NCBI GenBank assembly: GCA_947044365.1
Contig: OX345636.1
Span: forward strand, 38,443,200-38,507,199
Length of the DNA stretch: 64,000 nucleotides
Direction: 5' to 3'
Source: Petrosia ficiformis
Lineage: Eukaryota; Porifera; Demospongiae; Haplosclerida; Petrosiidae
Shown: positions 1-64,000 of the stretch, piece after piece
How the letters are laid out: each line of letters starts with the position of its first letter
Numbering within the stretch: position 1 is the first letter of the stretch
Position numbers and translations under genes: made by a program
Notes under the pieces: generated by a model
Told to the model about the DNA's origin: nothing
The model's database searches: none
The model's input: the letters and a program-made list of their open reading frames with translations, nothing else

Positions 1-141
1 GCCTACAAACCACTGTAGCATCTACACTGCTCCAATAATCATCACAAATAGTACCCCATTCATTGCCGAAACATATTTCCACTCTGCCTTCATTTGAAAC
101 AATTCCATCAACTAAACGAATTTCACCATCACTGCATGGAG
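1..141 (-). CDS. Gene 1 SRCR domain 10, first half (cut by window edge)
   Basis: The acceptor AG lies at 143-142. The exon reads [19 protein letters not shown], then WGTICDDYW, and continues towards VCR at the edge. It resembles the exon 10681-10842 of gene 2, the first half of that gene's last SRCR domain (domain 22). Gene 1 may therefore be near its last SRCR domain here, with any stalk and membrane span to the left of the window. Confidence 0.8.
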
Positions 142-3100
142 CTTTTGAACAATCATGTACAATAACAAAATAGATATAATATTATCATAAACATTAGTAA
201 CATATATGCACCTTCACATCCTACTCCAGCATCTTCTGAGTGACTACAATCCTCTTCTCCAATAGGATTACTACTACACTGTACAAGTTTAGTATTACTG
301 GATGTACAAGCAACATTATCAAACCAGATCGTTCCACTACCAGCACCAAAATAAGCATTAGTGTAGTATTTACCATCTATATAGTAACGAATAAAATAAT
401 TAGTAATGTTATCATGATCACTTGATATGATGGTGGTTGTATGAATTAACGTACATCCAGTGTAGGCATATTCTAGTTGTTTACAAATAACAGTAGCATC
501 AACACTTCCCCAACTATCATCACACACTGTTCCCCATGTGTCATTAATACACACCTCTACTCTTCCTTCATACTGATTAGAGCTTCCCACTAATCTCACA
601 TCACCATATGTACAAGTATTAGAAGAATCAACTATGAGAAAGCAACAAGTAATAATGTTTTGTGTATGGAGTGATGACTTATACCTTGACACCTCACACC
701 AACATCTTCATTGTGTCCATAGGTACAGCTAATACTGTTACCAGAAACATATGAACAATCTAATAGACTAGATTCTGTTCCACTACAACCAACATTATCC
801 AGAAATATATCACCAGTACCAGATCCAAAATGAGCACTTGAAAATGCCAAAGCATCTATATTTTGTGTTATACAATTACATATGCAATCTATATTGTCCA
901 TTGATAGCACCTGTTGTTAGATATCCTAATTTTTTACAAACAACTTGAGCATCAACAGAAGTGAAGTAGTCATCACAAACAGTGCCCCATACGTTACTCA
1001 TACAAATTTCTACTCTACCTTCATTGGGAATGTAACCATCAGCAAGACGAAGTTGACCATTATCGCAGGGTGCTATGAATCATATGAAAAGGAAGGTATT
1101 AATTTGAAGGTAAGTATATATAACCAACAACACACCTTCACATCCTACTCCAGCATCTTCTGAGTGACTACAATCCTCTTCTCCAATAGGATTACTACTA
1201 CACTGTACAAGTTTAGTATTACTGGATGTACAAGCAACATTATCAAACCAGATCGTTCCACTACCAGCACCAAAATAAGCATTAGTGTAGTATTTACCAT
1301 CTATATAGTAATGAATAAAATAATTAGTAATGTTATCATGATCACTTGATATGATGGTGGTTGTATGAATTAACGTACATCCAGTGTAGGCATATTCTAG
1401 TTGTTTACAAATAACAGTAGCATCAACACTTCCCCAACTATCATCACACACTGTTCCCCATGTGTCATTAATACACACCTCTACTCTTCCTTCATACTGA
1501 TTAGAGCTTCCCACTAATCTCACATCACCATATGTACAAGTATTAGAAGAATCAACTATGAGAAAGCAACAAGTAATAATGTTTTGTGTATGGAGTGATG
1601 ACTTATACCTTGACACCTCACACCAACATCTTCATTGTGTCCATAGGTACAGCTAATACTGTTACCAGAAACATATGAACAATCTAATAGACTAGATTCT
1701 GTTCCACTACAACCAACATTATCCAGAAATATATCACCAGTACCAGATCCAAAATGAGCACTTGAAAATGCCAAAGCATCTATATTTTGTGTTATACAAT
1801 TACAAATGCAATCTATATTGTCCATTGATAGCACCTGTTGTTAGATATCCTAATTTTTTACAAACAACTTGAGCATCAACAGAAGTGAAGTAGTCATCAC
1901 AAACAGTGCCCCATACGTTACTCATACAAATTTCTACTCTACCTTCATTGGGAATGTAACCATCAGCAAGACGAAGTTGACCATCATCGCAGGGTGCTAT
2001 GAATCATATGAAAACAAAGGCATTAAATTGAAGGTAAGTAGTATATATAACCAACAACACACCTTCACATCCTACTCCAGCATCTTCTGAGTGACTACAA
2101 TCCTCTTTTCCAATTGGATTACTACTACACTGTACAAGTTTAGTATTACTGGATGTACAAGCAACATTATCAAACCAGACCGTTCCACTACCAGCACCAA
2201 AATAAGCATTAGTGTAGTATTTACCATCTATATAGTAATGAATAAAATAATTAGTAATGTTATCATGATCACTTGATATGATGGTGGTTGTATGAATTAA
2301 CGTACATCCAGTGTAGGCATATTCTAGTTGTTTACAAATAACAGTAGCATCAACACTTCCCCAACTATCATCACACACTGTTCCCCATGTGTCATTAATA
2401 CACACCTCTACTCTTCCTTCATACTGATTAGAGCTTCCCACTAATCTCACATCACCATATGTACAAGTATTAGAAGAATCAACTATGAGAAAGCAACAAG
2501 TAATAATGTTTTGTGTATGGAGTGATGACTTATACCTTGACACCTCACACCAACATCTTCATTGTGTCCATAGGTACAGCTAATACTGTTACCAGAAACA
2601 TATGAACAATCTAATAGACTAGATTCTGTTCCACTACAACCAACATTATCCAGAAATATATCACCAGTACCAGATCCAAAATGAGCACTTGAAAATGCCA
2701 AAGCATCTATATTTTGTGTTATACAATTACATATGCAATCTATATTGTCCATTGATAGCACCTGTTGTTAGATATCCTAATTTTTTACAAACAACTTGAG
2801 CATCAACAGAAGTGAAGTAGTCATCACAAACAGTGCCCCATACGTTACTCATACAAATTTCTACTCTACCTTCATTGGGAATGTAACCATCAGCAAGACG
2901 AAGTTGACCATTATCGCAGGGTGCTATGAATCATATGAAAAGGAAGGTATTAATTTGAAGGTAAATGTAAACAATAACACACCTTCACATCCTACTCCAG
3001 CATCTTCTGAGTGACTACAATCCTCTTCTCCAATAGGATTACTACTACACTGTACAAGTTTAGTATTACTGGATGTACAAGCAACATTATCAAACCAGAT

Positions 3101-6100
3101 CGTTCCACTACCAGCACCAAAATAAGCATTAGTGTAGTATTTACCATCTATATAGTAATGAATAATATAAGTAGTAATGTTATCATGATCACTTGATATG
3201 ATGGTGGTTGTATGAATTAACGTACATCCAGTGTAGGCATATCCTAATTGTATACAGATAACTGTAGCATCAACACTTCCCCAACTATCATCACACACTG
3301 TTCCCCATGTGTCATTAATACACACCTCCACTCTTCCTTCATATTTATTAGAACCTCCCACTAGCCTCACATCACCATATGTGCAAGTACCAGTAGCACT
3401 GACTGTAAATGAAACAACCATGTATGAATATAGTTATATACTTCCTCTATACTGAATATATCGGTATACCTTGACATCTGACACCAGCATCTTCTGAATG
3501 TCCATAAGTGCAACTAATACTGTTACCAGACACATGAGTACAATTGATTACATTCATTTCTGTTCCAGCACAGCCAACATTGTCCAGGAAAATATTTCCT
3601 GATCCAGATCCAAAATGAGCACTTGAAAATGCAAGAGCATCTGCAAATTAAATAGAAAATAAGTCCTGCTTTGTGCATATACTGATACAAACAGCATAAT
3701 ACCTGTTGTTAGGTATCCTAGTTGTCTACATACAACTGTAGCATCACTTACACCCCAATAGTCATCACAAATAGTTCCCCACACATTATTATAACAGATC
3801 TCAACTCTTCCTTCATTGTCAATGTTTCCTCCAGCAAGACGTATTTTTCCATGTGCACAGGGAGCTGTGAAGAATTATTAGATGAATTACACATGCATTT
3901 GATAGAATATCCTGGGAACATTGCTAGACTTTAAAGTAAGTGTCTAAAGAATTGCTAACATTAGCAAAGCACTACATTTTTAATCGGTATAGATTTGATA
4001 GTGAACATATAAATTTTGGAATCATGAATGAGTACACAACCTTCTAACGTAAGCAGTGTGGTCTGAAAAAAAAAAAGTGACTGATTGTGTATTCAATAAA
4101 CCAATATCATAATTAACATAATTATACATAATTATTATAATGATTAATAAATAAATACATTAATGCCAAATTGTGTATAACAAGATAATTATAATAATTA
4201 TTATTGAGAAAAGGTAACTGTAAAAAGTAATGAAGCATAATTATGTTCACGACTTGGTACTTATACTGGCTACTAACATCCAATGTATACAGTTATTTGA
4301 GAAGTCTAGCATAACAATCTAAATAAATTTGTACTTATAATAGCAAATAATAACAGATGTTGTTCTTTTTTATAATTGCATGCACTTTATATATAGTCAA
4401 TATATATCAAGTACAAAAGAAATATATACGATACTTTATAAGCCATGTCCTTTATTTGACCAAGCCCTTGAAAGATGCAACTTTCTTATTGATGTGTGTT
4501 CAACATGGGCCTTCATATAGAAGTGGGCCTATGGGTCATAAAAACTAATCTTTGTTCATTTAATAGAACATAGGTTAGATACTATATAGGTTTTTAATAT
4601 TCTACAAGAACTGAGAATATAGTATCTAACATGTTTATACTACTTTGTTGGAAAGAAGATCTATAATAAATAAGGTATATGCATTATTTAGTTGCAAAAA
4701 GAACATCATGGTTTTCGATTGCGCAAGTGTTTTTGTTCTCAGGGCAACACTCACATCTTGATTTACTCAGTTATAACTATTGGAATTCAAACTGCTCAGG
4801 ATTTTAGTTTGATATAAGACCTTTTAATAAAGTCATAGATACAAAAAGTATTGTTCATTTGTGGTCAGAAAACACCAAGATTGTCTGTTGACTACTGCAT
4901 TTAGGTAGATTAAAGGAAGATTGCTATTTTGGAGAGCTAAAATCCTTTAATTGACCAATCAGATTGTAGTATTTTAGTGAGTTATAATGTGACAATCTGT
5001 AGCATAATGAAGAACACAAAACACACAGATAAAGACTAGTGATGGACACATAGATACACATACTGCAAAGTTGTTTAACAGAATGCAAAGCGATACGAGA
5101 TAGAGATATCTTCTCGGGGATATTTTTGGTTAATCAATGCTATTAATCTATCCTACCATGATTACACCTACTGCAAATGTTCAGTCTAAAAACATTTATA
5201 TAATTATATTTTTTGCTCAAATTAATGTCTGATTAGAAAACATTAGCAAAGAAAGTACATATTTGCTGAGATACATGATGTAAATTACATCTGGTATATA
5301 AACAATGAACAGTGACTCATCTTTCTGAGTTTTGACTTCAAATGAATGTACATTTATCATAATTTATATGAAATTAACACATAACTCTGACTGTCTAAGT
5401 GTACAGCACTATATAGAAATAACTGTGCATGGGAATGACCAAGCAATAATGGAATGAGCTACCAGGAAATAAACTTCATTCACTAAAGGAAACTTCATCA
5501 AAGTTATCAACATTTCCGGCCATAATTTTGATTAGAATAGTTTTACTAATGAAAGAATGACTCAGTTAAGATCTGCATAGAAATGACTATATTCATTACA
5601 AGTCCATAAAAAGGTATTTACATTTCCCAATTGTAATTATTAATAAGCACATGACTTACTTAAACAGATTCATATATTGTTAATGTCAGTAATGAATAAT
5701 TAATTAAAAATTACAATAATATATATATAATACATAATTAATGTTATGTATAATATGTTATACTACAGATGGTGAGAAGTATGCACAAACGTCAAGGCAA
5801 AAAGAAAAGAATATTTTATCACTTCATACCACTAGGAATCTAACAAATTCACAGGCATTTTGACTAAGTAATATTGGCAGTTACTTCTATCTTTATAGTA
5901 TTCAAGTTATAGTGGTCACAAAATTCTGATATACAAAATATAATAAAATTAATGTTGATTTGATTAACTATAAAAATAACTAAATAAACACCTTCAGAAA
6001 ACTGTCATACTATAACTAAATGTGGTCCTATTGTCATACCAAAATATATATACTGTATTTGTATACCTTCACACTTGACTCCGGCATCTTCACTATGAGA

Positions 6101-6625
6101 ACAAGATGTGTCAAATATAGTGTTAGAAGAGCAAGCTAAGAGTGTATTCTCAGTTCCAGAACAAGCAACATTTTGAAGAGCAATGTCTCCAGTTCCTTGA
6201 CCAAAATAAGCATTGGCATATGCTATACCATCTAAACATAAAGAAGTTGGATGCAATTATGCTTTCATTTGTTCATTCATCATGTATACAGCACACTCCT
6301 ACTTATTGCAAACTCACATCCAGAATATGAATATCCAAGTTGCTTGCAAACCACTCTGGCATCTGCACTCCCCCATCCATCATCACAAACAGTGTACCAG
6401 TTGTTGTTAATACACACCTCTACTCTACCTTCATACACATTAGAGCCTCCTTCTAGCCTTACATCACCATAAGTACACCCTATAATATTATATTCAAACA
6501 TTTAAACACGTACTGAACATGCAAATGCTCTGATATAGTATAGCATATTACCGATTTATTATGCAATCACCTTTGACATTGATAAATGATGCTAGCAGCA
6601 ACACACAGCAGACTGTTAGTTTCAT
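1..6625 (-). CDS. SRCR-array receptor gene 1 (3' end beyond window)
   Basis: Multi-exon gene read right to left. It starts with a 55-nt signal-peptide exon and continues with alternating half-domain exons of 162 or 177 nt (N-terminal half) and 165 or 171 nt (C-terminal half). All introns are phase 1 with GT/AG borders. I count nine complete SRCR domains and the first half of a tenth at the left edge, about 1,070 visible residues. Each domain shows the motif order GDxRLVGG, EGRVE(V/I)C, WGT(V/I)CDD, VCxQLGY, then AxFGxGxGxI(W/F)LD and HSEDAGVxC. SRCR domains are extracellular protein-binding modules. Large SRCR proteins in sponges have been proposed as aggregation or immune receptors, so that role here is inference. 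No membrane span is visible because the 3' end is missing. Its first exons are paralogous to those of the next gene at 7909-27665. Confidence 0.88.
212..2982. repeat. Three tandem 0.92 kb units, each with two SRCR domains' worth of exons
   Basis: The units 212-1135 (924 bp), 1136-2062 (927 bp) and 2063-2982 (920 bp) are nearly identical, including their introns. A few point changes (for example CGA/TGA near 388 and 1312) and small intron indels near 1106, 2041 and 2960 separate them. Each unit carries one domain of each alternating type, so copy-number change keeps the reading frame. Near-identity of introns points to a recent origin or ongoing homogenisation. Confidence 0.9.
212..3402 (-). 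CDS. Gene 1 SRCR domains 3-9 (amplified array)
   Basis: Fourteen exons, right to left: 3226-3402/2983-3147 (domain 3), 2762-2923/2536-2706 (4), 2306-2482/2063-2227 (5), 1835-1996/1609-1779 (6), 1379-1555/1136-1300 (7), 911-1072/685-855 (8) and 455-631/212-376 (9). Two domain types alternate. The 177+165-nt type begins with a [10 protein letters not shown] motif; the 162+171-nt type begins with a GQLRLADG motif. All lengths are multiples of three with phase-1 introns. In domains 5, 7 and 9 the usual QLGY reads QLEY, while domain 3 keeps QLGY. This ties the three copies to one recent amplification. Confidence 0.87.
3470..3864 (-). CDS. Gene 1 SRCR domain 2 (two exons)
   Basis: Exon 3703-3864 is the first half ([19 protein letters not shown], then [10 protein letters not shown]). 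Exon 3470-3640 is the second half ([17 protein letters not shown], ending DAGVRCQG). The two exons and the 62-bp intron between them are almost identical to 23940-24324 in gene 2. The intron differs mainly by a 10-bp indel, and a few coding positions differ. A 2.2 kb intron separates this domain from domain 1. Confidence 0.85.
3865..6066. other. Gene 1 intron, 2.2 kb
   Basis: AT-rich intron between SRCR domains 1 and 2. I see no coding exon, no convincing inverted-repeat element and no RNA gene. Short reading frames here have no recognisable motif. Confidence 0.6.
6067..6479 (-). CDS. Gene 1 SRCR domain 1 (two exons)
   Basis: Exon 6318-6479 encodes the first half (starts [14 protein letters not shown], ends QLGYSYSG). 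Exon 6067-6231 encodes the second half ([17 protein letters not shown], ending DAGVKCEG). It is the most divergent domain of the array. Its closest relative in the window is domain 1 of gene 2 at 26821-27532, which suggests that the membrane-distal domain is orthologous between the two genes while inner domains are reshuffled. Confidence 0.85.
6571..6625 (-). CDS. Gene 1 signal-peptide exon
   Basis: First coding exon of gene 1. The ATG is at 6625-6623 and the exon encodes [19 protein letters not shown] (the last codon is completed by the next exon), a typical hydrophobic secretion signal. It ends in phase 1 at a GT donor (GTGATT), so it joins in frame to the first SRCR exon. I chose this start because the paralogous gene has an equivalent 55-nt exon at 27611-27665, which begins at the same point with [14 protein letters not shown]. 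Confidence 0.85.
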
Positions 6626-7908
6626 GCTGAATAAAAGGGATTAAAATGTTGCTTGCGAAGTGTGTCAAGAAAACAGACCCGCACCCCGCCCTAAGCATAA
6701 TACGAAGGTGAGAACTAGGTGGGGTTGAGCTCGTATGTACGTAGTGAAACCATAGCATATCACGCCTTATAGTACTAGTTTTGTCACAGCCTGTGCCATT
6801 GTAGTGAATTTTATGGTGCATATGCATAGTTATGACTATAATTATACTGATGTAAACATGCAGACTGGTTTGACGACTGAACAGTTGTCAAAGGACATGA
6901 TCACCATAATTATTTGCATATTTCACATTGATAATTATGTGATTGCAACTTTCATTCTAAATTGTATGTTATGTCATGCCTTCTAATCTGCAGTTGTTGG
7001 AGCAAGTGCTGTTATTGATGACCCTTCGATCCAGTTTCTAGTGCGGGCAAATGCGTAGGGTGCCCCTAACAGACAGTCAAAGTATAATTATAGCTAATAT
7101 TAATTAAATTATAAAAAGGAAGCTAGAATACAATTTAAGAGATCACATTAAGATTGAGTAAGCAGCTTACTGTTGACACGTATGATGTCGATAATTCTTG
7201 TGCGAGCTTGAGATATTAGGCCCTACCCAAAAAATTTCAGCTCTCCTTAATATGTACATACTGTGGTTTTCAAGTTCACCTTTGCACATGCTCAGTATAA
7301 GTATTGTGAGGTCACTGTGACCTCACAATATCTATACTGAGCATGCACGAAGGTGAACTTGACCTTTCAGTTTCAATGAACTTAAAAACCGCAGAATATA
7401 GAAATGCTCGCTTCTTAAATATACCACACCCAACAATGAATGATACTGGCTTTACTTCTGAAAGTGAAAGATCCATACAGTATATATGCCAAATCTTTAT
7501 ATGAGGATTTTATCTACTTGCAATTATACCATAATAACTATTATTATTCTCCTAATCACACTTAACTACAATAGCTACAAAAATAATCTGCTATATATAA
7601 TTATATAGAATTATATTATATATATAATTTATATATATATATGAATTTCTGAGGTGATATATACCTACTCGTGAGTTATGATGATTATATATAGATCTGT
7701 AGATACTACAGAATTGCACTTGCTTTATAATTAGCAGCTAAATTCTCCTGATTATAATTTTTGTGGGAAATTTTTATGAAAGGTTATTTAATTATAAAGA
7801 AAATAATTTATAATTAATCGTCACCATTACAAGACATTTGAAAAAAAAATTATAAAAACTCAGCAAAATGAATTGTCATTATTAACATTAACATTATTAA
7901 TTAGCCGT
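6626..7908. other. Intergenic region between gene 1 start and gene 2 stop
   Basis: This 1.28 kb region should hold the promoter of gene 1 and the 3' UTR of gene 2. Apart from the foldback at 7262-7370 and AT runs near 7590-7640, I see no gene. No promoter element can be assigned with confidence. Confidence 0.5.
7262..7370. repeat. Foldback element (about 54-bp arms)
   Basis: Near-perfect inverted repeat centred at 7316. The left arm contains TTCAAGTTCACCTT, CATGCTCAGTATA and TGTGAGGTCAC. The right arm carries their complements in reverse order (GTGACCTCACA, TATACTGAGCATG, AAGGTGAACTTGA). The arms differ at only a few positions. It could be a small MITE; no clear target-site duplication was found. 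Confidence 0.75.
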
Positions 7909-8116
7909 TTAAAATACACTAGATGATACTGGTTCCTCCATAGTATCATCATTATTATCATCTTCAAAACCAATGTTTTCATCTTTATCCAGTGCTACCA
8001 TATTTGTGATACCACCATCACCTTTGAACGAAGAATTTGAGAATGCTAGAACAGACCTGTTCCCAAGTACATTATCTCCAATTTCATACTGTTTGGAATG
8101 TTTTCCTTTGTAAACA
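7909..8116 (-). CDS. Gene 2 cytoplasmic tail exon and stop
   Basis: Last coding exon, joined in phase 2 to the membrane-span exon. It encodes about 68 residues beginning [15 protein letters not shown] and ending in an acidic stretch ([14 protein letters not shown], then SSSVF), with stop TAA. I recognise no ITAM- or kinase-type motif. The first residues after the membrane are basic (YKGKHSK), as expected for a stop-transfer signal. Confidence 0.82.
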
Positions 8117-11100
8117 CTATTGGATGAATGAAAACAAATTATACTATGTTAAAATTGTAATTAGATACCAAATGTTGTTTTTAAATGAATTTTATGAATT
8201 TTATGAAACATGTCATATAATGCTATAAATATATAATTATTTCATTATAATTATACACATAAGGCACTCACATAAACATCACTACAGCAACAATCAGTAC
8301 AGCAAGAATAACAAACACAATGAGTGTGATAGTAATTCCAGCCACTGCACTTGTAGATAATGCTTGAGAACGACCTGACTCAGAAGTAGTGGACTCAGAG
8401 AATGATATACGTCTGAATCCAGAGCTCTCATAATCACCATTACTAACACCTGCCTAATTGTAGAAGTGAAATTATTCAGTAAACGATGAAACACAGTTGA
8501 TTGATACAAATACGCAATCATAACTACTATTAGTACTAATAGTAACTTACTTCCACTGCATCCTTCATCACATCAAAAGGTAGAATACCTCGTGCACTGC
8601 CATCACCAGTGATAACAAAGAAAGAAATGTCTGTTACACCATTAGAATTAGACTCAATACTTGATATAATAACACAGCTTGTAGTCCCTTCACTGTTGTA
8701 GAAGCACAATACAATTTGAATCATGAATTCACAATAATCTCTATTGTTACTACAACCCTATGTGGAGTTTAAACTCTGAATTTATAATGACATCCAGAAA
8801 TGATTAAACAATGAATTTATAATAAGGATTAGATCTCCTATATGTTATTTATATATGGCGACTCTATTTGTTATGATACACTTTTAACTTTCCATAAAAT
8901 AATTTTACTGTTTTTCTTACCTAGCACCTTCACCAATTCTTATAGGAACACATGCTCGGTTATAAGTTGAACAATAGGTATCAATAATTTTAGCAGTGAC
9001 TTGTTCAAACTCTCCTTGTGCATTTGTGGTGAACTAAATAAATAAGGAAGTAACTATATAAATAATGTCTTCTCTTTATCATCTTGTGTATTTGTACGTC
9101 ATCCATTTGTAACTGTGTATTATCCATACCCTCCCAACTGTCATCTCCCTATGTTCTATAAGTCAGTGTCTCTTTCCATTTCTGTCTATCTATTTGTATA
9201 CAAACAGACAGAGAGACAGACAGACAGACAAGTAATCAAAGTAGAGTTATCGAAGTATACTATAGCTCATGAAGTCTCATATAACTGTCAAAGTCTTACA
9301 ATTCAGAAATTACTTTTTTGCTTTCACAAATTTACTACAACTATCTCTCTCAACCTGTCTGTCTTCTGTTTCTATAAGTAGAAGTCAAGTGTGTGTCTTT
9401 TAATTATATTTTTGCATTCGCAAACTCACAGCAATCACAGTGTAGTCACCCAGTGTAGCCGTTATAGTATTATCTCTCACTACACTGCTAGTGCTTGTAG
9501 ACATATCAACAGAACAAGTTGGTCTTGGAACTGTGCTGGAAGTAGCAATGTGTGTGTTGCTTGACGTGATTGTACTGGAGGATAAGGATGTTGATGTTGT
9601 GCTGACAATACTACTTGAGGATGTAGTACTTAGTGCAGTAGTGGTTGAATATGTAGATGTTGTGGAGAATAATGAGGAAGGTGATGTGGAATGTGATAGA
9701 AAAGATGATGTTTCCTTTGTACTGAATATACTAACTGAGGAAGTTGTAATCAAAGTAGTAACAGATGAATATACAGGAAATGAAGAATACATGGTGGAAA
9801 ATAATGGAGCGGAAGATGCTATTACTGTTGTTGTGACATCATTACTTGAGGACATTGTCATAGACAATGAAGAAACAGTTGTGGAGAGTGATGGTGAAGG
9901 AGATGGGGAAGGAGATGGGGAAGGAGATGAAGTCAATGTTCTGACTAGACTACTTAAGGATGTTGTACTGACTATACTACTTGTACTCAATGTGGTGGAA
10001 GATGAGGATGATGCTTCGTAGGATGGTGCAGATGGTGATGGAGAAGGTATTATAGTTGTTAACGCACTGCTAGAGGAAGTGGTACTCACAATAGTTGATA
10101 GTGAAGTCGTAGATTGTGAGTACGATGATGTAAAGAAGGGTGATGGTGAAGGCGATGGAGAAGGTAAGAATGTGCTGGTAGAGGAAGTGGTACTTGCAAA
10201 AGTTGAGATTGAAGTCACAGATGGTGAAGGTAACGAAGGTGAATATGTAGTTGATGTAGTTGATGTAGTTGATGCAGTAGTGATCACACTGCTTGAAGTA
10301 CTCACAACAGTGGAGACAAAGAATGTTGATACTGAGGACGATATAGATGAAGAAGTTGATGAAGGTGACTGTGATGGAGATACAGAACTAGCAGACTGAG
10401 CCACTGTAAATTAATAAAAACATTCACCTAATTTTGTTTACATATTTGCATATCTTACATTGACACCTGACACCAGCATCTTCCTGATGACCAGTAGAGC
10501 AATAAACATTGTCTGAATCATAAGAACAATCCAGTATACTGCTTTCAGTTCCACTACAACCAACATTGTCTAGGAATATTGTACCACTACCAGCTCCAAA
10601 GTGAGCATTAGTGAATGCCACTGCATCTGTGTATTATAATACATACATCATTAAGTCATTGCACAGTAACTGTTTGGTACCTATGTCTGAATACCCAAGT
10701 TGTCTACAAATAACTGTGGCATCTACATTGGCCCACAAATCATCACAAATAGTACCCCATTCATTATTGAAACATATTTCTACTCTGCCTTCATTTGTGA
10801 CAATTCCTCCAACCAAACGAATTTCACCATCACTGCAGGGAGCTGTGAAATAATTAGAAAATTTAATAACTATAACATGAATCTATAATTAACCTTCACA
10901 GCCTACACTAGCATCTTCTGAGTGACTACAAGTTTCCTCTCCAATAGGACTACTACTACACTGTAGAAGTTTAGTATTACTAGATGTACAAGCAACATCA
11001 TCCAACCAGATCTTTCCACTACCAGCACCAAAATATGCACTACTATAATATTTGCCATCTGTAGCAATAAATGAAGTAATTAAACTTCTCTGGTTATAAT

Positions 11101-12399
11101 TACCAATCAACTCACATCCAGTGTAGGAATATCCTAGTTGTTTACAGACAACAGTGGCATCAACACTTCCCCAACCATCATCACATACTGTTCCCCATGT
11201 GTCATTAATACACACTTCCACTCTACCCTGGTATGGAGTAGAACCATTGTAAAGTCTTACATCACCATAGGTGCAAACACCAGTAGTATTGACTATAAAT
11301 GTAAATGTAAGGAAATGAAACCCCTAATATACAAATAGTCATCTCGTTACCTTGACACCTCACACCCACATCTTCACTATGACCATAGTAACAGTAAATA
11401 TTACTATCAGAAACATATGAACAATCTAGAAGACTAGACTCCATTCCGCTACAACCAACATTGTCCAGAAAAATATCACCAGTACCAGATCCAAAATGAG
11501 CACTTGGAAAAGCCACGGCATCTATAAAAGTAGTGATTGTAAATAAGTAATCAATATCGAAAATCTTGATCAATATTCACAACTACACCTATTGTTAAAT
11601 ATCCCAGTTGACTACAAACAACTTGTGCATCAACAGAAGTGAAAAGATCATCACAAATAGTACCCCATTCATTGCCTAGACATATTTCCACTCTTCCTTC
11701 ATTTGGAATATTTCCTCCAACAAGACGAAGTTGACCATCAGTGCAGGGTGCTAGAACAATAATGAGTGATGTATATAAGTAATATAAACAGTAATACACA
11801 AGTATACCTTCACATCCTACTCCAGCATCTTCTGAGTGACTACAAGTCTCCTCTCCAATAGGACTACTACTACACTGTAGAAGTTTAGTGTTACTAGATG
11901 TACAAGCAACATCATCCAACCAGATCTTTCCACTACCTGAACCAAAATATGCACTACTGTAGTATTTACCATCTGTGAAATGAATTAAACTCATCATGAT
12001 CACTTTATATGATGACGGTTGTACTAATTAACTCACATCCAGTGTAGGCATATCCTAGTTGTTGACATACCACAGTAGCATCAACACTTCCCCAACTATC
12101 ATCACAAACTGTTCCCCATGTATCATTGATACAAACTTCCACCCTTCCTTCATACTGAGTGGAACCACCTACTAGTCTTATATCACCATAGGTACAGACA
12201 CCAGTAGCATTGACTGTAGGTATGATGAAAGAATAAACTGAATTATATTAATAATGGCATTCTATATTTATATATAATTATAATTATATATATATTGGTG
12301 ATAAAAAAATACAAAGGATTTATTATTGTTTTGCGAGTAGGATATAATTATAAATAAATAAATGAATACATAGAGTGTAAAACCAATTATAATTATTAT

Positions 12400-12431
<32 letters not shown>

Positions 12432-12712
12432 ATATATATCTATATATATATATATAGCATGCTACCATGGCAACCGTTTGATGTGGTTAGGTCTTATATT
12501 TTTGTATATAGACCTGTGAATCTTTAATCTATCAGCATACAATATATTGTATATAGTACACTTACAGTTCTTATATAAAACAATATAAAACCTTGGTTTA
12601 GTGTCCTCGGATGTGATATAGCCCTCGCAGGCTCGGGCTATATCACATCCTTGGACACTAAACCTCGGGTCTATATTTTTGTATATAAGACCTGTAAGTG
12701 TACTATATATAT

Positions 12713-12748
<36 letters not shown>

Positions 12749-13063
12749 TCTTATAATGAGATTCATAGCCTGTATATTTTCAATGGGCGTCACAGTTTAT
12801 ATTGTATGTGATTGTGGAAGTCAAAATCAGTCATTTGGCAAATAATAATTTTGTCAAACACTTACATTTAAATGCTTATTATTCAGCCATTTTGTACAGG
12901 TAGCAAACTACATTTGGTATCCAGGAAGAGCAACATGCTCCATCTAGGTACCAAATTTTGTAGGTTACGTGTGCAAAATGGCTAAGTTAGGTTTGCCAAA
13001 ATTCTAATTTACCAAATGACTGATGTCTGCATCCATAGTCACATATATATATACATATATATA

Positions 13064-13101
<38 letters not shown>

Positions 13102-16100
13102 TATCTAATATAATTATATATATATACATATATATATATAATTATTTATTATATTTATATTGTTGTAATTAATAGTGTGTGTTATATATGTCATGTTTCA
13201 GAGGTCTATTATGATGTTATATAAACCTGCCATTAGGAAAGGTATCGTCAAAAGGCCGTAGGCCAATTGGTGATATGGCTTCTGTGTTGAGAGGCTTATA
13301 TCACTAATTAGACTGATGAAATGTATTGTAGCTGATATATTATAAGAGATTCATACCCAAATATCAAATAACACCAAACAGGATACCAAACATCGAGTGA
13401 TTTTTCTTTGTAAGGTTTATATTTCCATGCTATGAGATTTATATGAAAATATATACTTCCATACCCAATTGAAAATGTACGGGCTATGAAACTCATTACA
13501 AGATATTCAATTATATAATGTCACTATACATGTATATTACATAAATTACCTTGACACCTCACACCAACATCTTCATTGTGTCCATAGTAACAGTTTATGC
13601 TGTTACCAGAAACATATGAACAATCCAATAGACTAGATTCCGTTCCACTACAACCAACATTATCCAGAAATATATCGCCAGTACCAGATCCAAAATGAGC
13701 ACTTGAAAATGCCAAAGCATCTGTGGTATGTTTCCCAATTAATATTATACAAATTATAATGTCCATTGATAGCACCTGTTGTTAGATATCCTAATTTTCT
13801 ACAAACAACTTGAGCATCAACAGAAGTGAAAACATCATCACAAATAGTACCCCATTCATTACTTATACAAATTTCTACTCTGCCTTCATTTGGAATGTTA
13901 CCTCCAACAAGACGAATTTCACCATCTGTGCAGGGAGCTGTGGAATGAAAACGAAAGAAGCATTAGTAAGATTTTGCTGTATGGAAATTAACCTTCACAT
14001 CCTACTCCAGCATCTTCTGAGTGACTACAAGTTTCCTCTCCAATAGGACTACTACTACACTGTAGAAGTTTAGTATTACTAGTTGTGCAAGCAACATCTT
14101 CCAACCAGATCTTTCCACTGCCAGCACCAAAATATGCACTACTATAGTATTTGCCATCTGTAAAAAGAAAGGTTATTATAGAATACTTAAGAATGATGTT
14201 TTCTCACATCCGGTGTAGGCATATCCTAGTTGTTTACAAACAACAGTGGAGTCATGACTTCCCCAACCATCATCACACACTGTTCCCCAAGTATCATTGA
14301 TACATATTTCTACTCTTCCTTCATACTCGTTGGAACCTCCCACTAGCCTTATGTCCCCATAGGTACAAACACCAGTAGCATTGACTACAAATAAAGCATA
14401 AAACAATACAGAACCAATAATTAGTAGATTATATATATATATATTAAAATATTATTATTACTGGTTGTACACCTTACCTTGACACCTCACACCAACATCT
14501 TCATTGTGTCCATAGTAACAGTTTATGCTGTTACCAGAAACATATGAACAATCTAATAGACTAGACTCTGTTCCAATACAACCAACATTATCCAGAAATA
14601 TATCACCAGTACCAGATCCAAAATGAGCACTTGAAAATGCCAAAGCATCTGTGGTATGTATTTTTGTAGATAATTAGTTATGGCATTAGGGAAAAGTACC
14701 TGTTGTTGGGTATCCCAGTTTTCTACAAACAACTTGGGCATCAACAGAAGTGAAAACATCATCACAAATAGTACCCCATTCATTACTTATACAAATTTCT
14801 ACTCTGCCTTCATTTGGAATGTTACCTCCAACAAGACGAATTTGACCATCACTACATGGAGCTGAATAAGATGTAAATGAAACACAAATACTGGCAAAAG
14901 TTTAATCAATACTCACCTTCACATCGTACTCCAGCGTCTTCTGAGTGACTACAAGTCTCCTCTCCAATAGGACTACTACTACACTGTAGAAGTTTAGTAT
15001 TACTAGATGTACAAGCAACATCATCCAACCAGATTCTTCCACCTCCTGAACCAAAGTAAGCGCTACCAAATGCTTGACCAGCTGTTTTTGTAACAAAGTT
15101 TTAAATGATAATAATTCACGAAATTTCAATTAACTCACATCCAGTGTAGGAATATCCTAGTTGTTGACATACCACAGTAGCATCAACACTTCCCCAACTA
15201 TCATCACAAACTGTTCCCCATGTATCATTGATACAAACTTCCACCCTTCCTTCATACTGAGTGGAACCACCTACTAGTCTTATATCACCATAGGTACAGA
15301 CACCAGTAGCATTGACTGTTATTGATAAATATTAGAGATACAGTATGTATATAATTATAATATCATTATACCTTGACATCTGACACCTGCATCTTCAGCA
15401 TGGCCGGTAGAGCAAATAACAGAAGCAGCCTTTGAACATTGAGAGAGACCAGTTTCTGATCCAGTGCATGCAACGCTATCTAGAAATATACTTCCAATCC
15501 CAGAACCAAAGTGTGCACTACCAAATGCAACTGCATCTATTAATGAAAATACAATTTAAATTTATGTGGTTTTTCTCATTGTCAGTTCACATTTCTGAAA
15601 TGATAAGAGATTTGTTAAAACTTATTTTTACCTTCAACTGAGTATCCAAGCTGTCTGCAAACAACTGTAGCATCTGGACTGCCCCAGCCATCATCACAAA
15701 CTGTGCCCCATACATTATTCATACATATCTCCACTCTACCTTCATTAGCAATGTTCCCATCCACAAGACGTATTTCACCATTTGAACAAGGAGCTGATTA
15801 CAATATAATAATTATATTACACTATGTATTAAAAAAATCAACAGTAATCATACCTTCACATCTCACTCCAGCATCATCAGAATGTTCACAATTATGACTA
15901 CCAATTGTATTACTAGAACAAGCGCTCAATTCTGTATCAGATGAAGTACAAGCTACATCATCTAACCAGATATTACCAGTTCCTTGACCAAAGTATGCAT
16001 TAGAAAATGCCTCGCCATCTGTTTAATTGAAAAGAGTAATAGAAACTTCCAACCTAAATATCTTCAGCAACAAATGTATAAAACTAATTAATTAACTTTA

Positions 16101-19100
16101 ACATGCATAAACAACTTACATCCAGTGTAAGCATATCCTAGTTGTTTACAGACAACAGTAGCATCAACACTTCCCCAACCATCATCACACACTGTTCCCC
16201 AAAGGTCATTGATGCATATTTCTACTCTGCCTTCATATAAACTTGTTCCATTCACCAATCTGACATCACCATATGTACAATTGTGTGATTCCAATGCTGT
16301 CATTAAGAACAATCACAATAAACTTTAATTTTGTGCAGATCAGAGAACTGAATTACATGTTTGAAAAAATTGTTTGTAATAACAGTTTTATCATACAAAT
16401 GGCAAGTGCTGTATATAATTATATACATACTATAACAATATATATAAAGAAAAAAGTATCTCTATGATTGCTTTGTGCATGGTAGCATTCAGTAATCATG
16501 GCTGACTTTATCATCCTGAAACACAACAGCCTAATATAGTTATGATTTTGATATCTACTCTCCACCATTTCAAGGATCTTGTACAACCTGAGGAATATAT
16601 TTCAGGTAGAATAGCTAGCTATTAGTTCCAGTTTCTACGTAAGCTACAAGCAGCTTTCCTTCTTCCTGCTGGTCTGTAGAGCTCGTAGTGATGGGCGATT
16701 AGATACCAATGTACTTGATACTTTGATACCATGTCTGAAATTTCTATTATTGTGTAATGTCCAAGTATCGATACTGATACCAATACCAATCACCACACTC
16801 ATTTAACAGAATGCTTCCACATTCTTAACTGAATATGTATAAGATTTGGTAAGCATGTGTATTATGTGCATACAAGGTATCAAGTATCAGTATTGTACCC
16901 GATATCATTGATACTGATTTCCAAACTCGGTATCGTAGTGAAATGAAAATTACTGGTATCACGCACCACTAAGAGCTCGAGTGTGCGTTCTATTATGTGC
17001 CACACCCATTACTTGATTGAGCCCTGGAATGACGCAACTTCCCTAACTACGTATACAACATATATTCGCATATAGGTAACACAAGAATAAATAAATAAAT
17101 AAATAAATATATTATATAGTTGGAACCCGTGGGAAAGCAATCTAGGGATGGCTCTATGGGCCATGAAAACATCTTATTTGCTAATCATGGCTAGTATATG
17201 TGACTCACATATTATATATAATATACAAATCATAATTAGAATTAATTATATATTAAAATTATATACTATACATAATTGTATCATAATTATATATAATTAT
17301 ATTATAATTATTATAATTATTACGATACATAATTTGTACCTTGCAAAGCAAGCATACTTATAATAATTATGATTATTGTAATTAGTTGCACTACCTTGTT
17401 CTTTATCAAAATGTACTGACAAACTTCAGTTGGTCAGAAAGACTACTACACAAAGCCAACATTTAATGATACTTGTTAGCTCAAGTATCACTGAACACTA
17501 ATAACAATTAATAATTATAGTAACCTTGACATCTCACTCCTGCATCTTCACTGTGTCCATTGTGACAGTATATACTATTACCAGATAGATAAGTACAACT
17601 GAGAATGTTACTTTCTGTCCCATCACAAGCAACATTATCCAGGAAAATGTCACCTGTTCCAGCACCAAAATGAGCACTAGTAAAAGCCACAACATCTACA
17701 ATACAAAAGCATGTACGTATGTGTTTAGGCTACAAACGTGAAAATTCTTTGTTTTACTTGCATCTGAGTATCCGAGTTGTCTACAGACTACAGTAGCATC
17801 ATTAGAATCCCATAAATCATCACATACTGTACCCCACTCATTCCCGAAACAAACTTCTACTCTTCCTTCATTAGGAATATTTCCTCCAACAAGGCGAAGT
17901 TGACCATCAGTGCAGGGTGCTGTGAAATATACACAAACAAGGTAACAATGAGTGAAAAACAGCTAATAACACACCTTCACATCCTACTCCAGCATCTTCT
18001 GAGTGACTACAAGTTTCCTCTCCAATAGGACTACTACTACACTGTAGAAGTTTAGTATTACTAGTTGTGCAAGCAACATCTTCCAACCAGATTTTTCCAC
18101 TACCAGCACCAAAATATGCACTACTATAGTATTTGCCATCTGTAAAAAGAAAGGTTATTATAGAATACTTAAGAATGATGTTTTCTCACATCCGGTGTAG
18201 GCATATCCTAGTTGTTTACAAACAACAGTGGAGTCATAACTTCCCCAACCATCATCACACACTGTTCCCCAAGTATCATTGATACATACTTCTACTCTTC
18301 CTTCATACTGGTTGGAACCTCCCACTAGCCTTATATCTCCATAGGTACAAACACCAGTAGCATTTACTACATAGAAAGAAAACAAAAACAATATAGTACC
18401 TTTCAAATAGATTTTATATATTATCAATACTGGCTGTACACCTTACCTTGACACCTCACACCCACATCTTCACTGTGTCCATAGTAGCAGTTTATGCTGT
18501 TACCAGAAACATATGAACAATCCAATAGACTAGACTCTGTTCCACTACAACCAACATTGTCCAGAAATATATCGCCAGTACCGGATCCAAAATGAGCGCT
18601 TGAAAATGCCAAAGCATCTGTGGTATGTTTACCAATAAATATTATAAAAATTATATTATCAATTGATAGCACCTGTTGTTAGATATCCTAATTTTCTACA
18701 AACAACTTGAGCATCAACAGAAGTGAAAACATCATCACAAATAGTACCCCATTCATTACTTATACAAATTTCTACTCTGCCTTCATTTGGAATGTTACCT
18801 CCAACAAGACGAATTTCACCATTTGTGCAGGGAGCTGTGGAATGAAAATGAAAGAAGCATTAGTAAGATTTTGCTGTATGGAAATTAACCTTCACATCCT
18901 ACTCCAGCATCTTCTGAGTGACTACAAGTCTCCTCTCCAATAGGACTACTACTACACTGTAGAAGTTTAGTATTACTAGTTGTGCAAGCAACATCTTCCA
19001 ACCAGATTTTTCCACTACCAGAACCAAAATATGCACTACTATAGTATTTGCCATCTGTTAAAAGAAAGGTTATTATAGAATACTTAAGAATGATGATTTC

Positions 19101-22100
19101 TTACATCCGGTGTAGGCATATCCTAGTTGTTTACAAACAACAGTGGAGTCATAACTTCCCCAACCATCATCACATACTGTTCCCCAAGTATCATTGATAC
19201 ATACTTCTACTCTTCCTTCATACTGGTTGGAACCTCCCACTAGCCTTATATCCCCATAGGTACAAACACCAGTAGCATTTACTACAGATAAAGCATAAAA
19301 CAATACAGTACCAATTAGTAGATTATAATAATTATATATATATTAAAATATTATTATTACTGGTTGTACACCTTACCTTGACACCTCACACCAACATCTT
19401 CATTGTGTCCATAGTAACAGTTTATGCTGTTACCAGAAACATATGAACAATCCAATAGACTAGATTCTGTTCCACTACAACCAACATTATCCAGAAATAT
19501 ATCACCAGTACCAGATCCAAAATGGGCACTTGAAAATGCCAAAGCATCTGTATTATGAGATGTTGTACTTATGTTAACAAAGAACCGTATAGCTAGAAAA
19601 TTTGGAGGACTAAACGTTTGGCGAATTGGCGAATTTTTACCACAAACGTCAAAATATTAATCTCCAATTTTGGTTAATTAAACCTGGATGTGGTCTTCAG
19701 TGGCGTGCACGTGAAAAGACTGAAGAGAAGGAAGAATGTATACAGGCGTCTTTAAGTACGAAGTAGTGATCTTCCAGATCCAGAAGGACCTTTAAGTAAG
19801 GAAATAGATCCATGCACGATTCGTTTCATAAACGAGAAAGTGAAGCCAGAAATTGAAAAGTCACGGAGTGGTAAACGAGGCCCGTATTTCTCAAGAATAT
19901 AGAGCAAATACTTGATATTCTCCTGGGCACATGCCCTACAGTATCACCTCCTTTGATGACAGCCACAGCGAAGGTGTCTGAACGATTCCCCACTTCTCTA
20001 GCACAGTTAAGCGTTTCACCAACAGCCGCCTCCCAAATGGCACGGTACACATGGTACCTTCTCACCATCGCTTCTACAGAAAAACTTGATAGTTACATCT
20101 TCTGACAACGTCCCAAGTTCTCACAACGTGTTCTCATGTGCACATGGGCGTTTAATTTTAATTACGGACTATAATTAATTAATAATTAACATGGGCGTGA
20201 CGTAGTTAACAATCAGAAATCTCGCCAAAATTTTAATCTCCAAACCTTTTCTTTAAGGAATTCGCTAAATTTTTATCACTCCAAGATTTCTAGCTATACG
20301 GTATATACCTTCATATTAGGATATTATAATCATAAAATGTGCTTAAGTATGAATATATCTAACTATATAGTAGTTGGAAATAGACTTGTCCTCATCTGGT
20401 TACACTCATGGCAAAAAACTTTCGCTCCTGGGTGTGACCGGATGGGGATGATACTAGCTGAGAAACATAATAATGATTCTTTGGGACTTTTGCAAACATT
20501 TACATGCACTTATTAAAATATTTAATTTGACTAACTTAAATATTCATAAGTGGTGTGGGCTATGATTTTAAATATTCTTATAATTATACTAAACAGAAGT
20601 TTAGCACTTCAAACATTTCTTCATTTCTCATCTAAATCAGTTTCTTCAATCTGCTTCAATATTTTACCAGACGAAGAGAAAAAATACCTTTTAAATATTC
20701 TGTACTGTCATTGTTCAGAAACTTCTGTCTCAAGGATATGAAATCCAATAATCTGCTTTACTTTTAATACTTTTCATCTTATTTTGCAGACAATTTCTCC
20801 ATTGGACATCAATCAATTAAATATATACCTGATGTAAGATATCCCAGTTTTCTACAAACTACTTGAGCATCAACAGAGCCGAAGACATCATCACAAATAG
20901 TACCCCATTCGTTGCTCAAACATATTTCCACCCTGCCTTCATTAGCAATATTGCCTCCAGCAAGACGAAGTTGACCATCAGCACAAGGGGCTGTAAATAC
21001 ATGGGAGCTAGGTAATATAGTGTAATTAAAGAAGTAATCATTAATTACCTTCACATCCCACTCCAGCATCTTCTGAGTGACTACAAGTCTCCTCTCCAAT
21101 AGGACTACTACTGCACTGTAGAAGTTTAGTATTACTAGTTGTGCAGGCAACATCTTCCAACCAGATCTTTCCACTACCAGAACCAAAATATGCATTGCTG
21201 TAGTATTTTCCATCTATAGCATTAATAATATTATTGCAACAGATTTAAAGAACATTAATGACAATTCATATATATATCATGATCATCTCACATCCTGTAT
21301 ATGCAAATCCTAATTGTTTGCAAACAACAGTGGAGTCGTAACTTCCCCAACCATCATCACACACTGTTCCCCAAGTATCATTGATACATACTTCTACTCT
21401 TCCTTCATACTGGTTGGAACCTCCCACTAGCCTTATATCCCCATAGGTACAAACACCAGTAGCATTTACTACAGATAAAGCATAAAACAATACAGTACCA
21501 ATTAGTAGATATTACAATATTATTATTACTGGTTGTACACCTTACCTTGACACCTCACACCAACATCTTCATTGTGTCCATAGTAACAGTTTATGCTGTT
21601 ACCAGAAACATACGAACAATCTAATAGACTAGACTCTGTTCCACTACAACCAACATTATCCAGAAATATATCACCAGTACCAGATCCAAAATGAGCACTT
21701 GAAAATGCTAAAGCATCTGTGTCGTGAGGTAATGTACTTTTTGGAGACTTATAATTTCTATGTTAACAAGTCTTCCAATTGGAATATATAATTATGAATT
21801 AGCTGTTGTTTTTTTTTCCCCAATTGTTGTAGTTGAGTGACATGATATGGAAACTCTTAGGGATGCCTTTAATAATCATGAGTCCATGGCCAAACTTTTA
21901 CATGTATAAAGAGTACTAAAATATTTCACCCGTTATAGTAAGTGATGTCTATCATTTTAAGCTCTTAATTTACTAGATGTTCTGAAGACATGTATCTCAT
22001 ATAATAACACAATAGTTTAATCATCTGAGCATGTGCTGTGGAAACCAATCATAATTAAATACATATACCTGTTGTAAGATATCCCAGCTTTCTACAAACT

Positions 22101-25100
22101 ACTTGAGCATCAACAGAGCCGAAGACATCATCACAAATAGTACCCCATTCGTTGCTCAAACATATTTCCACCCTGCCTTCATTAGCAATATTGCCACCAA
22201 CAAGACGAAGTTGACCATCAGCACAAGGGGCTGTAATACATGGGAGTTAGGTAATATAGTGCAATTACAGAAGTAAGCATTAATTACCTTCACAACCTAC
22301 TCCGGCATCTTCTGAGTGACTACAAGTCTCCTCTCCAATAGGACTACTACTACACTGTAGAAGTTTAGTATTACTAGTTGTGCAAGCAACATCTTCCAAC
22401 CAGATCTTTCCAATACCAGAACCAAAATATGCACTGCTGTAGTATTGGCCATCTGTAAAAAGAAAGGTTATATAGAATAATTAAGAATGATGTTTTCTCA
22501 CATCCGGTATAGGCATATCCTAGTTGTTTACAAACAACAGTGGAGTCATAACTTCCCCAACCATCATCACACACTGTTCCCCAAGTATCATTGATACATA
22601 CTTCTACTCTTCCTTCATACTGGTTGGAACCTCCCACTAGCCTTATATCCCCATAGGTACAAACACCAGTAGCATTTACTACAGATAAAGCATAAAACAA
22701 TACAGTACCAATTAGTAGATATTACAATATTATTATTACTGGTTGTACACCTTACCTTGACACCTCACACCCACATCTTCACTGTGACCATAGTAACAGT
22801 TTATGCTGTTACCAGAAACATATGAACAATCCAATAGACTAGATTCTGTTCCACTACATCCAACATTATCCAGAAATATATCACCAGTACCAGATCCAAA
22901 ATGGGCACTTGAAAATGCCAAGGCATCTGTGTTATGAGATGTTGCACTAATTGGAGACTTATAATTTCTATGCTAACAAGTCTTCTATATAATTATGAAT
23001 TAGCTGTTGTTTTTGTTTCCCTCAATTATCGTAGTTGAGTGACATCATTTGATCCTCTTAGGGATGGCCTTCTAGTCATGAGTCCTTGGGCAAACCTTTA
23101 CATGCATAGAGTACTACAATGTTTAACACTACATAATGAGCGATTTCTATCATTTTAAGCTCTTGATGTTCTCAGAACATTGTACCTTGTGTAATAACAC
23201 AATAGTTTAATCATCTGAGCATGTGCTGTGGAAACCAATCATAATTAAATACATATACCTGTTGTAAGATATCCCAGCTTTCTACAAACTACTTGAGCAT
23301 CAACAGAGCCGAAGACATCATCACAAATAGTACCCCATTCGTTGCTCAAACATATTTCAACCCTGCCTTCGTTAGCAATATTGCCACCAACAAGACGAAG
23401 TTGACCATCAGCACAAGGGGCTATAAATACATGGGAGCTAGGTAATATGGTGCAATTACAGAAGTAAGCATTAATTACCTTCACAACCTACTCCAGCATC
23501 TTCTGAGTGACTACAAGTCTCCTCTCCAATAGGACTACTACTACACTGTAGAAGTTTTGTATTACTAGTTGTGCAGGCAACATCTTCTAACCAAATCTTT
23601 CCACTACCAGCACCAAAATATGCATTGCTGTAGTATTTTCCATCTAATTAAGAAAAAACATCAGTTTCAATTTGGTTATAAGAGTGTTTATTCGTAAATA
23701 CTTACATCCTGTATAAGCATATCCTAGTTGTTTACAGACAACTGTAGAGTCATAACTTCCCCAACCATCATCACATACTGTTCCCCATGCATCATCAATA
23801 CATACCTCTAATCTACCTTCATACTGTGTGGAACCTCCCACTAGTCTGACATCACCATAAGTACAAGTACCAGTAGCATTGACTGTAAATGATTGGAACA
23901 ATGTACCTTCATAGATATACTTTCTCTGTTACTAAATACCTTGACATCTGACACCAGCATCTTCTGAATGTCCATAAGTGCAACTAATACTGTTACCAGA
24001 CACATGAGTACAATTGATTACATTCATTTCTGTTCCAGCACAGCCAACATTGTCCAGGAAAATATTTCCTGATCCAGATCCAAAATGAGCACTTGAAAAA
24101 GCAAGAGCATCTGCAAATTAAATAGAAAATAAGTCCTGCTTTGTGCATATACTGCATAATACCTGTTGTTAGGTATCCTAGTTGTCTACATGCAACTGTA
24201 GCATCACTTACACCCCAGTAGTCATCACAAATAGTTCCCCACACATTATTATAACAGATCTCAACTCTTCCTTCATTGTCAATGTTTCCTCCAGCAAGAC
24301 GTAATGTTCCATGTGCACAAGGAGCTACAAGACATTATTATCTCAATATAATACATATAATTATACACAAGAAATAATTATGGTTATTGATTATTTAATT
24401 TTAGAAAAATAAATACATGTAAAAAATAATGGATTATTTTAAACTTCAGTTGGTTACAGGAGTTTCAATGTAATTCTATTTTCTTTAATGCTGATTTGTT
24501 TTTCCTGCTAAGTAGCTAATACTTACAAGTGTTAGTTTCATTTGTTCTTTGATTAGTATATAAAGTACATGTCATACATAATAAAGAGTAGTAACAAAAA
24601 TCGTATTAATACAAAGTGTAATAGTATAGTTTAATGTCTGGGTCCAGCTAGACTAGAATAGGATGTCAGTACACTGTAAAACTGAACAGGTTATTTTAAA
24701 CCTTATTTGGTTACAGGAGTTTCAGTGCAGTATTGATAATATGTTTCTGAGGTATAAGTAAATTCTCATTCAATTATCTGTGGAGAACAAAGTTATTTGT
24801 TGACAAGTTCCATAACTTTATATATATTATATCTATTTACACAAATATTATATCTATATACACAAATGTTATTAAAAAAAAAGTTTTGTAATTTGTTATT
24901 ATAAGTACAAAGTCTTGGAATTTGTCAACAAAATAACTTTATTTATACCTCAGAAACATATTATCAATGCATTGAAACTCCTGTAGCCAAATGAAGGTTA
25001 AAGTAACTGGTTCATTTTTGCAGTGTGCTCAGGTAAAACTCAGCTTGACCAATATGTAGACCTCCCCGAAGCTGGGGTTAATAGCCCATCATAGCACCAC

Positions 25101-27665
25101 CTTCCTTGGGGTATCGCTATGCCAGACTAAGCTAGGGCTAAGCCTGGGCCCTAGCCCAACTTCTGCGTGAAGGGAAGTGTGGAGGTCAATGCTTAAGGAA
25201 GTCCTCCACAAAGGCCCACATGAATCATGCTTTAAATATGTTAATGAGTTAAACAAAAGAGAGGAGTGGAAGGATGGGTGACAAGACAGCAATGACTTGG
25301 ACTAAGGCTCACATGGATTGAATCCGCCTGCGTTAGGCGGATCCTACACATTAATTCACTTTTACTATCTCAATTGCATATTTAATATCTGGGTCCAGCT
25401 AGGCCAGAATAGGATGCCAGTACTCAGGTGTATGTGACATTTGACCCCAACACAGTTGAGATTGCGATCCTAGCATTACAAAGCACTCCAAATTGGTTTC
25501 AGTGATAAGCTAATGAAAATGGCTTTAACACGTTGATCAGCTACCTTTTGACCTAAATGTAGAGTACAGGATGAATTTAAAGGGGGTGTCCCTATTAATG
25601 TCGTGAATTGGGGTTTGAAGGGGGTGTACCCCCTCAACGACCACACAATTTGGGGATTCAGTGACCCCTCCAACGCAATCTGGTGTGTAGCTGAGACATT
25701 TCTCTTCCTGCAAAAATCCGATCGTGGATATAGTTGGTGCTACTATGCAGTGGGGTTGTTTTGTTTGCCCCAGTTGCTGTTAAAAGAGGGAGAACACTGC
25801 ATTTGAATTAGTCCTACAAAGTGGAATAGGGAAGAGCAGAAAAGAGGGAGGTTATCTCAGGGAAGGGCATCTGCTGCCTGAGGCATCTGAGGCGAGAACA
25901 ATATGTGGGGTAGACCTTGTGGGAGGGAGAAAGGAGATACCATTCGACGAAGGGAGGAATTGGCACCACCATTCTAAGTGACTGAAGTCTAATGTGGCCG
26001 TGTGGAGAACCCATTGAAGAGAGACAAGAGAGATCAATAATTCTCACCTGAGTCTTACCTGAGGGGACCACTCTGGCAGCATCCTGTAGGAGTACCTGTA
26101 TGCTTGGAATGTTGTTTACAACGACAATTAAATTATTCATGATTCACAGTTAGTACTTCCCCACTAAAGTTTACATAAGAACAGACATCACATCAGTATT
26201 AACTATTAATTTACTTAGTCATTGTGAACACAACATTTCAACACTAAAGATTAAAAATACAAACTGGCTTATCTTTCAACGTGCAGCTTAATATAGCAGT
26301 ATGATGTGAAAATGCATATTATTAAATTGGCATTGCAATTGAGGTAACCAACTGATCAGTTGAAATAACCAAACTCTTTTGCAGTGTATATATATGTACA
26401 TGAATTAGCATATATAATAGCAACTAACATCAGATGTTAACATTCTTTGTACTTTATATACTAGTATCAAGAGCAAAAGAAGTAAATTACTCCTTGTAAA
26501 ATATTGATATAGTCTCAGAAGCATAATATTATGGTACTGAAATTCATGTAAGCAAATAATAGTTAAAATATATAAGCTATTAATTTATACAGTGATAATG
26601 TATTTCACATTTGAATGGAATGTTATTTTGAGTGCAGTCTGACTTATACGATAGTAATCTACACCGGCAGGTAAGGAGATATGATATGACATGTAATTCA
26701 AGTAACTCGGTTAGTAGTTAAGTTGAGAACTAATCTGTTATTACTGTGTGTGATGGCTGATCATTTGTAACCATATTATAAGTACAAAGGATCTCAGCAT
26801 ATAACAATCACTCTGCATACCTTCACATTTTACTCCAGCATCTTCACTATGAGAACAAGATGTGTCAAATATAGTGTTAGAAGGGCAAGCTAAGATTTGA
26901 TTCTCAGTTCCAGAACAAGCAACATTTTCAAGAGCAATGTCTCCAGTTCCTTGACCATAATAAGCATTGGCATATGCTAAACCATCTAAAGATTTTAAAA
27001 GTAAAGGGTTTTCATTAATTTTTGTGTTAACATAGCTGCCTTATACATTATTACATTGCACATGCAGACACAGTGTACTGACTTGAAAAAGCATGCAGGA
27101 AGACATGCACGAAAAGCACACAATTAATGTTTATTATAGCAACCTCACAATAAATTGACACCATAATGGAAAAAGGAGGTCTTTTGTTCACCCCATCCAG
27201 ACAATCTCGCTTGCGGGTTTTGGTTCGCTTTTAATTAAAGAACATTTAAGCTAAATAAAGCTACAACAACAAAAGACTGTGAGACACCTGCACTCTTTGA
27301 AGGTGGGGATCCGCACCACACACAAACACACACACACACACATGTAAAGCATGTGTGTACACAAACTCACATCCAGAATACGAATATCCAAGTTGTCCAC
27401 AAACCACTCTGGCATCTGCACTACCCCATCCATTATCGCAAACAGTGTTCCAGTTGTTATTAATACACACCTCTACTCTACCCTCATAAACAGTAGAGCC
27501 TCCTATCAGCCTTACATCACCATAAGTACATCCTATTAACAAGAGTTTAAGAATAATTGTATCTTACAAACTTTATACTTTCACAAATAAATAAATATGT
27601 ATAATATTACCTTTAACATTTAGGAATGATGTTAGTAGCAACGCGAATAAAACTGTTAGACCCAT
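7909..27665 (-). CDS. SRCR-array receptor gene 2, complete (22 SRCR domains, mucin stalk, TM)
   Basis: I traced 50 coding exons whose phases all agree; they sum to 9,075 nt, i.e. 3,024 residues plus a stop. Order: signal peptide; 22 SRCR domains, each on two exons; a Ser/Thr/Pro-rich exon (9430-10403); a juxtamembrane module on exons 8921-9033 and 8551-8692; a membrane-span exon (8272-8453); and a cytoplasmic-tail exon ending in TAA at 7911-7909. The result is a type I membrane protein with a very long extracellular region on a mucin-like stalk. Sponge SRCR receptors linked to cell aggregation are known, so recognition or adhesion is a reasonable inference, with the ligand unknown. Intron borders are GT/AG by eye and not checked against transcripts. 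Exact exon ends may shift by a few bases. Confidence 0.88.
8272..8453 (-). CDS. Gene 2 membrane-span exon
   Basis: Starts in phase 0 ([12 protein letters not shown]). A Ser-rich linker is followed by a strongly hydrophobic segment, [20 protein letters not shown], then VVMF. It ends in phase 2 at a GTGAGT donor. It is the only convincing membrane span in the gene besides the signal peptide. The matching exon of gene 3 is 45306-45508, with the same start and end phase. Confidence 0.85.
8551..9033 (-). CDS. Gene 2 juxtamembrane module (two exons)
   Basis: Exon 8921-9033 begins [18 protein letters not shown] and contains a YC...C pair. Exon 8551-8692 begins [11 protein letters not shown], contains [10 protein letters not shown] and ends MKDAVE. 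Together with the end of the mucin exon ([11 protein letters not shown]) this forms a compact domain of roughly 100 residues just outside the membrane. Gene 3 has the same layout on 48552-48669 and 46164-46288 ([14 protein letters not shown], then NGLEITLF and LDAVE). It resembles a SEA-type or similar stalk-proximal domain in position and pattern, but I cannot assign the family. Confidence 0.75.
9430..10403 (-). CDS. Gene 2 mucin-like Ser/Thr/Pro stalk exon
   Basis: A single 974-nt exon encoding about 324 residues, mostly Ser and Thr with Pro, including [17 protein letters not shown] runs and many TSTSS and STVVST variants. Such regions are normally heavily O-glycosylated and hold the binding domains away from the cell surface. 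It begins [15 protein letters not shown] and ends [11 protein letters not shown], which leads into the juxtamembrane module. The plus-strand frames here rich in Asp, Glu and Val are an artefact of the same composition. Confidence 0.85.
10459..12213 (-). CDS. Gene 2 SRCR domains 19-22
   Basis: Exon pairs in protein order: 12037-12213/11808-11972 (19), 11589-11750/11351-11521 (20), 11116-11292/10894-11058 (21) and 10681-10842/10459-10626 (22). Domain 22, next to the stalk, is the most distinctive: its first half reads [17 protein letters not shown] and its second half is 168 nt. Domains 19-21 keep the alternating 342/333-nt pattern. Confidence 0.86.
12457..12720. repeat. Palindromic MITE-like element, copy identical to 41217-41480
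   Basis: A 264-bp sequence with a central hairpin: GGATGTGATATAGCC is followed within 20 bases by GGGCTATATCACATCC. Longer flanking arms pair as well (TAGTGTCC with GGACACTA, GGTCTATATTTTTGTATATA). By eye it is base-for-base the same as 41217-41480, 29 kb away. TA-rich tracts flank both copies, so a TA target site is likely but cannot be proved. It sits in the intron between domains 18 and 19 of gene 2. Confidence 0.8.
12806..13044. repeat. Short inverted-repeat element
   Basis: The left end reads ATGTGATTGTGGA, then ATCAGTCATTTGGCAAAT. The right end reads ATTTACCAAATGACTGAT, then TCCATAGTCACAT, its imperfect complement. One arm of the same family is seen at 46014-46055 (TTTGCCAAATGACTGATTTT, then CCACAGTCACA). 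It is flanked by TA-rich DNA. Probably a non-autonomous DNA transposon. Confidence 0.65.
13550..15315 (-). CDS. Gene 2 SRCR domains 15-18
   Basis: Exon pairs: 15139-15315/14917-15081 (15), 14700-14861/14478-14648 (16), 14208-14384/13993-14157 (17) and 13776-13937/13550-13720 (18). Domains 16-18 are close copies of domains 8-10 (18447-20990), introns included. This is a block duplication inside the gene. Domain 15's second half starts [15 protein letters not shown] rather than the usual [11 protein letters not shown]. Confidence 0.86.
15372..16296 (-). CDS. Gene 2 SRCR domains 13-14
   Basis: Exon pairs: 16120-16296/15854-16018 (13) and 15632-15793/15372-15536 (14). These are older, more divergent domains: domain 13 has [17 protein letters not shown] and HSDDAGVRC; domain 14 has [17 protein letters not shown] and [10 protein letters not shown]. 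They break the near-identity of the surrounding repeated block and may preserve the ancestral array. Confidence 0.85.
16490..17170. repeat. Interspersed repeat, second copy at 61925-62300
   Basis: Non-coding segment in the intron between domains 12 and 13. It shares long stretches with 61925-62300, including TTTCAGGTAGAATAGCTA, TTAGTTCCAGTTTCTACGTA, AATGACGCAACTTCC and GGGAAAGCAAT. In this copy it is split by the hAT-type element at 16686-16971; the other copy lacks that insertion. No inverted ends were recognised for the outer repeat. Confidence 0.75.
16686..16971. mobile_element. Non-autonomous hAT-type element (286 bp)
   Basis: Ends TAGTGATGGGCG and CGCACCACTA form an imperfect terminal inverted repeat, and the element is flanked on both sides by the exact 8-bp duplication AGAGCTCG. 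An 8-bp duplication with TAGTG-type ends is characteristic of the hAT superfamily. The interior is rich in GATACC/GGTATC runs and has no coding capacity. The uninterrupted form of the host repeat is found at 61925-62300. Confidence 0.88.
17525..19281 (-). CDS. Gene 2 SRCR domains 9-12
   Basis: Exon pairs: 19105-19281/18890-19054 (9), 18673-18834/18447-18617 (10), 18190-18366/17975-18139 (11) and 17758-17919/17525-17695 (12). Domains 9-11 belong to the near-identical repeated set. Domain 12 is divergent ([29 protein letters not shown]), and its first half ends in a non-consensus junction (YSDA before a GTAAAA donor). Confidence 0.86.
19377..24324 (-). CDS. Gene 2 SRCR domains 2-8
   Basis: Exon pairs: 24163-24324/23940-24110 (2), 23706-23882/23479-23643 (3), 23259-23420/22756-22926 (4), 22502-22678/22288-22452 (5), 22069-22230/21546-21716 (6), 21292-21468/21049-21213 (7) and 20829-20990/19377-19547 (8). 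Blocks of about 1.2 kb (20829-22068 and 22069-23258) are duplicates including the roughly 340-bp introns inside domains 4 and 6. The corresponding intron of domain 8 is enlarged by a transposon at 19584-20302. Confidence 0.86.
19584..20302. mobile_element. Inverted-repeat element carrying a HIRAN-like reading frame
   Basis: Ends ACCGTATAGCTAGAAA and TTTCTAGCTATACGGT are exact complements, with weaker pairing further in (TTTGGAG against CTCCAAG). The paralogous introns at 21717 and 22927 continue with a different sequence after TTAACAAG, which places the left boundary near 19580. I found no clear target-site duplication. On the minus strand it contains the frame at 19826-20068. Confidence 0.75.
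19826..20068 (-). CDS. HIRAN-like domain fragment inside a transposable element
   Basis: An 80-codon frame with [16 protein letters not shown], then [18 protein letters not shown], then VGHVPRRIS. The pattern L-x-REVGN-x(2)-D-x-FAVAV ... VGHVPR resembles HIRAN domains, which bind DNA ends in helicases such as HLTF. The family call is from memory of the motif and is tentative. It lies within inverted-repeat ends, so it belongs to an element rather than to the surrounding receptor gene. No further domain is visible around it. Confidence 0.45.
   Translation of the reverse strand: MVRRYHVYRAIWEAAVGETLNCAREVGNRSDTFAVAVIKGGDTVGHVPRRISSICSIFLRNTGLVYHSVTFQFLASLSRL
24672..25025. mobile_element. Long inverted-repeat DNA element (MITE-like) with a related empty site
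   Basis: Ends CACTGTAAAACTGAAC and the complement of GTTCATTTTTGCAGTG pair imperfectly. Further arm sequence (GGTTACAGGAGTTTCA, ATAATATGTTTCTGAGGTAT) gives arms of about 150 bp. The flank GGGTCCAGCTAGACTAGAAT before the left end recurs as a near copy at 25391-25427, where the sequence runs straight on as CAGTACTCAGG without the element. This suggests a TA target, with the right-hand copy mutated to TG, as in Tc1/mariner-type elements. Confidence 0.7.
25814..26140 (-). pseudogene. DIRS-order retrotransposon pol fragment (RT/RNase H junction)
   Basis: Two overlapping minus-strand frames together show [17 protein letters not shown], then [18 protein letters not shown], then [12 protein letters not shown]. 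This is the connection between the reverse transcriptase and the RNase H active-site start (SDASGS) as seen in DIRS/Ngaro elements. The same motifs occur in the full element at 32240-33168 (TSDASGSWGCG). The frame shifts between them and there are no terminal repeats, so this is an old relic inside a gene 2 intron. Confidence 0.65.
26821..27532 (-). CDS. Gene 2 SRCR domain 1 (two exons)
   Basis: Exon 27371-27532 (first half: [18 protein letters not shown], ending QLGYSYSG) and exon 26821-26985 (second half: [17 protein letters not shown], ending DAGVKCEG). It is the counterpart of gene 1 domain 1 at 6067-6479 rather than of the inner domains of its own gene. A (CA/TG)n run at 27321-27360 lies in the intron next to the donor. 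Confidence 0.85.
27611..27665 (-). CDS. Gene 2 signal-peptide exon and start codon
   Basis: ATG at 27665-27663, encoding [19 protein letters not shown] (the last codon is completed by the next exon), a classical hydrophobic signal. It ends in phase 1 at a GTAATA donor. Length and phase are the same as the gene 1 first exon at 6571-6625. Confidence 0.85.
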
Positions 27666-27842
27666 GATAGATAGCAAGAAACCTGCTTTCCTCTACAACC
27701 TTGCAAAAACAAGGTGGGGCTGTGCAATTTCATATCACATGACATGCATATACGGTTAATCAAAAGTAGTGATAACCTGTGAATGTCGTTAAAAGACGAC
27801 ATCACACTTCATGAACGACTTAATTAAGGTTGTAGTCTTTTC

Positions 27843-28435
27843 CGTGGGCGGATACTACTCCAATCAGTTTCTAGTCTTGCAAGCTTCTTGCTGCATACAA
27901 TCTGGTTCCATTCTGTATTTTTTGGAAGCCACACCCACCCGGGGGTATAATTATTGGGCCTAAATGTTTTCACTGATAGTTTATTTTCAGAAACAAACCT
28001 AAACACGCCCCACGGGTGGTGGAGGGGGCGGTTGGTGCTTGTGAAACAATGGCGGGTAACTGTAGTTGCTCTCTGAGAAAGATCGGAATTTGATAGTGCC
28101 TAGAAAGGTAGATTTTATGGTTTCAGTGAAAAGCTACAGAATTCAGCTTTCTTCAGCCTCTTGTAACTATAAAAGTAAAATGAATTTTCCAGAAAACGGC
28201 TCTATTTGTTTTCTCTAAATGCATTGTACTTGGTGCATGCCATGATTGGTGGGCGTGGCTTTTTCCGTTTTGTACTTATTGCGATTACAAAAATGGACCT
28301 TTTATATATGTTTTATCACTTCCAGGACCCTATAAAGGTGATTAGAAGATATGAAGGTTGCCATTACACCAGGTTAGAGTCATATTATATAATATTCTAT
28401 TTTGAAACTGATTGGAGTCGCATCCGCCCACTCCC
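27843..28435. mobile_element. Inverted-repeat element in the gene 2 upstream region
   Basis: The left end TGGGCGGATACTACTCCAAT, then CAGTTTC, pairs with the right end GAAACTGATTGGAGTCGC, then ATCCGCCCA. Roughly 25 of 28 positions match. No target-site duplication is clear. The interior is GC-richer than the flanks but has no recognised coding region. It begins about 180 bp upstream of the gene 2 ATG. Confidence 0.65.
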
Positions 28436-28477
28436 TAGTACCACCTTAATTGCCAATAAATTACCCGTTTTGTAATA

Positions 28478-28672
28478 CTTAGAGGCGGGTCTAGAAATTT
28501 TGTAAGGTAGGGAAAAGCCGGCGCGCGGAGCGCACCGCGAAAATTTTATTAATTGTTCATGAGAGGTGTGCCCACTTAATTTTCATACTTAGGGGGGGTG
28601 GGTGGGAGCTTGGGGGGGGGGGCAATTTCCCTCCGTGCCCCCCCCCCCCTAGCCCTGTAGACCAGCCTCTGA
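28478..28672. repeat. Possible GC-rich MITE
   Basis: The left edge AGAGGCGGGTCTAGA is roughly complementary to the right edge GTAGACCAGCCTCT. The inside contains G and C homopolymer runs (near 28590-28650) that could form a hairpin. The target-site duplication is unconvincing. Assignment as a transposon is tentative. Confidence 0.4.
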
Positions 28673-29160
28673 TATACACTTCTTGTACTGTTGAAAACAC
28701 ATGCTAGTAAAAATTAATGTAGTCAGACCCATGTGTCCTGGGAATATGCGGGTCAACTAAGTAAAACGATGTTTTGTGTGCATGAGTCATGCGAAACCAA
28801 CATATTTTGTTCTATATTGTCCTAATAAGTCCATATCCATCCGTCCACTTATGTTTGTGTGTCTAACAGTCCTTAGAGTACCTGACTTTACATAGGCCTA
28901 TACCTCAGTACTATGATGGGAGCTAGCTACACTTAATAAGGTGATAGTCAACTGTACTTCTACGTAGTACTATAGTACTACTTCATACTGTAATCATAAT
29001 AATGTGTGAATTGGTATGTTATAGCATAGTACCCTTAAAGCTATCTTTTCAAAATGATTTGTGATTGTGTATGAAATAAGAATTCATCATTATTATAGGT
29101 ATTGCGAAATACTTCAAATTTAATTATACTTTTGCTTAGAAGTTAAGCCATCTATATATT

Positions 29161-29303
29161 ACCCTTTGTGAACACTCTTGGGTTCAAACGAATAGAATGT
29201 AAAGCTTCATAAATGGCATCTGCTCTTTAATTGTTCTCTTAACAATATCAGGCAGTTCCTTGTCTGAAGGGAACAGTTTGCTGACAGTAGATTTTTGTTT
29301 TCT
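29161..29303 (-). pseudogene. Degraded 3' end of a sulfotransferase-like gene
   Basis: This segment is about 90% identical to 36836-36980, the last ~45 codons of the intact gene at 36822-37667. Single-base deletions break the frame, for example CATAAATGG here against CATAAAATGG in the intact copy. Similarity stops abruptly near 29303. A second match to sequence upstream of the intact gene lies at 29938-30010. Together these suggest a tandem copy that lost its middle. Confidence 0.8.
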
Positions 29304-29937
29304 TCTATCGGCATTTACAAATGAGCCTAACTCAGGCTAAACTCTACCTAATGGAAGACAGAAATAACTATATTTTACATAGCAGTCCACACAACTACAT
29401 TACATACAATTTATATATACATGCGCTTATACATTGCAATAACTACAAGATCCAAATTATGGCACTAATAAATATTATTTATTATTTTTCTAATTCAAAA
29501 ATATATATAGCTAAATAATTATTATATATAATATACATATTACAATAATTATTATTTCAGTATGGAAGATTGTCGATATTTTAATATGTGTGTCTGTGTC
29601 TGGGTGTATTCGTCTTTGTGTGTATAACTTACACAAAATCTGACTGTCCATGTCTCTTTCACACTCTAGTACTCTTTCCTTTTGCCGTTCTCTTTCACTT
29701 TACTGTGTTACTGTTCGCTCTTATTATTTACAAAAATAATAAAAAAACATTTTCAATAAAATGAAAGATGTAGGGATGCTAAAACCCAAAAAGCATGTGA
29801 ACAAGGATGGGCCAAGCATTAAACAAACTACTTCTATATAACCCAACATAAGTACTTATACCACTAGAAGGCACAATACAAAGAGGTGTACTTATGTAGG
29901 ATTATATGGAAGTATTTTGGGTCCTATGTTTTTTATT

Positions 29938-30010
29938 GAATTTGGGGTGTGGTAACACCAAGACCGGCAGTAATCTAATAAGTAGGTGTGTTACTTCCTC
30001 TCTGACCGGA
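29938..30010. repeat. Segment similar to 38331-38425
   Basis: Shared stretches: AATTTGGGGTGTGGTA, TAATAAGTAGGTGTG and GTTGTAAAATT, with about 80% similarity and a small indel. The other copy lies upstream of the intact sulfotransferase-like gene. The order (gene tail, then this segment) is the same on both sides, which supports a duplicated block rather than an unrelated repeat. Confidence 0.6.
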
Positions 30011-30391
30011 CGTTGTAAAATTTTAGGGTTTAAAAACTAAAAGTACTACTGGTAGTGTCAACCGAGTGCGCGGGAATACGTGACGCACTCTGTGAGAAAG
30101 GAAAAGGATGTGTAAACGCACACGCATATTTATAGGACCAGCTGAATGTCATAGATGCACAACGCACTGAACAGCTAAAGACTTTGCACAAAGGCCTTTG
30201 TGTTGGCAACAACACATCTGAATGATGTAAATGTTGGTAATAGATTTTACATTATCAAACACACAATTAGCTACATGACTTTTAAGTATGATTCATAATT
30301 ATGAAGCTTCAAGTGCAGTTACGTTATTATATATACAAACTGTCACAGTGGTCTTCTTTTCATAAATAAAAATAATTTAAATAAAAGTAGC

Positions 30392-30598
30392 TTAACATCG
30401 TATGGATCCCTAACTTACCTCAACCTGTCAAAGGAGAAGAGGGGGGGGCCTCTTTATCACTCTCGGGTAAGAGGGATAGAGGTGTTTGGTAATTATGAGG
30501 CCCCTCCCCAAACATGATGCCATTGCAACCCCACCTACAAGGTGTGGTTGCCAGGGGGAGGGGATTCAGGGTAATTAATTAATTAACCCTGATTAGCC
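30392..30598 (-). repeat. Ngaro split repeat B2
   Basis: 207 bp beginning TTAACATCGTATGG (plus strand) and ending AACCCTGATTAGCC, nearly identical to 30929-31135. One clear difference is GGTGTGGTTG here against GGTATGGTTG there. It forms the 3' terminus of the element. Confidence 0.88.
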
Positions 30599-30711
30599 TC
30601 ATTATCACGTCAGAAGACGGAGATAGCTAGACCCACATATATATATATACCTATATGCATACACCGACATACCTACATATATCCTCCACATAAGGGGAAT
30701 GGGTGGGTGGG

Positions 30712-30928
30712 AAAGACAGACAGCTAAGACTGAATACCTAGTCTGCTAACTCATGCTATATGGCACGTGGACATCGCTCGTAGCACATGGGAGCCAGGCC
30801 TCTGCCCATTCCTCGTGATGGTCCGCTAATGTGGTCCAGCCTCATCCCACATGAAAGGGAGGCCGCGCTATTCTGGCCACGGGGCTGGCTCCATCAATGT
30901 TAACCTTGTTTAACATATTAAACATCAT
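30712..30928 (-). repeat. Ngaro split repeat A2
   Basis: About 217 bp, from AAAGACAGACAGCTAAG to TTAAACATCAT on the plus strand, almost identical to 36237-36452. It abuts repeat B1 at 30929 with no spacer, and this A/B junction is the expected recombination site. Confidence 0.88.
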
Positions 30929-31135
30929 TTAACATCGTATGGATCCCTAACTTACCTCAACCTGTCAAAGGAGAAGAGGGGGGGGCCTCTTTATCACTCT
31001 CGGGTAAGAGGGATAGAGGTGTTTGGTAATTATGAGGCCCCTCCCCAAACATGATGCCATTGCAACCCCACCTACAAGGTATGGTTGCCAGGGGGAGGGG
31101 ATTCAGGGTAATTAATTAATTAACCCTGATTAGCC
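30929..31135 (-). repeat. Ngaro split repeat B1
   Basis: Internal copy of the 207-bp B repeat, directly adjoining A2 at 30928/30929. It lies downstream of the recombinase stop codon. Confidence 0.88.
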
Positions 31136-31322
31136 CAAAGGAGAGTAACCCCCTCCCCCCAAATACTAATCAAGTGTCCATAAATGACATTTCAGAGCAA
31201 ATGAAAATATATTTCAGAAAATCATAGGTCATACAGTGGCATGGAACTAAATAATGATAGCAATATACAAGGAACCAAATAGCACAGATAATCGATATGG
31301 GTTAAATGCAGTAAATATTAGG

Positions 31323-32354
31323 TTATGACACTAGTCTTGCTGAGACAGGAATCAGTTGACTGCGAGGGGTCTGAACATAACAAAGATAAGCAGCTGATTG
31401 CCACCGACCCAGCATCTGGATAGTTGAGTCTTCTATGCCCTTCTGGGCAGCTGTTGTGGCTGCTCCAATCCTAAAGCTATGACCATTGAATCGAGTGTGG
31501 TCTACTCCGAGTTGTGACAACGCCTCCTTTAAGGCTGCGACCAGCCGAGCCCTAGTCAAATATGACCCATCCTGGTAGGTGAACAATGGGCCATGGCCTT
31601 TCGGTCGCACTGCCAAGAATGAAGTGAGTGCCTTAACGGGACACACAATGTCTCCAGTCCTTCCCATGAAAAGTGTGACCCCCAGGCGAAAAGGGTCTGT
31701 TTTACTCTGTTTTAGTGTCACTGCCAACGTGGTAGGGTTGTTGTGAGTGTGAAGTGCTATGTCTGACAACAGAAGTGTAGACTGTGGGTCATATGAGTCC
31801 TGTGACGGAGCCGTCCGCTCACCAGAGCGTAGAAATCCAAAAAAGGCTACACAACAAGCAGCCCACAATAAGTGAGTGTCAGGGTTGTTGGCTACCTCTG
31901 CCCACACACTATGCATTCTGCGTAGAATATCAGGGGTAATTGGTAATCGCTGCTGGGTAGGTGTTGGGGTAGGAGAACGACGGATTCCCTTAAGCACATA
32001 TTCTAGCCGAGGGAAGGCACCAGGGGAAAAAGGGTCTGCAAAACCATGAGAGATCTGTAAATGCCGAATGGCCGACAGGTAACACTTAATGGACTGGTAC
32101 TTCAACTGCTGAGCAGACAAATAGGAAACATATCTACACAATTTTATTTCTGATAGAGGAAGGGGTGGAATATTACATGTATGACAGAAGATGAGATATC
32201 TCTGCTTTGCTGATGCGTATGTTCGTGTAGTTGAAGGGGCTAGACCCTTGTCAAAGAGCTCTTTAGCCAATGCATCCAGCCTGGGGACATCCAATCCGAC
32301 TTCCGAACTAATACCAGGTCCACCCACTGGGGGGGTATGCGAGTCTGGCTCCAA
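31323..32354 (-). CDS. Tyrosine recombinase of the Ngaro-type element
   Basis: 343 codons, apparently intact. The N-terminal part (LFDKGLAPSTTRTYASAKQR) looks like a SAM-like core-binding domain. The catalytic part shows the first Arg in FFGFLRSGE, then the box HSFRIGAATTAA (H-x-x-R), GRWQSAAY and a Tyr shortly after. This is the R...HxxR...Y set of tyrosine recombinases. In DIRS-order elements this enzyme inserts a circular DNA intermediate instead of an integrase. Its start overlaps the end of the RNase H frame by about 115 nt in another frame. Reads on the minus strand like the rest of the element. Confidence 0.88.
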   Translation of the reverse strand: MEPDSHTPPVGGPGISSEVGLDVPRLDALAKELFDKGLAPSTTRTYASAKQRYLIFCHTCNIPPLPLSEIKLCRYVSYLSAQQLKYQSIKCYLSAIRHLQISHGFADPFSPGAFPRLEYVLKGIRRSPTPTPTQQRLPITPDILRRMHSVWAEVANNPDTHLLWAACCVAFFGFLRSGERTAPSQDSYDPQSTLLLSDIALHTHNNPTTLAVTLKQSKTDPFRLGVTLFMGRTGDIVCPVKALTSFLAVRPKGHGPLFTYQDGSYLTRARLVAALKEALSQLGVDHTRFNGHSFRIGAATTAAQKGIEDSTIQMLGRWQSAAYLCYVQTPRSQLIPVSARLVS

Positions 32355-32890
32355 CTGGCCTGTGGAAAGAGAGAGAGAAAGCAGGATAGGTTATTCCTGG
32401 ATAGAGCATCTGCTGCCAGATTCAATTTGCCAGGAATGTGGGTGGCATGCAAGTCAAACTGGTAGAAAGCAGTAATCAGCCATAGGCATCGTAGTAAGTG
32501 CATAGTCGCCGGGTCCTTTGAGGAGCCAGACAACAGGCACGACACAACTGCCATGTTGTCACAATTAAATTGTACACGTTTCCCCTGCCACTGATGACCC
32601 CACAACATGGAGGCTAAAACAATCGGTGCCAATTCCTTTGTCATGATAGCGGTTTCCGCCCAGCTACAGGGCCACGGCAACTGAAACCAGTGGGTATCAC
32701 AGAATGCACCACAACCCCAGGACCCAGATGCATCCGACGTGACATGCAAAGTAACACCGTGCCGGGGAATCATAGATATGCCATTCCAATCCTCAATGAA
32801 TGTCGCCCACCACAATAGATCTGCTCGAAATGCCGCGTTAAGGCGGATATAGTGATCTGGTTGATTGGCAATCGGCAACAAATCGATCAT
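32240..32890 (-). CDS. RNase H domain of the Ngaro-type element (downstream of a frame break)
   Basis: The frame shows VTSDASGSWGCGAF (first Asp), MTKELAPIVLA (Glu), FNCDNMAVVSCL (Asp) and NLAADALSR (last Asp), the expected D-E-D-D set. It begins with MIDLLPIANQ, which is internal to the polymerase in relatives, so the start Met here is probably not a true start. One missing base near 32893 separates it from the upstream segment at 32887-33168. Confidence 0.82.
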   Translation of the reverse strand: MIDLLPIANQPDHYIRLNAAFRADLLWWATFIEDWNGISMIPRHGVTLHVTSDASGSWGCGAFCDTHWFQLPWPCSWAETAIMTKELAPIVLASMLWGHQWQGKRVQFNCDNMAVVSCLLSGSSKDPATMHLLRCLWLITAFYQFDLHATHIPGKLNLAADALSRNNLSCFLSLFPQASWSQTRIPPQWVDLVLVRKSDWMSPGWMHWLKSSLTRV

Positions 32891-34019
32891 TCTCCGAGGA
32901 ATGATCGCCCTGGTTTCACCACCTTGGCTGCATGGTTTAGATGCCCAACTAGAGATTGCAAGTCTCGCTTCTTACAAGAGTGTCTTCCTTGCCAGGTAGC
33001 TATTAATGACTGTAGTCGGCGAAGTTTAACAGCCGGCAAACGGCATTGCAACCTCGCTGAGTCAATCTCAATCCCAAGAAAGGTGAGCATTGTACAAGCT
33101 TGTTCATTGCTATTGGTACTCCTAACACATGGCAGCATTGTAGAAAGCTGTGATAGTAGTGCTCGCAAATGGGGCTGTCTGATGGGCCTACCATAAAGAA
33201 ATCATCCAGGTAATGGGCTACTCCATGCTGGTATGCTATCCATGCCAAGGCATCTACCAACGCTGAAAAAATTTTTGGTGCTGACCGTAATCCAAAGGGT
33301 AAGGCCATGTCAAGGAATACCTTACCGTCCCACTTGACACCCAACAGGGGTCTGTCTTCTGGGTGGATGGGGACAACCCTGTATGCACTCTGCAAGTCAA
33401 CCTTACACATGAGTGCGTTTGCCCCGTGCATCACGAGTAATTGGATGGCATCATCAACCTTACAGTATTGTAAGGAGCAGAGATCTGGTGAGATACCATC
33501 ATTAATGCTGGGGTGACGTGGAGAGGAGAGATCTGTGATTAGTCTCCATTTTCCAGGTTGAGATTTGGGGACCAATCCTAACGGGCTCACATGACAATTC
33601 TGGATCAGATGAGCGGGAACCTGTGGTGAGAATCGGCCCAATTTTCGCTCCAGAGTTAAATAGTCCTCGACAGCACTTGGTCTCAGCCTCACAGATGGGT
33701 GATTGCGTGGTGATGAATGGAGGGTGATTGATCGCTCCATACCAACCCTAAATCCCTCTTGTATACCCCTTAGTAAGTAGTTGACAAACTGTTGGTCTGG
33801 ATGTGCCTGCAAGTATTGAGACCATGCTAAAGGGTGTAAGGGGGTGGAGATTGGGTGGGATGCACTCCACTTAGCCATAGCTACTGTCGGTGATCCACGA
33901 CAGGCATCCAAAGCCAGGAGCTCTCTGCTGTAGCGGTAGGTTCCATCAATCACACCACAGATCCCTGTGAGATGATGTAGAAATGAATTACCTGTACACC
34001 CATACCCTATATGTGTCAT
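32887..34019 (-). CDS. Reverse transcriptase of the Ngaro-type element (frame broken near 33095)
   Basis: Frame 33003-34019 carries the RT core: LIQNCHVSPLGLVPKS, WRLITDLSSPRHPS, KVDLQSAYRVVPIHPEDR, ALPFGLRSAPKIFSALVD and the catalytic box HYLDDFF. A second frame, 32887-33168, continues with LTFLGIEIDSA, VGHLNHAAKVVKPG and then a stop. The shift between them near 33095 and another near 32893 break the polymerase. An AG acceptor near 33962 (CATCTCACAG before the codons for ICGVID) suggests that the first codons may be supplied by splicing from the gag-like exon; this is inference. Confidence 0.85.
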
Positions 34020-34160
34020 ACATGCACCATGCGACTGGTCATAATAACTTTCTCATATGTTAATGATGGTAATAGACATGATCAAATTTAACGCAAAACA
34101 AATAAATAATGAATAGATAACACAACACTGCTTATAGACTAATTAGGTCCTGTCCTGTAT

Positions 34161-35119
34161 TTACAAAGTAGGCCGCTGCCTACGTTGGTCCTGCGGTGGG
34201 TGACGAGAGTAGTTGGGACGGGCACCAGCCTTGTACTCAGACGTGTCCAGAGTATCCACACAATCACGAGCCCTATGGCCAAAAATCCTGCAGGTTGCAC
34301 ATTTGTGTTTGAATGTGCAGCTCCCTGGGTACGCACAGCGGCCTTTGTTCCACGATACACAAATCCTATCGAGAGTCTCCGGTCGCATTCTGTGAGGCAG
34401 TGGAGAACGACTTTGTGTTTCGGATGTCCCCAGGGTGCGAGGTATGGGTGGCTCCCGTACTGACCGCAGAGCACAGTCCTGTGAAGAGTGATCCACCTCC
34501 TGACAGAGAGTGCAGAAGGTACCCTGATCTGTACGCGCCCCAAGAAAGGTTGATGCTACCAGGCTGGGGCTGAGGGCATTCCACTGGATACATTGGTCTG
34601 CAGCTGCTTGCTGCCTGAAGATACGGTCATACTCTATCCATCCTGACCCCCCATACCGGCGAGCTTCTCTTAACACCAGGCGAGCATAGGTGAGAAGTCC
34701 CCTCACAAACTGGTCATCTGTCCTAACTGCACAGTATGCCAGAAAACAATATACCCACGTGAGGATGGAGGATATGCCACGTAGTCTAGGATGGGATCCC
34801 GAGGATTGGTGAAGTACTGGTGTGTTTGGCTGCACCTCCTCCAGCTGACGCAGCAGTGTGATGTTATCAGTGAGGAGCTCCCTCATCTCCACAAATTCAC
34901 CCCTCCTAATTCTCCCAACCAGTCTGGAAGGTAGAGGGGTCAAGGACAGTGACAGCAGTAGTGGCTGTGTGGCGGAGCTGGTCTGCGGGAGACTAGTGAC
35001 TGGTGAGAAGGGTGACAACAGGGCTGTAGAGGGAGTGGCAGATGGTATGGCAGTCATTAGTGGGACATCAGATATTCTGGCTGGTGATGGTGTGACACCC
35101 AAGCCTGAGGGCACTCCGT
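34161..35119 (-). CDS. Gag-like protein with zinc knuckles, second exon
   Basis: Open frame of about 320 codons with Pro/Ser-rich N-terminal sequence (SGLGVTPSPARISDVPLM). It has a capsid-like middle and then two Cys/His motifs: CTLCQEVDHSSQDC and CVSWNKGRCAYPGSCTFKH, followed by CATCRIFGHRARDC (CCHC-like). A pyrimidine-rich acceptor (CCTTGCCAG) lies at its 5' edge near 35120. It joins in phase with the donor near 36035 of the upstream exon. Zinc-knuckle proteins of this kind bind the element RNA. Confidence 0.75.
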
Positions 35120-36035
35120 CTGGCAAGGAGAAAGGTGAAGGGTGTAAATAAATAAATGATGTGTCAGCCAACATGCTAGCATGACAGTGCATGACAACAG
35201 CCCTGATGCTACAAAGGGGGGGGGGGGGGGGTGGGGAGCTTGTGCTGTTGTCAAGCTATAATGAGACTATTGGCTTAGTTAGGTGCCAGACAAGGCACCC
35301 ACACTGTGAACTGTCTACATGCAGGTGGCTAAAAACACCCCCACCCCCACCCCCAATTTACCAGTCCACCTGGTACAGCCAACTCTAATGTGCCTAGTCT
35401 GTGCTACTGATGTCAATAGGCATGTCAGCACTGTCAGGTGCATTAGTCTTTGGTATTCCAAATAGCCTAGCTAAGTGCCAGGCAAGGCACCCAACTGTCT
35501 GTGTCAAGGGTACATACTACTGTCTGAGTTGGATAGGCACCAATGCCATTCCATTTTGTCTGTGGCTATCCAAGTTGACTCGAGAATGACATATGACCAT
35601 GACCAGATAGGCCCTGGCCTGGTAGACTGTACTTTGGCCCGCCACAGCACTGTCTAGAACTATGTTGTAGGCAACAACCGAAGGGGCCAACAGCCTACGT
35701 TAGTCTAGCATGGTACCACCTAACCTGTAGCGAGAGTTGTCTAGTGTACACAGTGGCAACCATCGTTATCCCATGTCAAATGGACGGCCTGCCTTAGGTT
35801 TGCTGACTATTTGGCACCTTAGGAGGTATGCCAGACAGGGCTCATCAAACCTGGTCTGGTGACCTAGGCTATGCAAACCTGTGTCCCACCCAAAACTACA
35901 ACAGACCCTAGGCAACACAGCACCATGACACAACTAGCACAACTACTAACGCAGTAATGCTTGCATGGGGCACACCCGGTGCTGTGTCGCCAATAATGTG
36001 CACGTGTGTGTGTGTGCGTGCAATTACTGACTCAC

Positions 36036-36225
36036 CAGAGAGAGGCATAGTGACACACACCCCAGTCGAAGATGACGTGGAAACCGGGGTTGACGCTAGG
36101 GCAGACTGCACCCCCTCCTGGATAAGAGAACGGAGAGTAGGCAGAAGAGTAGCTATCAACTCTGGGTTTGCAGTATCTTGGTGGACATCATCGCTATCCC
36201 TACTGGATCCCGTACCATGGGCCAT
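36036..36225 (-). CDS. Gag-like protein, first exon (MAHGTGSSRD...)
   Basis: The frame starts at 36225 (MAHGTGSSRDSDDVHQD), right next to repeat A1. It contains a short amphipathic segment (LLPTLRSLIQEGVQSALA). After codons for TMPLS it reaches CTG/GTGAGTC, a strong splice donor. Splicing across 35120-36035 to the acceptor CCTTGCCAG keeps the frame (phase 1 to phase 1, giving an Asp codon at the junction). Without splicing the frame ends after about 105 codons in low-complexity sequence. Confidence 0.6.
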
Positions 36226-36236
36226 TGCTTCAATGA

Positions 36237-36452
36237 AAAGACAGACAGCTAAGACTGAATACCTAGTCTGCTAACTCATGCTATATGGCACGTGGACTCG
36301 CTTGTAGCACATGGGAGCCAGGCCTCTGCCCATTCCTCGTGATGGTCCGCTAATGTGGTCCAGCCTCATCCCACATGAAAGGGAGGCCGCGCTATTCTGG
36401 CCACGGGGCCGGCTCCATCAATGTTAACCTTGTTTAACATATTAAACATCAT
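36237..36452 (-). repeat. Ngaro split repeat A1 (5' terminus)
   Basis: Second copy of the A repeat, at the 5' end of the element in its own orientation. It shares the motif run GCCTCTGCCCATTCCTCGTG and the edge TTAAACATCAT with 30712-30928. The downstream edge stops about 12 bp from the gag-like start codon. Confidence 0.88.
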
Positions 36453-36821
36453 TAGTTATATAATATAATTATTTATATTATATATTATATAGTTACCATG
36501 GCAAATGTTTTGATGTAGATCTCGATTTGATATCGACCTTAAAGTAGTATCCTAAGATGTGATATAACCGTTGCATGCTCAGCTAAATAGATATTGCAAC
36601 CAATGAGCTTTAAAGTTAGCTGTTTCGAGTGGGTAAACTGGCTAAACACCGTCTATGTGAAACTTCACCTTCATCATACAATTCAGAATAGCTTGCTATA
36701 CTACTAAATGTGGTCTTATTTATTTAGCTGATTGTGTACAAAATAAATGAATTATATATATAATATCATTAGAGGTATAGCACAAAATTGTATTTGTTTT
36801 AGAAATAGTTTATACGTTCGC

Positions 36822-37667
36822 TTAGTCACCTATCACCCTTTGTGAACACTCTCTTGGTTTCAAACGAATAGAATGTAAAGCTTCATAAAATGGCATCTGC
36901 TCTTTAATTGTTCTCTTAACAATATCAGGCAGTTCTTCATTTGAAGGTAACGGTTTTTTGACAGTAGATTTTTGAAGTCCAGTTGTTTTTAAAAGCTGTT
37001 CATGCCAAATATCACACAAACCATTATTGAATTTGACACTGGACATAAAATGTGATGGCCATGAAGTCATTCCCGGTTTGTATTTCAGTCCTGCAGCTTC
37101 ACAATATACTTGCATCATTCCTTCAGGATCCATTAGAACATCACCAATATCAATAACAACAGGATAAGGATCGTCAAGCTTGTCTTTCACAAATTTATAC
37201 ATTTCATACTGTTGTTTAAACCCAGCTTCATTTGGGTTAAAGACATAATTAACTCCACACTCTTTATAAATTGAGAGCAGAGCCTGTGCTGGATGGCGTA
37301 TGAGAAATGTGTGTTTAGATTTCTTAAAACTATTTTGAAGAATGTCAAAACGACCTTCAATATAAAAAGACATATCTTTACAGAATACATTCTCATATTT
37401 TCCACAAGTAAGGCTGTCTTCTATTTCTTGTGCTACAGATGAAAACGTTTTTGAATCATCAACTGGAATGTGAGCATACTGAAGATTTGTACGACCTGGT
37501 CCAATATAAAAGGGTGGTGAAAATGGTTCATGAAAGAACTTCATATTTGGCAACTGTCTGATACAACATTCAAAAGCTGTTGATACACATCGTGGAGAAC
37601 ACCACAAGAATACACCGCTATTTGTCGACGTCGTGTGAATACCCTCTGTTCCTTCCATAAATTTCAA
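36822..37667 (-). CDS. Sulfotransferase-like P-loop protein, single exon
   Basis: Intact 281-codon frame. Near the N-terminus it has VFLWCSPRCVSTAFE, matching the 5'-phosphosulfate-binding loop of PAPS-dependent sulfotransferases, followed by MKFFHEPFSPPF. Around residue 120 it has HTFLIRHPAQALLS, matching the 3'-phosphate-binding segment (RHP in place of RDP). This arrangement is typical of a divergent sulfotransferase group common in marine invertebrates and sometimes mis-named as aminotransferase-like. The acceptor is unknown and the enzyme is probably cytosolic, as no signal or membrane segment is seen. Start: the first Met (MKFMEGTEG); a second Met lies three residues later. A broken copy of its 3' end lies at 29161-29303. 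A long perfect palindrome sits about 70 bp upstream of the ATG. Confidence 0.82.
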   Translation of the reverse strand: MKFMEGTEGIHTTSTNSGVFLWCSPRCVSTAFECCIRQLPNMKFFHEPFSPPFYIGPGRTNLQYAHIPVDDSKTFSSVAQEIEDSLTCGKYENVFCKDMSFYIEGRFDILQNSFKKSKHTFLIRHPAQALLSIYKECGVNYVFNPNEAGFKQQYEMYKFVKDKLDDPYPVVIDIGDVLMDPEGMMQVYCEAAGLKYKPGMTSWPSHFMSSVKFNNGLCDIWHEQLLKTTGLQKSTVKKPLPSNEELPDIVKRTIKEQMPFYEALHSIRLKPRECSQRVIGD

Positions 37668-37736
37668 CGGGTATGGATAAGTTCAACTTAGCCCATATTT
37701 CAACACGCCTACCAATTAGGAAGCATCACTGATCAT

Positions 37737-37798
37737 CCCCAGACTACCACGCCTCACGGCGAAAGGTACCTTTCGCCGTGAGGCGTGGTAGTCTGGGG
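37737..37798. repeat. Perfect 62-bp palindrome
   Basis: Two 31-nt arms with no spacer, centred on GGTACC between 37767 and 37768. The left arm begins CCCCAGACTACCACGCC and the right arm ends GGCGTGGTAGTCTGGGG. I compared the arms base by base and found no mismatch. It lies 70 bp upstream of the sulfotransferase-like ATG and could fold in its 5' leader if transcribed. Confidence 0.92.
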
Positions 37799-37840
37799 AC
37801 GAGACTAAGACCGAGAGGGCGTCTGACACACTAACACTTA

Positions 37841-37869
37841 CAGTTTCGTAACCCGGGGGCTTTTGAATA
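37841..37869. repeat. 29-bp motif shared with 41670-41698
   Basis: CAGTTTCGTAACCCGGGGGC followed by TTTTGAA occurs at both places with the same preceding CTTA. On the minus strand it ends in GTAAGT, so it could act as a splice donor. It probably marks two copies of one interspersed repeat; no full element could be delimited. Confidence 0.55.
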
Positions 37870-38738
37870 ATTCCAACCACACCTACCATGGATGTTACTG
37901 ATTGCGAGGTGTGGCTCAGCATCTCATTAAAATCAAAACCTTCGTTGCAAATGAATACAGGCAATTTGCAACTTTCTCCAACTTCTGGAGCAGTCTAACA
38001 CTCACCTCAACCTTGCTTACCAATTACTGCAAGCACAGCATCTACTCAAGTCTGCACACGAACGCTATTTGTCACTTATTGTCCCAACATCCCTTTCTCT
38101 CTCGCTAGAACCAGCTAGAAACCCAAGTCTATACATCACACAAACATCAACATAACGTTCTACTCTCCTTTCACTTTTTTTTTTTTACCCTAAGCTAACT
38201 TCAAAGTAACATAAAAGGGCGGACACTTGAATCAAAGCACCGCTAGACCACATCCAACGAAGCGTGGGCGTTTTGAACAATAGAATGCCGACATGCCGCC
38301 ACCACATTGGTATACTCTTGTAACCTACAGTAATTTGGGGTGTGGTACATCCAAGACCCAGCCATTGCAGTGAAATTTAGCAATGTAATAAGTAGGTGTG
38401 GTACTTCCTATCTGACAGGATGTTGTAAAATTACAACACTAAAAAACTGAAAGTGTTATGTGGCATAAAATATTTGCAGTGGAGTTGGTGAAATCTCTTG
38501 TGATCTTGTGGTTCTCTGAAGAACCAGGAGTGGTATACAACCACAAATTAAAAGAAAAATGACACCAACAACAGATGAAAACACAAAAACAGTGACAATG
38601 AGAACAGAAACTGGAATAAAGACACTGAAATGTCATCAGATTAAATTAACATTGTTTGACAAGTACTCGTACCCTCTGAGTCGTGGAATGATGGTCTCCT
38701 ACGTTTACGACAACTGTACCCTTCCAACAACAAGTGAA

Positions 38739-39161
38739 CTAGTTCCAATCGAAATTACACTTATGATCAAAAGCATAGTACTTGTGCAACTGATCAGTTT
38801 TATCAACTGCCCCCATAAACTTGTTGTATGCAGGCAGTAATGGGGGAACTGATTGAGCTACAAGTAGTCATGATTTTTGCCCTACTTGTTCCCTGTAAAC
38901 CTTACCCTTCATGGATTGTGGGAAAACATTCGTAACAAAGCTGACAACCTTGCGATCATGGAAAACAAAATAGTTATTCCCACCTGATGAGCAAGAGTTA
39001 TACGAACCCTTTGGAGGAGCACTGTTGTCTTTGGGGTCAGTGTCGTCTGTAGGACCTTCCATACCCGTAAATTCTGGGTACATTCCAGAGTACAGTGATT
39101 GGAGAAGGCCATGAGCTTTAGCCTCACGTTTACGATCAGAAGAAGACGAACCTGTAGACAT
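38739..39161 (-). pseudogene. piggyBac transposase fragment
   Basis: The minus-strand frame shows YNSCSSGGNNYFVFHDRK, VVSFVTNVFPQSMKGKVYR, an in-frame stop near 38868, then SVPPLLPAYNKFMGAVDKTD, QLHKYYAF and a stop at 38739. The KxVxFxTN, SMKGKV and P-x(3)-YNKxMGxVDKxD motifs are typical of the C-terminal part of piggyBac transposases and the derived PGBD proteins. The stops and the missing catalytic part show that it is a dead fragment. Confidence 0.78.
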
Positions 39162-39261
39162 GAAAAATTACATAATCATTTAATGCACTTGTAGCGTATG
39201 AATCAAAATAATTAATTATGAGCACAATTATATGCAAAACACTACACATAATTTAATTAAT

Positions 39262-40700
39262 ACGTTCATGAATATTCATGAGATTACGGTAACAACGATC
39301 AATATTGAAAGTTTGTGGTTAGTAGGTGGGATATACTCCACCCTCTACCTATGAATATAGTTAAATCTCAGTGCATTTACTTGTAAAATTGGGCCCAAAT
39401 TTAAGTAATATGCTCATGAATATTCATGAGTTTGACGTCACAATCATGAATATTCATGCTTGTGTGGTTAGTGGGTGGGGTATACTCCACCTACTACCTA
39501 TGAATATAGTTAAATCTCAGTGCATTTACATGTAAAATTGGGCCCAAATTTAAGTAATATGCTCATGAATATTCATGAGTTTGACGTCACAATCATGAAT
39601 ATTCATGATTGTGTGGTTAGTGGGTGGGGTATACTCCACCCTCTGCCTATGAATATAGTTAAATCTCAGTGCATTTACATGTAAAATTGGGCCCAAATTT
39701 AAGTAATATGCTCATGAATATTCATGAGTTTGACGTCACAATCATGAATATTCATGCTTGTGTGGTTAGTGGGTGGGGTATACTCCACCCTCTGCCTATG
39801 AATATAATTAAATCTCAGTCCAATTGCATGTAAAATTGGGCTCAAATTTAAGTAATATGCTCATGAATATTGATGAGTTTGACGTCACAATCATGAATAT
39901 TCATGCTTGTGTGGTTAGTGGGTGGGGTATACTCCACCCTCTGCCTATGAATATAGTTAAATCTCAGTGCATTTACAAGTAAAATTGGGCTCAAATTTAA
40001 GTAATATGCTCATGAATATTCATGAGTTTGACGTTACAATCATGAATATTCATGTTTGTGTGGTTAGTGGGTGGGGTATACTCCACCCTCTGCCTATGAA
40101 TATAGTTAAATCTCAGTGCATTTACATGTAAAATCGGGCTCAAATTTAAGTAATATGCTCATGAATATTCACGAGTTTGACGTCACAATCATGAATATTC
40201 ATGCTTGTGTGGTTAGTGGGTGGGGTATACTCCACCTACTACCTATGAATATAGTTAAATCTCAGTCCAATTGCATGTAAAATTGGGCCCAAATTTAAGT
40301 AATATGTCATGAATATTCATGATGTTGACGTCACGATCATGAATATTCATGATTGTGTGGTTAGTGGGTGGGGTATACTCCACCCTCTGCCTATGAATAT
40401 AGTTAAATCTCAGTGCATTTACATGTAAAATTGGGCTCAAATTTAAGTAATATGCTCATGAATATTCATGAGTTTGACGTTACAATCATGAATATTCATG
40501 CTTGTGTGGTTAGTGGGTGCGGTATACTCCACCCTCTACCTATGAATATAGTGAAATCTCAGTGCAATTACATGTAAAATTTGGGACTATATTTAATTGT
40601 TATGCTCATGAACATTCATGAGTTTGACGTCACAATGATCACTATTCATACATTGTGGTTAGTGGGTGAGGTATAGCCCACCCTCTATCTATGAATATCA
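39262..40700. repeat. Tandem array, about ten copies of a ~149-bp unit
   Basis: Unit starts are near 39262, 39408, 39560, 39710, 39857, 40006, 40156, 40305, 40455 and 40603. Each unit contains the palindrome CATGAATATTCATG (usually twice), TTTGACGTCACAATC, GGGGTATACTCCACC and TATGAATATAGTTAAATC. The first and last copies are the most diverged, as expected for array edges. No coding potential was seen. Confidence 0.9.
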
Positions 40701-40904
40701 TTGAAAGTGTTTCAAGACGACAGTTAATTTGCTCATAGTTTCGTACATTTATATTAATTTGACTACATCAAGTATAAAGTAGCATCTTAATTAAACTAAA
40801 GCTCGTGACAATTATTATTACAGGCTGTATTACAATTATTATATATACATAATATTATATATATATACATAATATATATATATATATAATATATATGTAT
40901 AATT

Positions 40905-41110
40905 ATATATATATTGTATATAGACCTGTGAATCTTTAATCCACCAGCATACTATATACTGTATATAGTACACTTACAGTTCTTATATACCACAATATAA
41001 ACCCTTGGTTTAGTGTCTTTGCAAGCTCGGGCTATATCACATCCTCAGACACTAAACCTCGGGTCTATATTTTGTATATAAGAACTGTAAGTGTACTATA
41101 TAATATACAT
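40905..41110. repeat. Diverged copy of the palindromic MITE-like family
   Basis: It shares GTATATAGACCTGTGAATCT, TAGTACACTTACAGTTCTTA and ACACTAAACCTCGGGTCTAT with 41217-41480 but lacks one hairpin arm. It lies about 100 bp from that copy, separated by a long TA run. Confidence 0.7.
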
Positions 41111-41140
41111 ATATATATATATATATATATAGATATATAT

Positions 41141-41210
<70 letters not shown>

Positions 41211-41216
41211 TATATA

Positions 41217-41472
41217 GCATGCTACCATGGCAACCGTTTGATGTGGTTAGGTCTTATATTTTTGTATATAGACCTGTGAATCTTTAATCTATCAGCATAC
41301 AATATATTGTATATAGTACACTTACAGTTCTTATATAAAACAATATAAAACCTTGGTTTAGTGTCCTCGGATGTGATATAGCCCTCGCAGGCTCGGGCTA
41401 TATCACATCCTTGGACACTAAACCTCGGGTCTATATTTTTGTATATAAGACCTGTAAGTGTACTATATATAT

Positions 41473-41480
<8 letters not shown>
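41217..41480. repeat. Palindromic MITE-like element, identical to 12457-12720
   Basis: 264 bp with the hairpin core GATGTGATATAGCCCTCGCA, then GGCTCGGGCTATATCACATC. By eye there is no difference from the copy at 12457-12720. Long (TA)n tracts lie on both sides (about 41105-41216 and 41475-41522). Confidence 0.8.
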
Positions 41481-41526
<46 letters not shown>

Positions 41527-41529
41527 ATA

Positions 41530-44386
41530 GTAATAACCTGTCGTCTTGTATTATCAGAGATTATGTAATTATTGTTATTCACTCACCAAATGTATCGCTG
41601 TGTTCGAGATCTGTACTCATATTATCTAAAACAATAAAAATGATATACTTGTACAACAGGATTATCACTTACAGTTTCGTAACCCGGGGGCTTTTGAAAA
41701 AAGAATGAATTAATTGCTAAAGAATGGAGAAATCTGAAAATGAATTTCTTAATTAACCCTTTTAAAACTACCATGTTACTTCCATGAAAGACTGTGAGCA
41801 GACAGACTCGACGAAGGAGACGGTCGACGCCCAACTTTCTAGAAAGAAAACGCTTGTCCCGACTTACCTGCTTGGAATAGCTAGCTATAACTTACACTGT
41901 AGCTGGAGGAGACATCTAGCTTCTGTAGAATCACTTCATTTGGGGCGTGCATACAACTGTGTAGATACAAAAGCCAAATCTCGAGCAACAACAAAAACGG
42001 TAAAAATCACGAAGGAATTGAGAGGAAGCCATCTGATAACATTGTGGTTTTTTAATCAAAAATTCCTGCTCTATAAATAGATTTCATCTCTATATAGCCA
42101 TAACAACAATACAGAGCTAATAAAGCTTATGACTAGGTCATTATTACATCATCCGCATTTTGTGCATAGTAACATTAATAAACTAACGCTTTAAAAGGGT
42201 TAAAAGAGAGTTTGTTTGTGTACCTGATCCCCGTAGCCTTGGTACATGCCATGTTTGTAAGCCATGCTACAGGAAGCTAGAAAATGCCACTTCAAGAGCT
42301 TGTGTCCAGGTTAGTGTTGTTTAGCACTTAGTTTATATCTAGTTACCCATGGTGCTGGAAAGACTGCATTATCGTCAAACTAACATCTGCAGCCATGCTT
42401 TGTATTGCGTTTATGTACGTCACACGTATAATTTGCCATAAATTTCCTGCCATACTTCCAACTTAGTTATGAGGTGATAGTTTAGTCTGACAAGCTAGAC
42501 CCTTGCGGAAAGATGTGGTGGTCTGGGGACACGCATATTCACTAGTTGTGGACTCTGCAAAAATATTGCAGATTAAGTTGTTCAACCACAAGGATTTCAA
42601 CGTCACGAATTGCGGAATGAAGATGGAGCATGAGTATTAAAGCACAGTGAGGCAGCAGAACAATTGGGATACAAGGAATTTAAGGCGCAAAAATTGAAGT
42701 AGTGACAAGTTTTTTGAAGACAAGAGGTGTATTTGTCATCCTTCCCCACTGAATTGGCAAATCACTATGCTATGCTTGTTTCTTGACAGTTTGCTAGGTG
42801 AGGTAGGAAAGATTCTACTGTTGTTTTGATCACCAATGGAGTAGGAAGGAAAGTTATATTTTGGGGGCAGGGCAGCTTCAAAATATCACAACAAAATTGA
42901 CGTTTAAATAAACTAAACATTTGCTATTCTTGGTCATTACACTTAATGAGTTAATTTTGATTAAAACTTCTTAAGGCTGCCTGATGATTGAAAACATCAC
43001 AAATTGTACTGATTAACTTTACAGATTTGCATCTGGGAGGAGTTGTAGATGAAGCTTTTTCCATGTCTATCATTTTTGTACCTCACCTTTAAATCATGTG
43101 ACTATTGCAGCTGCTAATATAGCATTAATTACATTCATTGGAGTTTACACTTTATCACACCACTGTGATAATTGACAATTATACTGCTGACAATTATTAA
43201 TTGTGATTGTAGTAGCAGTATATGCTTGCAGTAATTATTAGGGAGCAGTCCCCCCCCCCACCTCTTCATTGTTGGGGGGTTGGGAGCAACTGCCCCCCCT
43301 GTTCCTACTCTACTGATCAATCCTCTTACAGCCATAACAAAATAATACTCCATTTGGTAGGAATATTATATAATTCTAGCTGATATCTTTTCCATCAGGA
43401 TTATTCCTACTTTGTTTAACAGGTGATACCTCTAACACAAACCCATGAACTGTTGCATTTTGCTCTTCCATCTAAAACACACAGCTCTACGTCCAAAATT
43501 TTGTTATTCTAACCACTCCATCTCGGGCTCGCTCCGGCCCCACATGTCACACTTATTTACGTGAGTATATATGTCATATGTTGTTGGTCAATTAATGGAA
43601 AAGGAACACACTTTGTAGGCAAGCATAGCATAATGATTTGCCAAATCCTGTGTGTAAGACTCCAAACACATCACTGTCTTGTACAAAACTTTTGTGTCGA
43701 TATAGCCCGAGCCTGCGAGGGCTATATCACATCCTCGAACACAAAATTTTGTACCAGACCCTTCCTCCTCCAAGCGAAGGGTGTGGCTATGCCAGACTTG
43801 CATTTCAAATGCACTAACACTTGGTTTTGCTCAGTGTCTAAAGTTTAACTACACCTTCTCAGGCTCACCCCCATAAATGATTACATGCATGCAAGCATTC
43901 TCTAGTAATTAAAATCATATAATATTTATTATAATAATTATTTTTCATGCAATGACCACATCTTCTCTTGTGTAATGCAAACCTCAAATTTTTAAATATT
44001 ACATTCCAGCCCATCTCCACATCTAGTGAATATGCATGTCCCCAGACCTTCCACTTCTTTCTGCGAGGCTCTAGCTAGTGAGCAACTGATATATACATCT
44101 ATAACCAAACTAATTGGTTGAAATGGCCAATTGCAGTGTCATCAATATTTAGAATAATTTTTCTGGTTGCTAATATGTGCCTTAAGTTATGTAATTGATT
44201 ATCACATTGACATAAAGGATATAACAGTTACAGTAATTAAAATGCAGTTACGAAATTAATTACTGCTTTAATAATTATTATGTAAAACAGAAAAAAGGTA
44301 CAACACAGGATAAGAACCCAAAAAAACAAACATAAAAATCGTAAATACAGAAAACATTTACCAAATTAAAAATTAAAATAGAATTT
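41530..44386. other. Intergenic region, no recognised gene
   Basis: 2.9 kb between the palindromic elements and the gene 3 stop. Short frames (for example plus strand 41784-42080, about 98 codons) lack recognisable motifs. A pair of inverted segments is seen at about 42485-42550 (GTGGTCTGGGGACACGCATA, then TTCACTAG) and 44020-44080 (CTAGTGAATATGCATGTCCC, then CAGACC). They may mark the ends of an old element. A hairpin lies at 43680-43756. Confidence 0.5.
43680..43756. repeat. Hairpin related to the 12457/41217 family
   Basis: The arms TTGTACAAAACTTTTGTGT and ACACAAAATTTTGTAC flank the core GATATAGCCCGAGCCTGCGA, then GGGCTATATCACATCC. The core is the same hairpin as in the two identical 264-bp elements, in opposite orientation, but the outer sequence is different. 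Confidence 0.7.
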
Positions 44387-44444
44387 TCACAGATTTGTTT
44401 CTTGGCTTTCATCAAATGGGTGCTTTACATATCTTTCGTCATTC

Positions 44445-44480
<36 letters not shown>

Positions 44481-45109
44481 ATCTCTATATCTTGAAAAGT
44501 CAACTTCATGCTGCGCACTGATGCTATTTAAAACAAAATATATTATAATGTATGTCATGACTTTTATAAACATTCTGTTACTAAGTGGTGTGCTCAGGTT
44601 ACTGTTTAACACATGTGTGCTAATATGTGGTTCCCATGGAAACATTTGCAAAGCTCAAACGTTTCCATGGCATGATTTAGTAACACACCCAGTGTGTTAA
44701 ACAAAAACAGCAATCTGGGCACACCATTTTTGAATATTGGATAGAAGGGTTTAATACTGTAGGTTGGAATAAGCAATCATAGAATTTACTTGAAATTAAG
44801 CAATTCTATAACTATGGTCATGCCAAATGTGTGAATTACAATGGATTAATGCACTCAGGTTATACAACTTTACGACTGAGAAGCAAGAAAAAATTGGGGA
44901 AAAAGATATTTTTACAAATTGCAACAAATTATCATATCCACCTAAATAATTGAACATACATGTACTTAAACAAAAACCATAGACGACAATATTTACCTTT
45001 GGGAGATCCTGCAGTTTGTCGAAAGGATACATTTTGAATGGTAACAAACTCATTATCCGTCTTAGGATCTTTCTGAACAAATGAATAAAATCCATTTCTT
45101 TTACATCTC
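44387..45109 (-). CDS. Gene 3 cytoplasmic tail (two exons)
   Basis: Exon 44997-45109 ([20 protein letters not shown], then [17 protein letters not shown]) and exon 44387-44523 ([15 protein letters not shown], a run of twelve Asp, then [19 protein letters not shown], stop TGA). The Asp run is coded by a (CAT/ATG)n microsatellite at 44437-44484, so its length is likely to vary between individuals. The RCKR after the membrane span fits the cytoplasmic side. Confidence 0.82.
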
Positions 45110-48100
45110 CTGTGATGATTTAACATGTGTTGATGAACGTAATATTTATATTATAGACATACATCATACACACATGAATACATACACATGAACACACATA
45201 CACACACCACACACACACCATCATAATCTGCACATGTAAATGCACACATGCACACAGACACACAAACAGACACAAACACACAAACGAATACAGATAGACA
45301 CACACCAGATGCAGCAGGCCAATATAGTAATAAGAACAATCAATAGAAGTGCTCCCAGTACCACTCCAATCACAATACCAGCAATCTGACCAGCAGACAA
45401 TCCCTCATCATCATCATCTCGTGGTGTTGGAGATGGAGTTGGTGGAGGAAACAGTAGAGTGACAGAGAAGATTATGAAGTCAGTATAAGCACCATTAGCT
45501 ATTGCTTGCTAAATGAAGAAATAAAAGTGATAATTAAACAAAACAAGTGTTTTGGGAAACGAGGATAGAAAGAGTCAAACACATCCCCTTCCAAAACATT
45601 AAATTAAATTTGAAACATGGAACAGGAGTTCAAATGTTTGTTCAAATATTTCATTACTAACTAATCAAATACTAGTATATGCTGGATATTACAGGATATA
45701 TTTTTGTAGGCCATAATATTATAACTGAATAATGAAATACAGCATATTCTAATAATTATTATTAATTATTATTAAGAGTGATCGTACCACAAATTAATTA
45801 AATACATGTACGTTTCAGTGAATCAAACCTGAACTATATAATTATACCAGTGTTGTTTATCCTGTGTCATGTTGAAATTATGCTGATTTGCAGTTTTCAG
45901 TATAATTATCATTACGTTTGTACAATTTGCTATAACAAATTTCATCCAAGATGGATGGCAATCACACATTTTTAAAAGATTTTTCTGATAGCGAAAGCAT
46001 GTGAAAAAAAACATTATTTGCCAAATGACTGATTTTCGTATCCACAGTCACAAATTGTAAGCATATTGGATAGACAACAGCTAAAATACAAAATAATGCA
46101 ATTCATATAATTTATATCTCAGACACTAAACACTCAACAAAACAATAAACATATTATGCTTACTTCAACAGCATCAAGAACTGCTTGTGCATTAAATACT
46201 CCTTCTCCAGTTCTTCTAGCAAAAAGTGTGATTTCTAGACCATTAGGAGTATTTTCTGTCATATAGATCACAACTTCAACCATTGTAGCTTGTCTAAATA
46301 CAATAGAAACAAGCATGTATTATTTCATTATAATAATTATAATTTATATATACATGTATATATACACGTGTACATGTACATGTATATTCAGGAGCGCATG
46401 AATCCCAAGGAGCGTACAACAGCTATATGAAAGCTGTATCAACCTTTGTCGAACGAAAGTACTTGAGATAATGATATTCATAGTGTGTTTCAAGTGCTAG
46501 TGGTAAACATACACGCCTAGCGCTGTATCCTGCATGTGATACAAATGGCGACAAAACGAGAAAAAAGCTGCTAAACGTACTACATGTATATACTAGACGG
46601 CTGTTGAAGAAGAAGATGAAGTATCTTATAAGTAGTGTGAGAGAAGTGGATGCTGTTCATTTCATGAGCAACTAACCTTCCTTGGAAGTTCTTGTGAAGA
46701 CTCCGTCGTTGTTTTGGCCTGTAGCCTTTTCTTTTTGGGCTGCCACTTATTTTTTAACCTTTATACTCTTCGTTGCCTCTTGAGGTAGTGAAGCAAGCGA
46801 TGTTGATCTGGTTCTCTTCATGGGACGTAGGCTCACTACAGCTGCCTTTCTTTTTCCTAACTCGTTAGTGTATACTATACTAGTACTGCACGTGCATTGG
46901 GCACAGTTTGTCAATACATTTTTGTGATCGTCAGCCACTTAGCGCCTCCGACTTGTTTGCTAAGTGTCTGCCCATATATGGGCATTTTGTGCAATTTGTT
47001 GGACAAAGGTTGACACAGTGTTTTATTTAGCAGTTGTACGCTCCTTCCCCGCCTTTGGCGGGATTCATGCACTCCTGATATATTATATGTACAATATCTT
47101 AATGTAATATTTATAAATTATGGTTGGCAGAGTATTATTTAGTTGCATAGGAGCCCAAGGTAAAGGCAAGAGGAGCTTTGTATGTAGAAACATCCAAAAC
47201 TGGTGTGATAAATCAGATAGAGTGTTAACTACATGTATACCATAAACGATATAGCTTAGTTATTAGTTATAATTATGATATATGCCAAAACAGGTTCCAT
47301 ATGCAGAGATATAGACCTAACCATATCAAACAGTTGCCAAACTTGCCATGGTAGCATACACTATACATAATATTATGGACAACCACATAAAGTTCTGAAT
47401 GAACAGTGTTGCTATATGTAATAATTATAGTTATAGTTAAATCACTAGTGTGAGTGTAGTACTGGAAATATAACACAAGCAAAACAGGAGCTTTAAATGG
47501 TTTATACATGTAGTAGTTTGAATTGATAGTAGGGCTGGGAATCGGCTGAGATTCTAAATCGATTATCACTAACTTCAAATCAATTGGTAAAATCAGTGGA
47601 AGTAATTAGGCCAATTACATGTAAGTCAATTAATACTGAAAACTCCTCCCATTTAATGATCAAAAAGGCTTCCTGTCACTTCCATAATGTACATTATTTT
47701 AGGGGTGGACGGTATCTCGATAATTAGTCACCTTTATCGATATTAGTTGATTTTAGTCAATACAATACCATTATTTTTGTTTAATCGATATATCGTTACC
47801 GACAAAGTGAACATGTTGGTCTTTTTAGCAAAGAACCTTAATTGATTAATGTACATTTGTAGTTTAAACATGTATATAGCCTACACCTTTATTGTTTAGT
47901 TAAGACTTCCTTTGCACGTATAAATAAGGTCAGCAGTTGTTATAGCTTGATAGGGGATACAAAGAAAACTGTATCAAGAGTATGACACCCATTTGTGTAC
48001 ATGTTCAGTAAGATCTTAGTCATACAAAAGTAGTTAATTGTATTTACTATTAGTCAATATTAGTCATTATCGTGATAATAGAAATTTAGTTATTCAATAT

Positions 48101-51100
48101 AAAAAAAATCAATATCGTCCACCCCTACATTATTTACTATCACATGCTTGAAAAGTATGTCTTTTGGAATAATTAGCATAATCGATATCACAGACTTACA
48201 TGTAGAATCGATAATCAAAAGTATTTTCAATATTGATTGAGTAATCGATTAATCAATTAATCATCCCAGCCCTAATTGATAGATATCACCAGTGTTGTGG
48301 AGAGGAATGAATTATTAATTATTTGAATTTCATTCACTAAACCCAAATGTTTTCCAGTGCTGTGAACAACATCCAGAAAATATGGAACCGGATATGGTAC
48401 CAACTGTGCTATATATGGAAAATATACACATGTAGCACTGTCAGTACTTTTGATGTTAAGCGTCATAGTGATATAACCTTATATAATACATCATTGTGTA
48501 CTGTTTACCTCTTGAAAAAGTGTGAAAATGCTCGGTGAACATTTCTTTTACTCACAATACTGGAATTATCATTTGGAATAATGTCACACTCATCAGGATT
48601 TTGTAGACAATATTCATTGATAGCCTCGGCAGTTATGATAATGAATGCATTCTGTCTCTCTTCAGTGAACTAGTGGATATTATATATACATGTATGTACA
48701 TATATTTATAATTCGTTTTATACTTCCAATGTAATTATACAGAATATAATGTAATTATAGAAAAATATACATGTAAATACAGTTAGATAGACATGTAGAT
48801 AAATATACGTGTAAATACAGTTAGATAGACATGTAGATAAATATACGTGTAAATACAGTTAGATAGACATGTAGATAAATATACGTGTAAATACAGTTAG
48901 ATAGACATGTAGATAAATATACGTGTAAATACAGTTAGATAGACATGTGTACAATGTAAGTAGATAGATAGAAGGCTTAATGAATAGAAAGATTATAGTG
49001 AATAGACATCAACAGACAAGTAAATTACTGACTATGAATGATTTGTATGCCTGTACTTGAACACAACTTACACTTTCTGTTGTTTCATTGCTTAATGTGA
49101 TCACAATACTATTTTCCCGTTCTACATCAGTAGGTGTTAGTGGTGGAGGTGGTGGTACTATTAAATGAAATAGAAATAGCTAGAGCATCATTACAGATTA
49201 ATCTAAATACTTAATTATAGTTACATCAGGCCTGAGGGCCATTGGGTATGAGAGTGGGGCATTATCACAGTGACAATATATTCCATGTGTGCATGAGGCT
49301 GAGTATAATATATAACAATAATGAAGCATAAAAGTTTTCTTGTTGTGTGGACTATTCTTTTCCAGTACTTTCGCCTAGATGCCAACATTTCTTATAGCAT
49401 TGTGGTTATACCACATGCCATTTGTTGGTTTGTCAGCCCTTTGATTATTAGCTACACGTACATGTACTGTATAATTAAAGATTCATTGTTCAATCATTAA
49501 GATTTCACACACTAACCATATAAATATGCTTGGAAGGGAAATTATTTAAAATGTTAGTAACTCATTTTATACAATTAGATTTTTGAGACAGTGAACAATT
49601 CTGTAAATTTGCAAAGGAGGCTACATGTATATGGGTATTCAAATGGACCAATAGTTATGGATACCAACTGATTTCTTAACTATAGTCACATACATGTACA
49701 TGTATAGTAGTGTTGTTTTGGTTAACTTTGTGACTTCTAGGTACATTGTAATTAAACTGTAACTAAATTACAAGTCTACTGCACTAACTATAACTAACTA
49801 AAATGAAAATTGGCCAATAATGGGTACTTTTAGTCAGTTAACTAAAACCCTTTTTGTAAGCCTATTATTGTTTTAGTCAATTAAACTGAACTAAAAGTTT
49901 GAGAAACCAGGCATACTATAACTACAACTAAAAGTGGTCGCTATAGCTAGTCATACTAAAACAACACTAATGTATAGTTAAGAAGTAGTCAGTGTCATAT
50001 GTTAGAATTTTTATTTTACAAGTACAATATGGGCACATACCAACTATAATAATTACACATGTTCCATTTTCATTTAGACTACTACCAGGTGGACATGAAC
50101 ATGTGAAACTACCAGGTGGTGTGTCTTGACAAATCTGTGTACGATTACATACTGAGGGAATCTGAAGACAATCTGGAAAATCTGTATAAAATAATGAATA
50201 ACATGAAATTTCATATAACAATGAAACTACATGTACATGATGATTTATTATTTATTGTACATCTTTCATAAATGTGTGCAATTATTGTATAATTACAGTT
50301 CATGAAATACAATTATATAATGTGTGAATATATACATGTAAATATAATTTATAAAGTTATACATTTTTTTTAAAATTTTTTGAAGAAAGAGCATGTAGGG
50401 ATATCAAAACCCAAAAAGCATAGAAATGAGATTTGGAAGGTATCTGAGCAACAAAATTAATCTAACCAATCATAGACTTCCACACAACAACTGTACATAC
50501 ATGTACACTTCCACATACATGTACATGTACATGTATACATGTATAAGTAGGGATGTTATAACGAATATATTTTCAGAAAGACAAACTATAGTACATGTGT
50601 AGTTGTGTGTAAGAATGGTAAGAAAGATATATAAATATATATCCCGATACGGTGAAACATCAAAGTAAACCATAGGTTTATATACATGTATCAGATATAG
50701 CACCCTGTGGTCAGATATAGCACTGTGTGGTCAGATATAAAACCTGCCGTCGAAACAGACTACAAGAAAACAACGCTTACCTTCTTCAAAGTGCCGACAA
50801 AAAGGTAGGAGAAGTTCAACAAAGGTTTTGTATTCCGTGAAATATATTAATTATAACACGCCTACTCGTGCTATAACAGAATTATAATCACCTCATCCTC
50901 GCGCCTACGGCCCTCGTGCTCTGTGATTATAAATCTGATATAGCACTCATAGGGTGTTATAACCTACATGTATACATATGTACAGTATATATAATATACA
51001 TGTATTATATACAGTACACATCAGATGCAACTTAAGAGGCACACTCGTATAGAACGCGTGCGCATTTTTGGCGAACGCGTACAATGTTTTTTCGAACGCG

Positions 51101-54100
51101 TACACATTCATTGTTGAACACGTTTGACAGAAGATACAAACGCGTGCGCACGTGCATACAAAACGCAAGCCTTTCACGGGCGTGGCTCAATCATTAATTA
51201 TTTCTGCCATTGGGCAGGGCAGGGCGTTCAAATGAAATCTCGTGTGGAAGTTCTGTCTTTTCTCCTGCTCACTTAACGTTTTTATAGTTATTATAGAGAC
51301 TTGTATACAATTCTTGGTATTAACCAAAGCTTACATAAATTTGTTTGCCATCTCAGAGAACTGGATATCGTTCAACCAAGTTTGGTAAGTACATTATATT
51401 AATTACATGTATATATATATAATATAATAATTGCTGAAATTATAATCTGTATAACTGTTTCTACATGTATGTGTAATAGATGTGGTAAGCCACTGATCAT
51501 GACGAATAAGTAATGTTTTTTTTGTGTTTGGTTTCACATCAGGTTCAATGATTTGATCCAAATGGAAGGTCAATACATGGAGAAGTAGCTTCCTGTTCAT
51601 TGAAGATAGTTTCTTTTATAGATTTAGTGTTGTTATCTATATTCTCACATTTTATTTTATTGTTATATATTGATATATACTCAATTTTGATAATAAATTA
51701 CACACATTGTCTTTCTTGAATCTGTTGTGCATTGCGGCATACTGTCTTAAACAAGAATATTAGATGAAGTTGATGATGAAACAGGAGTTTTAGTGAATAA
51801 TCTTGATAATTATATTATTTTTATTATAACATATAATTATATATAATTATATATACAATCACAAAAATCAATTTAATCTCAAACTTTCAAAATCAGCTTA
51901 ATTTACTGTTCAATCATTAGCTCTTATAATTGAAAACTTACAGAAGACAGCAGCTGCGGAATAAGAACAACTACAACAGTAAAAATAAAACAACAGCAAC
52001 ACACTTGCACCTAGCCCCTCCCCTCTAAATGTGCCACGTCCACGCATGCACGTTTACATGTAGTACAAACACTTTCACATGCGTGCACTCGAACACGTGC
52101 GGGTTTATCTACGAACGCGTGTGGGTTTAACTACGAACGCGTTTACACAACGTGTGAAACGCGTCTGTCTCTTAAGTTGCATCTGATGTGTACTGTATAT
52201 ATATATAATATATATATACAATGTATATTATATATGCATATATATGTCTCACGATGAAGCCATCTTTCATGGCTTTGAAGTCATGAAATACATGTACATG
52301 TATATGAGTTATGTCATGCCCACTTGTGCAATATCAGGCTTATAATGAACTCGCCCTCTGGCTCTCTGGCTTGGTGATTATAAACCTGATATAGCACTCG
52401 TGGCATGACATAACCTACATGTATACATATATTATATACATGTATATATATATATAATTATATACTTAGATATTTGTAAACAATAATTATAATTATGATT
52501 TATGTGAATAGTACATGTGTACATGAATAAATAAAGTGTTATAATACATGCATAATTATATAATATGTACATGTACATGTAGTACTAACCTTCACATGTG
52601 AACCCATCAGATTCTAACTGAAATCCACTCATACAACTGCACTCAAAACTACCATCAGTATTAGTACATATCTGATTACATGGATTACTTGAGTCACTTG
52701 CACACTCATCAATGTCTGGAGCAAAAAAAACATGAAGGGATATGCTATTAACATTATCATTAGCCCACATTTGCAGAAACACAATAAATTATCAATGCGC
52801 ACACACACACTCATCAACATCTAATGCAAGAAAGTTCATGAAGTACATCAAAAATTATACAGATACATGTGTATGCATATCACATAAAAATACATGTAGA
52901 TAATAGTAACAATACATTAACTAATGGCACAAATGAGTGAGGTTACTTAATGCATGAGCAAAAAGGGTGAATCAATGCATTGTGTAACCAAGGCCATTAT
53001 TGCACAATATTGCAATATCACTAGGCCATAGATTGGTAACACATCATACAGTACTACATAAAATTCATTTTTGGGTGACATACAGTATATGTCAAAAAAA
53101 ACTTTACGTTTTGTTTTGTAGTACGACCGTTCTACACTCTGTAGTACGCTAAATCCTCGTCAAAAGTCAGTTTAAACGGTAATTAAATATTCAGTGATAG
53201 ATCGTAAAAACGGTATACAGAATGGTTTATATAATGGAAAATTTGACCATCAAGTATTCACCAAGAAAACAGAAGCTTCACATTTTGTAAAACTGAACTT
53301 GAGGATTTGTCTACATACTCACCAGTCCTTATGCTAACTTCGAAGCAAGCTTCAAGCCTTTCCTAACATCTATGAAGGCAGGAGAATTTGATACAACTGG
53401 ACCGACTTTAGCGGTTACGCCCATCTTTGTCAAAACAATCGTTTTGCTATTTCCACATGGAATAAAGAACTGTGACTGCAGGCGAAGTTGGACAGAGCCT
53501 TAACCTTCTAGAATATCAACTTTGTTTAGGTCTGAATTCTTCTGAGAGAATGTAGCAGTAAAATCTTGTTGGGCTCGTTAACCATGCCAATATTTCAGCA
53601 TTGATTACGTTAATTAAACGTTTAAACGCTAAAAAACTGTTTTAACGCAACGTTAATAGTACGGTACGACAGTTTCGTACTACAGTCGTACTACAAAAAC
53701 GAAACGTAAAGTTTTTATTGACATATACTGTACACTGTACATGTACATGTATATAGCACACTATTCGTATTCGAGTCCAGGAAAGATGCTCATATCTTTT
53801 CACAAATGTTAATAACTATATAATTTTTACAGACGTTAGATACACATGTATCCCAATTTAGAAATTTACTTCTTGGCACTACAGTCCACTCAGACAAACA
53901 TTGTGTACAATTATACAGATTCACTCACCAGTGCAGTTTTTCATGTTATTATCTAATGTATAACCATCTTCACAGAAACACATCTGATCTAAAGGAATAT
54001 CACCAGAACCATCAGATGCTTCTAGAGCACACAACTGTTCACACATATTGTTGGCTGGACACATTCGATCAGGATCAACTGAATGGAAGAGAAATGATAA

Positions 54101-56228
54101 AACAACTTAGATTATTTAGAAAAGTGGAATAGGGAAAGAATAATCAGAAAAACAGATAGATGTAGATGAATACTACAAAATGTAGATCGACAACTTGTAT
54201 ATAATATTATTATTATAATAAATTATATACAAATGAGAGATGGGTACTGGGTAGATAGACAGACAGATAGACTAGTTAGTTAGATAGATAGACAGACAGA
54301 TAGACTAGTTAGTTAGATAGATAGACAGATAGATAGATAGATAGATAGAAAAAATAGAAAAATGAATAGATACATAGATTCATGTAAAAATGTACATACG
54401 TAGATACATAGATAGATACACAAAACACATAAATATATACAGTATATAGATATCAGGGTTGGGTCAAGCCCTGTAAAAATAGCTTAAGCACAAGCTCAAG
54501 CCCCTCAAATACATGTATGTCAAGCTCAAGCTCAAGCCCCTCAAATACATGTATGTCAAGCTCAAGCTCAAGCCCCTCAAATACATGTATGTCAAGCTCA
54601 AGCTCAAGCTCAAGCTCAAGCTCAAGCTCAAGCCCCAGCCCATCTAATTTGAATTGGACTTAAGTTTAAACTCAAGCCCTTGGTTATAAAAGGCTTAAAT
54701 CTGGGTTCAAGCCTTTTCTTTTGACAATTGGCATCACAATTAGATCTCATGAACACACAATTGTTCAAATCTTGAGTCACTTAGGCGACATCTGTCCGGT
54801 CGATAAATTTTACCGGTTATGCTGAACAATCTTTCGACTGCTGCTGATGACGCTGGTATGGTATTTCTTATTAACTGAAAGAAATTTTATGAACTCAATA
54901 TGGGCTTAAGTACAAGCCCAGTAATTAGCACTTGAGCTTGTAAACAAAAAGGGCTTCAAGCCCTTTCAAACTCTTGATAAAACTGGGCTTAAGCTCAAAA
55001 AGGCTTAAGCTTCAAAGGGCTTGACCCATCCCTGATAGACATTAGAATTAGATAGATGTAAATATTCAGGAGATGAAGCAGGATACACTCATACACTGTA
55101 CCTTCACATGTTCTACCGTCTGGTTGCAATATGAATCCATCATGACAGTAACAGAGGAATGAGCCCTCTGTGTTATTACAAAGAAGTTGACAGTCATGTC
55201 TATTAGTAGTACATTCATCAATATCTACAAGTGTATTACATAGAAGAAAGACATATTATACAAACTAAAGATTGCAATGGATGTTAATCATAGACACAAT
55301 AATACATGTAGTATCAGGTAATTGTTTTGTTAGAGAGGGAAAGGAATTGATCATGTGAAGTACATGTACACTGCTCCTGGGGGGGGTGCTCCCTCAGGAA
55401 GTTTCAAAGGCTTGTAGCTGAGATGTTGTTGCAGGTTGAAATAAATTTGGTCTGAAATCCAGATGTAAAACTCAAGTGGGGGTATATTCCAGGGTCCCCC
55501 CAACCCTCCTGGAATGTTTATACACCTTACTTAATCCTTATATTATATCAATTAACATTACAATAATCTCACCATTTAAATGTATTTACCTACATTCACT
55601 AATACTGAAGACAGAAAAATGATTAGGCATATAAATCAGATGTATGATATTATTGCTAGTCCTTCTAATCACACATTATTACGCTTCCTAAAATGGGACG
55701 GTATTAACGAAAATTGATTTTTACATTTCAAGGAAACACAGCTATTTTGCATGACTATGGTATCCAGGAAGATGGCATCTTAGATACCAAATTTCAGTTG
55801 CTTCTAATACAATGTTCATGTACAGAATTTAAAAAATAGTGAGTGTTTACAATGTAAGTATAATAATTTGAGCGGAAAAATTGCTTCCTCTAAATGGAAA
55901 TACAGTCACACGTACATGTAATTGCCATCTATGACATCAGATTGAAACATCCTACATGTATATACAAGTACATTCTGGATATGGGGTTGATATTGGATGT
56001 ATTTAGAGATGCTATCTCCTATGCAAATCATTTTGTTTAATGAATAGTTTACATGTGTACCTGAACAAGTTATTCCATCCTCATTCAATTCAAAACCAGA
56101 GTTACAATCACACATGAAATCTCCCGGAATGTTTATACACCTTTGCTCACAAATGTTCAATGTAATATTAGCACACTCATCAATATCTACAAAATGAATA
56201 ATAATCACATATTGTTATAATAGGTGTG

Positions 56229-56265
<37 letters not shown>

Positions 56266-59200
56266 GGTTAAGTATGCGAGTAGTCCAACAATTTTCCTTA
56301 ACTATAGTCTGTTCAAATTCATTATGTCCTCAAAATTATGATGTGATGACTTTATATAGTTTAATGTCATAAGGTTAATACATGATTATGCTGTAACTCA
56401 ATAATGAACCAATGGATTGAAATTTGACATACACAAAGAAGAACGGGAGGGATTATTATATAAAAATGGTGCAGGAAAAAAGATTGTTAGTCATTCCAAA
56501 CTAAAGTTATGAACATTTTTCTGAGGTCATGGTGAACCTTTAATTTAAATCATATAATCTGTATATTGATCATTAATTCATTATTAATACTGTACCTGAG
56601 CATTTAGATCCATCTCCAACAAATCCAGTGGGACAAGGAGGACATTCTGCTCCAACACCAGGTGCAGGTATATCTGTACATGGGGCATCATTGAAACAAG
56701 ACACTTCAGAACAACCATCAACATCATCTGTACAGAACTGTCCTTCCCATGCTATATGAATTGAAAAAAAATGAATCATTACTAATTACACTGTATGGAT
56801 TTGTGAATTTAAAATTGAAGAGGTGAGATTCTCGTTGTACATGTAGGTTAAACATGACATACATGTACTCAAAATATTTGATACCAAGGTACACAGAGAA
56901 CTATACAGACACTAGTGCTGGGCGATATTACAATTTTTATATCGATATACGATATGGACAAAATATCATAATATATCGATATATTGCGAACTCTTGACAT
57001 TACAGGTTGGAAAGAGCACATGATAATATTATTATTGTTGTTACATTCAAAAAATTAATAAGTTCTTGGCCAAAAACACCCCAACATATTGATTGACCTT
57101 TGTTGGTTTCAGGGAACTGGGTGTCTCAGACACGATGAATGCTGATGTGCTAAAAACTCTCTCTGAGGCAGAACTTGAAGACCAGATACACAAATACTCG
57201 ATGAATCTACACATTGTTAACTTCCACGTGTGTAATTGTGCATGCACATACGTACCTCAAATATTCAATTATAGGAAAGGTCGATATATTGATAATTACT
57301 GTAATTATATTGATTCTTTGCTAATATCGAAATTTATCGATATATCAATTAATATATTGCCCAGCACTAACAGACACTATCCAATATTTGAATTTGGATT
57401 ATCCGAGTGATGTCCAGTATTGCTATCACCAGTCCTATGACTACTCAGGACTGTCCTGTTCTATATCCAATTCACTACAGGTAACCTTGTATCTGGAGGA
57501 TCCTTCCATGGAAGTACTGGGACAGTACAAGGGATATCCTTTGAACAATGTATTAGGGTAACCATGTGTCCGGAAGATCCTTTAAAGGAAGTACTAAGAC
57601 AGTACAAGGGACATCCCTTCAACTATCTATTAGGGTAACCATGTGTCTGGAGGATCCTTTAAAGGAATTCTCAGTCTAGGACATCCCTTCAACAAAGCTA
57701 TATAGTATCCCGAGGATCTTTGAAGAGATTCTGAGGACATACACTTGATCATTATACTAAAGTGACCAAAGCCACTGACTGTAATAGACGTCGGGAGTTT
57801 ACAATATTTTGACAATATGGTGCACCAATTCAGAGTAAATATATATTTGTGAGGAAAATGATGAAGAGTAAACAATATACAGAAGTGTTATGCAACCCTT
57901 TTGATCATTGTAGAGTTTATTTGTTACAATGATGCCTGCCACTTAAAAAGATTTGCTAACAACCCCAAAAGAGTTGAATTAACCGAACAAACGAAACAGC
58001 TGGCATTTTGAAAATAATTGTGGACATAATGCACATGAGGGGGTATACTGATTCATGGTGTAAAGAAAACTGCGATATACACAAATTTCCACAACTTGAG
58101 AAGATAAAATTTCCTGATGATTAAAACGTCTAAAGTATGTGTAAGGTACATTTCCTACTATATTACAGGTTGATACTGAAGTTTGTGAACAGGTGTTCTT
58201 ATGGCTTTCGAAATATAAGCGCATCACACAGAAAATGAATCAGCACACATTTATGTTTTTTTTGTTGTATCTGTGTGATGTTCACAACATACATGAGGAA
58301 AAAAACTAGTATTGTTTATGATTATATAGTTACTACATGTACATCCAAAATGCTCCATAGGAAATACAGAAGATATCAACAGATTGAACTAAGCAGATTC
58401 CAAGGGCATATGCCTATAGTCCTATACATCCATTAGGGACTGAAGGATTGAATCAACAACTGGAACGGAGGGCTGGGTTACATTTCACTCATGGGATCCT
58501 CCGGACAGTATTCCATCATGTGGAACTCTGTCCAGGGATTATACTGTGACATAACTCATGGGATCCTCTGGACTGTATTCTGTCATGCTCTGTGACATAA
58601 CTCATGGGATCCTCTGGACAGTATTCCATCATGTGGAACTCTGTCCAGGGATCATACTGTGACATAACTCATGGGATCCTCCGGACTGTATTGTATCATG
58701 CTCTGTGACATAACTCATGGGATCCTCCAGACAGTATTCCATCATGTGGAACTCTGTCCAGGGATTATACTGTGACATAACTCATGGGATCCTCCGGACT
58801 GTATTGTATCATGCTCTGTGACATAACTCATAGGATCCTCCAGACAGTATTCCATCATGTGGAACTCTGTCCAGGGATTATACTGTGACATAACTCATGG
58901 GATCCTTCGGACTGTATTGTATCATGCTCTGTGACATAACTCATAGGATCCTCCGGACAGTATTCCATCATGTGGAACTCTGTCCAGGGATTATACTGTG
59001 ACATAACTCATGGGATCCTCCGGACTGTATTCTGTCATGCTCTGTGACATACATGTAACTCATGGGATCCTCCGGACAGTATTCCATCATGTGGAACTCT
59101 GTCCAGGGATTATACTGTGACATAACTCATGGGATCCTCCGGACTGTATTGTATCATGCTCTGTGACATAACTCATAGGATCCTCCGGACAGTATTCCAT

Positions 59201-62200
59201 CATGTGGAACTCTGTCCAGGAATTATACTGTAACATAACTCATGGGATCCTCCGGACAGTATTCCATCAATCCTCACATGCACAAAGGATAGTCAGGAGT
59301 ACCTGAGACAAATGCTGGCAATACTGGACATGAATGGATTATCCCGCTATGGTTCTAAGCCTTCAACCCAACCTAAAAAGGACTGCAGTATAATAATTAG
59401 TATGTATATGTACCTTCTGGACATATACAGTTCATAATAAGTGGATTAGCTGATGGAGTAGTTCCTTCAGTAGTGCAGCTACCACCATTTTCACAACCAC
59501 AGATCTCAACCTGAAAATTTAATATGTACATGTATAATAATTTTAGTACTGAAACATAATATATATAGTACAATTATAATCACATGCAGTTCGTCAACCA
59601 CTGAGCTACCAATACATCTAACAAATGAAGATCATTTGTACAATACATTCATGATTTTTGTTCATCCACTATAATCGTACTCTAGCCAAGGTTTTGTCCA
59701 GCTAGCCATAAGATTGACTAAAATCTGTGACATCATAATAATGTGCAATGGCCACGTTGTTTAATTTTGGCTTTACAAGCTGTAACTTTATTACTAGTAG
59801 CACATGGAACGAAGACTAGAGCGACTAATCAAGCTCAGTATTTACATGTAGTAGTGACTCTAGTGAGAGTGAAATCGACGCACAAAAAATTCCACCGAAA
59901 AGGAAGCCAAAAAGACAAAAATAATGTGAAATAATCTTTGCTTTGCTACACTTTGTTTAATGAAGAATAAAGGAGCATTTGTATGATTGTCGTTGCATCC
60001 TTCTCAGTTGATTTCATCTCAGTAAACAGCTATTTTTTTAGTGATAATTAATTCAAAAAAAAATAGAATTGATCAAAGACACCAGACATCCTTTTGCTCT
60101 TTAAAGAGAGTGGACAAACTAAAAGTTAACATGTAACCTCTTAATCCAATAAGCATGTTATTAAGTGACCCTGATTAAGTAGTCGTCAGGTAGAGTAATA
60201 TTCATAGAATTATTAAGCTTTACAGTTCATTAACATAAAAACATGTAATGCATTGTAAAGAATGATATATGTAAACTAGGGCTGGAAAGGATACCCGATT
60301 ATCCGGATAATTATTCACGAACTAAAATATCCGGATCTGTTTCTTTGTATCCGGGTACTCGTTTAATATTTGCACATACACAGAAACCAAACACGTGAAA
60401 TCAAAATTGCAATAAAATGGCAGTTGATAAGAGTCTTTCTTTCCAGGCTATTAGAGAGTAGAACGATCTGTAAACAGACCAATGCTGCTTGTATAAACAT
60501 ATCTATTGCAGTTGATTACAGCAAAAAGGTGAGGTAATACTGTATATTTTAGTGCAAACAAATCACGAATTTTTATAGCAATTATCTGGGTACCCGACCG
60601 TTATAATGAACAAATATCCGGATAGTGAAAGCAGGCTCCGTTCCAACCAGGGTGGCAGATAACGGTGCACAAGTACACAAAAATGCACCAAATGAGACAT
60701 TACGAGCACCTATTCCATCAATTTTTAGTGTAGCAGTGAGCTTTCATGTGCACCATGTTTAATGATTGATTATTGATTAAACCACACCTAAACACACCCA
60801 CTTGGCACGTTTTTCAATGGCCACGTTGTTTAATTTTGGCTTTACAAGCTGTAACTTTACTACTAGTAGCACACGGAACGAAGACCAGAGCGACTAATCA
60901 AGCTCAGTATTTAGTAGTGACTCTAGTGAAAGTGAAATTGATGCACAAAAAATTCCACCGAAAAAGGAGCCAAAAAGACAGTTCCAGAAAAAGTGGATCA
61001 ATCGATGGCCAAAGGTCCACTATGATGACAGTGAAGGAGTTATGTTTTGTTCAATTTGCAGAGAGGTCAATAAAGCATGATGAATATGAAAACTTAAAAA
61101 TAACGTATACATTCTTCTGTTAATTTTTTTAATTTTTTGACTTCAGTTTTTTCTAAAATAATAACAAAATACAAAGAATTGTATGTACAGTGCATGCACA
61201 GTGACCATAACTTATGCTCACCAAAGATAATTTTGTTTGTCTGCCACCCTGGTTCCAACCCTATTATAAACCTTTACATGTAGTGCATACTATTTGACAT
61301 TTATGGTGGATTCGATTAAAGTTTAACAGGCTATAAGTTCTTAATGAGTGTGTATTTTAAGATTGAAAATGCAATTAGGTGACTAAAATGTGATGATTTC
61401 CCGAGTGTCACATGATATGCACTAATTACATTTAAAATTTATGCAATACAAACATACCTGAGGTTGTATAGTACTGGAAGCTCCTGATGAATCGTTAGCA
61501 ACAATTGAAAATGTGAAATTCACCACTTCAGTTATAGTAACAGTGAATATGTATTCACTATTTATTCCTGTAAACATATACCCATCAGGCAGTGTACCTA
61601 TATCAGCCATTATCATGACAATGAATGTCTCGTTCACATCAGGATCGGTAACATTGACTGTGTATGTAGATATTTCATCTATTGTGATTCTGAATGTATC
61701 AGGACCTTGTATCATTGGAGGGAAGTTGGCTATTTGATAGAGAAAGTGGAGAAGACAAGATGAAGGAGAAGATGGATATGGAGCAAGACAGTTTGCATAC
61801 ATGTACATGCAGTTACATTGTATATATTAGAAAAACAAACAAGATAAAACATGTACATGTACATGTACATGTATATAGAGAAAAATGTATCCCTACATTG
61901 TAGATTGTACATGTATGTCTGCTTTGTGGCGTTCTTCATTCAGTAATCATGGCTGAATTTATCATGCCTGAAACATAACAGCGTATTATCTACTCTCCTT
62001 ACCTTTTCAAGAACCTTATATTTCAGGTAGAATAGCTACCTATTAGTTCCAGTTTCTACGTAAGTTACAAGCAGCTTTCTTTCTCTTAGTCTGTATGTAC
62101 ATGTAAAGGTTGAGCGCGCATTCTTTTACATAGCATGCACATCAATTGATCGAGCTAGCTCCCCAGAATGACGCAACTTCCTTAACTACACACAAATGTA

Positions 62201-63324
62201 CACAATGCATACTCACACAAGTGACACAAACATAATTAATATACATGTACATGTAGTTCGAACCCATGGGAAAGCAATTATAGGGATAGCCATAAAAAAT
62301 AAAAGTATAATTCTCATGCATAATAATAAAGCTAACCTATAATTTCCTGATCATCATTATTTTGATTATTAGTACTAGCAGTGTTTTGAGCAAGTGCTTC
62401 ATTACTGGTTTGGGTGAAATCAAATAGACACTCAAGATTCTCATCACCTCCACATACTTCAATAGCATCTGCTAGTGTTTCAGGTGGAATTTCATCCAGA
62501 AATATTGGCATGTGGTTAGGATCTGAGAATGTACTTACACTTTCACCAACCTCATAGAAGAACAAAGATTCCTCTTGTGTAATTTGCCCTGATAATTAGG
62601 AAGATACAGACATAATATTGATACGTAAAGAAAGCAAACAGTTTTACTAGAATTTTAAAATTTCTAAACAGACTAGTTACAAGTAAGATCCTACTTAGGA
62701 TTTCATACAAGGTTTTAGTTAGGCCGAAAAGCCTAATCAGTAGTATCACCTTATTTAAATACTGTACATAAAATCATATGAGCATATAAATTTGCAAATC
62801 TGTAGTGTTTGTGTATTAAAATATTAAAATGCAAATGATTATTTTGAGGAGGGGGAAAGATCCCCATGATTATCTTCTGTTTGTAGTATGTATAATCACT
62901 ACATTGTTAATTATTATTTACGCACATTTTTCTATTATCTTCAATTGGCAATTCTACTAATCACTCTCATTAACTCACATGTTTGTCCAAGTACATGTTT
63001 CTCTCTATCAGGAATATTATCAGATGCAATTGTTCCATTTCTGTACATCAAATCATTTGTATCATCACCATCAAAATTTCCCAAAAGTCCTGTCACTGTT
63101 CCCCTAAATTCTTCTGGTATTTTGAGCAAAGCTGATAGTGTTCCTTCTCTAAGTGACACCTCAAGTGTTATTGTGCTCTGAAATGATGCCAAAATTGTGT
63201 CTTCAGCAGTCCTCTCTAACATCACAGAATCATTCATGTAAGTATCGTTAACTGAAATGAGTATGCCTGTTATATCTTCTCCATTTATCCTCACTAGTAA
63301 CTCTTCATTGGGATCAATCTCGAC
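44387..63324 (-). CDS. VWD / EGF-repeat transmembrane protein gene 3, MUC4/SUSD2-like (5' end beyond window)
   Basis: Sixteen exons with agreeing phases give 856 residues plus a stop; the N-terminus is off the right edge. Order from the N-terminal side: von Willebrand type D (VWD) domain (62979-63324, 62337-62588), a cadherin-like region (61458-61729), an EGF-like segment (59414-59510, 56596-56751), five further EGF-like exons (56061 down to 50041), a Pro-rich linker plus juxtamembrane module (49072 to 46164), the membrane span (45306-45508) and a cytoplasmic tail with a poly-Asp run. VWD followed by a Cys-containing segment and EGFs before a membrane span is the plan of MUC4/SUSD2-type proteins, which act in adhesion and barrier roles. 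The sponge function is unknown. The splice site between 48552-48669 and 46164-46288 is the least certain. Confidence 0.85.
45306..45508 (-). CDS. Gene 3 membrane-span exon
   Basis: It encodes [18 protein letters not shown], a Pro-rich linker ([17 protein letters not shown]), then the span [18 protein letters not shown] ending LACCIW. It starts in phase 0 and ends in phase 2, the same as the membrane-span exon of gene 2 (8272-8453). The Cys pair at the inner edge could be palmitoylated; this is inference. Confidence 0.85.
46164..49157 (-). CDS. Gene 3 Pro-rich linker and juxtamembrane module (three exons)
   Basis: Exons 49072-49157 ([16 protein letters not shown], then [10 protein letters not shown]), 48552-48669 ([20 protein letters not shown], then C...C) and 46164-46288 ([24 protein letters not shown], ending AVLDAVE). 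The layout matches gene 2 exons 9430-10403 (end), 8921-9033 and 8551-8692. The middle junction needs the donor inside GTGA/GTAAAAG and the acceptor at ACAAG/CTACA to keep frame. The alternative pair (ATT/GTGAGT with TTTAG/ACAAG) breaks it. Confidence 0.72.
46389..47077. mobile_element. Inverted-repeat element with a small basic reading frame
   Basis: The left end CAGGAGCGCATGAATCCC pairs with the right end GGGATTCATGCACTCCTG at 17 of 18 positions. A second pair, AAGGAGCGTACAAC with GTTGTACGCTCCTT, lies just inside. A minus-strand frame at 46747-46938 ([20 protein letters not shown], later [18 protein letters not shown]) encodes 63 residues with basic clusters but no recognised domain. No clear target duplication. 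It sits in a gene 3 intron. Confidence 0.7.
47530..48274. mobile_element. hAT-type non-autonomous element, interrupted by a second one
   Basis: Ends TAGGGCTGGGAATCG and CATCCCAGCCCTA are inverted, and both sides carry the exact 8-bp duplication ATTGATAG (47522-47529 and 48275-48282). The interior is rich in ATCGAT motifs and non-coding. Another element is nested at 47700-48127. Confidence 0.87.
47700..48127. mobile_element. Nested hAT-type non-autonomous element (428 bp)
   Basis: Ends TAGGGGTGGACGGTAT and ATATCGTCCACCCCTA are inverted, with the exact 8-bp duplication CATTATTT at 47692-47699 and 48128-48135. It inserted into the older element 47530-48274. Interior non-coding. Confidence 0.87.
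48766..48957. repeat. 38-bp minisatellite, about 4.7 copies
   Basis: The unit AAATACAGTTAGATAGACAT followed by GTAGATAAATATACGTGT repeats without unique spacers in a gene 3 intron. Copies are nearly identical. Confidence 0.88.
50041..50181 (-). CDS. Gene 3 EGF-like exon (membrane-proximal)
   Basis: Phase 1-1 exon: [38 protein letters not shown]. It has six Cys in EGF order but no DxDE calcium motif at its start. It is followed after splicing by the Pro-rich linker. A hydrophobic VIII follows the last Cys. Confidence 0.82.
50851..50962. repeat. Hairpin element (TTATAACAC arms)
   Basis: Left arm TTATAACACGCCTACTCGTG then CTAT and TTATAATCAC; right arm GTGATTATAAATCTGATATA then GCACTC and GTGTTATAA. 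The arms pair with small bulges. The arm core is shared with 52306-52413, but the tips and loop differ. Confidence 0.7.
51012..52195. mobile_element. Tc1/mariner-type inverted-repeat element (1.18 kb), non-coding
   Basis: Ends CAGTACACATCAGATGCAAC, then TTAAGAG, and the exact complement at the right, flanked by TA on both sides (51010-51011 and 52196-52197). Subterminal regions carry clusters of ACGCGT (about 51053, 51074, 51095, 51139 on the left; 52115, 52136, 52159 on the right). No transposase frame was recognised inside. Confidence 0.82.
52306..52413. repeat. Hairpin element (GTTATGTCATGCC arms)
   Basis: The left arm GTTATGTCATGCCCAC, then ATATCAGGCTTATAAT, pairs with the right arm ATTATAAACCTGATAT, then GTGGCATGACATAAC. 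It shares the inner arm GATTATAAACCTGATATAGC with 50851-50962 (one base differs), while the outer arm sequence is different but still self-complementary. Confidence 0.72.
52590..52715 (-). CDS. Gene 3 calcium-binding EGF exon
   Basis: Phase 1-1 exon beginning [17 protein letters not shown], then [17 protein letters not shown], ending FTCEG. The DIDEC start and the xCxxGFxL pattern are those of calcium-binding EGF domains. Confidence 0.87.
52795..52830 (-). pseudogene. Possible EGF exon remnant
   Basis: Short sequence reading DVDECVC on the minus strand after an AG, then a CA-repeat. It resembles the first residues of the calcium-binding EGF exons on either side, but nothing of the rest survives. 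It could be chance. Confidence 0.3.
53083..53730. mobile_element. Tc1/mariner-type non-autonomous element (648 bp)
   Basis: The left end CAGTATATGTCAAAAAAAAC, then TTTACGTTT and GTAGTACGAC, and the right end with the complementary GTCGTACTAC, AAACGTAAAG and CATATACTG. TA flanks both sides (53081-53082, 53731-53732). The interior contains no recognised frame. Confidence 0.82.
53929..54078 (-). CDS. Gene 3 EGF-like exon (longer loop)
   Basis: Phase 1-1 exon: [17 protein letters not shown], a longer insert ([15 protein letters not shown]), [17 protein letters not shown]. It has six Cys in EGF order. The second loop is extended compared with the neighbouring EGFs. Confidence 0.85.
54454..55034. 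mobile_element. hAT-type element with transposase remnant and internal repeats
   Basis: Ends CAGGGTTGGGTCAAGCCCT and AGGGCTTGACCCATCCCTG are inverted, flanked by ATAGATAT / ATAGACAT (7 of 8). Inside are a short-period AAGCTC array and about three 36-bp units containing CCCCTCAAATACATGTATGT. The minus strand 54760-54880 reads [20 protein letters not shown], then RPDRCRLSD, the C-terminal dimerisation motif of hAT transposases. Confidence 0.85.
55102..55224 (-). CDS. Gene 3 calcium-binding EGF exon
   Basis: Phase 1-1 exon: [33 protein letters not shown], ending RTCEG. A typical calcium-binding EGF signature. Confidence 0.87.
56061..56186 (-). CDS. Gene 3 calcium-binding EGF exon
   Basis: Phase 1-1 exon: [34 protein letters not shown], ending ITCSG. 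A (TG)n run at about 56230-56262 lies in the intron just upstream. Confidence 0.87.
56596..56751 (-). CDS. Gene 3 EGF-like exon with split start
   Basis: Phase 1-1 exon: [48 protein letters not shown]. Its first Cys completes the EGF-like unit begun in exon 59414-59510 (ICPEG, then WEGQFC), so this exon spans two EGF-like modules. Confidence 0.83.
56913..57369. mobile_element. hAT-type element with transposase C-terminal remnant
   Basis: Ends TAGTGCTGGGCGATAT and ATATTGCCCAGCACTA are inverted, with the exact 8-bp duplication ACAGACAC (56905-56912 and 57370-57377). The minus strand at 57047-57190 reads [20 protein letters not shown], then SLKPTKVN, then VFLAKNL. This is the hAT C-terminal dimerisation region. 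It is a deletion derivative of a larger element. Confidence 0.9.
57481..57700. repeat. Short tandem repeat, ~85-100 bp unit, about 2.5 copies
   Basis: Repeated stretches GGTAACCATGTGTC, GGATCCTTTAAAGGAA and ACATCCCTTCAAC. The copies are diverged. The context is a gene 3 intron, non-coding. Confidence 0.7.
58480..59275. repeat. Tandem array, ~115-bp unit, about seven copies
   Basis: Units contain GGAACTCTGTCCAGGGATTA, CTGTGACATAACTCATGGGA, TCCTCCGGACTGTATT and TCATGCTCTGTGACATAACT. The half-units resemble each other (both contain CTGTGACATAACTCATGGGA followed by TCCTC), so the array arose from a shorter ancestral repeat. It occupies the intron before exon 59414-59510. Confidence 0.88.
59414..59510 (-). 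CDS. Gene 3 EGF-like exon, first part
   Basis: Starts in phase 0 and ends in phase 1: [20 protein letters not shown], then [12 protein letters not shown]. The CxNGGSC and CxCPEG motifs are those of a non-calcium EGF. The final Cys is supplied by exon 56596-56751 (WEGQFC). Confidence 0.83.
59751..59930 (+). pseudogene. hAT-related N-terminal transposase fragment
   Basis: Plus-strand copy of the sequence at 60817-60980, starting ATGGCCACGTTGTTTAAT. It reads [14 protein letters not shown], a stop-containing stretch, then [17 protein letters not shown] and stops. It lacks the zinc-binding part found in the other copy. No terminal repeats were recognised around it. Confidence 0.6.
60648..61251. 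mobile_element. Nested hAT-type element (604 bp) with transposase N-terminal part
   Basis: Ends CAGGGTGGCAGA and TCTGCCACCCTG are perfect 12-bp inverted repeats, flanked by the exact 8-bp duplication GTTCCAAC (60640-60647, 61252-61259). It carries the plus-strand frame 60817-61080. Confidence 0.9.
60817..61080 (+). pseudogene. hAT transposase N-terminal zinc-finger fragment
   Basis: Frame from ATG at 60817: [19 protein letters not shown], a stop codon, then [51 protein letters not shown] and a stop. The FQxxW...Y...GVMFCxxC pattern is the start of a TTF/BED-like zinc finger seen in hAT transposases and ZNF862/KIAA1586-like proteins. Only the N-terminus remains. Confidence 0.68.
61458..61729 (-). 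CDS. Gene 3 cadherin-like / Ig-fold region
   Basis: Single exon of about 90 residues: [47 protein letters not shown] and [18 protein letters not shown]. The pattern of alternating hydrophobic strands with DPD and ANDSSG is that of a cadherin-like or putative-Ig fold as found after VWD in MUC4-like invertebrate proteins. The exact family cannot be fixed from sequence alone. Confidence 0.7.
61925..62300. repeat. Interspersed repeat, uninterrupted copy of 16490-17170
   Basis: Matches in order: CAGTAATCATGGCTGA, ATTTCAGGTAGAATAGCTA, TTAGTTCCAGTTTCTACGTA, GAATGACGCAACTTCC and CATGGGAAAGCAATTA. It lies in the intron between 61458-61729 and 62337-62588. It shows the pre-insertion state of the site occupied by the element at 16686-16971. 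Confidence 0.72.
62337..63324 (-). CDS. Gene 3 VWD domain and following Cys segment (two exons)
   Basis: Exon 62979-63324 encodes the VWD core: [71 protein letters not shown], ending HVLGQT. Exon 62337-62588 continues [17 protein letters not shown], then [18 protein letters not shown]. The [13 protein letters not shown] box and the W...SLFxYxxG...CLFD sequence are the signature of the VWD and post-VWD region in MUC4/SUSD2-like proteins. Confidence 0.87.
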
Positions 63325-63483
63325 CTAATATACAATATATGTTTTACTGCATTACATGACCAGAGTTTCTTTCAGGGGGAAGGGTGGGGTGGGGCACTCC
63401 CTTTGAGATTCAGTGGACTTATTAGCTTGACAAAAAGAAAATTTGAATCTTTCTTTAAAAGACAAAAGCATAATAAATAGCCA

Positions 63484-63830
63484 GTATTAGATCTAGAAGG
63501 CGTTTAGGCGTTGTTTTAGCGCCTACGTTTCAATATTGACGCCTACTTTGCACATTAAAGCTTAAGCTCTCTATGCAATGAAAAATGCAAAAACGCTAAA
63601 TTAAAAACAAACTATTATGGTATTATTATACACACGTGATTATGGCAAGTTTGGACAGTTGGCTGCTCCACACAGAGGAGACTAACAACACAGGTGATGA
63701 AACTGAATCAGATGAATCAGAGCCACAGCCCAGACAAGCAAAACGCAGGAGAATTGATTATGTTATGTTATGTTACTATTTCATTAATTTACAAAGAGAA
63801 GCCCACTATTAAATCTCCAGATCTAACACT
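63484..63830. mobile_element. Probable hAT-type element with N-terminal transposase-like frame
   Basis: Edges CAGTATTAGATCT and AGATCTAACACTG are inverted. The flanks TAAATAGC and ATAATAGC match at 6 of 8 bases. A plus-strand frame from 63642 reads MASLDSWLLHTEETNN, ETESDESEPQPRQAKRRR and soon stops. An acidic stretch followed by a basic cluster at the N-terminus is common in hAT transposases, but no catalytic part remains. Confidence 0.55.
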
Positions 63831-64000
63831 GATAATAGCATAGTTACAGGAATTTCCTCTTTAAGTAGCTCAGATTACCTGAGATCCTATCTCAAAGAAT
63901 CTAAAATCAAACATTTTCATTGGGGAGAATGCCCACACACCCACCTACATGTATATACATTTTGTAGATTGCCCTCCCCCACCTTCTTTTCATACCATTT

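What the first reader, a model, noticed from the sequence alone, without database searches (positions are those of the whole stretch)
8272..9033. Juxtamembrane cassette shared by two receptors with unrelated ectodomains
Gene 2 (SRCR) and gene 3 (VWD/EGF) both end with the same series: a linker ending in phase 0, an exon starting F-T-x(3)-Q/A and containing a YC...C pair, an exon ending DAVE, a membrane-span exon (phase 0 to 2) and a tail exon. The hydrophobic patterns of the module align (NGVTDISFF with [14 protein letters not shown] with VLDAVE). This suggests a mobile C-terminal exon cassette, possibly with a common proteolytic or assembly role, placed under different binding arrays.
Basis: partly seen in the sequence, partly recalled or inferred. 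Interest (0 to 1): 0.75.

Follow-up and report, generated by a model that had tools for sequence, protein, structure and literature searches.

The report
Shared juxtamembrane module of sponge receptors
In a stone sponge, cell-surface receptors with quite different outer parts share one small unlisted domain just outside the membrane, related in predicted shape to the SEA and Notch-type domains that control receptor cutting, so the sponge appears to fit different sensors onto one common base.

Summary
Gene 2 (SRCR) and gene 3 (VWD/EGF) end in the same linker-B-C-TM exons with identical intron phases. The modules are homologous without the TM (hhalign 98.4%, score 86.2; best of 100 shuffles 20.7).

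The genome matches Petrosia ficiformis. The module occurs at 53 places (at least 51 loci), 43 in 4.7 Mb of chromosome 1, behind SRCR, VWD/EGF, EGF-array, Frizzled-CRD and, below Pfam threshold, somatomedin-B-like ectodomains; in Amphimedon behind IgGFc_binding+EGF and NIDO/VWD+EGF.

The self-cleavage motif is absent (0 of 24). A dibasic KR follows the cysteine pair in 34 of 37 exon-B sequences, but not in the SRCR type that includes gene 2.

Proteolytic function is inferred. Replacement of ectodomains on a conserved base fits better than a jumping cassette.

The parts
9430..10403 (-). gene 2: Ser/Thr-rich linker exon (phase 1 to 0); its last residues [13 protein letters not shown] are the predicted first beta strand of the module
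   Evidence: bounds read; linker end and start phases; SRCR exon before it ends in phase 1
8921..9033 (-). gene 2: exon B (phase 0 to 2), FTTNAQ...YCSTYNRAC..., predicted helix 1; no dibasic site
8551..8692 (-). gene 2: exon C (phase 2 to 0), SEGTTSC...ISFFVI...MKDAVE, predicted strands 2-3 and helix 2; third cysteine
8272..8453 (-). gene 2: exon D (phase 0 to 2), predicted strand 4, stalk and transmembrane span
7909..8116 (-). gene 2: last exon, cytoplasmic tail ending ...PVSSSVF-stop
10424..10630 (-). gene 2: open frame holding the last SRCR half-domain before the linker (ORF bounds, not exon bounds)
   Evidence: Pfam SRCR 34.2 bits over cut-off 26.1
50041..50181 (-). gene 3: last EGF exon before the linker, ends in phase 1
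   Evidence: bounds and EGF assignment by eye
49072..49157 (-). gene 3: linker exon (phase 1 to 0), ends [13 protein letters not shown] = predicted strand 1
48509..48669 (-). gene 3: exon B (phase 0 to 2), FTEERQ...YCLQNPDEC...SKR..., helix 1 and dibasic KR loop
46164..46293 (-). gene 3: exon C (phase 2 to 0), [10 protein letters not shown]...NGLEITLF...VLDAVE
45306..45508 (-). gene 3: exon D (phase 0 to 2), strand 4, stalk and transmembrane span
44997..45109 (-). gene 3: first cytoplasmic exon (further tail exons not located)
62944..63324 (-). gene 3: C-terminal part of the VWD domain (ORF bounds)
   Evidence: Pfam VWD 39.1 bits over cut-off 22.9

Best explanation
Genes 2 and 3 belong to one sponge family of type I receptors built on a common C-terminal base: Ser/Thr- or Pro-rich linker, a juxtamembrane SEA-like (ferredoxin-like) domain spread over the linker end and exons B, C and the start of D, a TM span, and a short tail. 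The N-terminal sensing array (SRCR, VWD/EGF, EGF, Frizzled-CRD, somatomedin-B-like, IgGFc_binding) is the replaceable part, joined by a phase-1 intron. Shown: homology, exon phases, copy number (lower bound), the range of ectodomains by neighbourhood, the absence of GS[VI][VI]V. Supported by one low-confidence model: the fold. Inferred: in most members a proprotein convertase cuts at the conserved KR in the alpha1-beta2 loop, leaving two halves held by the fold, so that the domain works like Notch's SEA-like domain, controlling shedding or signalling when the sensor is pulled; SRCR-type copies such as gene 2 have lost this site, gained a cysteine, and probably serve as an uncut, pinned version.
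Confidence: 0.6

Rival explanations
1. The module is only a structural stalk or dimerisation piece. It is conserved because it folds and positions the ectodomain; the KR loop is a basic patch and no processing takes place.
For: No GS[VI][VI]V; the three SRCR-type copies lack KR yet keep the module; P4 of the site is rarely basic (list); several of the matched juxtamembrane domains are not known to me as cleaved at this loop (recalled).
Against: KR is kept in 34 of 37 exon-B sequences and in both complete Amphimedon modules although the rest of the loop varies in length and sequence; both conserved cysteines lie N-terminal of it, so a cut would not be bridged by them.
Confidence: 0.3
2. A jumping cassette: the linker-B-C-D-tail block itself was copied into existing receptor genes at many places.
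For: Members on chromosomes 1 and 14 and at isolated places on chromosome 1 (33.67, 45.41, 52.08 Mb); the 52.08-Mb copy is 89% identical to the 40.12-Mb VWD/EGF copy but has no EGF exon that I could see in the about 6.4 kb read upstream; the block could move through its phase-1 intron.
Against: 43 of 53 places lie within 38.36-43.05 Mb of chromosome 1, as tandem duplication predicts; modules group mostly by ectodomain type in the tree; the Amphimedon pair share EGFs plus module and differ at the N-terminal side; the 52.08-Mb copy lacks a canonical exon-C acceptor and may not be a working gene.
Confidence: 0.2
3. Chance resemblance of two TM-proximal low-complexity regions, or convergence.
For: Identity is only 30% over 92 aligned positions between gene 2 and gene 3.
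Against: Profile score far above shuffles without the TM, intermediate members (Fz, SMB-like, Amphimedon) and identical intron positions and phases.
Confidence: 0.01

Closest known systems
SEA domain (Pfam PF01390; MUC1, MUC16, Gpr126)
   Different: No Pfam SEA match; GS[VI][VI]V absent in 24 of 24; has a conserved YC...C pair and, in most members, a dibasic loop between helix 1 and strand 2.
Divergent SEA-like juxtamembrane domains (ICA512/phogrin, Nup54, dystroglycan and others; Pei and Grishin 2017, title seen only in a reference list)
   Different: No convincing sequence similarity found in the PDB; here one module recurs behind many ectodomains in one genome.
Notch heterodimerisation (SEA-like) domain of the NRR
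   Same: Juxtamembrane SEA-like domain with a convertase-type site in a loop of variable length (Notch: PMC2726630, passages read).
   Different: No LNR/Notch family in the three Amphimedon proteins scanned; the site is KR/RKR rather than a clear furin site and is absent from gene 2.
ACE2 neck (collectrin-like) domain
   Different: Sits under a peptidase; 14% identity; role in dimerisation and transporter binding (recalled).
MUC4-type NIDO/VWD/EGF membrane mucins
   Same: Ectodomain of gene 3 (VWD; EGF by eye) and Amphimedon P0045/P0046 (NIDO or VWD, C8-3_MUC4, EGF).
   Different: AMOP not detected in P0044-P0046; the sponge proteins have the SEA-like module between EGFs and TM.

Membership tests
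SEA domain (PF01390) | match to the Pfam SEA profile | tested here: not met
   no SEA hit in 3 spliced modules, in 10 of 10 modules at E up to 10, or over cut-off in the genome (exon-split genes limit that test)
SEA domain (PF01390) | GSxxV (x = V or I) autoproteolysis site | tested here: not met
   0 of 24 modules (two SMB-like rows have a looser GS..V elsewhere, before helix 2); motif definition from PMC9478142 (passages); non-cleaving SEA domains exist, so this alone does not exclude membership
SEA-like (divergent SEA) superfamily, fold only | b-a-b-b-a-b ferredoxin-like fold, Amphimedon copy P0044 | tested here: met
SEA-like (divergent SEA) superfamily, fold only | same fold in the SRCR-type copies of the window | tested here: inconclusive
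SEA-like (divergent SEA) superfamily, fold only | juxtamembrane extracellular position | tested here: met
   exon D carries strand 4, a short stalk and the TM in both genes; TM helix 1060-1093 follows strand 4 at 1029-1036 in P0044
Notch NRR | LNR repeats next to a SEA-like domain | tested here: not met
   no Notch/LNR family listed for P0044, P0045, P0046 at E up to 0.01
Notch NRR | convertase cleavage in a loop of the SEA-like domain | tested here: inconclusive
   KR present in 34 of 37 exon-B sequences, absent in gene 2; cleavage itself cannot be tested with these tools
Notch NRR | ADAM and gamma-secretase cleavage after ligand pull | not testable with these tools
   needs cell assays
MUC4-like proteins (gene 3) | VWD and EGF domains | tested here: met
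   VWD 39.1 bits over cut-off at window 62944-63324; EGF exons of gene 3 itself by eye only, EGF families in Amphimedon relatives
MUC4-like proteins (gene 3) | NIDO and AMOP domains in gene 3 itself | not tested
   the 5' part of gene 3 lies beyond the window; NIDO is found in Amphimedon P0045, AMOP in none of three

The most novel reading that the evidence does not exclude
Haplosclerid sponges run much of their receptor repertoire on one plug-in, Notch-like proteolytic base: a single SEA-like, convertase-primed juxtamembrane domain onto which evolution fits immune-type (SRCR), Wnt-type (Frizzled-CRD), mucin-type (VWD/EGF) and other sensors, with an uncut, cysteine-pinned version for SRCR receptors. 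This would be a natural counterpart of synthetic-Notch engineering.
Probability: 0.22. Interest if true: 0.85.

Novelty: new variant of a known kind. Interest (0 to 1): 0.6.

Why it matters
It defines an unlisted juxtamembrane domain family shared by receptors usually catalogued separately by their ectodomains. It gives an anchor by which sponge receptor genes with different sensors can be recognised as one family, suggests how new receptors arise (a phase-1 intron between a replaceable sensor and a fixed base), and makes testable whether regulated juxtamembrane proteolysis was a general plan in early-branching animals and not special to Notch. Surveys that classify sponge receptors by ectodomain, such as the SRCR survey PMC10855680 (passages read; the word juxtamembrane does not occur in it), would be expected to miss it.

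Tried and rejected
Pfam SEA search of the whole genome: one match at E 1, which on reading was an unrelated open frame. NCBIfam: nothing near a cut-off. PDB by sequence: none for the Amphimedon module; MHC class II beta and others at E 0.089 and worse for the profile, taken as chance. A weak Pfam KIAA1549 match over the P0045 module (E 0.001, 18 bits against 24) was not used because it includes the TM. Weak Pfam hits are all below cut-off and fall mainly on TM, stalk or tail. AF2 of P0001: unusable, VIA on it only the TM helix. Foldseek against viral models: two matches at E below 0.001, both long poor alignments (rmsd 43-48), ignored. Absence of Notch, EpCAM or protocadherin from the 50 VIA rows says nothing. 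Ig-likeness of the exon upstream of the 52.08-Mb copy: suggested by eye, not supported (V-set 12.7 bits against 26 for one frame, none for the other; PDB nothing convincing). Somatomedin-B: cysteine spacing by eye, 11.4 and 12.4 bits against 23.1, so kept only as 'like'. Tree: only 5 of 21 inner branches well supported; SRCR needs two changes on the module tree and is one clade in 4% of bootstraps, but the second SRCR row (L058) is a long branch. Search in other phyla: three protein searches gave, below E 1e-4, proteins named as Amphimedon and unnamed lgn, ena or sourceless fragments; weaker rows looked to be driven by the TM stretch. Paper searches found no paper with all their terms; in the listings of 53, 103 and 104 (titles and starts of abstracts) I saw no description of this module. 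Pei and Grishin 2017 was not held, so overlap with it is not excluded.

Full report
Source. The window is G000:C1:38443200-38507199 of a 191,215,263-base assembly. Length, the 63,279,122-base first contig and the 6,019,071-base C14 match the published Petrosia ficiformis assembly odPetFici3.1 (191.25 Mb, chromosome 1 63.28 Mb, chromosome 14 6.02 Mb; PMC12648040, passages read). The identification is by size only.

Observation. Both genes lie on the minus strand. Gene 2 ends with linker 10403-9430, exon B 9033-8921, exon C 8692-8551, exon D 8453-8272 and tail 8116-7909. Gene 3 ends with linker 49157-49072, B 48669-48509, C 46293-46164, D 45508-45306 and a first tail exon 45109-44997 (linker bounds of gene 2 read). 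These junctions are GT-AG and the phases agree: linker enters in phase 1 and ends in 0, B 0 to 2, C 2 to 0, D 0 to 2. P0001, a protein without introns from an unnamed 1698-base contig of the lgn source, contains the same joins in a close paralogue, which suggests, but does not prove, expression.

Homology. With the TM left out, a profile of 3 SRCR-type modules against a profile of 7 EGF-type modules gives hhalign probability 98.4%, E 6.9e-15 and score 86.2; 100 column shuffles reach at most 20.7. On re-checking I found that one EGF-type row (L012) carried an assumed junction residue; without it the result is 97.9%, E 4.9e-13, score 76.0, shuffle maximum 20.7. Gene 2 and gene 3 share 30% of 92 aligned positions.

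Splice signals across copies. Over distinct copies the expected signal stands directly at the boundary in 39 of 39 exon-B starts, 33 of 33 exon-B ends, 25 of 30 exon-C starts, 35 of 35 exon-C ends and 22 of 22 exon-D starts (gene 2 and the 45.41-Mb copy are not among the 33 and 30 but agree). The 5 exceptions are one near-identical group (L012-L016, at 39.87-40.18 and 52.08 Mb): no AG at the aligned start of exon C, so these copies may be broken or use another acceptor. The linker exon starts in phase 1 in 7 of the 8 copies displayed; the eighth start was not located.

Copies. Searches of the genome by single proteins gave 53 places with exon B or C by my count, two of which (around C1:42.70 and 42.95 Mb) look like a second exon C in a locus already counted, so at least 51 loci. 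The tool scores only the best candidates, so this is a lower bound. 43 of the 53 lie at C1:38.36-43.05 Mb; the rest are 6 on C14 (5.0-5.1 Mb), two at C1:33.67-33.69, one at 45.41 and one at 52.08 Mb.

Ectodomains. I read DNA upstream of 24 copies and for one more used the position of a Pfam hit. SRCR: 4 (gene 1, gene 2, the 45.41-Mb copy, L058; Pfam SRCR over cut-off for gene 2 and L058; the others by eye). VWD/EGF: 4 (gene 3 and L042 with Pfam VWD over cut-off; L040 and L050 with EGF families, and by eye the same further exons as gene 3). EGF: 8 with a Pfam EGF-family match at E 1e-4 or better (10 of 10 frames given matched, 9 of 10 over a curated cut-off), plus 2 by eye (L051, L054). Frizzled CRD: 2 (L057, four Fz domains in the piece read, E 9.5e-108, five in the whole frame; and the copy at 38582875 with an Fz domain 4 kb upstream). 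Somatomedin-B-like: 2, below Pfam cut-off. No recognisable domain: 3 (L041 with L015, L043 with only 2 kb read, L047). Except for gene 2, gene 3 and L057, where I checked the joining phases, these rest on same-strand neighbourhood.

Amphimedon queenslandica has the module too: P0044 (IgGFc_binding and EGFs), P0045 (NIDO, C8-3_MUC4, EGFs) and P0046 (VWD, C8-3_MUC4, EGFs; module cut short), all predicted proteins from public sources. So the sharing of the module by different ectodomains is not a peculiarity of one assembly.

What moves. On a tree of 24 modules the EGF/VWD type, the SRCR type and the Fz/SMB type form groups of varying support (5 of 21 inner branches well supported). SRCR ectodomains occur in two places (one clade in 4% of bootstraps; one of the rows is a long branch). 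Because the copies are clustered and the modules group mostly by ectodomain type, I prefer tandem duplication of a receptor gene with occasional replacement of its N-terminal exons through the phase-1 intron before the linker. SRCR and EGF modules are usually bounded by phase-1 introns (recalled), which would make this easy. The 52.08-Mb copy, 89% identical to the 40.12-Mb VWD/EGF copy but without a visible EGF exon in the 6.4 kb read upstream, may be a recent case, or a broken copy.

Cleavage features. SEA domains that cut themselves have GSxxV with x = V or I (PMC9478142, passages). None of 24 modules has it (two SMB-like rows have a looser GS..V before helix 2). Instead, 34 of 37 distinct exon-B sequences have a KR or RKR shortly after the YC...C pair, in the loop between helix 1 and strand 2 (RKR at 967-969 of P0044). 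The three exceptions are gene 1, gene 2 and the 45.41-Mb SRCR gene, which carry a third cysteine at the start of exon C; one KR-bearing copy, L037, also has further cysteines. Both conserved cysteines precede the KR, so a cut there would leave chains joined only by the fold, as in Notch, whose S1 site lies in a variable loop outside the core of its SEA-like domain (PMC2726630, passages). SEA-like juxtamembrane domains of several receptors act as proteolytic switches in a reporter assay (PMC6586460, passages). I infer, with moderate belief, that EGF-, Fz- and SMB-type members are convertase-primed switches and that SRCR-type members are an uncut version. L058, the other SRCR-linked copy, does keep a KR. 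Nothing here shows cleavage.

Verdict. Observation confirmed. The SEA-like reading is supported provisionally; self-cleavage is not expected; a shared proteolytic role is plausible for most members but not for the very copy at the given coordinates. The module is a new variant of a known kind (SEA-like juxtamembrane domains), unusual for its number of copies and the range of sensors set on it.

Noticed in passing
window 1-6500 and 10400-27600, minus strand: Two tandem SRCR receptor genes (gene 1 running out of the window, gene 2) built of repeated, near-identical SRCR units (period about 925 bases at 1-3400); looks like recent unequal duplication.
   Followed up: partly
window 31323-35252, minus strand: Retroelement-like frames inside intergenic DNA of higher GC: tyrosine recombinase (Pfam Phage_integrase), reverse transcriptase (RVT_1) and a zinc-knuckle frame, an order that recalls DIRS-type elements; similar sequence near 30.4-31.1 and 35.9-36.4 kb by eye.
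   Followed up: partly
window 36822-37679, minus strand: A 285-aa frame with a sulfotransferase domain (Pfam Sulfotransfer_5, 44.2 bits over cut-off 23.2).
   Followed up: partly
C1:42695404 and C1:42947216: A second exon C downstream of the TM exon at two paralogous EGF-array loci: duplicated exon, pseudo-exon or alternative exon.
   Followed up: no
L012-L016 (C1 39.87-40.18 and 52.08 Mb): Five near-identical copies lack an AG at the aligned start of exon C although their other splice signals are intact: broken copies or another acceptor.
   Followed up: partly
window 7909 (gene 2 C-terminus), L007, L058, P0002, P0044, P0045: C-termini ...SVF...TNF...TFL...TIL fit class I PDZ ligands (motif recalled); the 45.41-Mb copy ends ...EPV and does not.
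   Followed up: partly
L042 893-1010 (C14 5.05 Mb): The VWD domain of a C14 VWD/EGF member has a GDPH sequence (CWGDPHIRTVDG), a motif recalled as a cleavage site in MUC2/MUC4-type VWD domains; Amphimedon P0045 and P0046 have WGDPHI.
   Followed up: no
L041 247-681 with L015 (C1 52.08 Mb): A signal-peptide-like start and an unrecognised ectodomain exon just upstream of a module that is 89% identical to a VWD/EGF-type one; possibly a recent ectodomain replacement, possibly a broken copy.
   Followed up: partly
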